Of a stretch of DNA of 64,000 bases, positions 1 to 64,000 are shown in pieces; the stretch's first letter is position 1; each line of letters opens with the position of its first letter. The position numbers and the translations under genes are program-made. The stretch lies in contig NZ_JAMSLR010000009.1 of assembly GCF_023806485.1 (NCBI RefSeq), positions 1 to 64,000 on the forward strand, written 5' to 3'. Origin of the DNA: Thermalbibacter longus (lineage in GTDB: Bacteria > Chloroflexota > Chloroflexia > Thermomicrobiales > Thermomicrobiaceae). The notes beneath the pieces were generated by a model, which had not been told where the DNA came from, searched no databases, and saw only the letters and a program-made list of their open reading frames with translations.

Positions 1-63
1 GCTGGCCAACCGGCGGCCAGAGGCCTATCGCGGATTTCCGGTTACGGTTTGACGGAGGTCGCG

Positions 64-1170
64 ATGCTCGACGTTGCCGTGGTCGGGGCCGGCGTCGTCG
101 GCGCGTCGATCGCCTGGCGATTGAGCCAAGCCGGCGCTCGGGTCAGGGTTATCGAGCGCTCGCGGCCGGCCGCTGGCACCAGCGGGGCGAGCTTCGCCTG
201 GGTGAACGCCAGCGCGAAGTCCCCACGGGACTACTTCGAGCTGAACCTCGCCGGGTTGCGGGAGCACCAGCGACTGGTCGAGGAGCTCGGCGGGGCGCCC
301 TGGTACCACCCTGGCGGCAATCTCGTCTGGGTCGCCGAGGACGAGCTACCGGTCATGGAGCGCCGGGTCGAGGAGCTCCTCTCTTGGGGCTACTGGGCTG
401 AGTGGCAGTCGGCCCAGGACGTGCAGGCGAACCTGGAGCCTGGCCTTCGCTGTGCCGACCCAACGGCACGACTCGTCTTCTACCCTGAAGAGGCGTGGGT
501 CGACGTCCCGTTGCTGGTGGGCACGCTGCTCGACCTGGCCCGCTCCGCGGGGGCGGAGGTCATCGAGGGCGATCCGGTCGTTGCGATCGAGGTGGCCGGA
601 GGCCAGGTTCATGGCCTGCGCCTGCGGAGCGGAGCGGCCTTCGCGGTGCATGCCGTGGTCAATGCGGCCGGCCCCTGGGCCGGTCGGATCGCAGGGTTGC
701 TCGGCCTCCCGCTGCCGCTGGCTCCGTCGGCCGGGCTGGTCGTCCGCGTCGCCGTCCCCGGAGAACCGATCCGCCGCGTGCTGCACACGCCGATCGTCAA
801 CGTCCGGCCAGACGGACCGGGCCATGTCCTGCTCCACCACGACGACGCCGACGCGCAGCTCGGGGATCGCCGCGAGGTAGAAGCGCACGACCCGCTGAGC
901 TGGATGCTGCTGGAGCGGGCGCGCCAGGTGCTGGACGGGCTCGAGGAGGCCGACGTCGTGGCGGCGACGGTCGGCATCCGGCCGATCCCGGCCGATGAGC
1001 GCTCGTGTATCGGCGCGGTTTCGGCGGTCGGCGGGTACTACGAGGCGGTGACGCACAGCGGGGTGACGCTGGGGCCGCTGATCGGGCGGCTGCTCGCGCA
1101 GGAGATCCTGACCGGCGAGGTCGAGCCTGTCGCCGCGCCGTTTCGCCCGGACCGCTTCCCGCGCGGGTAG
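64..1170 (+). CDS. FAD-dependent oxidoreductase, DAO (glycine/D-amino acid oxidase) family
   Basis: Predicted flavoenzyme of 368 aa oxidising an amino or imino compound; the substrate is unknown. The N-terminus has the dinucleotide-binding motif VVGAGVVGASIAWRL followed by an acidic strand end (VRVIERS) that would bind the FAD ribose. The C-terminal part (GIRPIPADERSCIG, then YEAVTHSGVTLGP) is the usual FAD-capping region of the DAO family. ATG 64 is preferred over the in-frame TTG at 49 because GGAGG lies 5 bases upstream. Length is normal for the family. No signal peptide is visible, so it is probably cytoplasmic. It converges on the MmgE/PrpD gene. Family is clear; reaction is not. Confidence 0.85.
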   Translation: MLDVAVVGAGVVGASIAWRLSQAGARVRVIERSRPAAGTSGASFAWVNASAKSPRDYFELNLAGLREHQRLVEELGGAPWYHPGGNLVWVAEDELPVMERRVEELLSWGYWAEWQSAQDVQANLEPGLRCADPTARLVFYPEEAWVDVPLLVGTLLDLARSAGAEVIEGDPVVAIEVAGGQVHGLRLRSGAAFAVHAVVNAAGPWAGRIAGLLGLPLPLAPSAGLVVRVAVPGEPIRRVLHTPIVNVRPDGPGHVLLHHDDADAQLGDRREVEAHDPLSWMLLERARQVLDGLEEADVVAATVGIRPIPADERSCIGAVSAVGGYYEAVTHSGVTLGPLIGRLLAQEILTGEVEPVAAPFRPDRFPRG

Positions 1171-1468
1171 CGGTCCTGCCCTGAACCGCGCCTTGGCCCG
1201 CAGCGAGCGGACACCCGGCGGTGACGAAACCGGCTCCACCGGGTAGCCTGGGTATCACAGGGTAGTCTGGCAGGCTGCTCGCCTGTCGATCTGTCGGGGC
1301 GAGTAATCATTCGTTCCTACATGTCTACAGGCCGTAGCGTTCGAGACGTTCGGCTTCGGCTAGACCGGGCAGTCGCCCGGCAGGCGCAGAGACCGTGCCC
1401 GTGGGGCTGTCGCTCTGCGGCGCGATCGGTGGTACGCAGTAAGCCCTCGTGCCTGGGCAGTCCGAGGG
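1171..1468. other. Convergent intergenic region with hairpin
   Basis: About 300 bases between two convergent stop codons with no convincing gene. The only clear structure is CCGGGC-agtc-GCCCGG at 1365-1380, a short GC-rich stem without a T-run, which could contribute to transcript ends on either strand. Short open frames here lack ribosome binding sites and natural composition. Confidence 0.4.
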
Positions 1469-2854
1469 CTAACGTTCGGGCTGCGTCAGGGCGAGCAACC
1501 CGCGGACGTCCGGTGCCTCCTCGATCTGCTCGATGGCCGCGATCAGCTCCTCGACCCGTGTGGGCGGGAGCGCCAGCCTCGCGCACTCGCGGAACTTGGC
1601 CAGCAGGTCGTCCCGGGTGAAGGGGCGCTGGGGGCTGCCGCGGGCGAAGCTGGCCTGGGCGCTCAGCGTCCGGCCATCGCGGAGGCGCAGCGTGACCCGG
1701 GTGAACATCTGGTGGTAGCCGGCCGCCTCGGCGTCTGGATCGATCGCGACCTCGACGCGGCGTACCAACGCGCTCACGTCGGGCTGCCGCACCCGCTCGT
1801 CGGTGAACTGGGCCAGCCCGGCTGCCCGATCAAGCAGCGTCACGGCGACGGCGTAGGGGAGACTGAACTTTGCCTGAAGCTCGTCCGCCGGAATGGCGTG
1901 CAGCAGCGCGTTCGGCATGTGGCGGTTGACGCCGACCAGGATCGAGTCGACCTGCTCCGGGCGCACGTCGTGCTCACGCAAGAGGTCGAGCGTGGCATCA
2001 ATGGCTGGATGGGTCAGCGACCCGGAGGGCGCCGGCTTCAAAGAGACGCCAGGCTCGAGCAGGCTCCAGGGGTTGCCGAGCCGGCCGCGCACGACTTTCT
2101 CGTCGAAGCCCCCAGCGTAGGCGCTGAAAAAGCCGCGCGGTGCCTCCAGGGCATTCTCGGCTGCGGTGAACCCGGCAGCCGCGAGCTGCGCTGCCACGAC
2201 GCCGTTCTCGGCCGCCCGCCCGGCGTGGAGCGGCTTGGTCATGGTTCCGAACTGCTCGCGCAGCCCACCGGCCATCGAGGCCGCGAGCGAGAGAGCCCGC
2301 GCAATGACCTCCGCATCGCGGGTCAAGAGCCAGGCTGCCCCGGCGGCCGCGCCCAGCGCGCCGACCACCCCTGTCGTGTGGAAGCCTGCTTCGTAGAGCC
2401 GCGGGTTGGCCGCCTCCGCCAGCTTGCAGGCTATCTCGACGCCGAGCGCGTAGGCGGCCAGCGCCTCGTGGCCGCGAGCTCCCGTCACCTCGGCGACTGC
2501 CAGCACGGCTGGCAGCACGGGCGCCGACGGGTGGGTGAGCAGCCCATAGACTCTATCCGGCTGCTCGGCGAGCTGCGTGTCGTCGTAGTCGAGCGCGTGG
2601 GCGGCGGCTCCGTTGGCCAGCGCTGCCTGCTGGGCCGATGCCCGGAGTGTCGAGCCGATCACCGTGGCCTGAGCGGCCCCACCAGCGCCAGTGATCTGCG
2701 CGCGCAGGATAGCGCTCAGCGGCTCCTGTGACCCGGCGAGCGCGACGCCCACGGTATCCAGAACATGAACGATCGCCTCCCGGCGAACGGCGTCCGGCAC
2801 GTCCTCCGGACGCAGCGCGGCAATCCACTCAGCCACATGCCGTGTCAGGCTCAT
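1469..2854 (-). CDS. MmgE/PrpD family protein
   Basis: A 461-aa member of the MmgE/PrpD family, which includes 2-methylcitrate dehydratase, cis-aconitate decarboxylase and iminodisuccinate epimerase. Visible family features are the helical N-terminal domain with ANGAAAHALDYDDT (about residues 70-83), PSAPVLPAVLAVAE, and the central KPLHAGRAAENGV stretch. Length is typical. The start is supported by a GAGAGG purine run upstream of ATG 2854. Citrate synthase lies 10 kb away and no prpB-like lyase is adjacent, so a methylcitrate role is not supported by context. The DAO-type gene next door suggests a small catabolic set. Substrate unknown. Confidence 0.85.
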   Translation of the reverse strand: MSLTRHVAEWIAALRPEDVPDAVRREAIVHVLDTVGVALAGSQEPLSAILRAQITGAGGAAQATVIGSTLRASAQQAALANGAAAHALDYDDTQLAEQPDRVYGLLTHPSAPVLPAVLAVAEVTGARGHEALAAYALGVEIACKLAEAANPRLYEAGFHTTGVVGALGAAAGAAWLLTRDAEVIARALSLAASMAGGLREQFGTMTKPLHAGRAAENGVVAAQLAAAGFTAAENALEAPRGFFSAYAGGFDEKVVRGRLGNPWSLLEPGVSLKPAPSGSLTHPAIDATLDLLREHDVRPEQVDSILVGVNRHMPNALLHAIPADELQAKFSLPYAVAVTLLDRAAGLAQFTDERVRQPDVSALVRRVEVAIDPDAEAAGYHQMFTRVTLRLRDGRTLSAQASFARGSPQRPFTRDDLLAKFRECARLALPPTRVEELIAAIEQIEEAPDVRGLLALTQPER

Positions 2855-2951
2855 GGTTCGCGTGACCTCTCGTCGTTCCTCACATCACTTGCGGGGGCAT
2901 CTTCCCGCCTATGCTTTGCCGGCTGCAGGCTCCGGCATGCTCAGCGACCGC

Positions 2952-3479
2952 TCATGCAGCGAGAACCCCGACCGGTATGAGGATGACCGCGTAGACGATC
3001 ACCAGCACCAGCCAGGCGATCACTGCGGTGCCGATGGCGCGGCCGGTAGTGAAGTCGAGCGCCTGCCGGATTGCGACGACCGTCGTGATGAGAGTCCAGA
3101 TGAACACGATCAGGGAGATGAGCACTCCGAGGATCGGGATCCAGCCGAGCACGAGGAGCAGACGGGGCGCCTGGGCGAAGCCGAGCGTCCGGAGAAGCTG
3201 GCCCCAGGTTGCCTGCGTCTGAGGGCCCGCGAGGAGCCGGCTTCCCACCAGGTATGCCACGCCGGCGTAGGCAGCCCAGCTCACGATGGCAGCTATGACT
3301 CCCAGGATGAAGGCCGCGATTCGACCGGAGCCGAGGGTTCCGATGCCAGCGGCGATGGCTGCTAGCACCACGACCAGGAGCGCGGACGATGTCGCCGCCT
3401 CATCGTGCTCGACGGCCTCGTAGGTCGCGGTGTCCAGCCGAGCCGCGCCGATGATGCGTGCCGTAAGCGATGCTTGCAT
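2952..3479 (-). CDS. Yip1-like integral membrane protein
   Basis: A 175-aa protein with about four to five hydrophobic segments: roughly residues 33-55, 58-80, 100-125 and 145-172 (for example LLVVVLAAIAAGIGTL and VIAWLVLVIVYAVILI). The pattern of a short soluble N-terminus, a TM bundle and a WGQLLRTLGFAQAP loop resembles Yip1-domain (PF04893-type) bacterial membrane proteins of unknown function. AAGGAG sits just upstream of ATG 3479, supporting the start. It stands alone between convergent and divergent neighbours. The function is not known and I do not assign one. Confidence 0.7.
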   Translation of the reverse strand: MQASLTARIIGAARLDTATYEAVEHDEAATSSALLVVVLAAIAAGIGTLGSGRIAAFILGVIAAIVSWAAYAGVAYLVGSRLLAGPQTQATWGQLLRTLGFAQAPRLLLVLGWIPILGVLISLIVFIWTLITTVVAIRQALDFTTGRAIGTAVIAWLVLVIVYAVILIPVGVLAA

Positions 3480-3770
3480 CGGTCAACTCCTTCCCGTAAC
3501 GCGCTGCATACCGGTCTACCAAGGTTATACCCGGTTAGTGCTGTTCGCGCTTCCGCCTGGTGTTGCGGCTGCACTCTCCCGTAGCGGCGTCACCAGCTCG
3601 GCCGGATTGCGATGTCAGTATCCAGGCCGGACTTCCCCTAGTCAATCAGGAAGACGTTCAACCGATCCCGCTGCATGGGCACCTGCGGCGTTCTTGCCCT
3701 CCCCCGTAGAATTATCGGTGGAGCGAGGGAGAACTCGTCTCAGCACTGCCCGACCGGAACGGAGGGACCG

Positions 3771-4049
3771 GTGCACGGAGAGTACAAGACGCCCGGAGGC
3801 AAGCTGGTCGTGGTGGACTTCGACGTGGTCGACGGCCGTCTGCGCGGAGTGCAGGTGACCGGCGACTTCTTCCTCGAGCCACCGGAAGCGCTGGAGCGCA
3901 TCGCTGGTGCCCTGGAGGGGTTGGCGGTCAGCGAGGTCGGGGAAGAGCAGATCGCGGAGCGGATCCGGGCTAGTCTCGGCGAGGGCGTCGAGATGATCGG
4001 CTTCTCGCCGGAGGCGGTGGCACGTGCGGTGCGGAGGGCGCTGCCATGA
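3771..4049 (+). CDS. Lipoate-protein ligase accessory (C-terminal) domain protein
   Basis: A 92-aa protein matching the small C-terminal domain of lipoate-protein ligase A: VHGEYKTPGGKLVVVDFDV, VTGDFFLEPPEAL and a helical end with ERIRASLGEGVEMIGFSPE. In two-gene ligases such as the Thermoplasma LplA/LplB pair this domain is a separate polypeptide required for lipoyl-AMP formation. GTG 3771 is chosen because it follows a GGAGGG site. An upstream ATG in frame at 3675 would add a tail without homology features. Its stop overlaps the start of the catalytic gene (ATGA at 4046-4049), so the two are translationally coupled. Confidence 0.8.
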   Translation: MHGEYKTPGGKLVVVDFDVVDGRLRGVQVTGDFFLEPPEALERIAGALEGLAVSEVGEEQIAERIRASLGEGVEMIGFSPEAVARAVRRALP

Positions 4050-4858
4050 GTGAACAGGTAGTCATCCGCGCGGAGCCGAGCGAAGCGCAGGCACGCTGGC
4101 GGCAGTACCGCTGGCAACTCCTCTATGGCCAGGCGTTCGATCCGCCCATGCAGATGGCGCTCGACGAGGTGCTGACCCGGCGAGTCGGCGCGGGCCAACG
4201 CTTGCCCACCCTGCGCTTCTGGGAGTGGACTGCGCCGGCTGTCGTCATCGGGCGCTTCCAGTCCCTGCGCAACGAAGTCGACCAGGAAGTGGCACGGCAG
4301 CTCGGCATCACCGTCGTGCGGAGGATTACCGGCGGCGGTGCCATGCTGACGGAACCGGGTAAGGTGATCACCTACTCGATCTATGCGCCGCCGGAGCTGG
4401 TGGCTGGCATGTCGTTCGTCGAGTCGTACGCCTTCCTCGACGCCTGGGTGATCGAGGCGCTGCGCTCGCTCGGGATCGATGCCTGGTACCAGCCGATCAA
4501 CGACATCACCTCGGCCGAGGGCAAGATCGGCGGTGCGGCCCAGGCTCGCCGCTTCGGCGCCGTGCTGCACCATACGACGATGGCCTACGACATCAGCCCG
4601 GAGAGAGTCGTCCAGGTGCTGCGGATCGGCCAGGAGAAGCTGAGCGACAAGGGAATCCCCAGCGCGGCCCGGCGGGTAGCGCCGCTGCGCCAGCAGACGA
4701 ATCTGCCGCGCGAGACCATCACCGAGCGCATGATCGAGGTCTTCTCCGCTCGGCACGGCTTGGAGGAGGGCCGGCTGCTGCCGGAGGAGATCGCGGAGGC
4801 CGAGGAGCTGGTCCGCATGAAGTTCGGCACCGAAGAGTGGACCGCGATCCTGCCGTAG
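4046..4858 (+). CDS. lplA: Lipoate-protein ligase, catalytic subunit
   Basis: A 270-aa BPL/LplA-fold enzyme that would attach lipoate (or octanoate) to E2 and GcvH lipoyl domains. Recognisable motifs are WEWTAPAVVIGRFQS, the nucleotide loop VRRITGGGAML, PINDI, and the catalytic lysine loop EGKIGGAAQAR. The accessory domain of one-gene LplA is missing here and is instead encoded by the overlapping gene upstream. The C-terminal helix REKLSDKG-like stretch (QEKLSDKGIPSAARRV) is typical of the LplA/LipM group, so octanoyltransferase activity cannot be excluded. Lipoylated complexes are implied by the lpdA gene at 16 kb. Confidence 0.85.
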   Translation: MSEQVVIRAEPSEAQARWRQYRWQLLYGQAFDPPMQMALDEVLTRRVGAGQRLPTLRFWEWTAPAVVIGRFQSLRNEVDQEVARQLGITVVRRITGGGAMLTEPGKVITYSIYAPPELVAGMSFVESYAFLDAWVIEALRSLGIDAWYQPINDITSAEGKIGGAAQARRFGAVLHHTTMAYDISPERVVQVLRIGQEKLSDKGIPSAARRVAPLRQQTNLPRETITERMIEVFSARHGLEEGRLLPEEIAEAEELVRMKFGTEEWTAILP

Positions 4859-5007
4859 GCGCTCTCGACCGATAAGTCGAGCCTCGCTGACCGCAGCATG
4901 TGCGTGGCCGGTTGACCAGGACACGCCCCGCTCGCGCCCCGTATTCACCGTCCAGCCCGGTAGCCATACACTAGACCTGTCGAAACGGGAACGGTGCGAG
5001 GGGAACG

Positions 5008-6216
5008 ATGGGTATCTACGAGCTGCTCGGGGTGCGGCCGGTAATCAACGCGGCCGGGCCACTGACCAGGCTCGGCGGCATGCCGCTTCATCCGGATGTC
5101 CTCGCAGCGATGCGCGAGGCAGCGCAACAGTGCGTGCCGATGGAGTTACTCCAAGAGGCGGCCGGGCGCTTTCTGGCTGAGGTCACCGGCGCCGAGGCCG
5201 GCTACGCCACCGCGGGCGCGGCCGCCGGCCTGGCGCTCGCCGCGGCGGCCTGCATCGCGCGGCTCGACCCGGCGGCGATGGATCGCTTGCCCGACACGTC
5301 CGGGCTCCGGAACGAGATCGTGATCCAGCGTCCGCACCTCAACGCCTATACGCGGGCGCTCCGGCTCGCCGGCGCCAGGCTCGTGGAGGTGGGCTACCTG
5401 GGCTTCCCAGGGCAGGGCATTACCTGGCCCTGGCAGATCGAAGCCGCCATCACCGAGCGGACGGCCGCCATCGCCTACGCGGTGCAGCCGGAGCCACGCT
5501 CGGTAGGGGCGGTGCCGCTCGACCAGGTGGTCGCCATCGCGCGCCGGCACGCGTTGCCGGTAATCGTGGACGCTGCGGCCGCGCTGCCGCCGGTCGAGAA
5601 CCTGCGCCGGTTCATCGCGGCCGGGGCCGATCTGGTGGCGTTCAGCGGCGGCAAGGCGATCGGTGGGCCCCAGGCGACGGGCATCCTGGTGGGCCGTGCC
5701 GAGCTCATCGATTCGGTCGCGCTTCAGCACCAGGACATGGATATCTACCCTGAGACCTGGGCCTGGCGAGAGCGCTTCCTAGAGACCGGCCGCCTGCCGG
5801 GCCCGCCACATCACGGGCTGGGCCGGGCGATGAAGGTCGGCAAGGAGGAGATCGCCGGGCTGATCGCCGCGCTGCGGCGCTTCCTCGCGCTCGACCATGC
5901 GGCCGAGCGGCGCCAGCAGGTTGCCCAAATCCAGTCTATCCTCGATGCGGTCGCCGACCTGCCAGCCGTGCGCTCGACCGAGCTGCGCGATGACCCCGAG
6001 GGTGGCTGGCCGGTCGCGATCGTCCGGCTTGATGAGCGAGCCCTGGGGCGGCCAGTCGAGAGGGTGGTCAATGAGCTGTTGGCCGGCGAACCCGCGATCG
6101 CTGTCTCTCAGAGCTACCTGCATCTGCGGGCCATCGGGTTGAACGCGTCGACCATGCAGCCAGGCGAGGCCGAGCGAGTGGCCCAGCGACTGCGGGCAGT
6201 GCTGGGTGCGAGCTAA
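5008..6216 (+). CDS. SelA-like PLP-dependent aminotransferase/lyase family protein
   Basis: A 402-aa fold-type I PLP enzyme. The N-terminus (YELLGVRPVINAAGPLTRLGG) is diagnostic of the SelA / D-glucosaminate-6-phosphate ammonia-lyase-like branch, where SelA itself makes selenocysteinyl-tRNA. The Schiff-base lysine is probably K216 in FSGGKAIGGPQATG, with the PLP aspartate in LPVIVDAAAALPP. No selB or selD is near, so a catabolic ammonia-lyase or beta-eliminase-like role is more plausible than selenium transfer. A purine-rich GCGAGGGGAACG precedes ATG 5008. It is followed 32 bases later by a creatininase-family hydrolase, suggesting a two-gene operon. Confidence 0.8.
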   Translation: MGIYELLGVRPVINAAGPLTRLGGMPLHPDVLAAMREAAQQCVPMELLQEAAGRFLAEVTGAEAGYATAGAAAGLALAAAACIARLDPAAMDRLPDTSGLRNEIVIQRPHLNAYTRALRLAGARLVEVGYLGFPGQGITWPWQIEAAITERTAAIAYAVQPEPRSVGAVPLDQVVAIARRHALPVIVDAAAALPPVENLRRFIAAGADLVAFSGGKAIGGPQATGILVGRAELIDSVALQHQDMDIYPETWAWRERFLETGRLPGPPHHGLGRAMKVGKEEIAGLIAALRRFLALDHAAERRQQVAQIQSILDAVADLPAVRSTELRDDPEGGWPVAIVRLDERALGRPVERVVNELLAGEPAIAVSQSYLHLRAIGLNASTMQPGEAERVAQRLRAVLGAS

Positions 6217-6248
6217 GTCCGAGGCGGACGGGCGGAGAGGAGGCGTAG

Positions 6249-7085
6249 ATGGTCACGGACGCATCGGTCTTCGGGGCCGGCCAGCGTGCACGCTTGGGTC
6301 GCACCGTCCACTGGCAGGAGATGTGGCGGCACGAGCTGCTGGAGGCGCTCGAGCGCGACCCGGTGGTGATCGTGCCACTGGGGTCGGTGGAGCAGCACGG
6401 ACCGCACTGCCCGATGGACGTCGACATCAGCCACACGCAGGCGCTCGCGGTCGAGACAGCGCTCGCGATTACTGAGTTCCCGGTGATCGTCGCACCGCCG
6501 GTCTGGATTGGCCTGACGCATTACAACATGGGCGAAGTCGGCACGATCACCGCCAGCGTGGAGACCTACATCGCCCTGGTCTCGGAGGTCTGTCGCAGTA
6601 TCTGGGCCAACGGGTTTCGCCGGATCGTCCTGCTCAACGGTCACGGCGGCAACCGTGACATCATCCGGGTCATCTCGATCAAGCTGGCGGAGGAGGATAT
6701 CTGGGTGCTGCCGATCACCTACTGGGAGATGGTACCGGAGATCCTGCACCGGCATGCCGAGACCGACCGTGGCTTCATCGGGCACGGCGGAGAGTGGGAA
6801 ACCTCGCTCCAACTCTTCCTGCGGCCCAGCCTGATCGATCGCTCCCGCATGGTCGCCGACCCTGAGCGACGGCCGAACTTCACGCCGGACATCCTCGCCT
6901 TCACCGGCTTCCCTGAGCGCCGCCGGGAGCGGGAGCACGGGGTGCACGGCAACCCGCTGACGGCCTCGGCGGAGAAGGGCGAGCTGCTCTTCAACGCGGC
7001 GAAGGAGCGGCTGATCGAAGTCTGCCGGCAGTATCACGGTCTGCCGGTCTGGCAATACCGGCAGTTCGGCTCGCACTGCCCGTAA
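6249..7085 (+). CDS. Creatininase family metal-dependent amidohydrolase
   Basis: A 278-aa creatininase-family protein. Metal-ligand motifs are visible: PLGSVEQHGPHCPMDVD (Glu, His, Asp), the glycine-rich LLNGHGGNRDI, and IGHGGEWETS with the later Glu. The family includes creatininase, the FAPy deformylase ArfB, and the mycofactocin peptidase MftE; no creatinine or mycofactocin genes accompany it. It follows the SelA-like gene closely with GGAGAGGAGG upstream of its ATG, so the two probably act on the same nitrogenous compound. The precise substrate is undetermined. Confidence 0.85.
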   Translation: MVTDASVFGAGQRARLGRTVHWQEMWRHELLEALERDPVVIVPLGSVEQHGPHCPMDVDISHTQALAVETALAITEFPVIVAPPVWIGLTHYNMGEVGTITASVETYIALVSEVCRSIWANGFRRIVLLNGHGGNRDIIRVISIKLAEEDIWVLPITYWEMVPEILHRHAETDRGFIGHGGEWETSLQLFLRPSLIDRSRMVADPERRPNFTPDILAFTGFPERRREREHGVHGNPLTASAEKGELLFNAAKERLIEVCRQYHGLPVWQYRQFGSHCP

Positions 7086-7092
7086 AGGTGAC

Positions 7093-7356
7093 CTATTGCA
7101 GGAGCCTGGAGCCAGTGCCGCGTCGTTGCTTCGCCTCCTCGTGAATGCGCGCGATCTCCTCGTTCGTGAAGGTCCGGTTGATGAACGATGTCGGGGTGGG
7201 ATCGCCAGGGCGCGGCCGGCGGTAGCCGCGCAGCAGGATGCCCTCGTCGGTCTGGAGGATCACGACGTCCTGCAGATCGTGCTCATCGATGAAGTGGCCG
7301 ATCGCCCGGAGCACGTCCTCATAGCGATAGACCAGAGGCTCGTCGCTCGAGGTCAT
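7093..7356 (-). CDS. Small conserved-looking hypothetical protein
   Basis: An 87-aa soluble protein, charged and probably alpha/beta: YRYEDVLRAIGHFIDEHDLQ, then VILQTDEGILLRGYRR and a C-terminal helix EEIARIHEEAKQRR. ATG 7356 is preferred because GGAGGG lies 6-7 bases upstream; the longer in-frame start at 7416 has no such site. It is the last minus-strand gene below the VWA/AAA+ pair, 129 bases after the VWA start-to-stop block ends at 7486. It may be cotranscribed with that pair. I recognise no family. Confidence 0.6.
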   Translation of the reverse strand: MTSSDEPLVYRYEDVLRAIGHFIDEHDLQDVVILQTDEGILLRGYRRPRPGDPTPTSFINRTFTNEEIARIHEEAKQRRGTGSRLLQ

Positions 7357-7485
7357 CTGCACCCTCCGCTCGCTGCTGTTCCGCCGGCACGACGCCAGTC
7401 CGTCGAGTCGACCCAATTCAGTAACGAGTTCTCTCGCCCGCTCTTTGCCGCGACCCAGAGCCAGGTATCACAGCAAGCCAACGAG

Positions 7486-9582
7486 TCAGCGCAGGCGAGT
7501 GCGCTTGTTCGCGACGTAATCGAGTAGCACGTACTCGCCCAGGTGATCCGGAGTCGCGAAGAAGGCGCGTCCCTTGTTGATGCGCGCCATCTCGCTGACG
7601 AACCCGGCCATGTAGGGGCTACGCTCCAGCATGAACGTGTTGATGACGATCTGCTCGCGGGTGCAGCGGGCCACCTCCTTGAGCGTCTCCTGGAACGTCT
7701 GGTAGGTCGGCGGGTACGAGAAGCGCACCTGCTCGCCGTCGAAGTAGGCCGTGGGCTCTCCGTCGGTGATGACGATGATCTGCTTGTTACCACCGCGATG
7801 CCGGGACAAGAGCTGCCGGGCTAGCATGAAGCCGTGCTGCATGTTGGTGCCGTAGTTGTACTCGTCCCAACTGATGTGCGGCAACATCGACGGCTTCAGC
7901 TCTGTCGCTACGTAGGAGAAGCCGACGATGTACAAGTTATCGCGCGGGAACTGAGACCGGATGAGGCTGTCGAGCGCGAGCGCCACCTTTTTGGCCGCCA
8001 GGAAGCAACCGTTATAGAGCATCGACCGGCTCATGTCGACCATGAGCACCGTCGATGACTGGGTCATCAGTTCCGAGCGGTAGACCTCGAAGTCATCTGG
8101 CTGCAGCCGCACCGGGCTGCCAGGTCCCTCGCGGTAGACCGCGTTCATCACAGTCTTCGGCAAGTGCAGCAGGAAGGGATCGCCGAACTCGTAGGGCTTG
8201 CTGTCGTCGCTCGGCTCGCCACCGCGGCCGGTACGGTCGATCTGGTGCTGGCCGAAGCGATCCTTCTTGAGGTGCTGGAAGATCTCGCGCAGCGCCTTCT
8301 GGCCGATCTTCCGGACGCCGCGCGGGGTCAGCTCGTAGCCACGGCGGGTGCGCTGGATGTAGCCGGCATCCTCCAGCAACCGGGTGAGCTGGCGGAGCTG
8401 GTCCATCTCGGCGGCGAGCTGGTCGCCGAACAGCTCACGCACCTTGTCCATGTCCACTCGCTGCAAGTCACGCCAGTCGCGGACGCCCTCGAGCTGCTCC
8501 TCGAGTTCCTGCATCTCGCGCAGGTGCTCCATGAGCCGCATCGCCTGGCTCAGCGTTAGCTCTTCTCCCCCGCTGAACTGGTAGGACTGGGCATAGGGAT
8601 TGTCGGGCATGAGCTGGCCGAGGTTGTAGGCGAGCTGGGCCAGCTCTTCCCGGATGCCCGGGTCTTGCAGCGCGGCATCGAGCGCGTCCTGAAGCTGCTG
8701 GCGCATCTCCGGCGTCATCGAGTCGAGCAGGCTCTGCATCGCCGCCATCTGGCGCGCCAGGTAGTCCAGCAACTCGTCGAGGTTCTTGAGGTCCTGGCCG
8801 AAGTAGTGACCATACTTGTGCATGAAGCGCTCGAAATCGGGCTGGCCGCCGCGCTGGCGCTCCTCCAGCATCTCGTTGAGGTCATGGAGCATGTTGCGCA
8901 GGTTGGCCAGGTCCTCTGGAGTCATGCTCTGGATCGCCTGCTGCATCCCCTGGAACGTTTGCTGCAGCATCTGCTGCTGGAGCGAGGCCAGGAGTTCCTG
9001 GAATTTCTGCCGGGCGGTGGGATCCATGAACTCGTAGTCCATCAGTGACTTGATCCGCCCGGCGGGGTCAGGTGGCAGCGCGTCCAGTTGCGACTGCTTG
9101 CGGGCCGCCATGCGCTCCAGCAGTTCGTGGAGCGACTCGTCGTATGGCTCCTCCTCAGCCTCGGAGGCGATCTCACTGGCCTGCCCGCTGGCCTCGAATG
9201 GGGGCTCGCCGCGCTGCCTGGCCTGCTGGCGCGCCAGCCGCTCGCGGCTCTCTGACAGGCGCCGCTCGATTCCCTGCCGCTCGGTGTCGATCACGTCGTC
9301 GAGCCGCTGGTTCAGGTCATCGAGCACCGAGCCGAGGTTGTAACGACTGAGTTCCTGTTGCCGGCGCTCGCGGATGCGTTCCAGCAAGTCGCGCATGCCG
9401 GGGAAGGGCGAATCGGGGCGATCGGAGCCCCAGCGAAAGAGGCGCTGGAGTGCCCGGGTCAGATCGCCGTCGGCCAGGACATCGTCGGCGATCGCGTCCA
9501 GAATCTGCTCGGCATCGAGCTGGTCGATCTGCTGCGTGCCATCCCAGCGGTAGTAGCGGAACCGGCGGCTGGACAGCGACAT
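7486..9582 (-). CDS. VWA-domain protein, magnesium-chelatase D/CoxE-like
   Basis: A 698-aa soluble protein. Residues about 1-480 are extended charged helices with repeated RRQQELSRY and EEQLEGV-type runs. A winged-helix-like segment (YIQRTRRGYELTPRGVRKIG) is followed by a von Willebrand A domain from about residue 510. The MIDAS motif is visible: VDMSRSM (DxSxS), the Thr of NYGTNMQ and the Asp of VITDGEPT. It sits 5 bases after the AAA+ gene upstream, forming a ChlI/ChlD-like or MoxR/VWA-like pair that typically remodels or inserts metal into a partner protein. No chelatase H subunit is present, so the client is unknown. Confidence 0.8.
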   Translation of the reverse strand: MSLSSRRFRYYRWDGTQQIDQLDAEQILDAIADDVLADGDLTRALQRLFRWGSDRPDSPFPGMRDLLERIRERRQQELSRYNLGSVLDDLNQRLDDVIDTERQGIERRLSESRERLARQQARQRGEPPFEASGQASEIASEAEEEPYDESLHELLERMAARKQSQLDALPPDPAGRIKSLMDYEFMDPTARQKFQELLASLQQQMLQQTFQGMQQAIQSMTPEDLANLRNMLHDLNEMLEERQRGGQPDFERFMHKYGHYFGQDLKNLDELLDYLARQMAAMQSLLDSMTPEMRQQLQDALDAALQDPGIREELAQLAYNLGQLMPDNPYAQSYQFSGGEELTLSQAMRLMEHLREMQELEEQLEGVRDWRDLQRVDMDKVRELFGDQLAAEMDQLRQLTRLLEDAGYIQRTRRGYELTPRGVRKIGQKALREIFQHLKKDRFGQHQIDRTGRGGEPSDDSKPYEFGDPFLLHLPKTVMNAVYREGPGSPVRLQPDDFEVYRSELMTQSSTVLMVDMSRSMLYNGCFLAAKKVALALDSLIRSQFPRDNLYIVGFSYVATELKPSMLPHISWDEYNYGTNMQHGFMLARQLLSRHRGGNKQIIVITDGEPTAYFDGEQVRFSYPPTYQTFQETLKEVARCTREQIVINTFMLERSPYMAGFVSEMARINKGRAFFATPDHLGEYVLLDYVANKRTRLR

Positions 9583-9587
9583 GGTCT

Positions 9588-10988
9588 TTACCCCCGATAA
9601 CGGGCCTCTCCCCGAACGCCGGCCCGGTCCTTGTTGAGCCGGCGGTTGAGGTGGAGCCCCTCCAGAACGAACTCGACGGCGGCAGCGATCAGCTCGGGTT
9701 GGCCGGCAGCGCCGAGCCGGTTCGCTGCTGCCCGCAGGCTATCGATATGCGAGACCTGGTGAATGTAGCGCATTGCGGGCAACATGTCGGAAGTCTCGAC
9801 CGCTAGGCCATTCTCGAAGGCCAGGATCAGGTCATCGAAGTCGCGCGTGGAGAAATACCGGTTGAACGTGGCCAGGACTGCGCCGTTGATCAGCTTCTCG
9901 ATAACCCGCTCCTCTTGAACCTCGCCCAGCGTCTCTAGCTCGATCTTGCCCATCGTCGAGGCGACGACTGCCGGAAGGTCGCTGATGCGGGGCACGGCGT
10001 GCTTTTCGTCCAGCCGGATGGCGCGCTTCACCGCGTTGCTGACCAGGGTCTCGTAGTTGGCCACCGACATGCGCACGCTCACGCCGGAGCGCTGGCTGAC
10101 ATCGTGGCTGCGACGGGCCAGGTGCGTGATCTCGGCAATAATCTCCCGCATGTACTCGGGAACGGTGATCGCGATACCCGGCACTTCGAGCGGCGTTCGC
10201 TCCTGCTCCATGATCTTGATCTCGAGGTCGATACTGGCCGGGTAGTGCGTCCGGATCTGTGCGCCGTAGCGGTCCTTGAGCGGGGTGATGATCCGCCCGC
10301 GGTTGGTGTAATCCTCCGGATTGGCACTGGCGACGATATAGACGTCCAGCGGCAGGCGAACTCGATAGCCCCGAATTTGAACGTCGCGCTCTTCCATGAT
10401 GTTCAGCAGGCCGACCTGGATGCGCTCGGCCAGATCCGGCAGCTCGTTGATCGCGAAGATGCCCCGGTTCGTCCGTGGGATCAGCCCGTAGTGAATGGTG
10501 AGCTCGTCCGAGAGATAGCGCCCCTCGGCTACCTTGATGGGATCGACCTCGCCGATCAGGTCAGCGATCGTCGTATCCGGAGTCGCCAGTTTCTCCGCGT
10601 AGCGATCCTCCCGCCGGATCCACTCGATCGGCGTATCATCGCCCATCTCGGCGATCAGGTCCCGGGCATACCGGCTGACCGGCGCGAAGGGGTTGTCGTT
10701 GATCTCGCTACCGGCGATGATCGGGATCTCCTCATCGAGGAGGTTGATGAGCGCGCGAGCCATGCGAGTCTTCGCCTGACCACGCTCACCGAGAAAGATA
10801 ATGTCCTGTCCCGCCAGGATCGCGTTCTCGACCTGTGGGATGACCGTGTCGTCGTAGCCGATGATGCCGGGAAAGATCGGTTCCCCTGACTCGAGCTTGG
10901 CAATGAGATTCTTACGCATCTCCTCGCGGATCGGGAGCACCGTATATCCACTCTCGCGAAGCTCGCCCAGTGTGCGCGGTTTGCTCAT
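9588..10988 (-). CDS. AAA+ ATPase, magnesium-chelatase I/MoxR-like
   Basis: A 466-aa AAA+ ATPase. Walker A is FLGERGQAKTR (about residue 65), Walker B is GIFAINELPDL (about 178), and VYIVASANPEDYTNRGRI is the sensor-1 region. The architecture resembles the BchI/ChlI subunit, but with an insertion before Walker B and a long helical C-terminus. ATG 10988 is chosen over an in-frame start at 11084 because GAGGAG lies upstream and the conserved-looking protein begins at MSKPRTLGEL. It would energise the VWA protein downstream. Expression is probably from the promoter at 11094-11121. Confidence 0.85.
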   Translation of the reverse strand: MSKPRTLGELRESGYTVLPIREEMRKNLIAKLESGEPIFPGIIGYDDTVIPQVENAILAGQDIIFLGERGQAKTRMARALINLLDEEIPIIAGSEINDNPFAPVSRYARDLIAEMGDDTPIEWIRREDRYAEKLATPDTTIADLIGEVDPIKVAEGRYLSDELTIHYGLIPRTNRGIFAINELPDLAERIQVGLLNIMEERDVQIRGYRVRLPLDVYIVASANPEDYTNRGRIITPLKDRYGAQIRTHYPASIDLEIKIMEQERTPLEVPGIAITVPEYMREIIAEITHLARRSHDVSQRSGVSVRMSVANYETLVSNAVKRAIRLDEKHAVPRISDLPAVVASTMGKIELETLGEVQEERVIEKLINGAVLATFNRYFSTRDFDDLILAFENGLAVETSDMLPAMRYIHQVSHIDSLRAAANRLGAAGQPELIAAAVEFVLEGLHLNRRLNKDRAGVRGEARYRG

Positions 10989-11093
10989 CGATATGCTCTC
11001 CTCGACCGGGTGTCTACGAAGGCGCCGAACCGCTCGGCGCCGTGAACTCGACTCTACACGTCGCTTCCTTGGTAAGTGAGTCAATCCGCTACA

Positions 11094-11121
11094 ATCCTAC
11101 CCCAGTCTGCCCATCTGTCAA
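11094..11121 (-). promoter_or_regulatory. Sigma-A type promoter for the AAA+/VWA operon
   Basis: On the minus strand, TTGACA (11116-11121) is followed after 16 bases by TAGGAT (11094-11099). The -35 matches the consensus perfectly and the -10 at four of six positions. It lies about 105 bases before ATG 10988, giving an untranslated leader of roughly 100 bases. No promoter of comparable quality was seen elsewhere in this gap. Confidence 0.55.
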
Positions 11122-11210
11122 TGTTCTATGTCAAGTACAGGGCTGGGTTTCGGGCGTCGCTATCGCGATCGACGCAGCCGTGGATGTGCCACCGTTCGGG
11201 CTCGGCAAGG

Positions 11211-12095
11211 CTAGGCTCCGGCCTGTGCATCCCCTCCCCGAGGAGCTGCGCCGGCATCCTTCTCGATCGCGCGCTGGCGATAGGCTGCCACTGCCTGCCG
11301 AACGGCCTCGCGGCTGGTGATGCCCTGGGCCAACCAGTGGAGCAGCACCCGTTCCCTCCGGGCCAGCTCGGCACTGGCCGCTCTCCGCTCGATCCCGAAC
11401 CGCTCGGCCAGCAGCCGGACGAGCGCAGCAGGGTTAGAGACCAGGGGGGAGAGCGGGGTCATTCGCTCAGCCAGAACCTGGATGCCGAGCCGCCCATCGG
11501 CTGGCAGGGGCGCTTCCATTCGCATCAGCCGCCGTACCGGGCCGCGCGACCCGAGGCCCACGCCGAGCGTCAGCACTAGGTCGATCGAGGCCAGGTGAGG
11601 CTCGGGGACTTCGAGCGGGAACCCGCGAAACAGGTCGAGCACCTCTCTGGCTCCACCGGCATGAACGGTGGTGGCCATCGCGAATCCGTTCTGCAGCAGC
11701 TCGAACAGCCGGCGTACCCCGCGTCCCCAAAGGTAAATCGGCAGGTGACTGCTGATCTCGTTGCACAACAGGTACGTGCGTGCCGGGTCATCCTGATCGA
11801 CGAACTCGAAGCGCTCGTACCAGCCGCGGAGATAGCGGCGCGTAGTGTTGGGTGGGATCAGGTCGAGCAGCGCAGTGAGCAGCGTGGTCTTGCCAGCCCG
11901 CGGCTCCGGGGCGGCCACGATCACGGTTGCGTGGTGCTCGACAGCGATCCAAAGGAATGCCGCCACGCGAGCATCCAGCATCTCGCTGGCGATCAGCTCG
12001 ATAAGCGACAGCGGATTCGATGGAGATTCGCGGTAGCCCCACCAGCCCGGCGGCTCGTCCGGCCAGGGGGAGCGACTGCACTCACTCTCGGCCAC
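11211..12095 (-). CDS. PilT/VirB11-like P-loop ATPase, orphan
   Basis: A 294-aa protein with the arrangement of secretion/pilus ATPases: a Walker A-like AAPEPRAGKTTLL near residue 60, an acidic YLLCNEISSHLP strand, and a His-box-like FAMATTVHAGGAREVLDLF. The usual N-terminal domain is very short (about 50 residues) and no pilus, secretion or prepilin gene is nearby, so a classical type II/IV role is unsupported. The C-terminal helical region (SREAVRQAVAAYRQRAIE) follows. It is transcribed in the same direction as the AAA+/VWA pair, but the promoter at 11094-11121 separates them. Confidence 0.65.
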   Translation of the reverse strand: MAESECSRSPWPDEPPGWWGYRESPSNPLSLIELIASEMLDARVAAFLWIAVEHHATVIVAAPEPRAGKTTLLTALLDLIPPNTTRRYLRGWYERFEFVDQDDPARTYLLCNEISSHLPIYLWGRGVRRLFELLQNGFAMATTVHAGGAREVLDLFRGFPLEVPEPHLASIDLVLTLGVGLGSRGPVRRLMRMEAPLPADGRLGIQVLAERMTPLSPLVSNPAALVRLLAERFGIERRAASAELARRERVLLHWLAQGITSREAVRQAVAAYRQRAIEKDAGAAPRGGDAQAGA

Positions 12096-12270
12096 GAGTA
12101 TCCTGTCATGTCACGCTACATCCCCGCATCTGCGCGGCGGACGTCACGCTTTTCCCGGCACGCGCCCAGACGGGACGCATCATCGGCGACAACGGCACTG
12201 GCGACGAGCCAGCGACCAGTCATAGGAAGATCATACGCGAGCCGGCACGTCACCGGCTGGGCGAAGGAGC

Positions 12271-13386
12271 CTACCCGCGCTGGTCGAGCGGAACGTAGTG
12301 CTGGTCTACCGGGCCGGTGTACTCGGCACGCGGCCGGATCAGCCGGTTGTCTGCCTGTTGCTCCAGGACGTGCGCTGTCCATCCCGAGATGCGACTCGCG
12401 GCGAAGACCGGCGTCATCAGCTCCTTATCGATGCCGAGGTAGTGATAGACCGAAGCGGCGTAGAAGTCGACATTGGGATGGAGCCCCTTCTCGCGCTGCA
12501 TGACCTCGGCAATCAGGGTGGAGAGCTCGTACCAGCGCAGGTCGCCCGCGCGCTCTCCGAGCTGGCGGGAGAGATCGCGCAGCCACTTGGCTCGCGGGTC
12601 CTCACCCTTGTAGACGCGGTGGCCGAACCCCATGATCCGCTCATGCCGGCCGAGCTTCTCCAGGATATACGGCTCGACGCGGTCCGGCGCACCGATCTCC
12701 TCGAGCATCTGCATCACGGCCGCGTTAGCGCCTCCGTGAAGGGGGCCCTTCAATGCCGCGATGGCCGCGGTGATGGCCGCGTGCATGTCGGCCAGCGTCG
12801 CCGCGGTGACTCGGGCGGCAAAGGTGGAGGCATTGAACTCATGGTCGGCATGGAGCACGAGCACGCGGTTCATCGCCGTCACTTCGAGATCGTCTGGCTC
12901 GCGGTCGTGCAGGACCATCAGAAACGAGCGCGCGGTGCTGTGCTCCTCCATCGGCGGGATGACCGGCGGCAAACCACGGCGCAGCCGCCCGATCGTCGCT
13001 ACGATGGTGGGTACTTGCGCGACGAGACGGATCCCCTTGGCAACGCTAGATTCGCGGTCAGTGGCGTTGGGGCGTTCTTCGGTGAAGGCGAGCGCCGAGA
13101 CCGCGGTGCGCAGGAGATCCATGGGAACGGCAGCAGATGGCGCGTCCTGAAGCAGCCTGAGCACGCCATCCGGCAGAGCCCGGCTCGCAGCGAGCTGGTC
13201 CTGGAACTCGGCCAGCTCGCCACGGGTCGGTAGCCGGCCATGGTAGAAGAGGAAAATCACCTCTTCGTAGAGTGCATGCTCGGCGAGCTCGTCGATATCG
13301 ATGCCGTGGTAGGTCAGCGTCCCATCGATGATCGAGCTGAGCTGGGTCGTACCGGCAATCACGCCTTCCAGACCGCGGGCGACCAT
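12271..13386 (-). CDS. gltA: Citrate synthase (or 2-methylcitrate synthase)
   Basis: A 371-aa type I citrate synthase of the short class, condensing acetyl-CoA (or propionyl-CoA) with oxaloacetate. Catalytic residues are visible: His in LHADHEFNAST (about 180), His in GFGHRVYKGEDPRA (about 253) and Asp in NVDFYAASVYHYLG (about 307). The N-terminus, GLEGVIAGTTQLSSIIDG, is characteristic of short Gram-positive and archaeal-type enzymes. ATG 13386 follows a GAAGGGGG run; the longer frame from 13425 adds an unlikely Arg-rich tail. An MmgE/PrpD gene elsewhere in the window leaves a methylcitrate activity possible, but citrate is the default. Confidence 0.92.
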   Translation of the reverse strand: MVARGLEGVIAGTTQLSSIIDGTLTYHGIDIDELAEHALYEEVIFLFYHGRLPTRGELAEFQDQLAASRALPDGVLRLLQDAPSAAVPMDLLRTAVSALAFTEERPNATDRESSVAKGIRLVAQVPTIVATIGRLRRGLPPVIPPMEEHSTARSFLMVLHDREPDDLEVTAMNRVLVLHADHEFNASTFAARVTAATLADMHAAITAAIAALKGPLHGGANAAVMQMLEEIGAPDRVEPYILEKLGRHERIMGFGHRVYKGEDPRAKWLRDLSRQLGERAGDLRWYELSTLIAEVMQREKGLHPNVDFYAASVYHYLGIDKELMTPVFAASRISGWTAHVLEQQADNRLIRPRAEYTGPVDQHYVPLDQRG

Positions 13387-13639
13387 CGGTTTCCCCCTTC
13401 GCGTCGTACGTGCACTCGCGAGCAACTGGGGCGAGTGGCCTGCTGCTCGCTCGAGCCAGAGCGGCCATCTCGCTGCTCGTCGTCACCAATACCGCAGTCG
13501 CCGCATCCCGTAAAGCTCCCAGCCCCACAAGCACACGCCCCAGCCCGTCACCAGCCCGATACGGCCCGGTGACGCGAGCGCCGGGAATCTCTTCGAGTTG
13601 CGGGTGGGTCGATGCCCTCCGCTGGGCGAGAGCCGGACC

Positions 13640-14026
13640 TCAACCGGATGCCGGGCTGGGCTCTGGAGCTTGATGAGACTGCGTCGCTCGCACTCGCGCA
13701 CGGTGACCCGCACGGGCTCGCCGTTCCGGCCGGTTCGGGAGTTCTCCGATCAGCCCCAGTTCAGCGAGGACCAGAGCGCGGTGCTTGCAATACGGGTAGT
13801 AGGCGCTACCGGGGCAGGAGCAGAGCAGGTCTCCATCGAGGATCGTCACCTCATAGGCAGTTCCGGGCTGGCTATGGCTGGTCACGGCCCAGGTACGAGC
13901 GTCGTCGTTGAGCCGGAAGGCACGCAACCCCTGCCGGCGGGCCTTCTCGGCTAGCCGGCGCCAGGTCTCTACCCCCACCACGCTTTCAAGTCGCTCGATC
14001 GTCGCCTGTGTCATTGTCGGGTCCAT
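13640..14026 (-). CDS. SWIM zinc-finger domain protein
   Basis: A 128-aa protein carrying a SWIM motif, CxCx(n)CxH, seen as LLCSCPGSAYYPYCKHRALVL around residues 78-98. SWIM domains bind zinc and mediate nucleic-acid or protein contacts. The N-terminal 60 residues are helical (ERLESVVGVETWRRLAEKARR), and the C-terminal 25 are basic and Ser/Pro-rich. ATG 14026 has AAGGTG upstream; the open frame continues upstream to 14425 only as antisense of the DoxX-like gene. It is divergent from that gene with a 130-base shared spacer. Role unknown. Confidence 0.75.
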   Translation of the reverse strand: MDPTMTQATIERLESVVGVETWRRLAEKARRQGLRAFRLNDDARTWAVTSHSQPGTAYEVTILDGDLLCSCPGSAYYPYCKHRALVLAELGLIGELPNRPERRARAGHRARVRATQSHQAPEPSPASG

Positions 14027-14156
14027 GATGCACCTTCTGTCGACTTCCATCAGAAAGTATGCCATATCGGCACAGTCAGGGCAGCGCTTTCGCCGCACCG
14101 ACCCTGTTTCGGTCACCTGCGGCCATGTACCATCAGGCCGGGCGGAGGAGGCCACA

Positions 14157-15296
14157 GTGCGGCGCGGGGATGCTGATAAGAGACGAACTCGACCCGAATG
14201 TTCGATCCTGCGGTCCTGCCGGCGCTGGGGTGCCATCGGGGTCGGCCTGCTGGTCGCGCTGCAGCCCACGGTTGCCTCGGCCCACGTGCGATGGTTCGTT
14301 CCGGAAGAGCGGCAGCTCCAGTTGCCGGACTGGTCGCTGTTCGCGCGCTGGCCGACCCTGGCAGTGCTTGGGCTGAGCCTGGTACTCTGGCTCGCCCTCA
14401 AAGGCCTGGAGCGACTGGTCGGCACGCCCCACTTCCCGAATCCCCCGCTTCTGGCTCATATGGAGCCGCATGCCACCACGGTGCTGGCGCTGCAAACCGG
14501 GATCAGCCTGGTCTGGTTCGCCTACCAGCGTACCCTGTTCGTCCCACCGCTGGCCCTGCCGCCGACCTGGTTCGGCTGGCTTCTCGTCGCCCTGCAACTC
14601 GTCGTTGCCTTCACCTTCATTACCTCGCTGTTCGATCGTGCCGGGGCCGCACTGCTCGTTCTCGTGTTTCTCCTCGGGTTCGCCGTCTTTCCTCCCGAGG
14701 CGATGCTCGAGCAGCTCCTCTACGCCGGGATCGCCGTCGCGCTCTTTGTGCTCGGCGTGACGGTACCGCCGGCAGGGGTCGCCCGCCGCCTGCTCCCGCT
14801 GGCCCGGTTCGAGCGGCAGGCCGTGAGCGCGCTGCGCGTGTTGACTGGCTTTTCGCTGGTGATCGTGGCCTTCTCCGAGAAGTTGCTCAACCCCGACCTC
14901 TCGCAGTCGTTCCTGCGGGAGTACCCGCACTTCAACGTGCTGCGGGCGCTCTTCGGTTGGACGTGGGCGACCGATCGACTCTTCGGGGATCTCGCCGGAG
15001 TCGTCGAGGCGACGATCGGCCTGTTGTTGATCTCCGGCGTGTTGACGCGGGTCGTTATCCTGGCGATGTGGGTACCGTTCAATCTCACCGTACCACTGCT
15101 ACCGCCGATCGAGCTGCTGGGTCACCTCCCCATCTTCGGGATCATGTACCTGCTGCTCCTCTACGGCTCCGGGGTAGCGCCCGACACCGCGGCCCGCCGG
15201 CTCGAGCCCGCGCTGACCGGCGAGCTGGAGGCCTCGCGCCGCCGGATTCGTGGGGAGGGTGACAGACGCGCTGCTGATCGAGGAGAGACCGGTTAG
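14157..15296 (+). CDS. DoxX-like polytopic membrane protein
   Basis: A 379-aa protein with a basic N-terminus, a hydrophobic segment ending in TVASAHVRWF (signal-like) and about nine further hydrophobic segments. The second half (VSALRVLTGFSLVIVAFSEKLLNPDL, then a GVVEATIGLLLISG helix) resembles the DoxX/DoxD family of thiosulfate:quinone oxidoreductase-type membrane proteins. GTG 14157 is selected because GGAGGAG lies about 8 bases upstream; ORF extension to 13908 would run antisense through the SWIM gene. The following YbaK gene starts 39 bases after the stop. Function unknown. Confidence 0.75.
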   Translation: MRRGDADKRRTRPECSILRSCRRWGAIGVGLLVALQPTVASAHVRWFVPEERQLQLPDWSLFARWPTLAVLGLSLVLWLALKGLERLVGTPHFPNPPLLAHMEPHATTVLALQTGISLVWFAYQRTLFVPPLALPPTWFGWLLVALQLVVAFTFITSLFDRAGAALLVLVFLLGFAVFPPEAMLEQLLYAGIAVALFVLGVTVPPAGVARRLLPLARFERQAVSALRVLTGFSLVIVAFSEKLLNPDLSQSFLREYPHFNVLRALFGWTWATDRLFGDLAGVVEATIGLLLISGVLTRVVILAMWVPFNLTVPLLPPIELLGHLPIFGIMYLLLLYGSGVAPDTAARRLEPALTGELEASRRRIRGEGDRRAADRGETG

Positions 15297-15335
15297 TCTA
15301 CCCGGCTGGCATTGTTGACCGGTGGAGGATGCGAG

Positions 15336-15824
15336 ATGGCTTCGGAGCTCAGCGCGAGTGCCCAGCGGGTACAGGAGGCGCTGGCAGATCGCGGCTTGCC
15401 TGGCCGGGTAGTCGAGCTTTCGCAGACGACGCGCACGGCCGTGGAGGCCGCTCGGGCGATCGGTTGCGACGTGGCCCAGATCGTGAAATCGCTCGTCTTC
15501 TGCGGTGCTCGGAGCGGTCAGGTCTACCTCGTCCTCGTCCGCGGGGTGGACCGGGTGGACGAGTCGCGCCTGGCTGAGGTGGTTGGGGAGCAAGTGACGC
15601 GCGCCAGCCCGGAGGTCGTGCGAGCGCGCACCGGGTACGCGATCGGTGGCGTGCCGCCGGTCGGGCACCGGGAGCCGCTTCCGACCCTTATCGATGCGGC
15701 CCTCCTGGAGATGGCCGAGCTGTGGGCGGCGGCCGGTACGCCACACGCGGTCTTTCGCGTGCGGCCAGACGAGCTGGTTCGAATTACCGGTGGCCGGGTC
15801 GTCGTAGTGGCCGCTGGCAGGTAA
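15336..15824 (+). CDS. YbaK/EbsC-type aminoacyl-tRNA deacylase
   Basis: A 162-aa protein of the YbaK/ProX-like editing family, which hydrolyses mischarged Cys- or Ala-tRNA(Pro). The family pattern is complete: TRTAVEAARAIGCDVAQIVKSLVF with the catalytic lysine, then RVDESRLAEVVGEQVTRASPEVV, TGYAIGGVPPVGH, and the end VFRVRPDELVRITGG. ATG 15336 has GGAGG 8 bases upstream and is preferred over the frame start at 15312. It follows the DoxX-like gene and precedes lpdA; no functional link with either is apparent. Confidence 0.88.
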   Translation: MASELSASAQRVQEALADRGLPGRVVELSQTTRTAVEAARAIGCDVAQIVKSLVFCGARSGQVYLVLVRGVDRVDESRLAEVVGEQVTRASPEVVRARTGYAIGGVPPVGHREPLPTLIDAALLEMAELWAAAGTPHAVFRVRPDELVRITGGRVVVVAAGR

Positions 15825-15964
15825 TTGCCGTCGTTCTGGCGAGGAGAGCTCGAGAAAGCGGTGACGGCTGAAGGAGAGGCATGTCGCCTGCTCAGTTATA
15901 CTGGGGATGAAGTGCGCCAGTGGCGGCGAGGCCACGCGGGTCGGCGCCAGTGAAGGGAGTGGAG

Positions 15965-17359
15965 ATGGCTGGGGAGACCTACGACATCGTCTTCCTCGGA
16001 GGTGGCACCGGCGGGTACGTCGCTGCTATCCGGGCGGCCCAGCTCGGACTGAAAGTGGCGGTGGTCGAGAAGGATAAGGTCGGCGGTACCTGCCTGCACC
16101 GTGGCTGCATCCCGAGCAAGGCCCTGCTCAAGAGCGCCGAGGTCCTCACCCTGGCCAAGCGTGCCGCTGAGTACGGCGTCAAGATTAGCGGCGTGGAGGG
16201 CGATTACCCGCAGGCGATCAAGCGTTCCGGCCGGATCGTCGATCAGCTCTACAAGGGCATCCAGTTCTTGTTCCGCAAGCACGGCATCACGGTGATCGAA
16301 GGGGTCGGCCGGCTCAAGGATAACCGCACGGTCGTGGTGAACGGCTCCAACGGCAACGTCCAGGAAGTATCCGGCCGCAACATCATTATCGATACCGGCT
16401 CGCGGCCGCGCCCGATTCCTGGCATTCCGTTCGATGGGCAGCGAGTCATCAATAGCGACCACTCGACCTGGCTCGAATGGCTCCCCAAGCGGGTCATCAT
16501 CCGCGGCGCAGGCGCGACCGGAGTCGAGTTCGCGACCGTGTATCACGAGTTCGGGGCCGAGGTCACGCTGGTCGGTCGGATCGTGCCGAACGAGGACGAG
16601 GAAGTCTCACAGCACCTCACGCGCACGTTTACCAAGGCCGGCATCCGGATCATCCCCGACTACCGCCCGAGCGCCGAGGACTTCGACATCACCGAAGGCG
16701 GCGTTCGCATGCGGGTCAAGCGCGATGGCAAGGAAGAGGTCATCGAGGCAGACACGCTGCTGGTTGCGCTGGGCCGGCAAGGGAACATCGAGGACATCGG
16801 CCTGGAGGAACTGGGCATCAAGACGAAGGACAGCTATATCGTCGTCGACGACTTCTACCGCACCGGTGTCGACGGCGTCTATGCCATCGGGGATGTCATC
16901 GGCCAGCAACTCCTGGCACACACGGCGATGCACCAGGGAATCATCGCAGTCGAGCTGATTGCCGGCGAGAAGCCGATGAAGCTGGACTACAACCGGGTGC
17001 CGGTCTGCACCTACTCCCACCCCGAGATCGCCAGCATGGGGCTGACCGAGCGCGAAGCTCGGGAACAGGGCTACCAGGTCAAGGTCGGGAAGTTCCCCCT
17101 GCGTGCCAACGGGAAGTCTCTGATCGAGGGCGAGGCTGATGGCTTCGTCAAAATGATCGCCGACGCGGAGACGAATGATCTGCTCGGCGTGCACATCATC
17201 GGTGGCCACGCGACGGAGTTGATTGCCGAGGCGGCGCTCGCGAAGCTGCTGGAAGCTACGCCCTGGGAGATCGGCTTGAGCGTTCATCCCCATCCGACGG
17301 TGTCCGAGGTCATCGGCGAAGCCGCGCTGGCGGTCGACGGCGTGGCGATCCATATCTGA
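15965..17359 (+). CDS. lpdA: Dihydrolipoyl dehydrogenase (E3)
   Basis: A 464-aa FAD-dependent disulfide oxidoreductase that reoxidises dihydrolipoyl groups of 2-oxoacid dehydrogenase and glycine cleavage complexes with NAD+. Evidence: FAD motif FLGGGTGGYVAAIRAAQLG, redox disulfide GGTCLHRGCIPSKALL (cysteines near 42 and 47), NAD-binding IRGAGATGVEFATVYHEFG, second FAD motif GVYAIGDVIG, and the C-terminal His-Glu dyad in HPHPTVSEVIGEAAL. ATG 15965 follows GGGAGTGGAG. It stands alone without E1/E2 genes, so it probably serves complexes encoded elsewhere, whose lipoyl domains the ligase at 3.8-4.9 kb would modify. Confidence 0.95.
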   Translation: MAGETYDIVFLGGGTGGYVAAIRAAQLGLKVAVVEKDKVGGTCLHRGCIPSKALLKSAEVLTLAKRAAEYGVKISGVEGDYPQAIKRSGRIVDQLYKGIQFLFRKHGITVIEGVGRLKDNRTVVVNGSNGNVQEVSGRNIIIDTGSRPRPIPGIPFDGQRVINSDHSTWLEWLPKRVIIRGAGATGVEFATVYHEFGAEVTLVGRIVPNEDEEVSQHLTRTFTKAGIRIIPDYRPSAEDFDITEGGVRMRVKRDGKEEVIEADTLLVALGRQGNIEDIGLEELGIKTKDSYIVVDDFYRTGVDGVYAIGDVIGQQLLAHTAMHQGIIAVELIAGEKPMKLDYNRVPVCTYSHPEIASMGLTEREAREQGYQVKVGKFPLRANGKSLIEGEADGFVKMIADAETNDLLGVHIIGGHATELIAEAALAKLLEATPWEIGLSVHPHPTVSEVIGEAALAVDGVAIHI

Positions 17360-17539
17360 GAGGGCCGGGCCCGGCAGCGCTCCTTCGCTGAGCTTGCCGG
17401 TACTCTCGGGATCGTGCGAACACGGGCAGAGCGCGATGATCTCCGGGGATCCGGAATCGCGCGTCTGCCCATCCTGGCATAGCCGCCACGGAACAGATCG
17501 ACTCTGGCCAGCCGGGTGCGGAAGCGGGAGGGAGAGCCG

Positions 17540-18802
17540 GTGCCAGCGGCTGTGTCGATCCTCACCGACCTGCTGATTATCTTCGTGGCTGCCAAGCTGG
17601 TTGGAGAGCTCTTTACCCGGATCGGCCAGCCGGCTGTCATCGGCGAACTCCTCGTCGGGGTGTTGATCGGCCCCTTCGCCCTTGGACTGATCGGGCGTCC
17701 AGGCCCAGAGCTGCTCGAGCTCTTCCACGACGACCCCGCGGTAGCGACCGAAGCGCTTCATCTCGCGCTCGAGGTATTTGCCGAGGTGGGGGTAGTCGTC
17801 CTGCTGTTCTTCGTCGGCCTCGAGACGCGGCTGGACGACATGCTCAAGGTCGGATGGCGTGCTGCGATCGTCGGCGTACTGGGAGTTCTGTTGCCCTTCG
17901 TCGCTGGCACGGCGCTGATGCTGGCGCTGGGTGAGCCCACGATCGAGTCGCTCTTCATCGGCGTGGCGCTCGTTGCTACGAGCGTGGGCATCACCGCGCG
18001 CGTGCTGCGCGATCTGGGGGTGCTCGACGCGCAGGAGGCCCGGATCATCCTGGGAGCGGCCGTGTTCGACGATATCCTGGGCCTGCTCATGCTTACGATC
18101 GCCTCGGGCATCGGCAGTACCGGCGAGGTAAATGTGGGCCAGGTGATCACGATCGCCGTGCTGGCGTTGGGCTTCACGGCGGTGGTGGCGCTCGCCGGGA
18201 CGTGGGCTGCCCGCCGGTGGTTCCACCTTGTCGACCGCCTGCAGATCGATAACGCTCCGGTTGTCGTAAGCCTGGCGCTGATGCTGGGGCTGGCGGTACT
18301 GGCGGCCGCGATCGGCCTGGCGGCGATCATCGGTGCCTTCCTGGCCGGGATGATGCTCGCGGAGATCGCTGAGGAATACGAACTCGGGCGCAAGATGCTG
18401 CCGCTCTACGAGTTTCTCGTACCATTCTTCTTCGTAGTTACCGGTTCGCTGGTCGATCCTCGCCTCTTCCTCCAGCGCGAGACGATCGGCCTGGCGCTGC
18501 TGGTAACGATCGTCGCGATCGTGACCAAGGCCGCTGGCGCCGGGCTGGGCGGTGTCGGCCTGAGCGGGCGCTCGATGTCGATCATCGGCGTCGGTATGGT
18601 TCCCCGCGGCGAGGTCGGGTTGATCGTTGCCAGCATTGGCCTCTCGATGGGCGTCGTCGAGCACAGGCTGTTCTCGGTCGTCGTGGTGATGGCCGTCGCG
18701 ACGACGCTGATCGTTCCCCCGATCCTGAACTGGCTTCTGCGGCCGCTGGTCGAGGCCCACCGCCTGCAAGCGGCCGAGGTTCCAGGGCATGCGGATCGCT
18801 GA
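17540..18802 (+). CDS. Monovalent cation/proton antiporter, CPA2 (Kef/NhaS) family
   Basis: A 420-aa inner-membrane antiporter with about twelve hydrophobic segments. Family signatures are the first helix VSILTDLLIIFVAAKLVGELFT, GQPAVIGELLVGVLIGP, VVVLLFFVGLETRLDDML, FDDILGLLMLTI (ion-binding Asp pair region) and GMVPRGEVGLIVASIGL. It lacks a C-terminal TrkA-N/RCK regulatory domain, so Na+/H+ exchange of NhaS/NapA type is more likely than glutathione-gated K+ efflux. GTG 17540 has GGGAGGGAG upstream; the upstream GTG at 17516 has none. Monocistronic by spacing. Confidence 0.88.
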   Translation: MPAAVSILTDLLIIFVAAKLVGELFTRIGQPAVIGELLVGVLIGPFALGLIGRPGPELLELFHDDPAVATEALHLALEVFAEVGVVVLLFFVGLETRLDDMLKVGWRAAIVGVLGVLLPFVAGTALMLALGEPTIESLFIGVALVATSVGITARVLRDLGVLDAQEARIILGAAVFDDILGLLMLTIASGIGSTGEVNVGQVITIAVLALGFTAVVALAGTWAARRWFHLVDRLQIDNAPVVVSLALMLGLAVLAAAIGLAAIIGAFLAGMMLAEIAEEYELGRKMLPLYEFLVPFFFVVTGSLVDPRLFLQRETIGLALLVTIVAIVTKAAGAGLGGVGLSGRSMSIIGVGMVPRGEVGLIVASIGLSMGVVEHRLFSVVVVMAVATTLIVPPILNWLLRPLVEAHRLQAAEVPGHADR

Positions 18803-19115
18803 CGGGCCATGTGCCCGGAGCAGCCGGCTCTTTATCCGCCGGTAGTTGACGTCCGCCCGGTTCAGGGGCTAATCTAGGTATTGATCAGTTTCCGTTGCAA
18901 GGAGGTGGATCTGCGCGGGCGTGGCGTCCGTCTCCCTTCTCACAGGGGAGATCCCGCATGCCTCGTTGGACGGGCCTGCAAACGATTCGGGCTGCTCGGG
19001 GAAGGAGGTGACCCGAAACAGGCATCAGCGTGCCCCCCGCTCTACCCTAAAGAAGTATCGACCTGGATACCCCGGCCACACCGCAAGGCCGGAGGTGAGG
19101 GAAGGGGGAACGACC
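18803..19115 (+). promoter_or_regulatory. Long structured 5' leader of the glycerol/DHA operon
   Basis: This 313-base gap before glpF holds no credible gene but several nested inverted repeats. They are GCGGG (18915-18919) with CCCGC (18953-18957) enclosing TCTCCC (18931-18936) with GGGAGA (18946-18951); GCCTG (18974-18978) with CAGGC (19019-19023) enclosing TTCGGG (18986-18991) with CCCGAA (19012-19017); and CCGGCC-N9-GGCCGG (19072-19092). Two Shine-Dalgarno-like runs (AAGGAGGTG near 18899 and AAGGAGGTGA near 19002) lie unused inside or beside the stems. A possible promoter is TTGACG (18846-18851), 18 bases, TAATCT (18870-18875). I match it to no known riboswitch class. Confidence 0.5.
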
Positions 19116-19829
19116 ATGGAAAACCTAGTTGCCGAGATTATCGGCACGCTGATTCTGATTCTCCTCGGCGATGGTGTCGTAGCCGGCGTCTTGCTCGCGA
19201 GGTCGAAGGCGCAGGGTGGCGGCTGGATCGTGATCACGACAGGGTGGGCTCTGGCAGTCGCGGTCGCGGTCTACGCCGTGGGACGGATAAGCGGCGCCCA
19301 TATCAATCCGGCCGTGACCATCGGGCTGGCTGCCATCGGCGAGCTTCCCTGGGCGGATGTCCCGCTCTACATCATCGGCCAGTTCATCGGCGCCATCGTC
19401 GGCGCGATCCTGGTCTGGCTGACGTACCTGCCCCACTGGGCCGAGACCGATGACCCGGACCTCAAGCGGGCGGTCTTCTGCACGGCTCCAAATATCCGCA
19501 ACTATCCCATGAATCTGGTCACCGAGATTATCGGCACGGCCATGCTGCTCTTCGGCGTGCTGGCGATCCTGGCCAACGAGGAAGTGGTCAACAGCGGTCT
19601 CGGGCCGTTTCTCGTCGGGGCACTAGTGTGGGGAATCGGTCTCTCGCTCGGTGGTCCGACCGGATATGCGATCAATCCGGCTCGCGATCTTGGGCCGCGG
19701 ATTGCCCACGCCATTCTGCCGATCCCGGGGAAGGGCCACTCGGACTGGGAATACTCGTGGGTTCCGGTTGTCGGCCCGATCATCGGCGGCGTTCTCGGTG
19801 CCCTACTCTTTCAGGTGCTCCTGGGGTAA
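19116..19829 (+). CDS. glpF: Glycerol facilitator (aquaglyceroporin, MIP family)
   Basis: A 237-aa six-helix MIP channel for passive glycerol entry. The first NPA box is in GRISGAHINPAVTIGLAA and the second in GGPTGYAINPARDLGPR; the Asp after the second box (NPARD) is the glycerol-facilitator signature that distinguishes GlpF from water-only aquaporins. The N-terminus ENLVAEIIGTLILILLGDGVVAG is typical. ATG 19116 has AGGGGG upstream, and the longer frame lacks homology. It opens an eight-gene operon with dihydroxyacetone kinase, glycerol kinase and PTS genes, so imported glycerol or DHA is trapped by phosphorylation. Confidence 0.93.
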   Translation: MENLVAEIIGTLILILLGDGVVAGVLLARSKAQGGGWIVITTGWALAVAVAVYAVGRISGAHINPAVTIGLAAIGELPWADVPLYIIGQFIGAIVGAILVWLTYLPHWAETDDPDLKRAVFCTAPNIRNYPMNLVTEIIGTAMLLFGVLAILANEEVVNSGLGPFLVGALVWGIGLSLGGPTGYAINPARDLGPRIAHAILPIPGKGHSDWEYSWVPVVGPIIGGVLGALLFQVLLG

Positions 19830-19937
19830 GGTCAGAGCGGGCTCTCACAGGAGGAGGATTCGCGGAGCGAACTGGAGGTGTTGCACCCACGACCCCCGCT
19901 ATTGCCGGCGTGCCTGCACAGGTGAGGGAGGACCCCG

Positions 19938-20939
<1,002 letters not shown>

Positions 20940-21005
20940 GTGGCAGCGAGGCACCCTAGACTGCCGAACCCCGTGGCGAGCCCATCGGAGGGAGGTGGGA
21001 GTCGG

Positions 21006-21644
21006 ATGCCGTTGACACAGGAGGCTGTACGGGCATGGTTGCAGCGCTGCGCCGCCGTGCTCGAGGAGAATCGGGACTACCTGACCCAACTGGACGCGGC
21101 CATCGGCGATGCCGACCATGGGGTCAACATGGACCGCGGCTTCAAGGCCGCCATGACGAAGCTGGCGTCGCTCGACACGCAGGATATCGGCACGGTCTTC
21201 AAGACTGTTGGGATGGCCCTGGTGTCCACGGTGGGCGGCGCCGGTGGGCCGCTCTACGGGACATTCTTCCTGCAGCTCGGGGTGAAGACGACGAACAAGC
21301 AGGAGCTAACGCCCCAGGATTGGGCTGAGGCGCTGGAAGCTGCGGTCAACGGGGTCATTGCCCGCGGCCAGGCCCGGCCTGGCGACAAGACGATGGTGGA
21401 CGCCCTGCTGCCCGCACTGGAGGCGTACAAGGCCGCGCTCCAGGAGGGAGTCCCATTCTCCGAGGCACTGGCCCGTTCGGCGGCCGCGGCCGAGGAGGGC
21501 ATGAAGGCTACCATTCCGATGGTCGCGAAGAAGGGACGCGCGAGCTACCTCGGCGAGCGCTCGGCTGGACACCAGGATCCCGGTGCGACCTCGTCGTACC
21601 TGATCCTGCGGGCAGCCGCCGAGAGCTGGGCTGGCGCGACCTAG
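21006..21644 (+). CDS. dhaL: Dihydroxyacetone kinase, ADP-binding subunit DhaL
   Basis: A 212-aa DhaL subunit. In PTS-coupled DHA kinases it holds a permanently bound ADP that DhaM rephosphorylates. The Mg/nucleotide aspartates are in AAIGDADHGVNMDRG (about residues 32-40), followed by the glycine-rich STVGGAGGPLYGT and the C-terminal RASYLGERSAGHQDPGATS. ATG 21006 follows GGAGGGAGGTGGGAG and is better than the frame start at 20940, which abuts the dhaK stop. The family's ATP-dependent version (single-chain DhaKL) is excluded because dhaK and dhaL are separate and dhaM is present. Confidence 0.95.
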   Translation: MPLTQEAVRAWLQRCAAVLEENRDYLTQLDAAIGDADHGVNMDRGFKAAMTKLASLDTQDIGTVFKTVGMALVSTVGGAGGPLYGTFFLQLGVKTTNKQELTPQDWAEALEAAVNGVIARGQARPGDKTMVDALLPALEAYKAALQEGVPFSEALARSAAAAEEGMKATIPMVAKKGRASYLGERSAGHQDPGATSSYLILRAAAESWAGAT

Positions 21645-21755
21645 CTGTCAGCCGCGTTCTCACCGCTCGCAGGGGGATTGCGTGGAGGTGCCAAGCTCTG
21701 TATTCGAGCTTCTCCGTCGCTTTGGTCACGACCAGCATATGAAGGGAGAGCAACC

Positions 21756-23276
<1,521 letters not shown>

Positions 23277-23310
23277 CGAGTCGTCGCGCAGTCTGGAGCT
23301 GGACATCGGC

Positions 23311-23916
23311 ATGAGCCAGGGTGCCGGGCTGGATTGGGAGGCTGCCTGGGCACCCTGCGACGACGAGACCTGCGCCTGGGTGCTGGAGCGCGTGCGGCCT
23401 GGCGAGCGAGTGCTCGACATCGGCGCGGGTGACCTCCGGCTCGCGATTGGGATAGCCGAGCGTGGCGCCTTTGTGGTGGCGATCGAGCGGCGGGCCGACG
23501 TGCTCGAACTCAGATTGCGGTTGCTCGGAGAGGGGCGGCGGCTGGTGTGGGACCGTCCGCTCTCGCTGCTCGGTGGGCGCCTTACGGTCATCTGGGCCGA
23601 TGCTCGTGACTGGCCCTTCCCGCCCGTTGACAGCGCCGTACTGTTGATGCGGCATTGCTCGTGCTTCGCCCATTACGTGAGCAAGCTTCGGGCTCTTGGC
23701 TGTCGCCGGCTCTTCACCAATGCCCGCTGGCGCCTGGGGGTCGAGGAGGTAGATCTGCTGGCGGGCCAGCGCTTCGACTCTATCGAGATCGGGTGGTATG
23801 CCTGTTGCTGCGGCGCCGTCGGCTTCCGCGAAGGGGAGCCAGACCGGATCGACGCGGCGACGCTAGAGCGAGTTCACGAGGTCGAGCGCTGCCCGGCCTG
23901 TGCTCGCAGGCCGTGA
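23311..23916 (+). CDS. SAM-dependent methyltransferase-like protein within the DHA operon
   Basis: A 201-aa protein with a Rossmann-type motif I, ERVLDIGAGDLRLAIGIAERG, and an acidic residue ending strand 2 (VVAIERRADV), as in class I methyltransferases. A motif IV-like WADARDWPF follows. The C-terminal half is unusually cysteine-rich (MRHCSCFAHY, WYACCCGAVGF and a final RCPACARRP), suggesting a metal site. ATG 23311 is chosen because the conserved-looking sequence begins there; GGAG is 8-12 bases upstream. It lies between glpK and dhaM in the same orientation. The substrate is unknown and its link to triose metabolism is unexplained. Confidence 0.65.
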   Translation: MSQGAGLDWEAAWAPCDDETCAWVLERVRPGERVLDIGAGDLRLAIGIAERGAFVVAIERRADVLELRLRLLGEGRRLVWDRPLSLLGGRLTVIWADARDWPFPPVDSAVLLMRHCSCFAHYVSKLRALGCRRLFTNARWRLGVEEVDLLAGQRFDSIEIGWYACCCGAVGFREGEPDRIDAATLERVHEVERCPACARRP

Positions 23917-24051
23917 CCCGGCTCGCGTGCCTCCGGCGGGAAAGCCTGGCGCACGGGCTGAGCTCTCTTCCGTGCCTGCTGCCCGAGAAGCGTAGGAAGC
24001 CTCCCCGGGGCGAGCCGAGCACGGAGTCGAATCGATGGATGGAGAGCGGCG

Positions 24052-24450
24052 ATGGTCGCGCTGGTAATCGTGGCACACAGCGCCAAGCTGGCCGAAGGGG
24101 TGCGCGAGCTGGCCGCGCAGATGACCCAGGGGCGGGTACCGATCTTCGCGGCCGGCGGCGTGGACGACGACATTCTGGGCACCAACGCCGAGCGGATTCG
24201 CGAGGCGCTCGAGGCGGCGCTGGCCAGCAGCCAGGAGGTGCTCGTTCTGATGGATCTCGGGAGCGCAGTGCTCAGCGCGCGCATGGCGATCGACCTGCTG
24301 CCGGAGGAGCAGCGATCGCGCGTGCGGCTGAGCCAGGCGCCGCTGGTCGAGGGGGCAGTGGTCGCGGCGGTGGAGGCCGCCATCGGCAAGGGTCTGGACG
24401 AGATCGAGGCCTCAGCCGTGGAGGCGGCCCGGATGCCCAAGGTCACGTAG
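24052..24450 (+). CDS. dhaM: DHA kinase phosphoryl donor DhaM (EIIA-Man-like)
   Basis: A 132-aa single-domain DhaM, homologous to the EIIA domain of the mannose PTS family. His9 in MVALVIVAHSAKLAEG would accept phosphate from HPr and pass it to DhaL-bound ADP. Further motifs are FAAGGVDDDILGTNAERI and VLVLMDLGSAVLSARMA. The E. coli protein is a fusion of EIIA, HPr and partial EI domains; here these functions are separate genes lying immediately downstream (ptsH, ptsI). GGAGAG precedes the start. Confidence 0.93.
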   Translation: MVALVIVAHSAKLAEGVRELAAQMTQGRVPIFAAGGVDDDILGTNAERIREALEAALASSQEVLVLMDLGSAVLSARMAIDLLPEEQRSRVRLSQAPLVEGAVVAAVEAAIGKGLDEIEASAVEAARMPKVT

Positions 24451-24555
24451 CAGACTGCGGCACTGTACCCTGCTCGCCCGAGCGGCCAGGCCGGATCACC
24501 TTTGGGTGGGCGGGAGCAGGTGTGTAACGAGCACGAGGCTGCTCTGGGAGAGAGC

Positions 24556-24837
24556 ATGGAGATGCAGAAGGTGACGGTGACGTTGACCAACCGGGTAGGT
24601 CTGCACGCGCGCCCAGCGGCGCTCTTCGTCCAGACTGCAGCCCGCTTCCGGTCGAACGTCACTGTGCGCTCGCTTACTCGCGGTACCCCGCCGGTCAACG
24701 CCAAGGCCATCCTGAGCGTCATGACGCTCGGGGCCGAACAGGGGCATGAACTGGAGCTGGTGGCCGAGGGGCCGGATGAGTCCGAGGCGATCGCCGCGCT
24801 GAAGGAGCTGATCGAGTCGCGATTCGGTGAGGAGTAG
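24556..24837 (+). CDS. ptsH: Phosphocarrier protein HPr
   Basis: A 93-aa HPr. The active-site histidine is H17 in NRVGLHARPAALFVQTA. The segment VNAKAILSVMTLG has alanine where Gram-positive HPr carries the regulatory Ser46, so HPr kinase/CcpA-type control is not expected; no hprK is visible. ATG 24556 (GGGAGAGAGC upstream) is preferred to the in-frame start at 24502. It lies between dhaM and ptsI with a 3-base gap to the latter. No sugar EII gene is in the window, so DhaM is its only evident target. Confidence 0.93.
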   Translation: MEMQKVTVTLTNRVGLHARPAALFVQTAARFRSNVTVRSLTRGTPPVNAKAILSVMTLGAEQGHELELVAEGPDESEAIAALKELIESRFGEE

Positions 24838-24840
24838 CCC

Positions 24841-26577
24841 GTGGACGGCGAGCGCGTGCGCGGTCTCCCGGCATCACCAGGGATAGCCGTCGGGCCGGCG
24901 TGGTGGTACCGGCACGGCGAGGTCCGCGTGGTCCGCCGTGCTGGCGAGGATCCCGAGGTCGAGCGAGCGCGCCTGTGGCAGGCGCGCGAGGAGTCGGCAG
25001 CGGAGCTCGACGCGCTGATCGCGGCGCAGCGCGACCGGCTGGCTCCCGAAGAGCTGGCCATCTTCGAGGCCCAGCGGCTAATGCTCGACGACCCGGACCT
25101 GCTGGCCCGGGTCGAGGAGTCGATCGAGGGCGGCGCGTCAGCCGAGGCTGCGTGGGAGGAGGGGATTCAAGCCGTCGCCGCGCAGTTGCGCGCGCTTCCT
25201 GATCCGTATTTCCAGGCTCGGGCTGCCGACGTCGTGGACGTGGGCCAGCGGGTGCTCCGCCGGCTGCTCGGCGTGTCGGAAATGGCCGAACTTCCCGAGC
25301 GGCCGGTCGTGGTGCTGGCTGAGGATCTCACGCCGTCGGACACCGCCACGCTCGATCCCGATCGCGTGCTGGCGCTGGCGACGGTTGGCGGCGGGCCGAC
25401 CTCGCACGCCGCGATCCTGGCCCGGAGGCTAGGCATCCCGGCCGTCGTCGGCGCCGGGGCCGCGCTCGGAGGGGTGGCGGAGGGTACCGTGCTGGTCGTC
25501 GATGGCGATACGGGTGAGCTCATCGTTCCCCCCTCCGTTGAGGAGCAGGCCGGCGCGGAGGCTCGCCGGCAGGTCTGGCTGGCCGCCCGCGCGGCTTCCG
25601 GCGAGGTTGCGGCCGAGCCAGCGGTCACGCGCGACGGCCACCGCATCGAGATTGCTGCGAACGTCGGCAGCCTCGAAGACGCACGCGCGGCCGTGCGACT
25701 CGGTGCCGAGGGGGTCGGGCTGCTGCGCACAGAGTTCCTTTACCTGGATCGGGCCACTGCGCCGGACGAAGAGGAGCAACTGGCAGTCTATCGAGCGCTG
25801 CTCGGGGCGTTGGAGGGCCGGCCGGTGGTGGTGCGGACGCTCGATGCCGGCGGCGACAAGCCGCTTCCGTATCTCCCGCTCGAGCCGCAGCCGAACCCTT
25901 TCCTGGGCGTTCGGGCGATCAGGCTGGCCCGTCGTCACCCCGAGCTGTTGCGGGTCCAGCTCCGCGCCATCCTGCGCACCGGCTACCCGGCCGTGCGGGT
26001 GATGTTCCCGATGGTCGCCGCCGTCGAGGAGATCCGTTGGCTGCGTGGCCTCTTCGAGGAGGTCAGGCAGGGACTGGAAGCCGCAGGTACCGGGCTCCCA
26101 CGTGACCTCCAGATCGGCATGATGGTCGAGATCCCTTCGGCCGCCGTACTGGCCGACCGCTTCGCGCCGTGGGTCGACTTCTTCAGTATCGGGACGAACG
26201 ATCTGGCGCAGTATGCGCTGGCCGCCGACCGCACCAACCCAGCAGTAGCGGAGCTGGCAGACGCCTTTCACCCAGCCGTGCTGCGGTTGATCCGTATGGT
26301 CGTCGAGGCCGGGCACGCGGCCGGTCGCTGGGTGGGCGTCTGCGGGGAGCTGGCCGGCGAGCCGCTAGCCGCGCCACTCCTGGTGGGCCTGGGCGTGGAC
26401 GAGCTGAGCATGACACCGGTTGCCATCCCGTCCGTCAAAGCCGCCATCCGGCGCTGGGCTCTGGCCGAGGCGCGTTCCCTGGCCGAGCAGGCGCTGCGGC
26501 TCGACAGTGCGAGCGCGGTCCGAGATCTGGTGCGCGCGGCGACCCCGCCCGTGGTTCCGGGTGAGGACGGCGGTTGA
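24841..26577 (+). CDS. ptsI: Phosphoenolpyruvate-protein phosphotransferase (PTS enzyme I)
   Basis: A 578-aa Enzyme I that takes phosphate from PEP and passes it to HPr. Domain order is N-terminal HPr-binding helices, phosphohistidine domain with His189 in GGGPTSHAAILARR, then the PEP-binding TIM barrel with LLRTEFLYLDR, VVRTLDAGGDKPLPYL, VRVMFPMVA, FFSIGTNDLAQY and the conserved Cys in GVCGELAGEP. Length is normal. GTG 24841 follows the ptsH stop by 3 bases. It closes a private PEP to DHA phosphorelay: EI, HPr, DhaM, DhaL, DhaK. Confidence 0.95.
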   Translation: MDGERVRGLPASPGIAVGPAWWYRHGEVRVVRRAGEDPEVERARLWQAREESAAELDALIAAQRDRLAPEELAIFEAQRLMLDDPDLLARVEESIEGGASAEAAWEEGIQAVAAQLRALPDPYFQARAADVVDVGQRVLRRLLGVSEMAELPERPVVVLAEDLTPSDTATLDPDRVLALATVGGGPTSHAAILARRLGIPAVVGAGAALGGVAEGTVLVVDGDTGELIVPPSVEEQAGAEARRQVWLAARAASGEVAAEPAVTRDGHRIEIAANVGSLEDARAAVRLGAEGVGLLRTEFLYLDRATAPDEEEQLAVYRALLGALEGRPVVVRTLDAGGDKPLPYLPLEPQPNPFLGVRAIRLARRHPELLRVQLRAILRTGYPAVRVMFPMVAAVEEIRWLRGLFEEVRQGLEAAGTGLPRDLQIGMMVEIPSAAVLADRFAPWVDFFSIGTNDLAQYALAADRTNPAVAELADAFHPAVLRLIRMVVEAGHAAGRWVGVCGELAGEPLAAPLLVGLGVDELSMTPVAIPSVKAAIRRWALAEARSLAEQALRLDSASAVRDLVRAATPPVVPGEDGG

Positions 26578-26680
26578 GACGGCTCTGCTCGGCTCACTTC
26601 ATCATCTGTTCCAGGCTGCGGCTCTGGCATCGGAGAGGCTGGCGGTCGCGCGAGGGCGATGCGCAATCGGAGGTGAGTGC

Positions 26681-27505
26681 ATGGATTCGCTAGGAGAGCT
26701 TGCCGCGCGGTTGCTGAGCCACCTGGGGCCGGACCTTCGGCCACTCGACGTGGAGCTACTGCCCGGACAGGTGCCGGGCGAGTTGCCGCTCGAGCTGCCG
26801 CTCCCGCCGGGCGCGCGGCTGCTCGGCAGCGTAGCCTATCGCTCCGACGGCGCGCTGCAGCAGGCGATCGTGCTGCTGGACGTCGAACTCTCGCCTGAAG
26901 ACGCACTCAGCTTCTACCACCGCGAGCTGCCCGCCCGGGGCTGGAGCGCGCTTCCTCGCGCCCCGCAGCCAGGCGGCTTCGTCCTGAGCTCCATGCTTGC
27001 CGTGCAGACCTTCTGCCAGGTTGAGCGTGACTCCTGGTTGTCCGTCACGGCGCAGCCGCACTCGGAGAACCGCACCGAGGTTCGCATCCAGATCGATCTG
27101 TCGACTGCTGGGCCCTGCTCCGGGGCTCCAGAGCCTGCCCCATATGTCTCGTATGCTGGGGAGCGGCTTCCGCCGTTGACTGTGCCGCCAGGGGTTCGGC
27201 TCTATCCGGGAGGCAGCGGAGGCTCCGACGATCACTGGTTCGCGCATGCCCTGGCCGAGACTGACCTGAGCGCGGTTGAGCTGGAGGCGTACCTCGCCGG
27301 GCAACTCGAACGCCACGGCTGGGAGCGCGTAGCGACGAGCAGCGCGGGGCCGGTGGTCTGCAGCGCCTGGCGCGTGGCCGGCGAGGACGACTGGCAGGGG
27401 ATACTGGTCGTCGCTGAGTGGCCTGGCCGTCCCCTGCGCTCGCTCCTGGCCACGGTCGAGCGCACCCCAGTCGCTCGCCGGGGCTGGTGGGCACCGCTGG
27501 CGTAA
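26681..27505 (+). CDS. Hypothetical protein with two similar halves
   Basis: A 274-aa soluble protein of unknown family. Two segments share a pattern of sequence-LLDVELSPEDALSFYHRELPARGW (about 64-87) and ETDLSAVELEAYLAGQLERHGW (about 188-210). Both are amphipathic helices ending in a Gly-Trp, suggesting an internal duplication of the kind seen in small secreted or lipoprotein-associated domains, although no signal peptide is present here. The N-terminus is rich in Leu/Pro (GELPLELPLPPGARLLG). ATG 26681 has CGGAGGTGAG upstream. It follows ptsI by 103 bases and may be transcribed with it. Confidence 0.6.
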   Translation: MDSLGELAARLLSHLGPDLRPLDVELLPGQVPGELPLELPLPPGARLLGSVAYRSDGALQQAIVLLDVELSPEDALSFYHRELPARGWSALPRAPQPGGFVLSSMLAVQTFCQVERDSWLSVTAQPHSENRTEVRIQIDLSTAGPCSGAPEPAPYVSYAGERLPPLTVPPGVRLYPGGSGGSDDHWFAHALAETDLSAVELEAYLAGQLERHGWERVATSSAGPVVCSAWRVAGEDDWQGILVVAEWPGRPLRSLLATVERTPVARRGWWAPLA

Positions 27506-27514
27506 CCTGCCGTG

Positions 27515-27811
27515 TTACCGGTCCCGGCGGAGCCAGGCGCGCAGGCGATCGAGCCAGCCCGGCGGCCCGGGCAGCTCTTCCAGGAATTGCTGCACCTCGC
27601 GGTCGTACTCTCGCGTCTCCAGAGCCACCTGCGTACGATCCCCTCGCCGGCGCGTCGTGACGACGATGTGCCCGCCTCCGCCGAGGAAGGCACGCCGGTT
27701 CGGCATAACCTCTGAGCTCGTCAGGCCGAGCCGGCTCCGTGGGCCGAAGGCTCGTTCGGCGCGCGTCAGCACTTCATCGGCCGGGAGCCTGGTCTCGGCC
27801 AGATAGCGCAT
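27515..27811 (-). CDS. Small hypothetical protein
   Basis: A 98-aa basic protein (LPADEVLTRAERAFGPRSRLG, then a GGGGHIVVTTRRRGDRTQV beta hairpin and a C-terminal WLDRLRAWLRRDR helix). It looks like a small alpha/beta domain; I recognise no family. GGAAGG lies about 8 bases upstream of ATG 27811. The gene starts 40 bases after the manA stop on the same strand, so it is probably the last gene of that transcript. It converges with the preceding plus-strand gene with a 9-base gap. Confidence 0.6.
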   Translation of the reverse strand: MRYLAETRLPADEVLTRAERAFGPRSRLGLTSSEVMPNRRAFLGGGGHIVVTTRRRGDRTQVALETREYDREVQQFLEELPGPPGWLDRLRAWLRRDR

Positions 27812-27850
27812 GGCTGGCGTCCTTCCCGTGGAGAGATCGCCAGTCCTCCG

Positions 27851-28921
27851 TCACAGGCCCAGGAACCGGTGGAGGTCGTGGATATCCCCGGCGAGCTGGG
27901 CGATGGCTTCTCCGTCGTACCCTCTCGCCAGGAGCGGAGCGACGACATCGTGCTCGAGGTCGGGCACGCTGCTCGCCAGAAACGTTGCCGTGCCCTCGAT
28001 CGTAACCGCGTCGAGGCTTGCCGGTAGCACGACCGTCTGCCCCACCCTCACCTCGACCGCTGCCGAGCCCCCGCTGACCTGCGCCTCTCCCTGGATGCAA
28101 CTCAGGATGTGGAACGTCTGCCCCACCTGCCGCGCGCGCCGGGCCGAACCCTGGACGCTCCAGCGCTCCAGCAGGAAGTAGCGGCAGGCAGCCAAGACGG
28201 TGCAGCCCGCGTCCACCTCCAGCGGTCGGGTGCGCCGGGCGTGCCGGTCGGATCGCAGGGCAGCGAGCGCCTCCTCGACGTGGAGCTGGCGAGGGCGACC
28301 ATGCGGGTCGCGACGCCCCCAGTCGTAGAGCCGGAAGGTGAGGTCGCTCGACTCCTGGATCTCGTACAGCAGCACGCCCGCGCCGATGGCGTGGACCGTT
28401 CCGGCCGGGACGATGACCGTATCGCCGGCGCTTACCGGCAGCCGCTCGATCAGCGTGCCGATCTCTTCTCGCTCCAGGGCCAGGCGAACCCGCTCCGGCG
28501 TGACCGGCTCCTGGAACCCGGTGATGAGAAAGCCTTCCGCGGTCGCGTCCAGGATATGCCAGGCCTCGGTCTTGCCTCGCTGGCCTAGCGGCGCGGCTCC
28601 CTCGTCGTCCGGGTGGACCTGTACCGATAGGGTCTCCTCGGCGTCGATGAACTTGGCCAGCAGCGGGAAGTCGTTGAACGGCTGGCTGGCGGCCCGGCCG
28701 CGCTCGCCGAGGAGGCCGGCCGGGTCGCGCTCGACGAGTTCCTGGAGCGTCGCGCCGGCCAGCGGGCCATTGACGACCCGAGCCACCCCCGTCGTCTCCC
28801 AGGACTCCCCGATTCGCCCAGCGTCGGGGAGCCGCTTGCCTAGACGCGTCGCCAGCCGGCGCCCACCCCATGGCCGCTCATCGTAGCGGGGCTCGAGCGC
28901 GAGCGGATAGTCTGCGCTCAC
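27851..28921 (-). CDS. manA: Mannose-6-phosphate isomerase, type I
   Basis: A 356-aa cupin isomerase interconverting mannose 6-phosphate and fructose 6-phosphate with a bound Zn2+. Motifs seen: RPWGGRRLATRLGK, GESWETTG, PLLAKFIDAEETLSVQVHPDD (zinc-ligand region with His), GKTEAWHILDA and VPAGTVHAIGAGVLLYEIQ (second ligand region), then a C-terminal cupin. GTG 28921 is preferred because GAGGAG lies 8 bases upstream; another GTG at 28930 overlaps the upstream stop. It is tightly linked to the FAD/[2Fe-2S] oxidoreductase genes without obvious metabolic relation. Confidence 0.92.
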   Translation of the reverse strand: MSADYPLALEPRYDERPWGGRRLATRLGKRLPDAGRIGESWETTGVARVVNGPLAGATLQELVERDPAGLLGERGRAASQPFNDFPLLAKFIDAEETLSVQVHPDDEGAAPLGQRGKTEAWHILDATAEGFLITGFQEPVTPERVRLALEREEIGTLIERLPVSAGDTVIVPAGTVHAIGAGVLLYEIQESSDLTFRLYDWGRRDPHGRPRQLHVEEALAALRSDRHARRTRPLEVDAGCTVLAACRYFLLERWSVQGSARRARQVGQTFHILSCIQGEAQVSGGSAAVEVRVGQTVVLPASLDAVTIEGTATFLASSVPDLEHDVVAPLLARGYDGEAIAQLAGDIHDLHRFLGL

Positions 28922-28926
28922 CGCGC

Positions 28927-30216
28927 TCACTCCTCGATCTCGACCAGACTGACCAGCGGAATCGGCCGGGCCGGCGGGCGCTCCGTCATCGGCACGATCT
29001 CGGAGAGCGGTATACCACGCTCCGCATGGAGCAGCAGCGCCATCGCGCCGGTGCAGAAGATCCCCTGGCACAGCCCCATGCCCGCTCGCGTGCGACGCTT
29101 GATGTCGTTGATCGTCAGCGCCCCTTCCTCGATCGCCTGCCGCACCTCGCCGATGGTCACCTGCTCGCAGCGGCAGAGCGCAACCCGGGCGAGCGAATTG
29201 TCCCGCCCTTCTGCCGTTGCAGCCCGACCCCACGATCTCCAGGGCGAACTCGTGTCTGCTTCTACCTGAGCGCGATCGCTTGTCCCTAGGCGTAGCCGAT
29301 CCACCTCGACGGATCGCTCCGGCGAGCGCGCCCGCGCGAGCGCCTCCTGAGTCGCGGCGATCCGCTCCGGCGAGGCGCCAGCGGCTGCCAGCCCAGCCAG
29401 CCGGCCCTCGGCGAACGACTCCGCCAAGTCGGCGGCTCCGGCCGCCTCGCCAGCCACGTAGAGGCCGGGCCGCGAGGTCTCCAGCAGCGCGCTCCGCAGC
29501 GGGAGGTGACAGCCGAGCCGGGCGCTATAGCCGAGGTCGACCTGCGCCTGCAGCGCCAGCTCGGGATCTGGCTGGCGACCGAGCGCGATCACGACCGCGT
29601 CGGCCTCGCGCCGCTCACCGTTCGCGGTCACCCACTCGACCCGCCCATCGCCGCTCACTACCACCTGTGCCGGGTCGGACGCTCGTAGGACGACCTCGGC
29701 CCCGGCTGTCTCCAGATCGGTGACGAGCTCGGCGGCGTCCAGCCCCTCCCCGACGACGGCGACGCGGCGGCCGGGGAGCACACGGTGGAGGTGGAGCAAG
29801 ATCTGCGCTGCGCGGGCTGTCAGTACCCCCGGCAGCGTCCAGCCCGGGAACGGCAGGGCGAGGTCGACCGAGCCGGTGGCGACCACGATCTTCTCGGCCT
29901 GCAGGAGGAAGCCGCCGCCTGGCGTGGCCACGGCCAGGCTACCGTCCTCGAAGAGCCCCCAGGCCACCGCATTGGTGAGCACGGACACGTCCGCCGCAGC
30001 GAGCCGCTCTTCCAGCCTCTCCACGGCCTGGCAGGCGGGCAGTCCGTCGAGCCCATCGCCCAGACCGCGCAACGCCGCGATCCGCCAGCGGAGCTGCCCG
30101 CCGACGGTCGAGTTCTCGTCGATCAGCGTGACGGCGGCACCAGCTTCACTGGCGGCCAGCGCCGCGGCGATGCCTGCTGGACCAGCGCCGATCACCGCAA
30201 TTCCCGTCGTCTTCAT
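28927..30216 (-). CDS. FAD/NAD(P)-binding oxidoreductase with BFD-like [2Fe-2S] domain (Hcn/opine oxidase A-like)
   Basis: A 429-aa flavoprotein. N-terminal FAD motif IAVIGAGPAGIAAALAASEAG, GGQLRWRI, NAD-site VAVVGEGLDAAELVTDLE and second FAD motif LYVAGEAAGAADL. After about residue 370 comes a BFD-like domain with ALCRCEQVT and RAGMGLCQGIFCTG, whose four cysteines would hold a [2Fe-2S] cluster. This arrangement is that of opine/octopine oxidase subunit A, HcnB and the sarcosine oxidase alpha relatives. ATG 30216 overlaps the stop of the upstream small [2Fe-2S] gene (ATGA). A third subunit (DAO-like, OoxB/HcnC) is not adjacent; the DAO gene at 64-1170 could be one but is 29 kb away. Confidence 0.85.
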   Translation of the reverse strand: MKTTGIAVIGAGPAGIAAALAASEAGAAVTLIDENSTVGGQLRWRIAALRGLGDGLDGLPACQAVERLEERLAAADVSVLTNAVAWGLFEDGSLAVATPGGGFLLQAEKIVVATGSVDLALPFPGWTLPGVLTARAAQILLHLHRVLPGRRVAVVGEGLDAAELVTDLETAGAEVVLRASDPAQVVVSGDGRVEWVTANGERREADAVVIALGRQPDPELALQAQVDLGYSARLGCHLPLRSALLETSRPGLYVAGEAAGAADLAESFAEGRLAGLAAAGASPERIAATQEALARARSPERSVEVDRLRLGTSDRAQVEADTSSPWRSWGRAATAEGRDNSLARVALCRCEQVTIGEVRQAIEEGALTINDIKRRTRAGMGLCQGIFCTGAMALLLHAERGIPLSEIVPMTERPPARPIPLVSLVEIEE

Positions 30217-30566
30217 CCGGCCCGCCCTTCCCACCTGCCGAGCCCGGCCTGTGTCCAGACGACCTGCCCCTCGCGCACCGGAATCAGACATGCCCGCACG
30301 TTCGGCTCGCCGTCGACGGTCATCAGGCAGTCGGCGCAGCGGCCCAGCGCGCAGAAGACCCCGCGCGGCTCGCGGCCCCCGGGCATCGTCCGGCAGACGA
30401 GGATGCCGTGCGCGAGCAGCGCGGCGGCGATGGCCTCACCCTCGCGAGCGAGCAGTGGCTGCCCGTCGACCGTAATCTGAACGGGCCGGCTCTCCGGCAA
30501 GTCGCCGAGCACCGGATGGTGGAGGACCCTGAGATCGCCGGCCTGGTTTCGGTGCGCCTGGTCCAC
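30213..30566 (-). CDS. (2Fe-2S)-binding protein, HcnA/opine oxidase small-subunit-like
   Basis: A 117-aa ferredoxin-like subunit: PVQITVDGQPLLAREGEAIAAALLAHG is the beta-grasp start, and FCALGRCADCLMTVDGEPNVRAC supplies the Cx4Cx2C plus distal Cys for a plant-type [2Fe-2S] cluster. Such proteins form a complex with the FAD subunit encoded by the overlapping downstream gene and carry electrons in amine or imino acid oxidation. GTG 30566 is supported by the GAGAGGGGTGA run upstream. It is first in a minus-strand operon continuing into manA. Confidence 0.83.
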   Translation of the reverse strand: MDQAHRNQAGDLRVLHHPVLGDLPESRPVQITVDGQPLLAREGEAIAAALLAHGILVCRTMPGGREPRGVFCALGRCADCLMTVDGEPNVRACLIPVREGQVVWTQAGLGRWEGRAG

Positions 30567-30904
30567 GATGTCACCCCTCTCACCTCACGGCGCGGTGCCG
30601 CTGTCCTGGGCTCGATCTTCACCCGGAGCCCTCCGGGCGTCAACCGTTGACCCAACACCAAAGTGTTGTAAGGGCCAATGATCATTCGCCCTCGCTCATG
30701 TGCTGGGGAGCGTTCACGACCGGCTGCGTGGGAGCGCGAAAGGGAGCCACGGACAGAATCACGGCACGATTACCCTCTCGCGCGAGACGGCCTCCTGCGG
30801 CCTCGCGTGGCTGCGCGCGTCGCGGGCTCTCGACGAGGTGTGCGAAGATAGGAGCGGTCGAGGGAGGAGTAGCCAGCCCCGGGCATGCCGGGAGGAGGTG
30901 ACTG
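30567..30904. other. Divergent intergenic region with dyad
   Basis: This 338-base spacer separates the minus-strand [2Fe-2S] gene from the plus-strand CapA-type gene. The best structure is the dyad CAACAC-caaa-GTGTTG at 30653-30668, a possible operator or small hairpin. A GATCATT stretch lies just right of it. TTGACC at 30648-30653 could serve as a plus-strand -35 but no good -10 follows. Short open frames in the region are Arg/Ser-rich and lack ribosome binding sites. I see no RNA gene. Confidence 0.35.
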
Positions 30905-32230
30905 ATGGCTGAGCGACGGCCGGCACGCGTTCTGCTGACCGGGGACAGCATGATCACCCGGCGGGTGACCCGCGCGCTCGACCCAGCGGTGCAGAGCTTG
31001 ATCGAACTCGTCCAGAGCGCTGACATCGCCTTCACGAACCTCGAGGTGCTGCCGAACGACTTCCGTGGCTACCCGGCCGAGGAGTCCGGCGGCACGCACC
31101 TCGCTGCTCGCTCCTGGGTGCTCGACGACCTCCTGGACTTCGGCTTCACGCTCTTCGCCTGCGCCAACAACCACAGCCTCGACTACGGCGTCGAGGGACT
31201 GCTGGCGACGATCGAGGAGCTGGAGGCCCGTGAGGTGGCCTTCGCCGGCGTCGGTCGCAACCTGGATCTCGCCCGCGCGCCGGCCTACCTCGAGCACCGG
31301 GGCGGGATCGCTGCACTGCTCGCGTGCGCCTCCACCTTCGCTAGGGGGCAGCAGGCCGGCGCCCAGCGGCCCGAGTTGCCTGGGAGGCCTGGGCTCAACC
31401 CACTGCGAGTCGAGACGACCTACGAGGTCACTCCCCAGCAGCTCGAGGCGCTGCGCGAGGTGGCCGAAGCGCTCGGCCTGGAGCAGCAACGGCTCGAGCG
31501 GATCCAGCTCGGTTTCGCCTTCCCGCCGGACGACCCGGACGTCTTCCCGTTCCTGGAGGCGCGGTTCCGCCCGGCCGAGCGCCCTGCGGTACGCACTGCG
31601 CCCAACCGCCGGGATCTAGACGCGATCCTGGCCTGGACGCGCGATGCCCGCCGCCGGGCTGACCTGGTCATCGTGAGCGTCCACGCTCATGAGCAGGCAG
31701 CGACCAAAGAGGAGCCCGCCGAGTTCCTGATCACCTTCGCACACGCGGCGATCGACGCCGGGGCGGACGTGGTGGTCGGCCACGGGCCGCACCTCCTGCG
31801 CGGGATGGAGCTGTACCGGGGCAAGCCGATCTTCTACAGCCTCGGGAACTTCATCGCTCAGAACGAGCTGGTCGAGCTGCTGCCGGCCGATGCCTATGAG
31901 CGTTTCCGCGCAGACCCAGCGATGACGCCCAGCCAGGTCTTCCTCCAGCGGAACGAGAACGAGCGCAAGAGCTTCCCGGCCGACCGCCGCTACTGGCAGA
32001 CGGTGGTACCGATCTGCGAGTTCGAGGGGAGCGAGCTGCGGCGCATCGAACTCGTGCCGGTGAGCCTCGGCTTCGGCCAGCCGGTATACCGCCGCGGGCA
32101 GCCGCGCCTGGCCGACGGGGAGGAGGCAGCCGAGATCCTGGAGCGCTTCGCGGCGCTCTCGCGGCCGTTCGGCACGGCGATCCGCATCGAGGGTGGCCGC
32201 GGCCTGGTGGAGATCGACCACAGCGCGTGA
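30905..32230 (+). CDS. CapA-family metallophosphatase-like protein
   Basis: A 441-aa protein of the CapA (PgsA) family, calcineurin-like fold. Metal-site motifs are LLTGDSMITRR, FTNLEVLPND, ACANNHSLDYGVEG, IVSVHAHEQ and VVVGHGPHLLRGME. CapA proteins act in poly-gamma-glutamate capsule export, but no capB/capC is near and no membrane segment or signal peptide is seen, so a soluble hydrolase is more likely. A near-perfect Shine-Dalgarno (GGGAGGAGGTGA) is 4 bases from the ATG. It converges on the metal-transport operon. Confidence 0.83.
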   Translation: MAERRPARVLLTGDSMITRRVTRALDPAVQSLIELVQSADIAFTNLEVLPNDFRGYPAEESGGTHLAARSWVLDDLLDFGFTLFACANNHSLDYGVEGLLATIEELEAREVAFAGVGRNLDLARAPAYLEHRGGIAALLACASTFARGQQAGAQRPELPGRPGLNPLRVETTYEVTPQQLEALREVAEALGLEQQRLERIQLGFAFPPDDPDVFPFLEARFRPAERPAVRTAPNRRDLDAILAWTRDARRRADLVIVSVHAHEQAATKEEPAEFLITFAHAAIDAGADVVVGHGPHLLRGMELYRGKPIFYSLGNFIAQNELVELLPADAYERFRADPAMTPSQVFLQRNENERKSFPADRRYWQTVVPICEFEGSELRRIELVPVSLGFGQPVYRRGQPRLADGEEAAEILERFAALSRPFGTAIRIEGGRGLVEIDHSA

Positions 32231-32323
32231 CACGAAGCTGCCGCGCCTGATGGGAGGCAGTGCGAGCGAACCTCAGAGGATGCACGTGGTCCGGTTTCAT
32301 CCGGCAGGGAGAAGCCACCTGGG

Positions 32324-33433
32324 TCAGGCCAGTAGCGACTCCTGGGCCAGCAGGCGGCCGCGGTCGGTCAGCTCCAGCCGGCCGTTCTGCCGGGTGACCA
32401 GCCCCCGCCCCTCGGCCAGGCTCACGACGCGGGTGGCGAACTCCCGATCCCAGCGCAGCTCCTGCCAGAGGTGCTCCACCTGGAGCTCCGGCTCGGCGCC
32501 GGGCTGCCGCTCATGGTTGAGCAGGTGGATCGCCAGCATTCGCTGGGCGAACTCCCAGCGCTGGCGAACCCGGCGACGCTGGCCCGCCAATAACCCGCGC
32601 TCCGGCGCGAAGCACCAGGCCAGGCCGAAGATGACACCTGCCATCGTCGCCATCGAACCGGCGATCGACGCGTCGAGCAGGAAGGCTAGCCAGTACCCCG
32701 AGAGTGCCGCGGCGACGCCCAGACCGGCGCTGAGGAGGAGCATCCGCGCAAGGTCGTCGGTGAGCAGGTACGCGGCGGCAGCAGGGGCGATGAACAGCGC
32801 CACCGTCAGGATCGCGCCGACGGAGTCGAAGGCGCCGACAGCGGTCAGCGAGGTCACGCCCATCAGCCCGTAGTGGATGACCGCGGGGGAGAAGCCGAGG
32901 GCAGCCGCCAGCCCCGGGTCGAAGGTGGCCAGCTTCAGCTCCTTGTAGAACAGGGCCACCAGGGCGGCGTTGATCAGCAGGATGATCCCTCCGGCGTAGA
33001 GGCCCTTCGGGCCGATGTCCCAGCCGGCCACGACGACCCGGTCGAAGGGGGCGAAGGCTAGCTCGCCGAGCAGCACGACGTCGGTGTCGAGGTGGACGCT
33101 GCCGGCGTAGCGGGAGATGAGAATGACGCCGATGCTGAAGAGCGCTGGGAACACCAGCCCGATGGCGGCGTCCTCCCGTACCAGGCCCGTCCGGTTCAGC
33201 AGCTCGACCAGGAGCGCGGTGAGCAGCCCGGTCAGCGTCGCGCCGAGGATCAAGAGCGGCGAGTTGAGATCCTCGGTCAGGAAGAAGCCGACCACGATGC
33301 CGAGGAGCATTGCGTGGCTGATCGCGTCGCTGATCAGCGCCATCCGGCGCAGCACCAGGAAAGCGCCGGGTAGCGCGCAGGCGGCGGCGACGATCGCGGC
33401 GATGAGCTGGATCTCGATCTGCGGCGCTGTCAT
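32324..33433 (-). CDS. Metal ABC transporter permease with C-terminal winged-helix-like tail
   Basis: A 369-aa ABC-3 family permease for Mn/Fe/Zn. The membrane part, about residues 1-275, has eight or nine TM helices and the family signatures LVLRRMALISDAISHAMLLG and LTAVGAFDSVGAILTVALFIAPAAAAYLL. An extra tail of about 95 residues then carries ERGLLAGQRRRVRQRWEFAQRM and a wHTH-like DREFATRVVSLAEGRGLVTRQNGRLELTDRGRLLA. This resembles DNA-binding or dimerisation domains of DtxR-type regulators fused to permeases. ATG 33433 overlaps the upstream permease stop (ATGA). Confidence 0.85.
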   Translation of the reverse strand: MTAPQIEIQLIAAIVAAACALPGAFLVLRRMALISDAISHAMLLGIVVGFFLTEDLNSPLLILGATLTGLLTALLVELLNRTGLVREDAAIGLVFPALFSIGVILISRYAGSVHLDTDVVLLGELAFAPFDRVVVAGWDIGPKGLYAGGIILLINAALVALFYKELKLATFDPGLAAALGFSPAVIHYGLMGVTSLTAVGAFDSVGAILTVALFIAPAAAAYLLTDDLARMLLLSAGLGVAAALSGYWLAFLLDASIAGSMATMAGVIFGLAWCFAPERGLLAGQRRRVRQRWEFAQRMLAIHLLNHERQPGAEPELQVEHLWQELRWDREFATRVVSLAEGRGLVTRQNGRLELTDRGRLLAQESLLA

Positions 33434-34614
33434 GACTGCCCCTCACCCGTCCCTTCGGGGCGGCTCGCTGCCGGGTGTCCTGCCCCGTCGCTGAGGTCGT
33501 CTCCCTCCGTGGCTGGTCGCACGCGGGCCATACCTGTGGCCGTGATCGCCCAGCGGTCCGCGCTCACCTGCCGGACGTAGCCCGCCGACTCCAGGTCATG
33601 GAGCACCTGCACGACCTGATCCGCTGACCAGCCGGAGGCGCGTAGCACAGCGCTCGGATGGCCGTGCTCGAGCGAGCCGTGATGCTCGGCGAGCGCAGCG
33701 AGCTGCCGCAGCATCCCTTCGGCTCGCACCTGGCCGCGCCGAGCGCGCTCGCGTGCCCAGTTCCAGACCAGACCACGGTTGGGAGCGAACAGCAGTGAGA
33801 CGAGGACGAGACCACTCACTACCAGCACGATCGTCGGACCGGTCGGGAGTCGCGGAGTCAAGCTGCTCACCAGCGCGCCGGTCATGCCGGCCACCACCCC
33901 GAACAGCGCGCTGAGCAGCACCATCAGCCCGAGCCGGTCAGTCCACTGGCGCGCCGCCGCGGCCGGAGCGACGACCATGGCGCTCATCAGTACGACGCCG
34001 ACCGTCTGGAGGCCGACGACGATCGCCAGCACGATCATCGAGGTCAGGATCACCTCGAGCAGGCGGACGCGCAGGCCGAGCACGCGGGCGAAGTCAGGGT
34101 CGAAGACGAGCAGCTTGAACTCCTTCCAGAGCAGTAGTACCGCCAGCAAGACGGCGACCACGCCGGCTCCCATAACTATGACGTCGCGCCGGAGGAGCGA
34201 GGCGGCCTGGCCGAAGAGGAAGCGGTCGAGCCCGGCCTGGCTCGCGTCAGGCTGCTTCTGGATGAAGGTGAGCAGCACCAGGCCGAAGCCGAAGAAGACC
34301 GAGAGGATGAGGCCGAGCGCGCTGTCGAGCTTGACGCGCGTGGTGCGGGTGATGGCGTTGACCAGCAGCGAGCCGAGCCACCCGGCCGCGACCGCGCCGG
34401 CCAGGAGCACGGCTGTCTCCTTGCTGCGGGTGAGCAGGAAGGCGAGCGCGATCCCCGGCAGCGCGGCGTGCGACATGGCGTCGCCGAGCAGGCTCTCGCG
34501 GCGAAGCACGGCATAGGTGCCGACCACTCCGCTGCTCAGACCGAGCAGCATTGCCCCCAGCGCCACGGTGCGTAGCGTGTAGTCGAGAGCGAGATCAGGC
34601 AGCGCCAGCGCCAT
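33430..34614 (-). CDS. Metal ABC transporter permease with C-terminal winged-helix-like tail
   Basis: A 394-aa ABC-3 permease, partner of the next gene. Eight or nine TM helices include [23 protein letters not shown] and [23 protein letters not shown]. After about residue 285 a cytoplasmic tail follows: [15 protein letters not shown], then [12 protein letters not shown] and a wHTH-like [41 protein letters not shown]. Both permeases of this operon therefore carry similar regulatory-looking extensions. The start overlaps the ATPase gene end by 20 bases. Confidence 0.85.
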
Positions 34615-35431
34615 GGTTGCCTCCTCCGCTCCTCGACCGGTCTGGGGTGACGATCGCTGGAGCGGCCTCTTCCACCTCTCTGGCGAAGGCCGCCATCGCG
34701 AAGCGACCGCCGTAGGTCAGCCTGAGGTTCTGCTCGTTGAAGACCTCGGACACTGGCCCGCAGGCGATGCGCCGGACATTTAGGAGCATGACCCAGTCGA
34801 AGTATTCCGGCACGGTCTGCAGGTCGTGGTGGACGGCGATCACGGTCTTGCCCTGGGCGCGGAGCTCCTGGAGTAGCGTGACGATAGCGCGCTCGGTGAG
34901 CGCGTCGACACCCTGGAAGGGCTCGTCCATGAGATAGATGTCGGCATCCTGGACCAGCGCCCGGGCTAGGAAGACCCGCTGCTGCTGGCCGCCGGAGAGC
35001 TGGCTGATCTGCCGGTCGCTAAGCTCGCGCATGCCCACCTGGTCCAGCGCGGCCAGCGCCCGCTCCCGCTCGCGGCGGCCTGGCCGGCGAATCCAGCCGA
35101 GCTCTCCGTACGTGCCCATCATCACGACGTCGAGCACGCTGGTGGGGAAATCCCAATCCACGCTGCCGCGCTGCGGCACGTAGCTGATCCGCCGCCGCTG
35201 TTGCTCTACCGGCTGCCCGAAGATCAGCACCTGGCCCGCCACCGGCCGGAGGAGCCCGAGGATCGCCTTGAGCAGCGTGGTCTTGCCCGCGCCGTTCGGG
35301 CCGACGATGGCCAGCAGCACCCCGGGCGGGACGCTCAGGTCGACGTCCCAGAGCGCCGGCTGCTCGCGGTAGGCGACCGTGAGGTCCTGAACCTCGACGG
35401 CGGAAACCGTTCTGTTCTGTCGATCACCCAT
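34595..35431 (-). CDS. Metal ABC transporter ATP-binding protein
   Basis: A 278-aa ABC ATPase of the manganese/zinc/iron chelate class. Walker A is [16 protein letters not shown]-loop YVPQRG, signature [15 protein letters not shown], Walker [14 protein letters not shown] and switch His in [19 protein letters not shown] 35431 (GAGAGGACTGAGC upstream) is taken over an in-frame start at 35458. It lies between the solute-binding protein and the two permeases in a four-gene operon. Energises metal uptake at the inner membrane. Confidence 0.93.
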
Positions 35432-35467
35432 GCTCAGTCCTCTCCGGTCGACAAGCATCCTCGCTGG

Positions 35468-36484
35468 TTAGCTCGTGCTGGCCAGCGCCTGCACGATCGT
35501 CTCGACGTTGGAGCGCACCATACCCACGTGAGTGCCGGCCGGCGTGCCGGGGTCGCCGAGCGCGTCGGAATAGAGCTGGCCGCCGATCCTTACCGCGAAG
35601 CCACGAGCGCGGACTGCTTCCTGTACTGCCTCGATGAAGCGAGGTGGCACCGAGGTCTCGACGAAGATCGCCGGGATGCGTCGCTCCACGATCAGATCGG
35701 CCAGCGCCTGCACGTCGGCGACTCCGGCCTCGGCTGTGGTACTCACGCCCTGGAGCCCGTAGACCTCGAAGCCGTAGGCACGGGCGAAGTAGCCGAAGGC
35801 GTCGTGGGCGGTGATCAGCACGCGCCGCTCGGGCGGGATCTTCGCGATCTCCTGGCGAACCCAGCGGTCGAGCTCGCCCAGTTCGGCCAGGTACCGCTCG
35901 GCGTTCGCCTGGTAGACGGCGGTGTGGGTCGGGTCGACTGTGATCAGCCCGTCGCGGACGGCCTCGACCGCGATCATCCAGAGTCGGACATCGAACCAGA
36001 CGTGTGGGTCGTACGCGCCTTCGAACTCAGGTGGCTTGCGCAGGAGCGAAGGGTCGATCCGCTCGGCAATCGCGACGGTCGGCACCCGCTCGCTGACGCG
36101 GGCGAGCACGTGGCTCATCTTCCCCTCGAGGTGGAGTCCGTTGTAGAAGATGATGTCCGCGCTGGCCAGACGGAGAACGTCACCCTCGCTGGCCTTGTAG
36201 AGGTGCGGGTCGATGCCCGGCCCCATCAGCGTCACGATCTCGACCCGGTCGCCGCCAACCTCGCGGACGGCGTCGGCCACGATGGTAGTGGTCGCCACCA
36301 CGCGCACCTGCCGGGTGGCGATGTCGCCGGTTTGGCCGGCGACCGGACGGCATGCGGCGAGCGGTCCGCTGACCGCCAGGATGAGGAAGCCGAGCAAGAT
36401 AAACGGCAAGCGGCGTGCCCGATCCCCCGCTGCCCCAGCCCGCACATGCTTAGGTTGCCATGCCAGCCGCATACGCCCGCCCAC
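35468..36484 (-). CDS. Metal ABC transporter substrate-binding lipoprotein (TroA/MntA type)
   Basis: A 338-aa cluster A-I binding protein. An N-terminal hydrophobic segment (LPFILLGFLILAVSGPLAAC) ends in a lipobox, so it is membrane-anchored by lipid. Metal ligands expected for TroA/MntA are visible: His in GPGIDPHLYKASEGD, His in YDPHVWFDVRLW, His in ITAHDAFGYFARAYG and the C-terminal Asp in LYSDALGDPGTP. The His-rich loop of ZnuA is absent, which favours Mn or Fe over Zn. GTG 36484 has GAGG five bases upstream; ATG 36472 is an alternative. First gene of the operon. Confidence 0.88.
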   Translation of the reverse strand: MGGRMRLAWQPKHVRAGAAGDRARRLPFILLGFLILAVSGPLAACRPVAGQTGDIATRQVRVVATTTIVADAVREVGGDRVEIVTLMGPGIDPHLYKASEGDVLRLASADIIFYNGLHLEGKMSHVLARVSERVPTVAIAERIDPSLLRKPPEFEGAYDPHVWFDVRLWMIAVEAVRDGLITVDPTHTAVYQANAERYLAELGELDRWVRQEIAKIPPERRVLITAHDAFGYFARAYGFEVYGLQGVSTTAEAGVADVQALADLIVERRIPAIFVETSVPPRFIEAVQEAVRARGFAVRIGGQLYSDALGDPGTPAGTHVGMVRSNVETIVQALASTS

Positions 36485-36621
36485 TTTTTCCTCAAAGGAG
36501 ACCCGATCCGTTCGGCCCACCCGACGCCTCGCCGGTCTTGCCTGTCACCAGCCTCATGAGCTCGCCTTCGGGGTCTACCTTGCTCCTGAACGCTATGCAC
36601 GGATCCGCTCGACGGCACCAA

Positions 36622-36675
36622 TTAGCTATCGCTAAATTCTGACTTCAGGATAGCTACTCGCGCTGCCCTTGTCAA
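36622..36675 (-). promoter_or_regulatory. Promoter with overlapping DtxR/MntR-like operator for the metal transporter
   Basis: On the minus strand, TTGACA (36670-36675), a 17-base spacer and TATCCT (36647-36652) make a good sigma-A promoter reading into the metal operon. The predicted start is near 36640. Just downstream is the palindrome TTAGC-tatc-GCTAA (36622-36635), similar in layout to DtxR/MntR/IdeR boxes. An 8-base inverted pair, TAGCTATC (36623-36630) and GATAGCTA (36649-36656), brackets the start site and overlaps the -10. This suggests metal-dependent repression by a DtxR-family protein encoded outside the window or by the permease tails. Confidence 0.6.
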
Positions 36676-36797
36676 CCCTGCTTTCGGCCGGGCCAGCTCA
36701 CAGCCGCGCCGGCGCGCTTGACCGGTGAGGACTGCAGCAGGTAGCCTCTGGGCGGCGAGCGTGACGGGTGGAGATGGTGAGGGGCTGGGGCGGTACG
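36676..36797. other. Remaining spacer between metal operon and dCTP deaminase-like gene
   Basis: Together with the promoter/operator element this completes the roughly 310-base divergent gap from 36485 to 36797. Apart from that element I see no gene, RNA or repeat. GGGGCGG a few bases before ATG 36798 may serve as a ribosome binding site for the plus-strand gene. Confidence 0.3.
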
Positions 36798-37352
36798 ATG
36801 ACGGAGCAGCTCGGAAACGGCGACCTCGGGGGAGTGCTGAGCCGGGAGCAGATCCAGACCTTGCTTCGGCGCGACCCGCCGCTCGTCTCTGGCATGCCGG
36901 ACCCGGAGATGCAGCTACAGCCGAACGGTGTCGATCTCACTGTGGCATCGGTCGCGCGCTTCAGCGGGGCCGGCGCGGTGACAGTGGATAATGCCGGCCG
37001 ACGCCTGCCAGGAACCGAGTTGCTGCCGCCTGATGCCTCGGGCCGCTGGACACTCGCGCCCGGGCCCTATCTGGTGCGCTTCAGCGAGACCGTCAATCTT
37101 CCCGCGAGCTGCATGGCATACGCCCGGCCGCGGTCGAGCCTCCTGCGCTGTGGCGCTGCGCTGCACACCGCGGTCTGGGACGCTGGCTACTCCGGCCAGG
37201 GTGTGGCGCTCCTAGTGGTCTACAACCCGGACGGCTTCGTGCTCGAGCAGCGCGCGCGGATCGTGCAGCTCGTGTTCCACTGGCTGGGCCAGCCGGCCGC
37301 CGAAGGTTACCGGGGCGCCTACCAGGGAGAGACCGGCCAGCCAGCCCCCTGA
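36798..37352 (+). CDS. dCTP deaminase/dUTPase-family protein
   Basis: A 184-aa trimeric-dUTPase-fold protein. Recognisable are the N-terminal LSREQIQTLLRRDPPLV, QPNGVDLTVASVARF, YARPRSSLLRCGAALHTAVWDAGYSGQG (motif with Arg-Ser-Ser nucleotide contacts and the substrate-binding region), VVYNPDGFVLEQRARIVQLVF and a C-terminal GYRGAYQ. It is closer to archaeal/bacterial dCTP deaminase-like dUTPases than to short dUTPase. Which of dCTP deamination or dUTP hydrolysis it performs cannot be read from sequence. ATG 36798 is preferred; earlier starts at 36768 and 36774 are possible. Confidence 0.8.
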   Translation: MTEQLGNGDLGGVLSREQIQTLLRRDPPLVSGMPDPEMQLQPNGVDLTVASVARFSGAGAVTVDNAGRRLPGTELLPPDASGRWTLAPGPYLVRFSETVNLPASCMAYARPRSSLLRCGAALHTAVWDAGYSGQGVALLVVYNPDGFVLEQRARIVQLVFHWLGQPAAEGYRGAYQGETGQPAP

Positions 37353-37493
37353 TCGCTCAGGTCGACCAGGATGGTGCGAGGTGCGTGGTGGACCGGCACC
37401 CCTTCTCTGGAGAGGCCGGCTGGACGGCAGCTTGCGCGGCCGCTGGCGAGTCGACCATACTCGGGTGAGAAACGTCGAGCGCGGGAGGATCGG

Positions 37494-37772
37494 GTGAAGC
37501 TCGCTAAGCAGCTCGTGAAGCTCATGATGCGCCGGCGCTGGCAGCCGGTCGAAGTCGCTGCCGATGGGTACCGGCTCGAGGTGCGGCCATACCACGGCAA
37601 GATCGAGGCAGGGTTCGTCCTCTGGCGGGCAGGCGAAGACGGACGCCTGCAACCTGTTGCCAGCGGCCACACCGAAAACGGCTACCTGCTAACCGCCGAA
37701 GGCTTCCGGCTCGATCTCCCAGCGGAGACGGCTCGAGCGATCGAGCGACTGCTCCAGCGGGCGCCGCGCTGA
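37494..37772 (+). CDS. Small hypothetical protein
   Basis: A 92-aa protein: a basic N-terminal helix (VKLAKQLVKLMMRRRW), then several beta strands (YRLEVRPYHGKIEAGFVLWRAGE and GYLLTAEGFRLDLP) and a short C-terminal helix. GTG 37494 has GGGAGGATCGG upstream and is preferred over the in-frame start at 37371. No family recognised. It follows the dCTP deaminase-like gene by about 140 bases and converges on the ABM gene. Confidence 0.55.
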   Translation: MKLAKQLVKLMMRRRWQPVEVAADGYRLEVRPYHGKIEAGFVLWRAGEDGRLQPVASGHTENGYLLTAEGFRLDLPAETARAIERLLQRAPR

Positions 37773-37884
37773 GCGGGCGGGGTGTCGCCTGCGACGGTGA
37801 AGCCAACGCTGGAACAGGCCGGGGCGAGCGCGGAGTCATCGAGGGGTGAGCGCGCTCGCCCGGCCCGCCGGGGTTCGGGGCCGG

Positions 37885-38181
37885 CTAGTCCTGGGCGATG
37901 ATCTCGCCGTCTTCCCAGGTCGGATCCTCGGCCAGATGCTCGCGCAGCCGCCGGTACCACCGATCCTGTTCCGGATCGGCGGCGTTGGCGTAGTAGCTGT
38001 CGCGGTCCTGGAAGACGGCGACCATGATCATCTGGTCGGGCTCCTTCTCCGAGCGAAAGAGGTAGCCCGCCAGGGCGCCTTTCACCTTCGGTCTCCGTTC
38101 CCGATTCCACTCCTCCATCAGGCTGATGAGCGCCTGCTCATGCCCTGGCATCACACGCACGTGAGCGACGGTCCCGAACAT
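37885..38181 (-). CDS. ABM (antibiotic biosynthesis monooxygenase-like) domain protein
   Basis: A 98-aa dimeric alpha/beta barrel protein: FGTVAHVRVMPGHEQALISLMEEW, a GALAGYLFRSEKEPDQMIMVAVFQDRDSYYANA core and acidic C-terminus. Such domains occur in heme-degrading IsdG-like enzymes, quinol monooxygenases and many uncharacterised proteins; the heme-ligand pattern is not evident. ATG 38181 has GGAGAGGAG upstream. Expression is likely from the promoter at 38283-38310, which contains a 17-base palindrome, so the gene seems individually regulated. Confidence 0.75.
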   Translation of the reverse strand: MFGTVAHVRVMPGHEQALISLMEEWNRERRPKVKGALAGYLFRSEKEPDQMIMVAVFQDRDSYYANAADPEQDRWYRRLREHLAEDPTWEDGEIIAQD

Positions 38182-38279
38182 CGCTTTCTCCTCTCCAAAG
38201 CGGTGGTCCATGGAGTTCCTCTTGCCCGCCGTGCTGCAGCCGGCAAGCATCTCGCCGAGGGATAGAGAAGCGCGCTACA

Positions 38280-38310
38280 TGCAGCATAATGCTGCAGGAG
38301 GCGAAGTCAA
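38280..38310 (-). promoter_or_regulatory. Promoter with 17-bp palindromic operator upstream of the ABM gene
   Basis: On the minus strand, TTGACT (38305-38310), 16 bases, TATGCT (38283-38288). The -10 is embedded in the perfect palindrome TGCAGCAT-A-ATGCTGCA (38280-38296). A dimeric repressor bound there would block the promoter. The predicted start lies about 95 bases before ATG 38181. I do not recognise the cognate regulator. Confidence 0.6.
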
Positions 38311-38544
38311 CCATCACTTTTACCAGAAGGTGAACGAACTTGATCATTGATCCGAATGTTAGTCCAATGGATATATATGAATCTGAATCCGCTGGATTAT
38401 ATCCGGGAAGAACATCCGAAATTTGTGCAGGGGTGAACAATCATTCACCTCTACACAATTCTCAGCATAGTGACTGCGTGACTCCGGGTGTACGCTCCGC
38501 TGACGAGTGGAATCGGCCGGTCACGGAGGCCAACCTCTCTGCCC
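38311..38544. other. AT-richer intergenic stretch with hairpin
   Basis: Between the ABM promoter and the SDR stop codon lies about 230 bases markedly richer in A/T than the rest of the window. It has no plausible gene. A compound stem is visible: TTGTG (38423-38427) with CACAA (38454-38458) enclosing GGTGAA (38432-38437) and TTCACC (38444-38449), with a 6-base loop. The sequence GGTGAAC also occurs near 38324. The stem could act in 3' end formation of the SDR transcript, but no T-run follows on the minus strand. Confidence 0.35.
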
Positions 38545-39333
38545 CTACCACAGGCTACGGATCATCCCGCCGTCCACCTGGAGCGTCGCTCCGGTGATGT
38601 AGCTCGCGCGCTCGGACGCGAGGAAGACGACTGCGTCGGCGAACTCCTCCGGCTCGCCGTAGCGCCGGAGCGGGATCTGGGCCAGCATGCTCTGGCGGAC
38701 CGTCTCGACATCGACCCCTAGCCGGGCCGCGTTGGCCTGGTCGAGCTGGACGATCCGCTCGGTGGCGATCCGGCCCGGCACCACGTTGTTGACGCGGATA
38801 TTGTCGGGCGCGAGCTCATCTGCCAGCGTCTTCGCCAGGGCAGCGACTCCGGCGCGGAAGACGTTCGAGAGGATCAGGTTGGAGATCGGCTGCTTGATCG
38901 AGGAGGAGGTCATCGTGATGACGACGCCCCCGCCGCGCTGGCGCATCGAGGGCAAGGCGGCCCGGATCAACCGGATGGCGCTGAGCAGGGTCAGCTCGTA
39001 CCCGGCCTGCCAGGCCGCGTCGTCGAAATCATCGAACCGGCCGGCCGGCGGGCCGCCGGCGTTGGTGATCAGGATGTCGATCCCACCGAACTGGTCGACC
39101 GTTCGCTGGACAAGGTTCGCGATATCCTCGGCCCGCGTGAGGTCGGCGGCTAGGGCCAGAACCTCGGCGCCGAGCCGGCGGGCTTCCTCGGCGGTGGACT
39201 CGATGGCGTCGAGTCTCCGGCTGCAGATGGCGAGGCGCGCGCCCTCCCGAGCGAAGGCCAGCGCTACCGCCTTACCCAGCCCCTGGCTCGCAGCCGGCAC
39301 CAGAGCCACCTTGCCCCGCAGTCCTAGATCCAT
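38545..39333 (-). CDS. SDR-family protein lacking the YxxxK catalytic pair
   Basis: A 262-aa short-chain dehydrogenase/reductase relative. The cofactor motif is ALVPAASQGLGKAVALAFA, with ADLT, NAGGPPAGRF and VNNVVPGRIATERI typical of FabG-like SDRs. The catalytic Ser region MTSSSIKQPIS is present, but the position of YxxxK reads NLILSNVFRAGVAAL, with neither Tyr nor Lys. A subgroup of SDRs has this change, so it is probably not a sequencing error. Activity as a classical reductase is therefore doubtful. Start supported by GAGAGGAG upstream of ATG 39333. Confidence 0.82.
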   Translation of the reverse strand: MDLGLRGKVALVPAASQGLGKAVALAFAREGARLAICSRRLDAIESTAEEARRLGAEVLALAADLTRAEDIANLVQRTVDQFGGIDILITNAGGPPAGRFDDFDDAAWQAGYELTLLSAIRLIRAALPSMRQRGGGVVITMTSSSIKQPISNLILSNVFRAGVAALAKTLADELAPDNIRVNNVVPGRIATERIVQLDQANAARLGVDVETVRQSMLAQIPLRRYGEPEEFADAVVFLASERASYITGATLQVDGGMIRSLW

Positions 39334-39422
39334 CGCCAGCTCCTCTCTCCCTCGAGCGCCGGTCTGATCCGTCCTGTGGCGATTATCGATATGGGCTCAC
39401 CGGCTGGCAACCGGAGGCCGCG

Positions 39423-39863
39423 TCAGCAGTTGCGCCGAAGGAAGAGCAGGATCCGCTCGAGAGCGTCGTCGGCCCATGCCGAGGCGAGGAGCCGGCAGCC
39501 GGTCTCGGGAACCGGCAGCGTGCTGAGGATCGTTGGTTCTCGGCAAACCCAGAAGAATTGCTGTACGTTCTCCAGATCGGCTCGGCCGAGGGGAGACGCC
39601 AGCACAAACTTCCGTCCCGTGTGCCCGCGCAGTGCCGCCTCGCAAAGCTTGTAGCGGATGTGCCGATCCACGCACTGCCAGGCGCTGAGCTTGAGCGGCC
39701 GAACAAAGAAGAGCCAGCACGGCTCGTTCAGCGTCGGTACCAGTAATCCGGTCCGTGTTCGCCCAAGTAACGGTAGGACATCTGCCGTGTGATCCCGACC
39801 CATTGCCCGCCGACGTGGGGCCGCTCGACGACTTCGGCCCGGCCGCGCGAGGACTCTCTGCAT
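39423..39863 (-). pseudogene. Frame-disrupted hypothetical gene
   Basis: Reading on the minus strand, protein-like sequence changes frame. From about 39850 to 39731 the coding-like frame gives VVERPHVGGQWVGITRQMSY and a following YLGEHGPDYWYRR ending in a stop at 39728. From about 39735 down to 39423 another frame gives NEPCWLFFVRPLKLSAW, RYKLCEAALRGHTGRKFVL and ADDALERILLFLRRNC. Both pieces have GC-rich third positions, unlike their alternative frames, which implies one or more frameshifts near 39730. The first piece has no start codon of its own. It lies directly after the GH172 gene. Family unknown; decay and assembly error are both possible. Confidence 0.5.
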
Positions 39864-39881
39864 ACCCAGCCGGTTCGATCC

Positions 39882-40946
39882 TCACGCGTCCGGGCGGGGC
39901 AGGCGGGCTTGGACCGGCAGCAACGGGGGAAACGGTCTGTGCGGCTCCGCCTGGTACCAGTAGGCGGTGCTGGAGTAGTCGTCGCAGCGCCGGTTGGCGT
40001 GCCCATGCTCGATGGTCACGCGGATCGACTTCTGGAAGTGGATCGGGTCTTCGATATGGTAACGGTAGAGCGAGATCTTGCCGCTCCAGTTCGGCCCGCC
40101 GGGCATGGTGAGGCCGAAGTACGGCGACGCGAACGGCTCGCTCGGGCACCAGGCCAGGTTGAAGTAGTCCTCGGTTCCGGTGCCGTGCAGGCTCGGTGGC
40201 CAGGTTTCGCCGTCGATGAAGATCATCTCGTCTCCCTCGCCGTACCAGTTCGACCCCTCGATCTCGGTCAAGTTGTGGATGTCGAGGTGGCAACCAACGT
40301 AGTGTCCCCACCCTTCCGCTTCCAGGATCACGTAGTTGCCCTCGCCGCTCGCGTTCGTGCCGCCGAACTGGTACTCGTCGTGGCTCATGCCGGCCGGTGA
40401 GATCCCATCACAGGGGTTCTGCCGCCGCCACTGCGCGTGGAAGCGCCCGAGGTCATCCGCCAACCGCTCGTAGCTCTCGTAGTCGATGGCGAAGTACAAC
40501 CGCACTGGCTCTGCGGCGCACTCGCTGGTCACCTGTACGACGGCCCGGCTCGAGAACGGCATCGGGAAATAGCAGACCATCCCTCGCCCGTTCTGTGGCG
40601 CCATGGCGAGTGGCAATGAGGCAACGTTGCGTGTCTCGGCGTGGCCGAGGCCGAAGAAGTCGCCGAGTGGCACCTCGACGCTCGGGTGTGGCTCGCCGTC
40701 CCACCACATTCGGAGCACGCAGCGCCGCAGGTAGTGCGGTTCCTGGCAGGCGGACGTCATCCAGACGTGTGTGATGCAGCCAGCGCCCTTCGCTTCGAGC
40801 AGGGTCACGGTCTCGCCCGGTTGGATCCAGATGTAGTCCTGGTTCCCACCGCTACGGTCATAGCTAGAGGCTCGTCGGCTCCTAGCGCGGCGCAGGCGCG
40901 CCAGGCTGCGGAGCGGCCCTCCGATCGTGCCGTCGCTCTCTGTCAT
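39882..40946 (-). CDS. Glycoside hydrolase family 172 (DUF2961) protein
   Basis: A 354-aa DUF2961 protein. Family signatures seen: LLEAKGAGCITHVWMTSA, RMWWDGEPHPSVEVPLGDFFG, LPLAMAPQNGRGMVCYFPMPF, YEGEGDE-like GSNWYGEGDEMIFIDGE, and HGTGTEDYFNLAWCPSEPF. GH172 enzymes are alpha-fructo- or arabinofuranosidases built of jelly rolls forming multimers. There is no signal peptide, so it acts inside the cell if intact. ATG 40946 follows GGAGGAGCACGGCG; the upstream extension to 41060 has no homology. It is not accompanied by sugar transporters. Confidence 0.88.
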   Translation of the reverse strand: MTESDGTIGGPLRSLARLRRARSRRASSYDRSGGNQDYIWIQPGETVTLLEAKGAGCITHVWMTSACQEPHYLRRCVLRMWWDGEPHPSVEVPLGDFFGLGHAETRNVASLPLAMAPQNGRGMVCYFPMPFSSRAVVQVTSECAAEPVRLYFAIDYESYERLADDLGRFHAQWRRQNPCDGISPAGMSHDEYQFGGTNASGEGNYVILEAEGWGHYVGCHLDIHNLTEIEGSNWYGEGDEMIFIDGETWPPSLHGTGTEDYFNLAWCPSEPFASPYFGLTMPGGPNWSGKISLYRYHIEDPIHFQKSIRVTIEHGHANRRCDDYSSTAYWYQAEPHRPFPPLLPVQARLPRPDA

Positions 40947-41262
40947 CGCCGTGCTCCTCCCCCACTGGTTGTCGACGGAGCGGAGTCTCCTGCTAAGCTG
41001 GTGCCGTGTCAATGAGCGGTGCGCTCGAGGAGATCGCCGATGGAAACCGATGCGTCTCACGCCACACGTGTATCTGGTGGGCGCCGGCCCGGCGTTCGCC
41101 TTCAGGCGGTCAACCGATCCTGACGGCCAAGCAGACGTGCGGATCGCTGACCGATGACCGTCTGAAAGGACGCGGATGCCTATTCCCGACCTTGGGTGAG
41201 GTTGAGACCTCGGGGCAGGTTGCGAGTTCGAGGTCTGTTACAGTACGAGAGAGGAGACGTCG

Positions 41263-41634
41263 ATGGGCACAGTTCGACGCATCCAGCACGTCTCGATCAC
41301 GGCCCCGCTCGATGGAGTCGAGACGGCGCGGCAGTTCTACAGTGGCGTGCTGGGCTTCCGGGAGAAGCCGGTCCCGGAGACGCTGGCCGGGCTGAACATC
41401 CTGATCTGGTTCGACGTCGGCCCGGACGAGCTGCACGTTGTGGCCGAAGACGACCCCGGGCGGGGGCGCTCGCGGCGGCACCTCTGCTTCGAGGTCGAAG
41501 ACCTCGAAGCAGTGCGCGCGGCGCTTGAGCAGGCCGGCTACGAGCCGTACGACGCCGCGCCGATTCCCGGTCGCCCACGGTTCTTCTGCCGCGACCCCTT
41601 CGGAAACCTCCTCGAATTTATGGTCTTCGAGTGA
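41263..41634 (+). CDS. VOC-superfamily (glyoxalase/dioxygenase-like) protein
   Basis: A 123-aa single-module protein pair unit with two beta-alpha-beta-beta-beta repeats: RIQHVSITAPLDGVETARQFYSGVLGFREKP and HLCFEVEDLEAVRAALEQAGYE, ending in RFFCRDPFGNLLEFMVFE. Likely metal ligands are His (QHVSIT), His (RRHLCFEV) and Glu (LLEFMVFE). VOC proteins include glyoxalases, fosfomycin-resistance proteins and extradiol dioxygenases; the small size does not discriminate. GAGAGGAG precedes ATG 41263. It is monocistronic by position, upstream of the LIV-type cluster. Confidence 0.83.
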   Translation: MGTVRRIQHVSITAPLDGVETARQFYSGVLGFREKPVPETLAGLNILIWFDVGPDELHVVAEDDPGRGRSRRHLCFEVEDLEAVRAALEQAGYEPYDAAPIPGRPRFFCRDPFGNLLEFMVFE

Positions 41635-41846
41635 TCCGGGTCTGAGCGGGAGCTCGCCCTGATGCACCGGCGTCCGCCGGGCAGCGGTGGTGGCATCTGG
41701 TTCCCAGCCTGGCGTAGCGCGGGCGCGACGTGCCCGGTAGATCACTAGCCACCTCGGGAAAGACAGGGGCCACGGCGGCCCCGATTTCTTGTCTCGTCGG
41801 TACGGTACCTCGCGCGCATGCTTCAGGAGCACTGGCCGGAACACCT

Positions 41847-41939
41847 GCGACGTGCACACCGGCTAGCTGTGGCCGCGAGGGCGTAAGAACCGGCCCGCTG
41901 GGGCCGGTGCCCAGTGCGCCTTCTACCCGCGACGTGCAC
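41847..41939. repeat. 11-bp direct repeat flanking a hairpin
   Basis: GCGACGTGCAC occurs at 41847-41857 and again at 41929-41939, enclosing the stem-loop at 41889-41908. The repeat could be chance in GC-rich sequence or a pair of binding sites; no mobile-element gene is between them. Confidence 0.35.
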
Positions 41940-41965
41940 GGCTCGAGCCGGCCAGGCGCCGGGTC

Positions 41966-42012
41966 TTGACAAGCGTTCGATCCTCGATTACGATCATCGA
42001 TAATCGGTTATC
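41966..42012 (+). promoter_or_regulatory. Promoter and dyad operator of the 42-59.7 kb operon
   Basis: TTGACA (41966-41971), 17 bases, TACGAT (41989-41994): a full consensus -35 and four of six -10 positions. The predicted start near 42001 is covered by overlapping dyads: CGATTA (41985-41990) with TAATCG (42001-42006), and GATAA-tcgg-TTATC (41999-42012). A repressor at these dyads would occlude the -10 and start. The GntR/FCD regulator encoded at 49264-49992 inside the operon is the obvious candidate. The first gene starts about 90 bases downstream. Confidence 0.6.
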
Positions 42013-42091
42013 TATTCTCTCCGGCTAGCACTGAGATAGCCTTCCCGCCCGGCGGGGGCGGCGCGGCGTAGACAACGCGGCTGGAGGCGCG

Positions 42092-42961
42092 GTGAGCTGG
42101 AACCAGTTCGTCACGGTGACTCTCAACGGCCTGACGCTGGCCGCGCTCTATTTCCTGGTGGCGGTCGGGTTCACCCTGATCTTCGGCCTGATGCGGGTCG
42201 TCAACCTCGCCCACGGCTCGCTCTATCTCTTCGGTGGCTACGTAGGCTGGACGGTGGCCGACCGCACCGGGAGCTGGATTCTCGGTGCCCTGGCTGCGGC
42301 CGCCGTGGCTGCGGTCGCCGGTTTGGCCCTCCAGCAGGCGCTCCTGCGCCCAATCCAGGGGCAGGATCTCCGCGAGGCGCTCGTCACCATCGGAGTCTCG
42401 ATCGTGGCCGCCGACCTGATGCTCGCCCAGTGGGGCGGCTTCACCTACGGTTTCTCCCCGCCGGCAGCGATCAGCGGTGGTGCTCGGCTGCCGGTGCTCG
42501 GCATCGGCTACCCGAAATACCGGCTGTTCATCCTCGGCTTCGCCCTGGTCGTCGGGCTGGCGCTGTGGCTCCTGCTTACCCGCACCCGGCTGGGTATCAC
42601 GATCCGCGCCGCAATCGACGACCGCGACATGGTCTCGGCGGTCGGGGTCAATGTGCAGCGCCTGTTCGCGCTCATGTTCGCCTTCGGCGCCGCGCTGGCC
42701 GGGCTGGCGGGGGTGGTCGGCGGTTCGGCGCTCTCCATCGCCTCAGGCGAGGACGCTCGCTACTTGCTCGCATCGCTGATCGTGGTGATCATCGGCGGGA
42801 TGGGTAGCCTCGCTGGTACGGCGGTGGCCTCGCTGCTGGTCGCGCTGGTAGAGCAGTACAGCCTCGCGCTGTTTCCCACCTATGCCGCCATCGTCAGTTT
42901 CTTGCTGATGGTGCTCGTGCTTGCGTTGCGCCCCCAGGGACTCTTCGGGAGGCCGGCATGA
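42092..42961 (+). CDS. LIV-type ABC transporter permease (LivH-like)
   Basis: A 289-aa inner-membrane permease with about eight TM helices. It shows the LivH pattern: LYFLVAVGFTLIFGLMRVVNLAHGSLYLFGGYVG near the N-terminus and IGGMGSLAGTAVASLLVALVEQY near the C-terminus, with RTRLGITIRAAIDDRDMVSAVGVNV in between. It pairs with the LivM-like gene that starts inside its last codons (ATGA overlap). GTG 42092 follows GGAGGCGCG. Family substrates include branched-chain amino acids, amides, urea and aromatic acids; the neighbours here suggest an organic compound for catabolism. Confidence 0.93.
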   Translation: MSWNQFVTVTLNGLTLAALYFLVAVGFTLIFGLMRVVNLAHGSLYLFGGYVGWTVADRTGSWILGALAAAAVAAVAGLALQQALLRPIQGQDLREALVTIGVSIVAADLMLAQWGGFTYGFSPPAAISGGARLPVLGIGYPKYRLFILGFALVVGLALWLLLTRTRLGITIRAAIDDRDMVSAVGVNVQRLFALMFAFGAALAGLAGVVGGSALSIASGEDARYLLASLIVVIIGGMGSLAGTAVASLLVALVEQYSLALFPTYAAIVSFLLMVLVLALRPQGLFGRPA

Positions 42962-43974
42962 GCGCGCTGATCTCGACCCGTACCGCGCTGGCGCTCCTGG
43001 TGCTCGGGCTGCTGGCAACGTTCCCGCTCTGGGGCAGTGCCTACTTCGTGGGGCGAGTGTTCAGTCCCGCGCTTTTCTTCGGCATCGCCGCGCTCAGCCT
43101 CGTCCTACTAGCCGGCTATGGTGGCATGGTCTCGCTCGCGCAGATGACGATCTTCGGGCTGGCCGGCTACGGCTACGGGGTACTCACCGTAACGCACGGT
43201 CAGCCGTGGTGGGTCGGGATCTTGGGCGGGCTCGCGGCCGCGACGCTGGCTGCCTTCCTCTTCGGTCTGGTTGCGGTACGCACGCAGGGCATCTACTTCC
43301 TGATGATCACCCTAGCGCTGGGGATGGTCGTCTACGCGCTCGCCAACCAGAACCGCTCCGTGTTCGGCGGGCATACCGGCATCCTCGGTATCAGGGCTCC
43401 GGAGCTCGGTGGCCACCTACTGACCGAGCGGGCGCTCTTCTACGAGGTCTGCCTGGTGACGGCAGTGCTGAGCTACCTCGGGGTGCGCTACCTCTTGCGG
43501 ACGCCGTTCGGCCTGGCCCTCCAGGCGGTGCGCGACAACCCGCGACGGCTGGCCGCGCTCGGCTACCACGTGGCGCTGCACCGGCTGGCGGCGTTCACCC
43601 TCGCTGGGTTTCTGGCCGCGGTCGGCGGGTTGCTCGGCGTTTGGTACAACGGCGCGATTTCTCCGACCGCTATCGACGTCACCCGGCTGATCAACGTCCT
43701 CGTGATCGCCGTGATCGGGGGGCTGGCCTCCGTCGAGGGGGCGTTCCTGGGCGCTCTGGCCTTCATTCTGGTCACGAACTTCGCCAGCTCGTTCACCGAG
43801 CGCTTCAACACGGTCATCGGGCTCACCTTCCTGGCCATCGTGCTCTTCTCGCCGGAAGGGTTGAGCGGGCTGGCCGCTCGTCCCGTGGAGGTGCTCCGGC
43901 GCTGGCGCGGTAGGAGGTGGCGGGCGAGCGACACGCTGGATGTGCGGCAGGCAGTCGGTCGTCAAGACGAGTGA
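42958..43974 (+). CDS. LIV-type ABC transporter permease (LivM-like)
   Basis: A 338-aa permease with nine to ten TM helices. LivM features: LVLLAGYGGMVSLAQMTIFGLAGYGYG, VAVRTQGIYFLMITLALGMVVYALAN, RTPFGLALQAVRDNPRRLAALGYHV and VIGGLASVEGAFLGALAFIL. It overlaps livH by four bases and is followed 14 bases later by the binding protein. The C-terminal 40 residues are a basic cytoplasmic tail (LRRWRGRRWRASD). Forms the heterodimeric channel with the LivH-like protein. Confidence 0.93.
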   Translation: MSALISTRTALALLVLGLLATFPLWGSAYFVGRVFSPALFFGIAALSLVLLAGYGGMVSLAQMTIFGLAGYGYGVLTVTHGQPWWVGILGGLAAATLAAFLFGLVAVRTQGIYFLMITLALGMVVYALANQNRSVFGGHTGILGIRAPELGGHLLTERALFYEVCLVTAVLSYLGVRYLLRTPFGLALQAVRDNPRRLAALGYHVALHRLAAFTLAGFLAAVGGLLGVWYNGAISPTAIDVTRLINVLVIAVIGGLASVEGAFLGALAFILVTNFASSFTERFNTVIGLTFLAIVLFSPEGLSGLAARPVEVLRRWRGRRWRASDTLDVRQAVGRQDE

Positions 43975-43988
43975 GAGGAGGAGAGTCT

Positions 43989-45428
43989 ATGCTCGATCGG
44001 TACGGTTCTCAGCGGTTGAGCCGGCGCGAGCTCTTGCGACGGGCCGGGCTGCTCGGGCTGGCGATGCCGGTTGCCTCGGGGTTGCTCGCTGCCTGCGCGC
44101 GTGAGGAGGCGACACCGACGACGGCACCGTCCGCGGCGTCCCCGACCGCGGCCCCGGCAGCTACGCCAACGGCGGCCGCAGCTCAGACCCCTGCAGCGGC
44201 GGCCTCGCCCACGGTCACGGTCGGCCCCGCGGCCGGCGAGATCGTCATCGGCGTGCTCGCCACGCTCGAGGGGGCGTTCGCGCTGTTCGGCGACGAGGGC
44301 GTGCGCGGCGTCGAGATGGCGATCGCCGAGTTCGGCGGTGAGATCGGCGGCAAGAAGCTCCGCATCGTGAAGGAGAGCACCGACGCGACGCCCCAGGTGG
44401 CGCGCGAGAAGGCGCGCAAGCTGATCGAGCAGGATCGGGTCGACCTCATCGTCGGGCCGCTCTCGGGCGACGAGGGGCTGGCCATCCGCGACTATGCCAA
44501 GACGGTGCCGGACAAGACCTTCGTCAACGGCACCTCGGCAGCGCAGGACACGACGCTGCGCGACCCCGCGCCGAACTTCTTCCGCTTCTCGACGGACGGC
44601 GTGCAGTGGATGGCAGGGCTCGGCACCTACTGTTACGAGGAGAAGGGCTACCGGCGCGTCGCGACGCTCGGTGAGGATTACTCCTATCCCTACAGCCAGG
44701 TCGCCGGTTTCCTGCTCGAGTTCTGCCGCCTCGGCGGCGAGGTCGCCGCGCAGTTTTGGGTGCCGATCGGTACGCGGGACTACAGCTCGGTCATCAGCTC
44801 GATGCCGACGGACATCGACGCCATCTACGTGATCCTCGGCGGCTCCGACGCGGTCAACTTCCTCCAGGCCTACGCAGACTTCGGTGGCCAGGCGGCTCTG
44901 ATCGGCGGGAGCTCCACGATCGATCAGAACGTGCTGGAGGCGAGAGGGAATATCCGCCAGCGCGTCATCGGCATCCCCGGCGCCGGGCCGGTGGCCGCCG
45001 ATAACCCGGACAAGGCCTGGCAGGACTGGGTCAACGCCTATAAGCAGCAGTTCCCACAAGGGCTGACCACACCGTCGCTCTTCTGCTGGGGGTACTACGT
45101 CAATGCCAAGGGCTTGCTGCTGGGGTTGCAAGAGGTCGACGGCGATCTGAGCGATGGCCAGAAGAAGCTCCAGGAGGCCCTGGCCAAGGTCGAGTTCGAT
45201 GGCCCGACTGGGCATATCGCGCTCGACAAGAACCGCCAGGCCATCGCCAACAACTATGTGACCGAGGTGGCGGAGGGGCCAGACGGCAACCTGTACAATA
45301 AGCTGGTCAAGGTGGTCGAAGGGGTGAACCAGACGCTCGGCTTGCCCGAGGAGCAGTATCTCGCCCTCGGATCGTTCACGCGCGACAACCCGAAGTGCGA
45401 GGACATCCACCGCGTCTTCGGTTCGTAG
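43989..45428 (+). CDS. LIV-type substrate-binding lipoprotein with Tat-like signal
   Basis: A 479-aa periplasmic-type binding protein. The signal LSRRELLRRAGLLGLAMPVA has a twin-arginine pattern and ends in a lipobox (LLAAC), giving a Tat-exported lipoprotein. A 45-residue Ala/Thr/Pro linker precedes the type I fold: IVIGVLATLEGAFALFGDEGVRGVE, KLIEQDRVDLIVGPLSGDEGLAIRD, then domain 2 with VATLGEDYSYPYSQVAGFLLEF. ATG 43989 has GAGAGGAGGAGAG upstream. It delivers substrate to the LivHM channel. The ligand pocket cannot be interpreted from sequence alone. Confidence 0.92.
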   Translation: MLDRYGSQRLSRRELLRRAGLLGLAMPVASGLLAACAREEATPTTAPSAASPTAAPAATPTAAAAQTPAAAASPTVTVGPAAGEIVIGVLATLEGAFALFGDEGVRGVEMAIAEFGGEIGGKKLRIVKESTDATPQVAREKARKLIEQDRVDLIVGPLSGDEGLAIRDYAKTVPDKTFVNGTSAAQDTTLRDPAPNFFRFSTDGVQWMAGLGTYCYEEKGYRRVATLGEDYSYPYSQVAGFLLEFCRLGGEVAAQFWVPIGTRDYSSVISSMPTDIDAIYVILGGSDAVNFLQAYADFGGQAALIGGSSTIDQNVLEARGNIRQRVIGIPGAGPVAADNPDKAWQDWVNAYKQQFPQGLTTPSLFCWGYYVNAKGLLLGLQEVDGDLSDGQKKLQEALAKVEFDGPTGHIALDKNRQAIANNYVTEVAEGPDGNLYNKLVKVVEGVNQTLGLPEEQYLALGSFTRDNPKCEDIHRVFGS

Positions 45429-45444
45429 GGACGAGCGGCTCTCG

Positions 45445-46224
45445 ATGGTCACGGTGCAGGCCACGACAGCGCAGGCGATCGGACACGCCCTGGAGCTCCA
45501 GGGCGTGAGCCGCCGCTTCGGCGGGTTGCGGGCCGTGCAGGACGTCTCGCTCAGCCTGGCTCCCGGTGAGCGCCGGGCGATCATCGGCCCCAACGGAGCT
45601 GGCAAGACGACCCTCTTCAACGTCATCGCTGGCGACTTGCGGCCGACCAGCGGGACGATCCGGTTCTACGGTGACGACATCACGCACCTCCCGCCACACG
45701 ATCGCGTTCGGCGCGGCATCGCCCGAACGTATCAGACGCCGCTCGTCTTTCCGCGGCTCAGCGTGCTCGACAACCTCTATCTCGCTGTGCGCGGGGTTCG
45801 ACCCCGGCGGATGAGCCTCCGGCGCCCGCGGGCAAGCGATGCGGAGATGGTCAGGGCGCGGCAGCTCGCCGAGCAGGTCGGGCTCGGCGACGCGATCCAC
45901 GCGCTGGCGGGCGCGCTCGCTCACGGCCAGCAGCGGCAACTCGAGCTGGGGATGGCGCTGGCGGCGGATCCGAAGCTCCTGCTGCTGGATGAGCCCGCCG
46001 CCGGTCTATCGCCAGGGGAGCGCGAGCTGCTGGCCGGCCTGCTCCTGGGGCTCGACCCGGGGATGACGATCCTGCTGGTCGAGCACGATATGGACGTGGC
46101 CTTTCGCGTGGTCCGGCAGGTGACCGTGATGCACGAGGGGCGGGTCATCGCCGAGGGCACGCCGGAGGAGATCAGCGCCGATGAGGTGGTGCAACAGGTC
46201 TACCTGGGATCGCGCCATGACTGA
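45445..46224 (+). CDS. LIV-type ABC transporter ATPase (LivG-like)
   Basis: A 259-aa ABC ATPase. LivG traits: RRFGGLRAVQDVSLSLAPGE, Walker [39 protein letters not shown], the signature in ALAHGQQRQLELGMAL (AHGQQR rather than SGGQ, normal for LivG), Walker B LLLLDEPAAGLSPGE and the switch His in LLVEHDMDVAF. It starts 16 bases after the binding-protein gene. Together with the LivF-like ATPase it forms the heterodimeric motor. Confidence 0.93.
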   Translation: MVTVQATTAQAIGHALELQGVSRRFGGLRAVQDVSLSLAPGERRAIIGPNGAGKTTLFNVIAGDLRPTSGTIRFYGDDITHLPPHDRVRRGIARTYQTPLVFPRLSVLDNLYLAVRGVRPRRMSLRRPRASDAEMVRARQLAEQVGLGDAIHALAGALAHGQQRQLELGMALAADPKLLLLDEPAAGLSPGERELLAGLLLGLDPGMTILLVEHDMDVAFRVVRQVTVMHEGRVIAEGTPEEISADEVVQQVYLGSRHD

Positions 46225-46319
46225 GCCGCTCTACGCGACGGGCTATGCCGCCTGCGCTCTCGTGCCCCGGTGGTGCCGAAGTACCGGGACGACGGACGTG
46301 CTGCGGGGAAGGTACGACC

Positions 46320-47051
46320 ATGCCTGACCACCTGCTAGAGATCCGCGACCTGCACGCCTATTACGGCCAGAGTCACATCCTGCAAGGCGTGAACCTGACA
46401 CTCGGTCGCGAGCCGCTCGCGCTGCTCGGCCGCAACGGCATGGGCAAGACGACGCTCTGCCAGGCGCTGGTCGGGCTCCTCCCCACGGTGCGGGGCTCGG
46501 CCCGCTTCGACGGACAGGAGCTGATCGGCAGGCGGCCGCATGAGATCGCGGCCGCTGGGGTGGGTTATGTCCCGCAGGGGCGGCGGATCTTCCCCTCCCT
46601 CACGGTCGAGGAGCACCTCCGGCTGGTGTTCCGGCGTGCCGGGGCCGGCCGGGACGGCTGGACACCGGAGCGCATCTTCGAGTTCTTCCCGCGGCTAGCC
46701 GAGCGACGGAGGCACCGGGCCGGAGCGCTCTCCGGTGGCGAGCAGCAGATGCTGGCGATCGGCCGCGCGCTGCTCACGAATCCCCGTCTCTTGATCATGG
46801 ACGAGCCGTCGGAGGGGTTGGCCCCGGTCATCGTCGACCATCTCGTCGAGGTGCTGCGGGGACTCTCTTCGCAAGGGCTGGCGATGCTGGTCGTGGAGCA
46901 ACGGCTGGCCGTGGCGACAGCGCTCGCTGAGCGCATCGCGATCATGGTCACCGGGCGGATCGTGCTGGAGACCACTGCCGCGGCGCTGCTGGCCGATGTG
47001 TCGATCCAGCAGCAGTACCTCGGGGTGAGTCCGCGGCGCGAGGTGGCGTGA
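46320..47051 (+). CDS. LIV-type ABC transporter ATPase (LivF-like)
   Basis: A 243-aa ABC ATPase with LivF characteristics: LLEIRDLHAYYGQSHILQGVNL, Walker A LLGRNGMGKTTLCQAL, GVGYVPQGRRIFPSLTVEEHL, signature LSGGEQQMLAIGRAL, Walker B LLIMDEPSEGLAPVI and an atypical switch position VVEQRLAVAT (Gln in place of His, usual for LivF). ATG 46320 has GGAAGG upstream; the longer frame from 46245 is unlikely. It ends 22 bases before the Tm-1-like gene, tying transport to the enzymes downstream. Confidence 0.93.
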   Translation: MPDHLLEIRDLHAYYGQSHILQGVNLTLGREPLALLGRNGMGKTTLCQALVGLLPTVRGSARFDGQELIGRRPHEIAAAGVGYVPQGRRIFPSLTVEEHLRLVFRRAGAGRDGWTPERIFEFFPRLAERRRHRAGALSGGEQQMLAIGRALLTNPRLLIMDEPSEGLAPVIVDHLVEVLRGLSSQGLAMLVVEQRLAVATALAERIAIMVTGRIVLETTAAALLADVSIQQQYLGVSPRREVA

Positions 47052-47073
47052 GTTCCGGGCTGGAGGGTCAGGC

Positions 47074-48318
47074 ATGGCGACAGTCGTCCTGCTGGGCACG
47101 CTGGATACTAAGGGGGTCGAGTACGACTACCTGCGGGCACGTATCCGCGAAGCCGGCTGCGAGGTCATCCTGATCGACGCCGGAGTGCTGGGCCGGCCGC
47201 TCGCGACGCCCGATGTCTCTCGGGAGGAGGTCGCCCGAGCGGCCGGGGCCGACCTGGCTGAGCTGGCTGCCCGAGGCGACCGGGGAGCCGCGATCGAGAC
47301 GATGGCTACCGGCGCGACCGCGATCGTGCTCGACCTGTTCCGGCAGGGCCGGCTGCACGGGATCCTGGCGCTGGGTGGATCTGGCGGCTCGGCGCTGGCG
47401 ACGCCGGCGATGCGCGCGCTCCCCGTTGGCGTCCCCAAGCTGATGGTCTCCACGCTCGCCTCCGGCGACACGCGGCCCTACGTCGGCGCCAGCGACCTCG
47501 CCATGCTCTACCCGGTCGTCGATATCGCCGGCATCAACCGGATTTCCGAGCGCATTCTGACGAACGCCGCGGCTGCGATTGCCGGCATGGCTCGGGCCTA
47601 CGAGTCGTTCCGGCCCAGCGCCGCGAGCAAGCCGCTGATCGCGGCGACTATGTTCGGGGTAACGACACCCTGCGTGACCGAGGCGCGCAGGCTGCTGGAG
47701 GAGCGCGGCTACGAGGTACTGGTCTTCCACGCCACCGGAACCGGCGGCCAGGCGATGGAGGCGCTCGTCGACGCCGGCTACCTAGCCGGCGTGCTCGATG
47801 TGACCACGACCGAACTGGCAGACGAGCTGGTGGGGGGCGTGCTCTCGGCCGGCCCCCAGCGCCTGGAGGCGGCCGGGCGCAACGGGGTGCCGCAGGTCGT
47901 CTCGCTCGGGGCGCTGGACATGGTCAACTTCGGACCGATCGACACGGTGCCGGAGCGCTTTCGCGGGCGTACCCTCTACAAGCACAACCCCACAGTGACG
48001 CTGATGCGCACCACCCCCGAAGAGTGTGCCGAGCTCGGGCGGATCATCGCCCGGAAGCTCAACCAGGCGCGTGGCCCGCTCGCGGTCTTTATCCCGCTGC
48101 GCGGCGTCTCGATGATCTCGAAGGAGGGCGGGCCGTTCTACGATCCTGAGGCCGACCGGGCACTAGTCGAGAACCTGAAAGCGAACCTGCGTCCCGACAT
48201 CGAAGTCCACGAGTGGGATACGGATATCAACGATCCGGCCTTCGCCCGGGCGATGGCGGAGCGGCTGGATGAGCTGATCCGGGCTCGGGCGGCCGCGCGA
48301 GCGGAGGTGCAGGGATGA
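47074..48318 (+). CDS. Tm-1-like ATP-binding domain protein (UPF0261)
   Basis: A 414-aa protein of the UPF0261/Tm-1-like family, named after the tomato mosaic virus resistance protein whose N-terminal part binds ATP. Typical segments: [83 protein letters not shown] and [24 protein letters not shown]. The bacterial function is unknown. It is translationally coupled (ATGA) to the PEP-hydrolase-family gene; the two domains are fused in plant and fungal proteins, so they probably act together. Confidence 0.88.
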
Positions 48319-49157
48319 GCTGGAGGCCGATGACGCGGGCGGACGCGCTGGCTCGGCTGCGCGCGACGATTGCTTCTGGAGGGGTGATCATCGGCGCCGG
48401 GGCCGGGACAGGGCTCTCGGCGAAATGCGCCGAGGCCGGTGGGGCAGACCTGATCATCATCTACAACTCAGGCCGCTACCGCATGGCCGGGCGCGGCTCC
48501 CTCGCCGGTCTGATGCCCTACGGCGACGCGAACGCGATCGTGGTCGAGATGGCAGCGGAGGTCTTGCCCGTCGTCAAGCACACCCCGGTCTTGGCCGGGG
48601 TCTGCGGCACCGACCCCTTCCGGCTGATGCCAGTGTTCCTGCGCCAGCTCAAGGAGATGGGCTTCGTCGGGGTGCAGAACTTTCCCACCGTCGGCCTGAT
48701 CGACGGGGTCTTCCGCCAGAACCTCGAGGAGACCGGCATGGGGTTCGACTTGGAGATCGAGATGATCCGGCAGGCCCATGAGCTCGATCTCTTGACCGCG
48801 CCCTACGTCTTCGATCCCGAGCAGGCGCGGGCGATGACAGAGGCCGGAGCCGACGTGCTCGTGCCCCACCTCGGGCTGACGACCAAGGGGATGATCGGGG
48901 CGAAGACCGCAGTCAGCCTCGACGAGGCGGTCGAGCTCGTGCAGGCGATGTGCGACGCGGCCCGGGCGGTCAACCCGGAGGTCATCGTGCTCTGTCACGG
49001 CGGGCCGATCGCCGAGCCGGAGGACGTGCAGTACGTGCTGGAGCGCACCCGGGGCGTGGTCGGGTTTTTCGGCGCCTCCAGCGTCGAGCGGTTGCCGACC
49101 GAGCGGGCGATGACCGAGAACATGCAGCGCTTCAAGGGACTGAAGCGGCTCGGCTAG
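48315..49157 (+). CDS. PEP-hydrolase-family TIM-barrel protein
   Basis: A 280-aa protein of the phosphoenolpyruvate hydrolase-like TIM-barrel family (PF09370 type). Segments: [94 protein letters not shown] and [20 protein letters not shown]. It overlaps and probably partners the Tm-1-like protein. The enzymatic reaction of bacterial members is not established, and the family name should not be read as proven activity. The GntR gene follows after 106 bases. Confidence 0.85.
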
Positions 49158-49263
49158 ACGCTGGCACCGGCGGCTGGGCCTTGCAGAGCTCGGAGATGGT
49201 CACTCGGTCGTATGTATGGTGTCGGTCGATTCCGGACGCTTGAGGTGGATGGTTGGAGGGAGC

Positions 49264-49992
49264 ATGACGACAGGTTCGAGGCGGGGAACGGCTTCGTCGG
49301 GCGCGGGGGCACGAGCGAACCGGCGGCCCATTGCTCGCCGGGTGCTCCGAGACGAGATCAAGGAGTACCTGATCGAGGCGATCCTTCAGGGCACGTTCAA
49401 GCCTGGGGATCGGATCGTCGAGACCCGGATCGCCCAGGAGCTCGGCGTGAGCCAGGCGCCGGTGCGCGAGGCGCTGCGCGACCTGGAGATGTTGGGCGTC
49501 GTCGTCAGCTCGCCGTTCCGCGGCGCCCACGTCCGCGAGTTCACCGATGAGGAGCTGGTCGAGATCTATCCGATCCGCGCCGCGATCGAAGGCGTGGCGG
49601 CACGCGCCGCTGCCGATCGGATCACCGCCCAGCAGATCCTCCAGTTGGAGGAGCAGATCGACCGCATGCGCGAGGCGTCGATCGACGGCGACGAGGCGAC
49701 CGCGATCGAGGCGGATGTGGCCTTTCACCGGATCATCGTCGAGGCCTCCGGCAACCGGCTGCTGCAGCAGTTCTGGACGAGCTTGAGCCTGGCGACCACG
49801 ACGTATCTGACCTTCACGGCAGTCAAGCGCGCACTCGGTGGGCTGGCCGAGCGTCACGAGCCGGTGCTCGAAGCGCTGCGCGCTCGCGATCCTGATTTGG
49901 CCGAGCAGGTGATGCGCCGGCACATCGAGGAACCGGGACGCTGGGTGCTTCAGGCATTGAAGGGTGTGCAGGCGGAGGAAGCAGCGCGGTAG
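49264..49992 (+). CDS. GntR-family transcriptional regulator, FCD (FadR-type) subgroup
   Basis: A 242-aa regulator. An N-terminal winged helix (LRDEIKEYLIEAILQGTFKPGDRIVETRIAQELGVS, then QAPVREALRDLEMLGVV) is followed by an all-helical FCD ligand domain with metal/ligand residues such as Asp in EADVAFHRIIVEASGN and His in LAERHEPVLEALRARD and MRRHIEEPGR. FCD regulators usually repress catabolic operons and are released by an organic acid. ATG 49264 has GGAGGG upstream. Encoded within the operon it presumably controls, with the dyad at 41985-42012 as a likely target. Confidence 0.9.
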   Translation: MTTGSRRGTASSGAGARANRRPIARRVLRDEIKEYLIEAILQGTFKPGDRIVETRIAQELGVSQAPVREALRDLEMLGVVVSSPFRGAHVREFTDEELVEIYPIRAAIEGVAARAAADRITAQQILQLEEQIDRMREASIDGDEATAIEADVAFHRIIVEASGNRLLQQFWTSLSLATTTYLTFTAVKRALGGLAERHEPVLEALRARDPDLAEQVMRRHIEEPGRWVLQALKGVQAEEAAR

Positions 49993-50034
49993 GGGCGCGG
50001 CGTGCCGCGCGCCTGCCCGGTGAAGGAGAGCAGG

Positions 50035-50757
50035 ATGGGGGCGCGACTGATCGATCTGAGCATGCCGGTGCATAACGACATGCTCACCTTCCCACGGATC
50101 GCCAAGCCGAAGCTGGAGATGTTCGAGACGTGGGAAGAGTTCGCCGAGAATATCGGCGCCGCCGAGTACGGTGCCACCTGGCTTACCGCCAGCTACAAGA
50201 TCGAGCTAAGCGACCACGTCGGCACGCACATCGATGCCCGCAAGCACCTCGTCGCCGAAGCACCCGGTCCCGAGGGCATCCCGCTCGAGTACTGCTACGG
50301 CGATGGCGTGCTGCTCGACTTTCGCCACAAGGAGAAGGGCGCTGGCATCACCGCGGCCGAAGTCCAGGAGGCGCTGGACAAGATCGGCTACCGCTTGAAG
50401 CCTCTGGATATCGTGTTGATCTGGACCGGTGCCGGAGCGTACCAGGACGAGCAGCGCTACCTGACCGACCACTGCGGGATGACCCGCGAGGCGACGCTCT
50501 GGCTCATCGACCAGGGTATCAAGGTGATGGGCATCGATGCGATCACCTTCGACCCGCCGGTCTGGGCCATGTTCGAGCGCAAGCAGTTCTGGGAGGCCCA
50601 CCTCGTGATGCGGGAGCGGGAGTACTACCACATCGAGAACATGACGAATTTCGATCAGATCCCCGCGCCCTTCGGCTTCAAGGTAGCGGCCTTCCCCATC
50701 AAGTGGGTCGGAACGACCGCAGCCCCCGTGCGAGCGGTCGCGATCGTCGAGGAGTAG
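50035..50757 (+). CDS. Cyclase-family metal hydrolase (kynurenine formamidase-like)
   Basis: A 240-aa protein of the cyclase (PF04199) family. The metal site HxGTHxD is present in ELSDHVGTHIDARKHL (about residues 60-75). ARLIDLSMPVHNDMLTFPR is the usual start, and MGIDAITFDPPVW and PFGFKVAAFPIKWVG are conserved core segments. Family members hydrolyse N-formylkynurenine, isatin or cyclic amides/lactones. ATG 50035 follows GAAGGAGAGCAG. Six bases separate it from the ATP-binding PEP-synthase-like gene, so the two are cotranscribed; ring opening or amide hydrolysis of the pathway intermediate is a reasonable inference. Confidence 0.88.
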   Translation: MGARLIDLSMPVHNDMLTFPRIAKPKLEMFETWEEFAENIGAAEYGATWLTASYKIELSDHVGTHIDARKHLVAEAPGPEGIPLEYCYGDGVLLDFRHKEKGAGITAAEVQEALDKIGYRLKPLDIVLIWTGAGAYQDEQRYLTDHCGMTREATLWLIDQGIKVMGIDAITFDPPVWAMFERKQFWEAHLVMREREYYHIENMTNFDQIPAPFGFKVAAFPIKWVGTTAAPVRAVAIVEE

Positions 50758-50763
50758 CCAGCG

Positions 50764-51735
50764 ATGGGCTCGATCGCGACCCGCCCATTGATCCACTGGT
50801 TCGGCGATCCCGCCTGTGCCGACGTGCAGCTCGCCGGTGGGAAGGGAGCCAGCTTGAGCCGGATGGCCTCGGCTGGTCTCCCGGTGCCACCCGGCTTCGT
50901 CGTCAGCACGACGGCGTTCGCTCGCTTCCTCGACGCGCACGGGGTGACCGGACGGATCCTCGAGGCGCTGGAACTCGTTGACCCGGCGAGCACCGCCAGC
51001 CTGGAGGCGGCCTCGCGGGAGATCAAGGCAATGATCCGCTCGCTCGAGGTACCGCCTGAGATCGCCGAGGTCATCAAGGAAGCCTATGCGGAGCTCGGGC
51101 GCGGTGAAGACGTCCCGGTCGCGGTGCGGTCGAGTGCGATCGCCGAGGACTCGCAGGCGGCGTCGTACGCCGGGCAGCAGGAGACGTACCTCAACGTCGC
51201 CGGCGAGCGGCAGGTCATCGAGCGGGTGCGGGACTGCTGGGCCTCGCTCTTCGGCTCGCATGCGCTCTTCTACCGCTCCGAGAAGGGCTCGTTGCGTGAC
51301 ACCGCCATCGCGGTGGTTGTCCAGCGGATGGTTGTGCCGGAGAAGTCCGGCGTGCTCTTCACGGCTGATCCGGTGCAGCGGCGCCGGGATTGCTGCGTGA
51401 TCGAGGCGACGTGGGGCTTCGGCGAAGCCCTGGTGTCCGGTCTGGTGGTGCCGGACAACTACCTGGTCGCCCGCGCCGACCGGCGACTGCTGAGGTCGTT
51501 TGTCCCGGCCAAGACGGTGATGCTGGTGCGCGACCCCTCTGGTGACGGCTTGCGGCAGATGCCGGTTCCCCCGGAGGCGGAGCGCGAGCGTGTCTTGACT
51601 GACAGCGAGGTGCAGGCGCTGATCGAGCTGGCCGAGCGAGTGGAAGCCTATTTCGGAGCGCCGCAGGACATCGAGTGGGCGATCGAGGGCGGCACGGTCT
51701 ACCTGCTGCAGAGCCGCCCGATCACCACGCTGTAA
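50764..51735 (+). CDS. PEP synthase-type ATP-grasp subunit (phenylphosphate synthase beta-like)
   Basis: A 323-aa stand-alone copy of the N-terminal ATP-grasp domain of PEP synthase/PPDK. Motifs: LAGGKGASLSRMASAGLPVPPGFVV, VAVRSSAIAEDSQAASYAGQQETYL, VVVQRMVVPEKSGVLFTADP, EATWGFGEALVSGLVVPDNY and DIEWAIEGGTVYLLQSRPITTL. It ends where normal PEP synthase continues into the phosphohistidine domain, which is encoded separately at 55220-56923. The same split occurs in phenylphosphate synthase (E2 and E1). It would transfer the beta-phosphoryl of ATP to the partner's histidine, releasing AMP and phosphate. Confidence 0.87.
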   Translation: MGSIATRPLIHWFGDPACADVQLAGGKGASLSRMASAGLPVPPGFVVSTTAFARFLDAHGVTGRILEALELVDPASTASLEAASREIKAMIRSLEVPPEIAEVIKEAYAELGRGEDVPVAVRSSAIAEDSQAASYAGQQETYLNVAGERQVIERVRDCWASLFGSHALFYRSEKGSLRDTAIAVVVQRMVVPEKSGVLFTADPVQRRRDCCVIEATWGFGEALVSGLVVPDNYLVARADRRLLRSFVPAKTVMLVRDPSGDGLRQMPVPPEAERERVLTDSEVQALIELAERVEAYFGAPQDIEWAIEGGTVYLLQSRPITTL

Positions 51736-51744
51736 GGGGAGACC

Positions 51745-52350
51745 ATGCCGACGGTCGACGAGTTACTCGAACGGGCCAGCGCCTGGATCGAAGGCTACTG
51801 GAACGCCGACCACCTGCGGCGGACGCTCGACTGGCTGCTGGTGCTGGCGCCGGACGCTCGGGGCCACTTGAGGCTCGCCGCGCTGACGCATGACATGGAA
51901 CGGGCCTATCCCGGGCCGGACTCGCCGGTGGCCGACGCCCGGAGGCCGATCCCTGACCGTGACTATGACCGGCTGCACCAGCAACGCTCGGCGCGGATCG
52001 TGGCCGACTGGCTACGCGGGCAGGGCGCCGAGCCCGCGCTGGTGGAGCGTGTCCGGGAGCTGATCGAGGCGCACGAGGAAGGGGGTTGGCCGGAAGCCGA
52101 CCTGCTCCAGGCGGCCGATAGCCTGAGCTTCCTCGAGACCAACGTGGAGCTTTTCATCGGATATGCGCAGGAAGGAAAGCATCACTACACGCCGGAGCGT
52201 GTCCGTGAGCGCATGCGCTACATGTACGAGCGCATCAGGCTGCCGCAGGCGCGCGAGCTGGCGAGACCGCTCTACGAGGCCGCCCTGGCGCGGATCGACG
52301 ATGCCTTCGCGCGGCAGGCGTCTCGCCCTGGAAGGGAGAGTGCCGGGTGA
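51745..52350 (+). CDS. HD-domain-like protein
   Basis: A 201-aa helical protein with an HD-like metal pattern: AALTHDMERAYPG (His-Asp), DRLHQQRSARIVADWL, VRELIEAHEEGGW and LLQAADSLSFLETNVELF (Asp). It may hydrolyse a phosphate or nucleotide, or only bind. It lies between the ATP-grasp subunit (9-base gap) and coxG (ATGA overlap), so it is a firm member of the operon. Its size is close to the third subunit of phenylphosphate synthase, but the CBS domains of that protein are not evident here. Confidence 0.7.
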   Translation: MPTVDELLERASAWIEGYWNADHLRRTLDWLLVLAPDARGHLRLAALTHDMERAYPGPDSPVADARRPIPDRDYDRLHQQRSARIVADWLRGQGAEPALVERVRELIEAHEEGGWPEADLLQAADSLSFLETNVELFIGYAQEGKHHYTPERVRERMRYMYERIRLPQARELARPLYEAALARIDDAFARQASRPGRESAG

Positions 52351-52820
52351 TCATCAGCCAGGAATTTACGCTGAACGCACCCCGAGAGCGGGTCTGGGAC
52401 TTCTTTCTGGACGTTCCCCGGTCGAGCGCCTGCATGGCGGGAGTCGAGGAGGTCACCCAGGTAGACGAGAAGACCTACCGGGGGCGCATCCAGGTCAAAG
52501 TCGGGCCTCTGCGGGCGGGCTTCAGCGTGACGGTCGAGCTCTCGGAGGTGCAGCCGCCCGAGCGCCTGGTACTGCAGGTTCAGGGCGATGACCGGGCCAC
52601 CGGAAGCCTGGTGCACGCCGTCGTCACGGCCGCGCTCCAACCGCAGGGGGAGCGCACGCTGGTCAGCTACCAGATGGATCTTTCGATCCGCGGCGCGCTG
52701 GGACGCTTCGGCGGCACCGTGATCCAGGACGTCGCGCGCAAGATGACGGCGCAGTTCGTCGAGTGCGTCGAGCGGTCGCTCGCTGCGCAGGCAGGATTCG
52801 ACGGGCGGCAGGATGGCTGA
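52347..52820 (+). CDS. CoxG-like SRPBCC-family protein
   Basis: A 157-aa START/SRPBCC-fold protein of the CoxG family: FTLNAPRERVWDFFLDVPRSSACMAGVEEV, TYRGRIQVKVGPLRAGFSVTVELSE and VSYQMDLSIRGALGRFGGTVIQDVARKM. CoxG proteins support molybdenum hydroxylases, in CO dehydrogenase by helping membrane association and electron transfer to quinone. This one has no C-terminal membrane helix. It overlaps its neighbours at both ends, which fits a role with the medium/large/small subunits encoded here. Confidence 0.88.
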   Translation: MIISQEFTLNAPRERVWDFFLDVPRSSACMAGVEEVTQVDEKTYRGRIQVKVGPLRAGFSVTVELSEVQPPERLVLQVQGDDRATGSLVHAVVTAALQPQGERTLVSYQMDLSIRGALGRFGGTVIQDVARKMTAQFVECVERSLAAQAGFDGRQDG

Positions 52821-53697
52821 GTTCGCGGTCGTCGAGCCGGCAACTGTCGATGAGGTACTGGATCTCCTAGCCCGGTACGGCGAGGAGGCGAAGCCGGTAG
52901 CCGGGGGTACGTGGCTGGCGCTCGTGTTGCGCCAGGGGCTGCTCTGGCCCTCGCTGCTGGTGAGCCTGCGGCGCGTCTCCGGGCTGGCGGGGATCACGGT
53001 GGACGAGGTGGGGAACCTGCGGCTGGGGGCGATGACCCGTCTTCGGTCGATCGAGACCTCACCGCTGGTGTGGGAGCGGCTGCCGGTCGTCGCCGAGACC
53101 TACCGGGAAGTGGCCAACGTGCGCGTCCGGTACCAGGCTACTGTCGGCGGCAACCTCTGCGACGCGGATTACGCCTCCGACCCGCCAGCGTTGCTGACAG
53201 CGCTCGATGCGCGGGTGATCGCGGTGAGCCAGCGCCGGTGGAGGGCGATCCCGGTGCGGGACTTCATCCTTGGTCACTACCAGACGGTGCTGGAGCCGGA
53301 CGAGCTGGTCACCGAGGTGGTCGTGCCGGCGCTGCCGCCGGACGCCGGTGCCGTCTACGTGAAGTACCGAACGCGCTCGCACGAAGACCGGCCGTGCATC
53401 GGGGTGGCCGCCGTGGTCGTTCCGGACGCCGAAGGGCGCCTGGCGCGGGCGGAGGTGGTCGTCGGCGCGGTCGCCGAGCGTCCCCAGCGGCTGCCGGAGG
53501 TTCTCGACGCCGTGAGGGGCCGCGCGCTCGACGACGCGAGCATCGGCGAGGTCGCCGAGCGCTACGCGGCGGGCATCGATCCACTCTCGGACCTGCGCGG
53601 CTCGGCGTGGTACCGCAGCGAGATGATTCGCGTCTTCGTCGAGCGGGCGCTCCGTGCTGCCCGCGAGCGGGCGCAGTGGGAAGGGAGACAACCGTGA
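52813..53697 (+). CDS. Molybdenum hydroxylase FAD-binding (medium) subunit
   Basis: A 294-aa CoxM/XdhB-like subunit that carries FAD between the iron-sulfur clusters and the electron acceptor. FAD motifs: AKPVAGGTWLALVLRQG (about residues 28-44) and YQATVGGNLCDADYASDPPALL (about 106-127). The C-terminal CO_deh_flav_C domain follows, with KYRTRSHEDRPCIGVAAVVV. It is separated from the large and small subunits (56920-59696) by three genes, an unusual order for this family, but all are on the same strand. It overlaps coxG and the FAH gene. Confidence 0.9.
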   Translation: MAEFAVVEPATVDEVLDLLARYGEEAKPVAGGTWLALVLRQGLLWPSLLVSLRRVSGLAGITVDEVGNLRLGAMTRLRSIETSPLVWERLPVVAETYREVANVRVRYQATVGGNLCDADYASDPPALLTALDARVIAVSQRRWRAIPVRDFILGHYQTVLEPDELVTEVVVPALPPDAGAVYVKYRTRSHEDRPCIGVAAVVVPDAEGRLARAEVVVGAVAERPQRLPEVLDAVRGRALDDASIGEVAERYAAGIDPLSDLRGSAWYRSEMIRVFVERALRAARERAQWEGRQP

Positions 53698-54677
53698 AGC
53701 TCGCGACCTTCGCCATCCCGACACCGGCCGGGCCGGTACGCCGGATCGGCGCGCTGGTCGATGGGCGGCTGGTGGACCTGCAGGTGGCCTACGCCGGTTA
53801 TCTGGAGCGAACCGACCCCGGCTGCGATGCCACACGCCTGGCGGCGGCGCTGCTCCCCGACGATATGGTGCTCTTCCTCGGCAACGGGACACTCGGCCGG
53901 GAGGCGGCGCTCCGGGCGATCGAGGAGAGCGGGCGGGGCGAGGAGGCACTGGGGAGACGGACTGCCTACCGGCTCGAGGAGGTTCGCTTGCTGGCCCCGG
54001 TGCCGCGCCCGCGGGTCATCCGCGACTTTCTGACCTTCGAGGGCCACATGCGCAACGCGAGCCGCGCGCTCGGCCGGGGCGGCGAGATCCCGCCGGCCTG
54101 GTACGAGGTACCGGCCTATTACAAGGGCGACCCCGACACGGTGGTCGGCCCCGACCACGACGTGGTCATGCCACGCTACACCGAGAAGTTCGACTTCGAG
54201 CTGGAGCTAGGCATGGTCATCGGGCGGCGCGGGAAGGACATCCCGAGGGAGGAGGCTCCGAAGTACATCGCCGGCTTCACCATCTTCAACGACTTCAGCG
54301 CTCGCGACCAGCAGATGCGCGAGGCGCCGGTCGGCATGGGGCCGAGCAAGGGCAAGGACTTCGACACCGGCAACGCTATCGGCCCGTACCTAGTGACGCC
54401 GGACGAGATCGACATCAGCGACGTGCGGATGGTCGCGCGGGTCAACGGTGAGGTCTGGTCGGAGGGCCGAAGCGCGGGGATGCACTTCTCCTTCGCCGAC
54501 CTGATCGCCCACGTCTCGCAGAGCGAGACGATCTACCCGGGAGAGCTGTGGGGTTCGGGGACAGTGACGAATGGCTGCGGACTGGAGCTCGGGCGCTGGC
54601 TCCAGCCGGGTGACGTGGTGGAACTGGAGGTGGAAGGGATCGGCGTACTGCGGAACCGCGTCGTGCGCGCGGAGTAA
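53694..54677 (+). CDS. Fumarylacetoacetate hydrolase family protein
   Basis: A 327-aa FAH-fold enzyme. Metal ligands are recognisable: the two Glu in FDFELELGMVIGRRGKDIP and Asp in FTIFNDFSARDQQMRE. KGKDFDTGNAIGPYLVTPDE and the closing GTVTNGCGLELGRWLQPGDVVELE are characteristic. An N-terminal domain of about 100 residues precedes these. Activities in the family include C-C hydrolysis of acylpyruvates, 2-oxo acid hydratase/decarboxylase and lactonase-type reactions in aromatic and sugar acid degradation. GTG 53694 overlaps the medium-subunit stop (GTGA). Confidence 0.88.
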   Translation: MKLATFAIPTPAGPVRRIGALVDGRLVDLQVAYAGYLERTDPGCDATRLAAALLPDDMVLFLGNGTLGREAALRAIEESGRGEEALGRRTAYRLEEVRLLAPVPRPRVIRDFLTFEGHMRNASRALGRGGEIPPAWYEVPAYYKGDPDTVVGPDHDVVMPRYTEKFDFELELGMVIGRRGKDIPREEAPKYIAGFTIFNDFSARDQQMREAPVGMGPSKGKDFDTGNAIGPYLVTPDEIDISDVRMVARVNGEVWSEGRSAGMHFSFADLIAHVSQSETIYPGELWGSGTVTNGCGLELGRWLQPGDVVELEVEGIGVLRNRVVRAE

Positions 54678-54826
54678 GCGGCCAGTCGCGTCGCGGCGTC
54701 GGGCGCTGGGGCACGCTCTCCCCTCGAGGCGGTACTCCGTGCCCTTCGGTGGCGTGGTGCGACGCAGCGACGCTCGAGAGCGAGCTAGGGCAGCGTGAGG
54801 GAGACAGGACGGAGAGGAGGTCGCCG

Positions 54827-55123
54827 GTGTTCGTGGTGGTGGCGCACTACTACGCCAAGGAGGGCAAGGACGACGAGATCGCGGAGATCCTCCAGCGGAT
54901 GATCCCGATCTCGCTGGCCGAGCCTGGCTGTCTTGTCTATTATGTCAATCGTTCGCTCGACGATCGACGCAAGTTCCTGCTCTACGAGCAGTACCGGACC
55001 CGTGACGACTACGAGGCGCATAAGGCCTCGGCGGCGTTCCAGGAGAACATCGTCGGCAAGGTGATCCCGATGCTGGAGAGCCGGGTGCCGGAGTTCTACG
55101 AGCTTGTGGAGCCGGCGGAATAG
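54827..55123 (+). CDS. ABM-domain monooxygenase-like protein
   Basis: A 98-aa antibiotic-biosynthesis-monooxygenase fold protein: FVVVAHYYAKEGKDDEIAEILQRM, EPGCLVYYVNRSLDDRRKFLLYEQY and the Tyr/His-containing RDDYEAHKASAAFQENIVGKV. This is the YgiN/LsrG-like pattern, whose members oxidise quinols or isomerise small phosphorylated ketones. GTG 54827 with GAGGAGG upstream is preferred over the frame start at 54749. It lies 149 bases after the FAH gene and 96 before the phosphohistidine subunit. A role on a ring-type intermediate is plausible but unproven. Confidence 0.8.
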   Translation: MFVVVAHYYAKEGKDDEIAEILQRMIPISLAEPGCLVYYVNRSLDDRRKFLLYEQYRTRDDYEAHKASAAFQENIVGKVIPMLESRVPEFYELVEPAE

Positions 55124-55219
55124 GTGTTGTGCCCGGCCGTGGCGGGAAGGGCAGCCGGGTGGGGAGCGAGCACGGAGTTGCGCGCGGTGTGAGGCGGATG
55201 AGCTGGAGGGAGGCCGGAC

Positions 55220-56923
55220 ATGGCTGCGACGACACCCGAGGTCCAGTTGCCGGTGACTTTCTTCGGCGATGATGAGTTCCCGGTCGAGTGGGAGAGCGAG
55301 GAGGAGAAGCAGCTTCACTGGTGGTGGGATGACCTGCACTGCCCACAGCCGCTCTCGCCGATGTGGTTCGACCTGGGCGGCTGGTGGTCCACCTGCGCCT
55401 ACATGTTCCGCCGCTTCGGCGCGCCCTTCGCGGTGGACTGGAAGGCCAAGCTGGTCAACGGCTACCTCTACACTGCGGTGGTGCCCCCCGACCCTAAGTA
55501 TGCCCAGGAGATCGCTCCCTACTACGGCATGGTCATGCCGATCTACGCGGAGCGCGGGCTCGAGTGGTGGGAGAACCGGCTGCGGCCGGAGATCCTGCGC
55601 AACTTCGAGTACCTGGACAACTTCCCCTATGACTCGGCCAGCCTGCCCGAGCTGATGGTCCTGTTCGAGGACGCGCTCGACATCCAGGAGCGCCACTGGC
55701 GCATCCACTGGATCCTGAACCTCTCGCAGTTCCAGGCCTCGCTGGACTTCCAGAACGCAGTCCAGGAGGTCATCGGTGAGGTGGACAAGGATCTGCTCGG
55801 CCGGATCATGGTCTCGGACGACGATCGCAACTGGGACGCGATCCGCGAGCTGTGGGAGGCGAAGGAGCGGGTCAAGCGGAACGCTGTGCTCACCGAGGCC
55901 TTCGCAAAGGAGACGCCACGGGAGGTTCTGGAGGAGCTCGAGAAGACGGCGGAGGGCCGGGAGTTCCTGCGCTGGCTGGACGAGTACAAGCGCGAGTACG
56001 GCAACAAGGCCATCTACAGCCACGAGTACGTCTATGTGACCTGGCGGGAGAACCCGGCGCCGATCATCGCGGCCATCCAGGGCTACCTGGCGACCGACTA
56101 CTCGTTCCCCGAGGCGCTGCAGCGTCTCCGAGAGGACCGGGACGCGGCGATCCGCGAATTGATGGGCATGATCCCGGCCGACGACGTGCGTGGGCGGGAG
56201 AAGGTGCAGGCGGCGCTAGAGCGCGTGCTCCGGATGATGCCGCTGACGCCGGATCACCACTTCTACATCGATCAGGGCACCTTCGCGCGCATGCGCTACG
56301 TGCTGCTCGCGATCGGCCGGCGCCTGGTCGAGGCTGGCTTGCTGGACCAGCCGGACGACACGATCTTCCTGAAGTACCACGAGCTGCGCGTGCTCGCCGC
56401 GAACCCGTCGGCGATCCCGAACGCGAAGGAGATCGTGCGGGAGCGCCGGGAGGCCCGCGAGCGCGCGATGGCGATCCGGCCGCGCGAGTGGGTCGGCACG
56501 GTCACCCACTGGTCACTGTACGAGGAGCCGTACAAGCAGGGTGTTTGGGGTTACCCCCAGAAGTTCTACGACTCGCTCAAGCGGGAGAAGCGGGAGCCGG
56601 CCGCGCAGGTCGAGGGGCTCCCGGCCTCACCGGGGGTGGTCGAGGGCATCGCCCGGCTTGTCCTCACGCCGGAAGAGCTGGACGTGTTGAAGGAGGGGGA
56701 GATCCTGGTCTGCCGGATGACCAACCCGGCCTGGGTGGTCGCGTTCACGAAGATCGCCGGGCTGGTGACCGACTCCGGCGGGCAGCTCTCTCACCCGGCG
56801 GTCGTCTCCCGCGAGTTCGGCATCCCGGCGGTGGTAGGCACCACCAACGCGACGCAGATGATCAAGACTGGGGCGCGGGTGCGGGTGAACGGCAACACTG
56901 GCGTGGTGGAGATCCTGGGGTGA
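55220..56923 (+). CDS. PEP-utilising mobile-domain protein (phenylphosphate synthase alpha-like)
   Basis: A 567-aa protein whose C-terminal 100 residues form the phosphohistidine swivel domain of PEP synthase: VEGLPASPGVVEGIARLVL, CRMTNPAWVVAFTKIAG and the active-site TDSGGQLSHPAVVSREFGIP with the expected catalytic His. The N-terminal 450 residues are mostly helical and Trp/Tyr-rich (LHWWWDDLHCPQPLSPMWFDLGG) and resemble the substrate-binding part of phenylphosphate synthase and rifampicin phosphotransferase, not the pyruvate-binding barrel, which is missing. The protein should accept phosphate from the ATP-grasp subunit at 50764-51735 and phosphorylate an unknown hydroxyl- or carboxyl-bearing substrate. 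Confidence 0.83.
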   Translation: MAATTPEVQLPVTFFGDDEFPVEWESEEEKQLHWWWDDLHCPQPLSPMWFDLGGWWSTCAYMFRRFGAPFAVDWKAKLVNGYLYTAVVPPDPKYAQEIAPYYGMVMPIYAERGLEWWENRLRPEILRNFEYLDNFPYDSASLPELMVLFEDALDIQERHWRIHWILNLSQFQASLDFQNAVQEVIGEVDKDLLGRIMVSDDDRNWDAIRELWEAKERVKRNAVLTEAFAKETPREVLEELEKTAEGREFLRWLDEYKREYGNKAIYSHEYVYVTWRENPAPIIAAIQGYLATDYSFPEALQRLREDRDAAIRELMGMIPADDVRGREKVQAALERVLRMMPLTPDHHFYIDQGTFARMRYVLLAIGRRLVEAGLLDQPDDTIFLKYHELRVLAANPSAIPNAKEIVRERREARERAMAIRPREWVGTVTHWSLYEEPYKQGVWGYPQKFYDSLKREKREPAAQVEGLPASPGVVEGIARLVLTPEELDVLKEGEILVCRMTNPAWVVAFTKIAGLVTDSGGQLSHPAVVSREFGIPAVVGTTNATQMIKTGARVRVNGNTGVVEILG

Positions 56924-59217
56924 GCGTCGGCCGAGCTGTCCCGATGATCGACGCGGTCGAGCGGGTGACCGGCCGCATCCGGTTCTCCCAGGATGCGAGC
57001 CTGCCGGGCATGCTGCACGCCGCCGCCGTGCGCAGTGTCGTGCCGCATGGACGCATCGCGCGCGTCGACACCGCAGCGGCCCTGGAGGTGCCAGGCGTGG
57101 TCGCCGTCGTGACTGGGGAAGACCTGCGCCGTCTTCCCGGCCTGCGCCCGGTGTACGGCCCGCAGATCGAGGATCAGCCGGTGGTGGCGCTCGACCGCGT
57201 GCGCTATGTGGGTGACATCGTGGCGCTGGTCGCGGCGGAGACACCGCGGGCAGCGCAGGAGGCGGCGGCGCTGGTCACGGTCGAGTACGAGGAGCTGCCG
57301 GCGGTCTTCGACCCGCTCGACGCGTTAGAGCCCGGTGCGCCGTTGCTGCACGAGCTGGAGCCGGAGCGCCCACACGAGGGCACGGCGCTCTACTTCGGCA
57401 TCCGCCCCCAGTTCGGCACCAACTGCTGCAACCTCTTCCGGATCCGGCGCGGCGACGTCGCGCGTGGCTTCGCCGAGGCCGACCTGGTGCTCGAGGAGAC
57501 CTTCCGCACGCCTGCGATCCAGCACGTGGCGATGGAGCCGCACGCTGCCCTGGCCCTCTGGGAGGACGGCCGGCTGACGGTCTGGTCCGGCACCCAGACG
57601 CCGTTCAATACGCGGCAGATCCTAGCCGGGATCTTCGGCCTGCCGGTCGAGCGCGTGCGCGTGGTCGTACCCCCGATGGGCGGCTCCTACGGCTGCAAGG
57701 TCTTCCCGCGCATCGAACCCCAGGCCGCGCTGCTGGCGTACGTGACCGGCCGGCCGGTCAAGTTCGTGCTGCGGCGGGACGAGGAGTTCGTTACCCTGAC
57801 GCGGCATGCCACGGTCGTGACGATCCGGCTGGGGCTGAAGCGAGACGGCCGCATCACGGCGAGAGAGGTACGAGCCTACTGGAACACCGGCGCCTACGCC
57901 GACTGCGGCCCCGACGTGGCCCGCAAGGGCGGCTTCGGCATCGTCGGTCCCTACCGGATCCCGAACGTAGCGGTCGACTCCCGCTGCGTCTACACCAACT
58001 TGCCGCCTGCCGGCGCGTTCCGGGGCTACGCGGTGACCCAGGCCACCTGGGCGTCGGAGTCGATGATGGACCTCGCCGCCGACGCGCTCGGGCTCGACCC
58101 GCTGGAGTTCCGGCTGCGCAACCTCTTGCGCGACGGCGAGACCTTCGCCACCGGCGAGACCCTGCACGACGTGCACTTCGCCGAGTGCCTGGAGCGCGCG
58201 GCCGCGGCGATCGGCTGGGAGGGACCGCAGCGCCGCGAGCTCGGCGATGGCCGGGTGCGGGCCAAGGGGCTGGCCGTGGTGATGAAGGGGATGACCACGC
58301 CCAGCCGCTCCGAGGCGAAAGTGGGGGTCGACCGGAGCGGCCAGGTGACCGTCTACTCCTCGACCGTCGAGCTGGGCCAGGGGGCTCGCACCGTGCTGGC
58401 CCAGCTCGCGGCCGAGGCGCTCGGCGTGCCGTATCAGCAGGTTCGTGTCGTCGACCCCGATACCGACCGCACGCCCTTCGACAACCGCACCACGTCCAGC
58501 CGCTCGACCTACATGATGGGCAACGCGGTGCGGCAGGCCGCGCTGGCGCTGCGCGAGCGGTTGCTACTGGCCGCGGCTCAGCGGCTGGAGGTGGAGCCGG
58601 CAGATCTGGAGCTGGTGGATGGGAATGTCCGGGTAGCCGGCGCGCCGGCCTCGGCGCTCACGTTCGGCCAACTCGTGGAGGCGACCGGGCAGGAGGAGCT
58701 GGTCGAGCACGGGGAGTTTCGCAACCAGGGTGGCCTCGACCCCGACACCGGCCAGGGCATCGCCTCCTCGCACTGGCACCAGGGCGCTGGCGCAGTCGAG
58801 GTCGAGGTCGACACCCGAACCGGCAAGGTGACCATCCTGCACGCGCATGCCAGCGTCTACGCGGGGCAGGTGGTCAACTGGCACACCGCCGAGCTTCAGA
58901 ACCTCGGGTGCATCGTCTTCGGCGTAGGCAGCGCGCTCTTCGAGGAGCTGGTCTACGACCAGGGGCAGCTCGTCAACCCGAACCTCTCCGACTACCTGAT
59001 CCCCTCGTTCCTCGACCTGCCGGAGCGGATGACCCATGACCTGATCGAGCGGCCCGGCGCGGAGATCCACGGGTTGGGTGAGACCGCGTTGCCGCCGATC
59101 CCGGCGGCGGTAGGCAACGCCGTAGCGCGGGCGATCGGCGCGCGGGTGACGGAGCTGCCGCTGACGCCGGAGCGCGTGCTGCGGGCGATCCGGGCACGCG
59201 ACGGGGAGCGAGGCTGA
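56920..59217 (+). CDS. Molybdenum hydroxylase large (Mo-cofactor) subunit, xanthine dehydrogenase family
   Basis: A 765-aa Mo-MCD subunit. Signatures: N-terminal ERVTGRIRFSQDASLPGMLHAA, VAMEPHAALALWEDG, VVVPPMGGSYGCKVFPRIEPQ, the region PPAGAFRGYAVTQATWASE, TVELGQGARTVLAQL, and the catalytic Glu in HGLGETALPPIPAAVGNAV. The active-site loop is AFRGY, not the AYRCSF with selanyl-cysteine/Cys of form I CO dehydrogenase, so CO oxidation is unlikely and hydroxylation of an organic ring or aldehyde more likely. GTG 56920 overlaps the upstream stop (GTGA); ATG 56944 is an alternative. Couples to the small subunit by a 1-base overlap. Confidence 0.92.
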   Translation: MSVGRAVPMIDAVERVTGRIRFSQDASLPGMLHAAAVRSVVPHGRIARVDTAAALEVPGVVAVVTGEDLRRLPGLRPVYGPQIEDQPVVALDRVRYVGDIVALVAAETPRAAQEAAALVTVEYEELPAVFDPLDALEPGAPLLHELEPERPHEGTALYFGIRPQFGTNCCNLFRIRRGDVARGFAEADLVLEETFRTPAIQHVAMEPHAALALWEDGRLTVWSGTQTPFNTRQILAGIFGLPVERVRVVVPPMGGSYGCKVFPRIEPQAALLAYVTGRPVKFVLRRDEEFVTLTRHATVVTIRLGLKRDGRITAREVRAYWNTGAYADCGPDVARKGGFGIVGPYRIPNVAVDSRCVYTNLPPAGAFRGYAVTQATWASESMMDLAADALGLDPLEFRLRNLLRDGETFATGETLHDVHFAECLERAAAAIGWEGPQRRELGDGRVRAKGLAVVMKGMTTPSRSEAKVGVDRSGQVTVYSSTVELGQGARTVLAQLAAEALGVPYQQVRVVDPDTDRTPFDNRTTSSRSTYMMGNAVRQAALALRERLLLAAAQRLEVEPADLELVDGNVRVAGAPASALTFGQLVEATGQEELVEHGEFRNQGGLDPDTGQGIASSHWHQGAGAVEVEVDTRTGKVTILHAHASVYAGQVVNWHTAELQNLGCIVFGVGSALFEELVYDQGQLVNPNLSDYLIPSFLDLPERMTHDLIERPGAEIHGLGETALPPIPAAVGNAVARAIGARVTELPLTPERVLRAIRARDGERG

Positions 59218-59696
59218 TGGAGCAGACGATCACGGTCGAGCTGAACGGCGAGCGACGGGCGCTCACCGTGCGGACGGATGCGACTCTCCTGGAGGTGCTG
59301 CGGGATGGGTGCGGGCTGGCCAGCGTGCGCGAGACCTGCGGGATCGGCATCTGCGGAGCGTGCACCGTGCTGGTGGACGGTGTGCCGATCAGCAGTTGCC
59401 TGCTGCTCGCGCCGCTGGCCGACGGCTGCCGGATTACCACCGTCGAGGGGCTGTCGCGCGGCGACGAGCTGCACCCGGTGCAGCGGGCCTTCATCGATCA
59501 GATGGCCTTCCAGTGCAGCTACTGCACGCCGGGCATGGTGTTGAGCGCGGTCGCGCTGCTGGCGGAGCGCCCGGATCCGAGCCCGGAGGAGATCGCCGAG
59601 TACCTGGCCGGCAACCTCTGCCGCTGCGGCTCCTACCCGCGCATCCTGGCGGCCATCTCCGACGCCGCGCGCCTGATGCGCCAGGCAAGCCGCTGA
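59217..59696 (+). CDS. Molybdenum hydroxylase iron-sulfur (small) subunit
   Basis: A 159-aa CoxS/XdhC-like protein with two [2Fe-2S] domains. The plant-ferredoxin-type cluster is in CGIGICGACTVLVDGVPISSC, preceded by RETCGIG; the second, helical, cluster is in QCSYCTPGMVL and NLCRCGSYPRI. It moves electrons from the Mo site in the large subunit to FAD in the medium subunit. ATG 59217 shares one base with the preceding stop. It is the last gene of the island and is followed by a strong terminator-like hairpin at 59741-59770. Confidence 0.94.
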   Translation: MEQTITVELNGERRALTVRTDATLLEVLRDGCGLASVRETCGIGICGACTVLVDGVPISSCLLLAPLADGCRITTVEGLSRGDELHPVQRAFIDQMAFQCSYCTPGMVLSAVALLAERPDPSPEEIAEYLAGNLCRCGSYPRILAAISDAARLMRQASR

Positions 59697-59740
59697 GCGC
59701 GACCGGCGGGGCTCCTCTTCACCTCTGACCCTGCGGCCAT

Positions 59741-59770
59741 CCCCTTCTCCCAAACCTTCGGGAGAAGGGG
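59741..59770 (+). terminator. Strong stem-loop after the catabolic island
   Basis: CCCCTTCTCCC (59741-59751), 8-base loop, GGGAGAAGGGG (59760-59770): a perfect 11-bp stem 45 bases after the small-subunit stop. No T-run follows, as is common in GC-rich genomes. A second stem, TAAGAG (59772-59777) with CTCTTA (59795-59800), lies just downstream. It may also be one copy of a dispersed intergenic repeat. Confidence 0.6.
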
Positions 59771-59819
59771 ATAAGAGTTGAGAGCCGCCCGACGCTCTTA
59801 CATTCCCGACTTTCTCCCC

Positions 59820-59865
59820 TTGACATCACCCCCCGTACTAGAATAAGGCTAGCGAACTCACTAGC
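59820..59865 (+). promoter_or_regulatory. Possible promoter and dyad upstream of the membrane-anchored hypothetical
   Basis: TTGACA at 59820-59825 is a consensus -35. The best -10-like hexamer, TAGAAT (59839-59844), is only 13 bases away, too close; ATAAGG at 59843-59848 has correct spacing but poor match. An inverted repeat GCTAG-N8-CTAGC (59848-59865) follows and might be an operator. The gene starts at 59886 after a GGAGGACGAGG site. Confidence 0.35.
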
Positions 59866-59885
59866 TCAACTGTAGGAGGACGAGG

Positions 59886-60677
59886 ATGACAGGGCTGGTC
59901 TCGCGTCTCACGATCCTCGTCGCGGTGCTGGTCGTCGCAGTCGGGGCGCTGGCCTGGGGATACTGGGCGGGCGCCCGCTCCCGGTCGGAGGCCGGCGAGC
60001 AGCCGGCCGTGCTTCCCGTGCTGACCCCTGCGCAGGAGCAGCTCGTGCGGGAAGCGGCCCTGGCGCACCCGACGGTCCAGGCGGTACTGGCGACGCTCCC
60101 GTCGCGCGAGGTGGCGATCTCCTACGGCACGGTCAACGATCCGGCCGGTGAGCTGGCCGGGGGCATCGCCTGGATGCCGTTCGACTCGCCGCAGACCGTG
60201 CGCGGCGAGTGGCTGATCCCGCTCGACTGGCAAGCGCGCTGGCCGCCGTCGAGGTTCGAGCAGGCGACGTATACCGTGCGGAACGCCGAAGGCCTGCTGG
60301 TCTGGGTCGACCTTGGGAGCGGGCGTGTGGTTCGCGTGGAGGCGACCGGCGCATACGCGAGCGTCGATCCGGCCGAGGACCCGAGGGCACTGCCGAGCGA
60401 GCTCGAGGGGCGCGCTGCCGAGCTGGCGCTGGCCGCGCCCTGGCTCGAGCCGCTGCTGGCTCAGGGGAAGCCCGAAGTCAGTGGGGTCAGTCCCGTTCAT
60501 ACCGAGCACGCGGGGCCCGCTGGCGCTCGCACGCTGGCATTCAGGTGTGGAATGGCAAGGCCGGCTCGCGGGGGCTGGCTCAGGTGCCTGAGTCGTCGCG
60601 CGAGCGGCGCCCGGTGTCCAGCCGGGGCTCGGGCAGCGCGTCGTCGCTCGGCGCGCCGGCGGCGAGCCACTCGCTGA
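59886..60677 (+). CDS. Membrane-anchored hypothetical protein, C-terminus probably frameshifted
   Basis: A 263-aa open frame with an N-terminal signal anchor (LTILVAVLVVAVGALAWGYWAG) and an extracytoplasmic domain (LTPAQEQLVREAALAHPTV, EVAISYGTVNDP, YTVRNAEGLLVWVDLGSGRVV). After about residue 200 the frame becomes Arg/Ala-rich and unnatural, and it runs 98 bases into the oppositely oriented gene at 60580. Two other frames look more protein-like there: one giving SVPFIPSTRGPLALARWHSG with a stop at 60591, the other GIQVWNGKAGSRGLAQVPES. One frameshift near 60470-60535 would explain this. Family unknown. Confidence 0.55.
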   Translation: MTGLVSRLTILVAVLVVAVGALAWGYWAGARSRSEAGEQPAVLPVLTPAQEQLVREAALAHPTVQAVLATLPSREVAISYGTVNDPAGELAGGIAWMPFDSPQTVRGEWLIPLDWQARWPPSRFEQATYTVRNAEGLLVWVDLGSGRVVRVEATGAYASVDPAEDPRALPSELEGRAAELALAAPWLEPLLAQGKPEVSGVSPVHTEHAGPAGARTLAFRCGMARPARGGWLRCLSRRASGARCPAGARAARRRSARRRRATR

Positions 60678-60981
60678 AGCTCGGATCGTGGCGAGCGAGC
60701 TGGTACTCCTGATAGATCTCCTGGCAAACAGCCCGCACGCCCCCGCTGCCCGGCGTCGCGAGCACGAGCTCGAGGAGCCAGGCTTCGAAGACATCAGGGT
60801 CGGGATCGGCCTCGATCACCCGCTCCAGCACCTGTCGCTTGAGGCCGAGACCGATGCTGTCGGGCGTCTGGTCGCGCTTGCGCCGCTTGCGCCGCCCCTC
60901 GGCCGCCTCGAGCGCCTGGAGCAATGCCCGGCTGAAGGCGGCCGGGCGCAGCAGCGCGGCATGCTCGGTCAGTCCAGCCAT
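60580..60981 (-). CDS. Hypothetical protein at the end of the formate dehydrogenase operon
   Basis: A 133-aa acidic/basic helical protein: RPAAFSRALLQALEAAEGRRKRRKRD, LKRQVLERVIEADPDPDVFEAWLLELVLA, and AVCQEIYQEYQLARHDPSFSEWL. No cysteine motifs and no membrane segment. GGAGGG-like CAGGGAGGG lies upstream of ATG 60981, 15 bases after the fdhE stop. The position suggests an accessory role for formate dehydrogenase, but I recognise no family. Confidence 0.6.
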   Translation of the reverse strand: MAGLTEHAALLRPAAFSRALLQALEAAEGRRKRRKRDQTPDSIGLGLKRQVLERVIEADPDPDVFEAWLLELVLATPGSGGVRAVCQEIYQEYQLARHDPSFSEWLAAGAPSDDALPEPRLDTGRRSRDDSGT

Positions 60982-60996
60982 ACCGACCCTCCCTGC

Positions 60997-61875
60997 TCAG
61001 GCCTCGCGGTCGCGCGGCACGACTCGCGTGTCCAGCGGGAAGCCGAGCGGGCCCGGCCGCTGGTACTCCCGGTCGAGGGCGACCAGATCGAGCTCCACCG
61101 TCATGAGGTCTTGCAGGAGCAGATCGCCGAGCGACCAGGTCGTGATCGTCGAGAAGGTCTTCAGGTAGCCCCGGCAGCGCTCGCACACCTCCACGCGCTG
61201 CGTGTCCTGCTTCCCTTCCTCGGCCAGGTAGCGCAGAGCATGGTGGTCAGCGTTCCCGCAGAAGGGGCACTCCTGGTGGGGATAGGGCCACTCGCTCGCG
61301 CAGCGGCCGCAGCGCAGCCAGCGGCTGCGCTCGAGCCCGCGTAGCTCGGCGAGCGCTGGCCAGGCACCGCAGACCGGGCAATACCCGGCGCGCCACTCGA
61401 GCTGTCGCACCAGCTCGCGTGCCCGACGCCCGCAGGTTACGAGCACTGGCAGGGCCAGCGCCTGGCCGACCACCGTCAGCAGCGAGGCCGGCACGCCCGA
61501 CTGTACCGCCAGCCGCTCGAGTTCGACCTCGCGGTGCGCAATGCTCGCCGCGAGGAGCGCGACGGCGTCGAGCCTGCCGCCGGTCACCGCGGCCCAGAGC
61601 TCCTGCCCGCCCTCGACTGATTGCGATGCGACGACGCGGGCGAGCTCCTCGAGCACGAAGGTGAGTCGAGCGCTCTCGACCCCGATCGCGCGCTCGTGCA
61701 GCAGTGGAGGCCGAGATGCGCCGTACGGCGGCACCTGGAAGTCGATCGCGACCGCGCTCTCCCACGCTGGATCGGCAGCCGAGCGAAGCGCGGCCGCGTA
61801 GAGACGCGCTAGCGGCGCAGCGACCTCGTCCTCCTGCGCCAGCGCCTCGAAGCGGTGAAGGCTTGTCCCACTCAC
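60997..61875 (-). CDS. fdhE: Formate dehydrogenase accessory protein FdhE
   Basis: A 292-aa cytoplasmic rubredoxin-like iron protein needed for assembly of active formate dehydrogenase. The four CxxC knuckles are visible: YCPVCGAWP, LRCGRCASE, CPFCGNADH and VEVCERCRGYLKTF. The remainder is helical, as in E. coli FdhE. GTG 61875 overlaps the stop of the small lipoprotein gene (GTGA), so its translation is coupled to the FDH operon. Fits the dehydrogenase subunits immediately upstream. Confidence 0.9.
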   Translation of the reverse strand: MSGTSLHRFEALAQEDEVAAPLARLYAAALRSAADPAWESAVAIDFQVPPYGASRPPLLHERAIGVESARLTFVLEELARVVASQSVEGGQELWAAVTGGRLDAVALLAASIAHREVELERLAVQSGVPASLLTVVGQALALPVLVTCGRRARELVRQLEWRAGYCPVCGAWPALAELRGLERSRWLRCGRCASEWPYPHQECPFCGNADHHALRYLAEEGKQDTQRVEVCERCRGYLKTFSTITTWSLGDLLLQDLMTVELDLVALDREYQRPGPLGFPLDTRVVPRDREA

Positions 61876-62108
61876 TCTATCGGCATCCCGGCGAGCCCGC
61901 TCGCGTTACCCGGGCGCGGCGTGTTGTAGTAGATCACTCGCGGCCCGGTGGGCCGGAGCTCGACAGACGCCCCGCGGTTACCGATATCGCCGCCGGGGCC
62001 ACCGCCACGGGCGCGCGAGGCCTCGGGGCTGCAGGCTCCGAGCGCCAGGGCCAGGACGAGGAGCACAACCGACGCCACATGCCGGACAAAGCGACAGACC
62101 CGTACCAC
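61872..62108 (-). CDS. Small lipoprotein within the formate dehydrogenase operon
   Basis: A 78-aa predicted lipoprotein. A basic start (VVRVCRFVRH) is followed by the hydrophobic ASVVLLVLALALGAC, ending in a lipobox cysteine. The mature part of about 50 residues is Gly-rich (ARGGGPGGDIGNRG), then VELRPTGPRVIYYNTPRPG. GTG 62108 sits directly after the NrfD-like stop and is preferred over the frame start at 62159. It overlaps fdhE. Not a known FDH subunit; possibly an external partner of the membrane complex. Confidence 0.6.
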   Translation of the reverse strand: MVRVCRFVRHVASVVLLVLALALGACSPEASRARGGGPGGDIGNRGASVELRPTGPRVIYYNTPRPGNASGLAGMPIE

Positions 62109-62109
62109 G

Positions 62110-62997
62110 TCAGGCTGCCTCCGACGACAGCAGCATCGCCATCCGCAGCAAGAAGCCACCGACGAGCACGAGCACCGCGGCGCTCGGCAGCGTCAACCGG
62201 CCGAGGAGTCGCGGTCGCCAGGCGAGCGCGAGCGGGACGAGAGTCCCCAGGAGCACCGCCACAACAAGCAGGACGCCATAGACGTTCTGCAGGACGAGGC
62301 GCCGGACGTCAGCGTCGAGCGTCGCGGCTAGGATGACGACCACGAGCAGGGTGAGGGCCAGCGAGCCGGCCATCAGATTGCGCAGCCACTGTGACACCGC
62401 TGGGGAGCGGTCTCGGGTCAGGAGTAGCAGGAGCGCGCTGGCCATCGCGAAGCCAGAGGCGAGCAAGAGGATGCCGAGCCAGGGTGTATCTCCCCACAGC
62501 GGCCGGTTCGTGGCTGAGAGCAAGACTCCCTTGTATCCGGCATAGAACACCCCGGCGATCCCGGCGAGAGCCGCCAGCACCGTTCCGAGAACGCCTCGTG
62601 CCAGGAAGGCGAGCCCCGATGGAAGCGGGCCACGATCGGCGAGGCTCCCGACCAGTGTCAGGAACGAGAAGCCGCCCAACAGGAAGAGCGCCCACGCACC
62701 GTCAGCCATCGGCGCCCACCACTTTTGGAAGGTGGGGCCGAGCGTCTTGGAGAAGAGCAGCATGTGCCAGAACCGTTCCGGCCGCTTGAGATCGAGCGTC
62801 AAGAGCAGGCCGCTCAACGCGCTGCCGACCGTCGCAACGGCGAAGCCATAGCGCGCGATGAACCGGTCATCGCGGCTGCCGAACAACCAGAGCAGCGCCG
62901 CGATCGCTGCTGCGGCGCCAGCGATGCCGGCGATGAAGAACTCCGAGACAGCCCACCAGCCCCAGTGGGGTGACTTGGTGAAGAAGGTATCCGGCAT
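62110..62997 (-). CDS. NrfD/PsrC-like membrane subunit
   Basis: A 295-aa polytopic protein with about eight TM helices and the NrfD/PsrC pattern: WGWWAVSEFFIAGIAGAAAAIAALL, LLTLDLKRPERFWHMLLF (conserved charged turn), and LFLLGGFSFLTLVGS. Such subunits anchor iron-sulfur proteins to the membrane and exchange electrons with the quinone pool without heme. It follows the four-cluster ferredoxin subunit by 9 bases, with AGGGGGAAGCG upstream of ATG 62997. It takes the place of the cytochrome b FdhI subunit. Confidence 0.9.
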   Translation of the reverse strand: MPDTFFTKSPHWGWWAVSEFFIAGIAGAAAAIAALLWLFGSRDDRFIARYGFAVATVGSALSGLLLTLDLKRPERFWHMLLFSKTLGPTFQKWWAPMADGAWALFLLGGFSFLTLVGSLADRGPLPSGLAFLARGVLGTVLAALAGIAGVFYAGYKGVLLSATNRPLWGDTPWLGILLLASGFAMASALLLLLTRDRSPAVSQWLRNLMAGSLALTLLVVVILAATLDADVRRLVLQNVYGVLLVVAVLLGTLVPLALAWRPRLLGRLTLPSAAVLVLVGGFLLRMAMLLSSEAA

Positions 62998-63006
62998 CGC
63001 TTCCCC

Positions 63007-63837
63007 CTATCCCTCGGTCTCCGGCGCTTGCTGCCGACGTTCCCGCTCCTCGGCGGCCAGCCGATCCATCCGCTGCTTGCGCAGTCCGGCCAGCCCGAGC
63101 AGTCCGAGGGCGACCGCACCGGCCGCCGAGAGGGCGCTGGCCGGGGCAGCCTTCTGGGATGGGAGCTGCGGGTTCGAAGGCAGCCCGTACACCTCGGGCT
63201 CGTCGAGCAGGAGATAGAAGGAGTTTAACCCGCCGAGGATCGACTCGTCGTGCCCGTACAACCGTGCCTGCGTCACGCCCTGGGCTTGCAACTGTTCCAG
63301 CCGTGCCTGTGCCCGCTGTCGCAGCTCGGAGATCGGCCCGAACTGGATCGACTGTGTCGGGCAGGCCTGGGCGCAGGCCGGTACCATGCCCGCTTGCATG
63401 CGGTCGTAGCAGAGCGTGCACTTCATCGCCGTGTTAGTCTCGGGGTTGATCTCGATGACCCCGAACGGGCAGGCCGCGATGCACGCCCGGCACCCGTTGC
63501 AGACGTCGGACTGGATCACGACAGTATCGAACTCCGTGCGGATGATCGCGCCGGTCGGGCAGACTTCGAGACAGGCTGCCTGGACGCAGTGCTTGCACAC
63601 GTCGCTCATCATCAGCCAGCGCCCGGTGCTGCGATCGGGGCTGAACTGTTCGATGAACTTCACGTGGCGCCACTGGATGCCGCTGAGCGCGACTGTGTTG
63701 TCGTAGCTCACGCCGCTGAGCGTGACCTTGCCGCCGTTGCGAGCTGGGAGCTGGTTCCAGGCTTTGCAGGCAACCTCGCAGGCTTTACAGCCGATGCAGA
63801 CGGACGTGTCGGTGAAGAAGCCCATCGGTTCTGGCAT
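63007..63837 (-). CDS. fdhB: Formate dehydrogenase iron-sulfur (beta) subunit
   Basis: A 276-aa 16-iron ferredoxin of the FdnH/DmsB class. Cluster motifs: CIGCKACEVACKAWNQLP, CKHCVQAACLEVCPTGA, CNGCRACIAACPFGVIEI and CTLCYDRMQAGMVPACAQACP. A C-terminal hydrophobic segment (ALSAAGAVALGLLGLAGL, about 235-255) anchors it, as in E. coli FdnH. It passes electrons from the catalytic subunit to the NrfD-like protein. ATG 63837 has GAAGGAG upstream. The catalytic gene lies immediately upstream. Confidence 0.92.
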   Translation of the reverse strand: MPEPMGFFTDTSVCIGCKACEVACKAWNQLPARNGGKVTLSGVSYDNTVALSGIQWRHVKFIEQFSPDRSTGRWLMMSDVCKHCVQAACLEVCPTGAIIRTEFDTVVIQSDVCNGCRACIAACPFGVIEINPETNTAMKCTLCYDRMQAGMVPACAQACPTQSIQFGPISELRQRAQARLEQLQAQGVTQARLYGHDESILGGLNSFYLLLDEPEVYGLPSNPQLPSQKAAPASALSAAGAVALGLLGLAGLRKQRMDRLAAEERERRQQAPETEG

Positions 63838-63858
63838 GGCATGGCTCCTTCAGCTTCT

Positions 63859-63887
63859 CCCGCGCGCGGCGAGATGCCTCGCGCGGG
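63859..63887 (-). other. GC stem-loop between formate dehydrogenase subunit genes
   Basis: CCCGCGCG (63859-63866) and CGCGCGGG (63880-63887) form an 8-bp stem with a 13-base loop in the fdhA-fdhB spacer. It could protect processed mRNA ends or set subunit ratios. No T-run follows, so complete termination is unlikely. Confidence 0.45.
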
Positions 63888-63902
63888 CGCCTACCTCGCT
63901 CC

Positions 63903-64000
63903 TCACTGCAGCTTCTCGACGTTGCAGCACAGGGCCTTGCTCTCGTGGATCGAGACGTTCGGGTCGCCCACCATCGCCGTCAGGTCGTTGACGATGTCGC
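63903..64000 (-). CDS. fdhA: Formate dehydrogenase catalytic (alpha) subunit, C-terminal end only
   Basis: The minus strand reads in from the right edge with an open frame of 31 sense codons ending at the stop 63903-63905: NDLTAMVGDPNVSIHESKAL followed by CCNVEKLQ. This matches the style of the extreme C-terminus of molybdopterin-dependent formate dehydrogenases (MopB C-terminal barrel). The identity rests mainly on the downstream order (beta subunit, NrfD-like, FdhE). The rest of the gene lies outside the window. Confidence 0.65.
   Translation of the reverse strand, partial: DIVNDLTAMVGDPNVSIHESKALCCNVEKLQ

Follow-up and report, generated by a model that had tools for sequence, protein, structure and literature searches.

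A core gene pair, made up of a predicted two-component small-molecule dikinase and a molybdenum hydroxylase, recurs across distant bacteria. It is found in a 64,000-nucleotide stretch of DNA from the heat-loving bacterium Thermalbibacter longus (contig NZ_JAMSLR010000009.1; hereafter the window), together with the further genes listed in Table 1. We consider the chances about even that this cluster is a catabolic operon based on phosphate tagging, in which a hydroxylated aromatic or heteroaromatic substrate would be phosphorylated, hydroxylated and dephosphorylated before undergoing hydrolytic ring opening.

Table 1. Genes of the cluster, numbered from the first letter of the window
Feature	Coordinates	Strand	Basis and remarks
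ABC importer of the branched-chain-amino-acid type: two permeases, binding protein (43989-45428), two ATPases	42092..47051	+	ORFs; Peripla_BP_6
UPF0261 (Tm-1-like) protein	47074..48318	+	Pfam; in 17 of the 80 best scan loci
PEP_hydrolase-like TIM-barrel protein	48315..49157	+	Pfam; in 15 of the 80 best scan loci
GntR/FCD-family regulator	49216..49992	+	Pfam
Putative cyclase (PF04199), proposed ring-opening hydrolase	50041..50757	+	Pfam; intact metal motif HVGTHIDARKH
ATP-grasp subunit of the predicted two-component dikinase (PPDK_N; HpeI/CreI/PpsB-like)	50764..51735	+	Pfam; 39% identical to the subunit encoded next to ppcBDAG in Azoarcus sp. KH32C
HD-domain protein, proposed phosphatase	51745..52350	+	Pfam HD, alignment, model
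CoxG/SRPBCC protein	52347..52820	+	Pfam
FAD (medium) subunit, 2 Cys, without 4Fe-4S loop	52813..53697	+	Pfam
FAH-family hydrolase	53694..54677	+	Pfam
ABM-domain small protein, exact start unsure	54827..55123	+	Pfam
Substrate-binding and swivel (phosphohistidine) subunit of the predicted dikinase; PEP-utilizers gene	55220..56923	+	Pfam, alignments, model
Molybdenum-pterin (large) subunit	56920..59217	+	GTG start, 765 aa; Pfam, motifs, tree
Small [2Fe-2S] subunit	59217..59696	+	159 aa; Pfam

The molybdenum hydroxylase and the order of its genes

The genes at 56920-59696 encode the large and small subunits of a molybdenum hydroxylase of the xanthine oxidase family. Across its three subunits, matches to MoCoBD_1/2, Ald_Xan_dh_C, Fer2, Fer2_2 and FAD_binding_5 exceed their cut-offs, and the large subunit carries the motifs PPAGAFRGY and GLGETALP (PPAGAFRGYAVTQ from residue 362 onward and GLGETALP from residue 718 onward in the motif check), with the catalytic glutamate of GLGE in place. 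The original prediction had pointed to the AFRGY loop and the retained GLGETALP, both of which are indeed present, and had held that the enzyme is not a CO dehydrogenase. This assignment stands: the large subunit has AFRGYAV at the place aligned with the AYRCSFR of form I CO dehydrogenase, the genome encodes a true AYRCSFR enzyme elsewhere on this contig (C80), at about 95.6-97.9 kb, and the two proteins are far apart in the large-subunit tree. The loop had also been read as a hint of a new substrate, a reading that did not survive comparison. AFRG(Y/F) is frequent across the family, so that AFRGY is informative solely as a contrast to CO dehydrogenase, and we rejected it as a specificity signature: AFRGY or AYRGY is common to the entire type-A group, whose large subunits form a single clade (SH-aLRT 99), and AxRGF/AxRGY is general in neighbouring clades. 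In the tree, whose anchors are few (4-hydroxybenzoyl-CoA reductase, 6-hydroxypseudooxynicotine dehydrogenase and quinoline 2-oxidoreductase), the window large subunit lies outside all characterised clades, a position compatible with the suggested specificity unlike that of characterised enzymes.

By sequence, the nearest characterised large subunit is that of 4-hydroxybenzoyl-CoA reductase, an enzyme whose FAD subunit features an extra 4Fe-4S loop. Among solved structures, 1rm6_A comes nearest to the large subunit (348 bits), although none is similar enough to point to a substrate. The dikinase subunits of the window resemble those encoded beside ppcBDAG in Azoarcus sp. KH32C (25.8% identity for the phosphohistidine and 39% for the ATP-grasp subunit), as would suit a dehydroxylase of this type acting with a phenylphosphate synthase in an anaerobic style of phenol degradation. 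We nevertheless regard such a route as extremely improbable. The large subunit scores 517.2 bits in the equivalog model TIGR03194 (4-hydroxybenzoyl-CoA reductase), with a cut-off of 994.55; the FAD subunit has 2 Cys in its 294 aa, matches 1rm6_B in two stretches (best 3-117) and lacks the 4Fe-4S loop; phenylphosphate carboxylase, UbiD and CoA ligase were not found in the cluster; and the window dikinase falls into a different clade.

The genes for CoxG and the FAD subunit are located 3-4 kb upstream of the large and small subunit genes and, as originally described, are set apart from them by the FAH, ABM and phosphohistidine genes. This arrangement is more than chance: among 158 genomes from this class, 11, including that of the window, have a phosphohistidine gene that is 75-100% identical. 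Among the complete clusters read, the gene order is conserved as a whole in G116 and G117 and, minus CoxG, in G118, G120, G122 and G124; T. roseum DSM 5159 has the same order with no annotated CoxG, and the ABC importer occupies the corresponding position in T. roseum and relatives. As a sign of new specificity, however, the dispersed order proved to be a local arrangement: among the 14 type-A loci measured, the FAD gene is dispersed in three, all from Thermomicrobia (gap 3.2-3.6 kb), whereas the distance between the FAD and large-subunit genes is -21 to 239 bp in the other 11. Because the dispersed FAD gene was seen solely in Thermomicrobia, we discarded it as a general signature.

A predicted two-component dikinase

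The ATP-grasp and phosphohistidine (H) subunit genes probably encode a two-component small-molecule dikinase with the layout of HpeHI, CreHI and PpsAB, its catalysis being predicted from sequence and a structural model. The ATP-grasp and substrate/swivel parts reside on separate proteins, and the H subunit, whose gene overlaps the start of the large-subunit gene by 4 bp, contains the T/SxxGGxxxH motif with its phosphorylatable histidine (517-TDSGGQLSH-525, comprising T517, D518, G520, G521 and H525). All 33 rows of the alignment, drawn from at least five phyla, share the D, GG and H residues of TDxGGxxxH, and T is present in at least 90%. The predicted model of the H subunit (pLDDT 93) aligns with rifampin phosphotransferase (RPH) 315-867 over 488 positions (Z 27.9), corresponding to the rifampin-binding and swivel part without the ATP domain; among the matches listed by Foldseek and VIA, RPH is the only solved relative that covers the subunit over nearly its full length. 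The family of the window H subunit forms one clade (SH-aLRT 100), set apart by long branches from the PpsA and the CreH-like protein included in the tree. A search of 385 alphaproteobacterial genomes yielded the dikinase at E <= 1e-100 in G168 only, where it had been found previously.

FAH-family enzymes frequently liberate pyruvate, and NCBIfam PEP-synthase models match both dikinase genes, with every score below cut-off. These features would accord with a PEP synthase divided over two proteins that recovers pyruvate from the FAH reaction and works independently of the molybdenum enzyme. This explanation is very unlikely, since Pfam detects only PPDK_N and the mobile domain, with no C-terminal PEP/pyruvate-binding domain in either protein, PPDK chains match the swivel domain only of a model that tracks the rifampin-binding and swivel part of RPH, and the dikinase is strongly linked to molybdenum hydroxylases.

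Several known systems share parts of this organization. HpeI and HpeH from Rhodococcus rhodochrous GD02 also place the ATP-grasp and swivel parts on separate proteins, with the T/SxxGGxxxH motif and an RPH-like fold (PMC12167813), and have a dedicated phosphatase, HpeD, for which dephosphorylation after the transformation is established (PMC9618137). Hpe differs in having a biotin carboxylase and a NagD-like phosphatase, whereas the window contains a molybdenum hydroxylase and an HD protein (replaced by a histidine phosphatase in other clusters). Similarly, the CreHI/CreD system of the 4-cresol pathway combines a dikinase pair with an oxidising enzyme and a phosphohydrolase, creD being listed as such next to creHI in a table of PMC7764795; it differs in that oxidation involves a P450, the window H subunit is only 26.6% identical to the CreH-like protein and the HD proteins are dissimilar in sequence. 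PpsAB shows the same domain split and a similar ATP-grasp subunit but has the carboxylase PpcBDAG as its partner in Azoarcus and a distant H subunit.

Recurrence of the gene pair and exchange of phosphatases

Among the 80 best related dikinase loci in our scan, 55 contain a molybdenum large-subunit gene, which lies no more than 5 kb from the dikinase gene in 51 loci and on the same strand in 52; for loci of at least 21 kb, the proportion is 26 of 32. In the control set of paralogous dikinases, by contrast, a large subunit was present in 3 of 20 loci and never within 5 kb. In the other 25 scan loci, the available stretch contains no large subunit, and this holds for the long loci L116, L127, L140, L143, L144 and L154; 14 such genomes were searched whole, and all contained some large-subunit homologue, a weak result. 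The dikinase and large-subunit trees split differently, with type A and type B partners mixed in dikinase subclades. Family counts obtained with our crude gene finder, which called antisense ORFs in GC-rich DNA, serve as leads only. The original prediction had tied substrate specificity to the interleaved genes, and this tie gains support because the dikinase, cyclase, FAH and ABM genes also accompany related molybdenum hydroxylases in loci that lack the interleaving. Overall, its sequence facts, the distinction from CO dehydrogenase and the gene tie held up, while the AFRGY loop and the dispersed order fell as signs of the substrate. It had not covered the two-component dikinase or the exchange of phosphatases, nor how widely the system occurs.

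Beyond one study of Ensifer adhaerens HP1, a literature search returned no paper that connects a dikinase with a molybdenum hydroxylase, and because of this study we do not claim that the link is unpublished. In that work, by Wang et al. in 2020, the molybdenum dehydrogenase of strain HP1 is said to consist of four components, with SRPBCC as a separate subunit, and reportedly requires a PEP-utilizing protein and PPDK. The window cluster resembles this 3-hydroxypyridine dehydrogenase (HpdA) cluster, as so described, in all of these components, as would be expected of a hydroxypyridine pathway in which the PEP-utilizing/PPDK pair is required for molybdenum dehydrogenase activity. Such a pathway is unlikely, given that no Fe(II) ring-cleavage dioxygenase gene is named in the cluster and that the single gene of the genome from the M29 family, which we take to be the family holding 2,5-dihydroxypyridine-type Fe(II) dioxygenases, is located on a different contig (C67). 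In Agrobacterium sp. DW-1, 3-hydroxypyridine is converted to 2,5-dihydroxypyridine and then cleaved by an Fe(II) dioxygenase (PMC6525221), whereas the window features the cyclase, FAH and ABM set. A CoxG homologue has been proposed to anchor the HP1 molybdenum dehydrogenase, according to PMC11962113.

In type-A loci, HD and histidine phosphatase genes are recurrent and mutually exclusive: among 21 loci, the HD gene occurs in 7 and the histidine phosphatase gene in 10, no locus has both, and of the 4 that have neither, 3 are contigs of less than 7 kb. The catalytic residues are retained in both types of genes. The HD gene is found in Thermomicrobia and the histidine phosphatase gene in most other type-A clusters; type-B loci contain a histidine phosphatase in 6 of 34 cases and an HD protein in 0 of 34. 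The window HD protein scores 24.3 bits against PF01966 (cut-off 22) and contains the metal-binding H, HD, H and D residues (H49, D50, H78, H110 and D125, invariant in 10 rows), and its model is closest to HD hydrolases of the YpgQ/YedJ type (Z 13-15, although helical folds easily reach Z ~14); the protein is a candidate phosphatase. We also considered homology to CreD and rejected it: in a cre-like cluster of R. ruber (L084), an HD gene, named by gene order, occupies the creD position, and the window protein gave no alignment to its product and an E value of 3e-4 to another HD gene there.

A possible phosphate-tagging pathway

In the pathway that we propose, the ABC importer would take up a hydroxylated aromatic or heteroaromatic compound, and the dikinase, with the observed domains and His525, would transfer the beta-phosphate of ATP via this residue to a phenolic or enolic hydroxyl group of the putative substrate. 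Aided by CoxG, the molybdenum hydroxylase, an enzyme class observed here, would introduce a water-derived oxygen at a ring carbon, presumably after phosphorylation. The HD or histidine phosphatase would then strip the phosphate, the cyclase-family metalloenzyme would open the ring hydrolytically and the FAH protein, whose best solved relative is 2,4-diketo-3-deoxyrhamnonate hydrolase, would cleave the resulting oxo-acid; the ABM protein may act as an accessory oxygenase or isomerase. By analogy, this logic resembles that of the Hpe and Cre pathways, with a molybdenum hydroxylase replacing the carboxylase or P450. The dikinase anatomy, the linkage to molybdenum hydroxylases, the single type-A clade and the phosphatase swap speak for this pathway; the 25 scan loci in which no large subunit was seen, the scarcity of these phosphatases in type-B loci, the discordant trees and the dissimilarity of the HD protein to its R. 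ruber counterpart speak against it. Inositol, sugar and lactate fermentation readings, derived from transaldolase, SDR, aldehyde dehydrogenase, PGK-like and LarA-like genes of other clusters, were dropped because such genes are missing from the cluster of the window.

Gene content cannot give the order of phosphorylation and hydroxylation. The identical gene set would also serve a pathway in which the molybdenum hydroxylase acts first (lactam/lactone or hydroxy-heteroaromatic), the dikinase then phosphorylates the product to activate its ring for hydrolysis by the cyclase and the phosphatase functions in proof-reading or a late step. In line with this sequence of events, the cyclase with its metal motif is the best conserved gene of the cluster (91% identity to T. 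roseum, compared with 59% for the ATP-grasp subunit), and its best solved relative is isatin hydrolase (36.5 bits), a ring-amide hydrolase. However, when only type-A loci with a length of 13 kb or more are considered, 17 of 18 contain a dedicated phosphatase-like gene, which fits tag removal better than phosphate release at ring opening; moreover, in Hpe the phosphate goes on first (PMC9618137, PMC12167813). Hydroxylation as the first step thus appears rather improbable.

More tentatively than for the phosphate-tagging operon itself, it is conceivable that these proteins represent a third, undescribed branch of the two-component small-molecule dikinases. In this branch, the molybdenum enzyme would act on a phosphorylated substrate and interchangeable phosphatases would then remove the phosphate, with molybdenum hydroxylases of at least three lineages involved, in several phyla and in both aerobes and anaerobe groups.

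Molybdenum hydroxylases and PEP-utilizing proteins usually bear generic labels, such as xanthine dehydrogenase and PEP synthase. Their linkage through the dikinase predicts that many of the genes labelled in this way share one catabolic logic, phosphate tagging, and would account in a testable way for the presence of a dikinase beside the molybdenum hydroxylase. A convenient entry point is the named strain T. roseum DSM 5159, in which the cluster spans TRD_RS09660-09580 and the dikinase pair corresponds to TRD_RS09615 and TRD_RS09590. In genome surveys, the phosphatase swap may help to recognize pathways that run through phosphorylated intermediates.

Gene content and conservation of the cluster

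The molybdenum hydroxylase gene pair that the original prediction placed in the window is indeed present at that position and closes a co-directional cluster, whose first gene encodes an ABC importer (at 42092). The importer is followed by genes for a UPF0261 protein, a PEP_hydrolase TIM barrel, a GntR/FCD regulator, a cyclase, a PPDK_N protein, an HD protein, CoxG, the FAD subunit, FAH, ABM, a PEP-utilizers (phosphohistidine) protein and, finally, the large and small subunits. Because several of these genes overlap by 1-8 bp (HD/CoxG, CoxG/FAD, FAD/FAH, phosphohistidine/large, large/small), the arrangement fits a single transcript.

The genome measures 3.6 Mb, and the window belongs to its contig C80. 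Among the 158 genomes of its class, the phosphohistidine protein has a match at E <= 1e-20 in 62 and at 75-100% identity in 11, the query genome included. In the stretches read, two genomes (G116, G117) retain all 18 genes in the same order, and four more (G118, G120, G122, G124) retain every gene except CoxG; G115, G119 and G123 represent contig ends. G151, from another family, keeps the segment from the cyclase through the small subunit, with the FAH match split in two pieces, and the importer, UPF0261, TIM barrel and GntR genes were not found within the 20 kb taken. In Thermomicrobium roseum DSM 5159 the cluster resides on a plasmid of 918 kb, with identities highest for the cyclase (91%), TIM barrel (90%) and FAH (86%) and lowest for the ATP-grasp (59%) and FAD (58%) subunits. 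In this species, a 402-bp gap with no annotated gene separates the dikinase and large-subunit genes, as opposed to a 4 bp overlap in the window. A formate dehydrogenase set lies directly downstream of the cluster in the window and adjoins it in T. roseum too. The UPF0261 and TIM barrel proteins each correspond to one half of plant Tm-1; their genes accompany the cluster in 17/80 and 15/80 of the scan loci described below, respectively.

Coordinates of the features discussed (C80, contig NZ_JAMSLR010000009.1; L-numbers, loci read around dikinase or large-subunit relatives)
Feature	Sequence	Position	Strand
UPF0261 and PEP_hydrolase TIM barrel	C80	47074-49157	
PPDK_N (ATP-grasp) gene	C80	50764-51735	
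Phosphohistidine (H-subunit) gene	C80	55220-56923	
Large subunit	C80	56920-59217	
Small subunit	C80	59217-59696	
FdhE-like, NrfD-like and 4Fe-4S dicluster genes	C80	60997-63837	minus
Form I CO dehydrogenase large subunit (AYRCSFR)	C80 (L056)	about 95647-97905 (15626-17968)	minus
Gap without annotated gene, T. roseum	L079	18696-19097	
Large subunit, Arthrobacter crystallopoietes pLDW-10	L080	14075-17792	
About 300-aa family	L094	13210-14160	
Second cyclase-like gene	L097	19109-19819	

The two-component dikinase and its linkage to molybdenum hydroxylases

The interleaved phosphohistidine gene is half of a dikinase. The only Pfam domain of its product (567 aa) is a C-terminal PEP-utilizing mobile domain, and the PPDK_N protein (323 aa) represents the matching ATP-grasp half. 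The same two-protein split has been described for HpeH/HpeI, CreHI and PpsAB, in which phosphate passes from ATP to the histidine in T/SxxGGxxxH and then to a phenolic hydroxyl (PMC12167813). The corresponding motif of the window protein is 517-TDSGGQLSH-525, and all 33 aligned rows, drawn from Thermomicrobiota, Chloroflexota, Actinomycetota, Bacillota, Pseudomonadota and Spirochaetota, share its D, GG and H without exception. In its predicted structure (pLDDT 93), residues 18-567 align with the region of rifampin phosphotransferase that follows its ATP-grasp domain (residues 315-867; Z 27.9, rmsd 3.9, 488 aligned, 21% identity; Foldseek against 5fbt, E 4e-20), and matches to PPDK and enzyme I chains are confined to the swivel domain. 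The pair could also be a plain PEP synthase, but this is unlikely because Pfam searches found no PEP/pyruvate-binding domain in either protein.

The ATP-grasp half shares 39% identity with a protein adjoining ppcBDAG in Azoarcus sp. KH32C. The H subunit is 25.8% and 26.6% identical to Azoarcus PpsA and a CreH-like protein, respectively; these two, both labelled by gene neighbourhood, share 43.2% identity. A quick tree unites all 33 window-type rows in a single clade (SH-aLRT 100), separate from both proteins.

We searched 84,980 species genomes with the H subunit and kept the best 80 of the 238 relatives found. This set was chosen by closeness rather than at random and includes nine Thermomicrobia. 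A large-subunit homologue is present in 55 of these 80 loci, lies less than 5 kb from the H subunit in 51 and shares its strand in 52, counts that are lower bounds because many loci are short contigs. The proportion is 26/32 among loci of at least 21 kb and 47/71 once the Thermomicrobia are removed, compared with 3/20 (none within 5 kb) in control loci of distant dikinase paralogues from the window's class. Identity of the best large subunit to the window's own is 45% or more in 21/80 loci (type A) and lower in 34/80 (type B); the remaining 25/80 lack one in the stretch covered.

The same dikinase also occurs with another molybdenum hydroxylase lineage in anaerobe groups (L094, L106, L142, L148, L151), including Moorella stamsii, Treponema, Oscillibacter, Lachnospiraceae and other Bacillota; the Moorella locus additionally contains PGK-like, GAPDH-like and lactate-racemase-like genes. 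For a family of proteins of about 300 aa that occurs in L094 and 23 other dikinase loci, the sole match is to PEPCK_ATP, below threshold (18.5 bits; cut-off, 26.5).

Phylogeny of the large subunit

A quick tree of 60 rows, with few anchors and no bootstrap, groups the type A large subunits (17 rows) in a single clade (SH-aLRT 99) and places those of type B in two further clades. The nearest characterised enzyme is 4-hydroxybenzoyl-CoA reductase, yet it sits on a long branch, and the window proteins fail the tests for this enzyme. Quinoline 2-oxidoreductase, 6-hydroxypseudooxynicotine dehydrogenase and the genome's own AYRCSFR CO dehydrogenase fall elsewhere. The active-site loop reads GA(F/Y)RGY in all type A proteins and mostly AxRGF in type B. 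The proposal of a distinct specificity tied to the interleaved genes proves partly right, on grounds other than those first advanced.

The sister of the type A clade is the A. crystallopoietes plasmid enzyme, the closest large subunit outside dikinase clusters (48%), which has no dikinase nearby; its neighbours are asparaginase, polysaccharide-deacetylase-like, SRPBCC and molybdenum cofactor genes. Salipiger abyssi pPABY2 (L188) carries, without a dikinase, an aromatic-type set overlapping the window cluster in content (SRPBCC, molybdenum hydroxylase, FAH, quinol monooxygenase, dienelactone hydrolase). The CO dehydrogenase large-subunit gene shares the window's contig and has small-subunit and FAD genes alongside.

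Phosphatase swap and proposed pathway

Profile searches over all ORFs of the best 80 scan loci identified the HD family in nine and a histidine-phosphatase family in 21, and never both together (0/80). Type A loci (n=21) contain HD in seven, histidine phosphatase in ten and neither in four, and 17/18 of those of at least 13 kb have exactly one phosphatase-like gene. The HD residues H49, D50, H78, H110 and D125 are invariant across 10 rows, and the histidine phosphatases mostly show RHG/RHA plus a later THSP. The closest structural matches of the HD model are YpgQ/YedJ-type HD hydrolases (Z 13-15, moderate for a helical fold); Foldseek returned no match to it at E <= 0.001. Two unrelated phosphatase-like families in the same place are the best genomic sign of phosphate-ester removal in the pathway. 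The sign is weaker for type B, with histidine phosphatase in 6/34 loci.

In the Hpe system, the carboxylase accepts the phosphorylated ketone only, and HpeD strips the phosphate afterwards (PMC9618137); the Cre genes listed include the phosphohydrolase creD next to those of the dikinase (PMC7764795). The protein classes, catalytic residues, linkage and phosphatase swap are observed here; every activity, the order of steps and the substrate are inferred. By analogy with Hpe and Cre, we propose the following as the most likely pathway: a hydroxyl of the substrate would be phosphorylated, the molybdenum enzyme would hydroxylate the ring, the phosphate would be removed, the cyclase would open the ring hydrolytically and the FAH enzyme would cleave the product. 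The window cyclase retains its metal motif, and its best solved relative is isatin hydrolase, at only 36.5 bits. Thermogemmatispora-type clusters encode a second cyclase-like protein without HxGTHxDxxxH (L097, with equivalents in L098-L102).

A dikinase-type pair accompanying a molybdenum dehydrogenase was reportedly found in a 3-hydroxypyridine study of Ensifer adhaerens HP1; a CoxG homologue has been proposed to anchor that enzyme (PMC11962113). If the report holds, the pairing itself has a precedent, and the novelty would lie in the distinctness and breadth of the dikinase clade, in the phosphatase swap and in the ring-opening set of cyclase, FAH and ABM.
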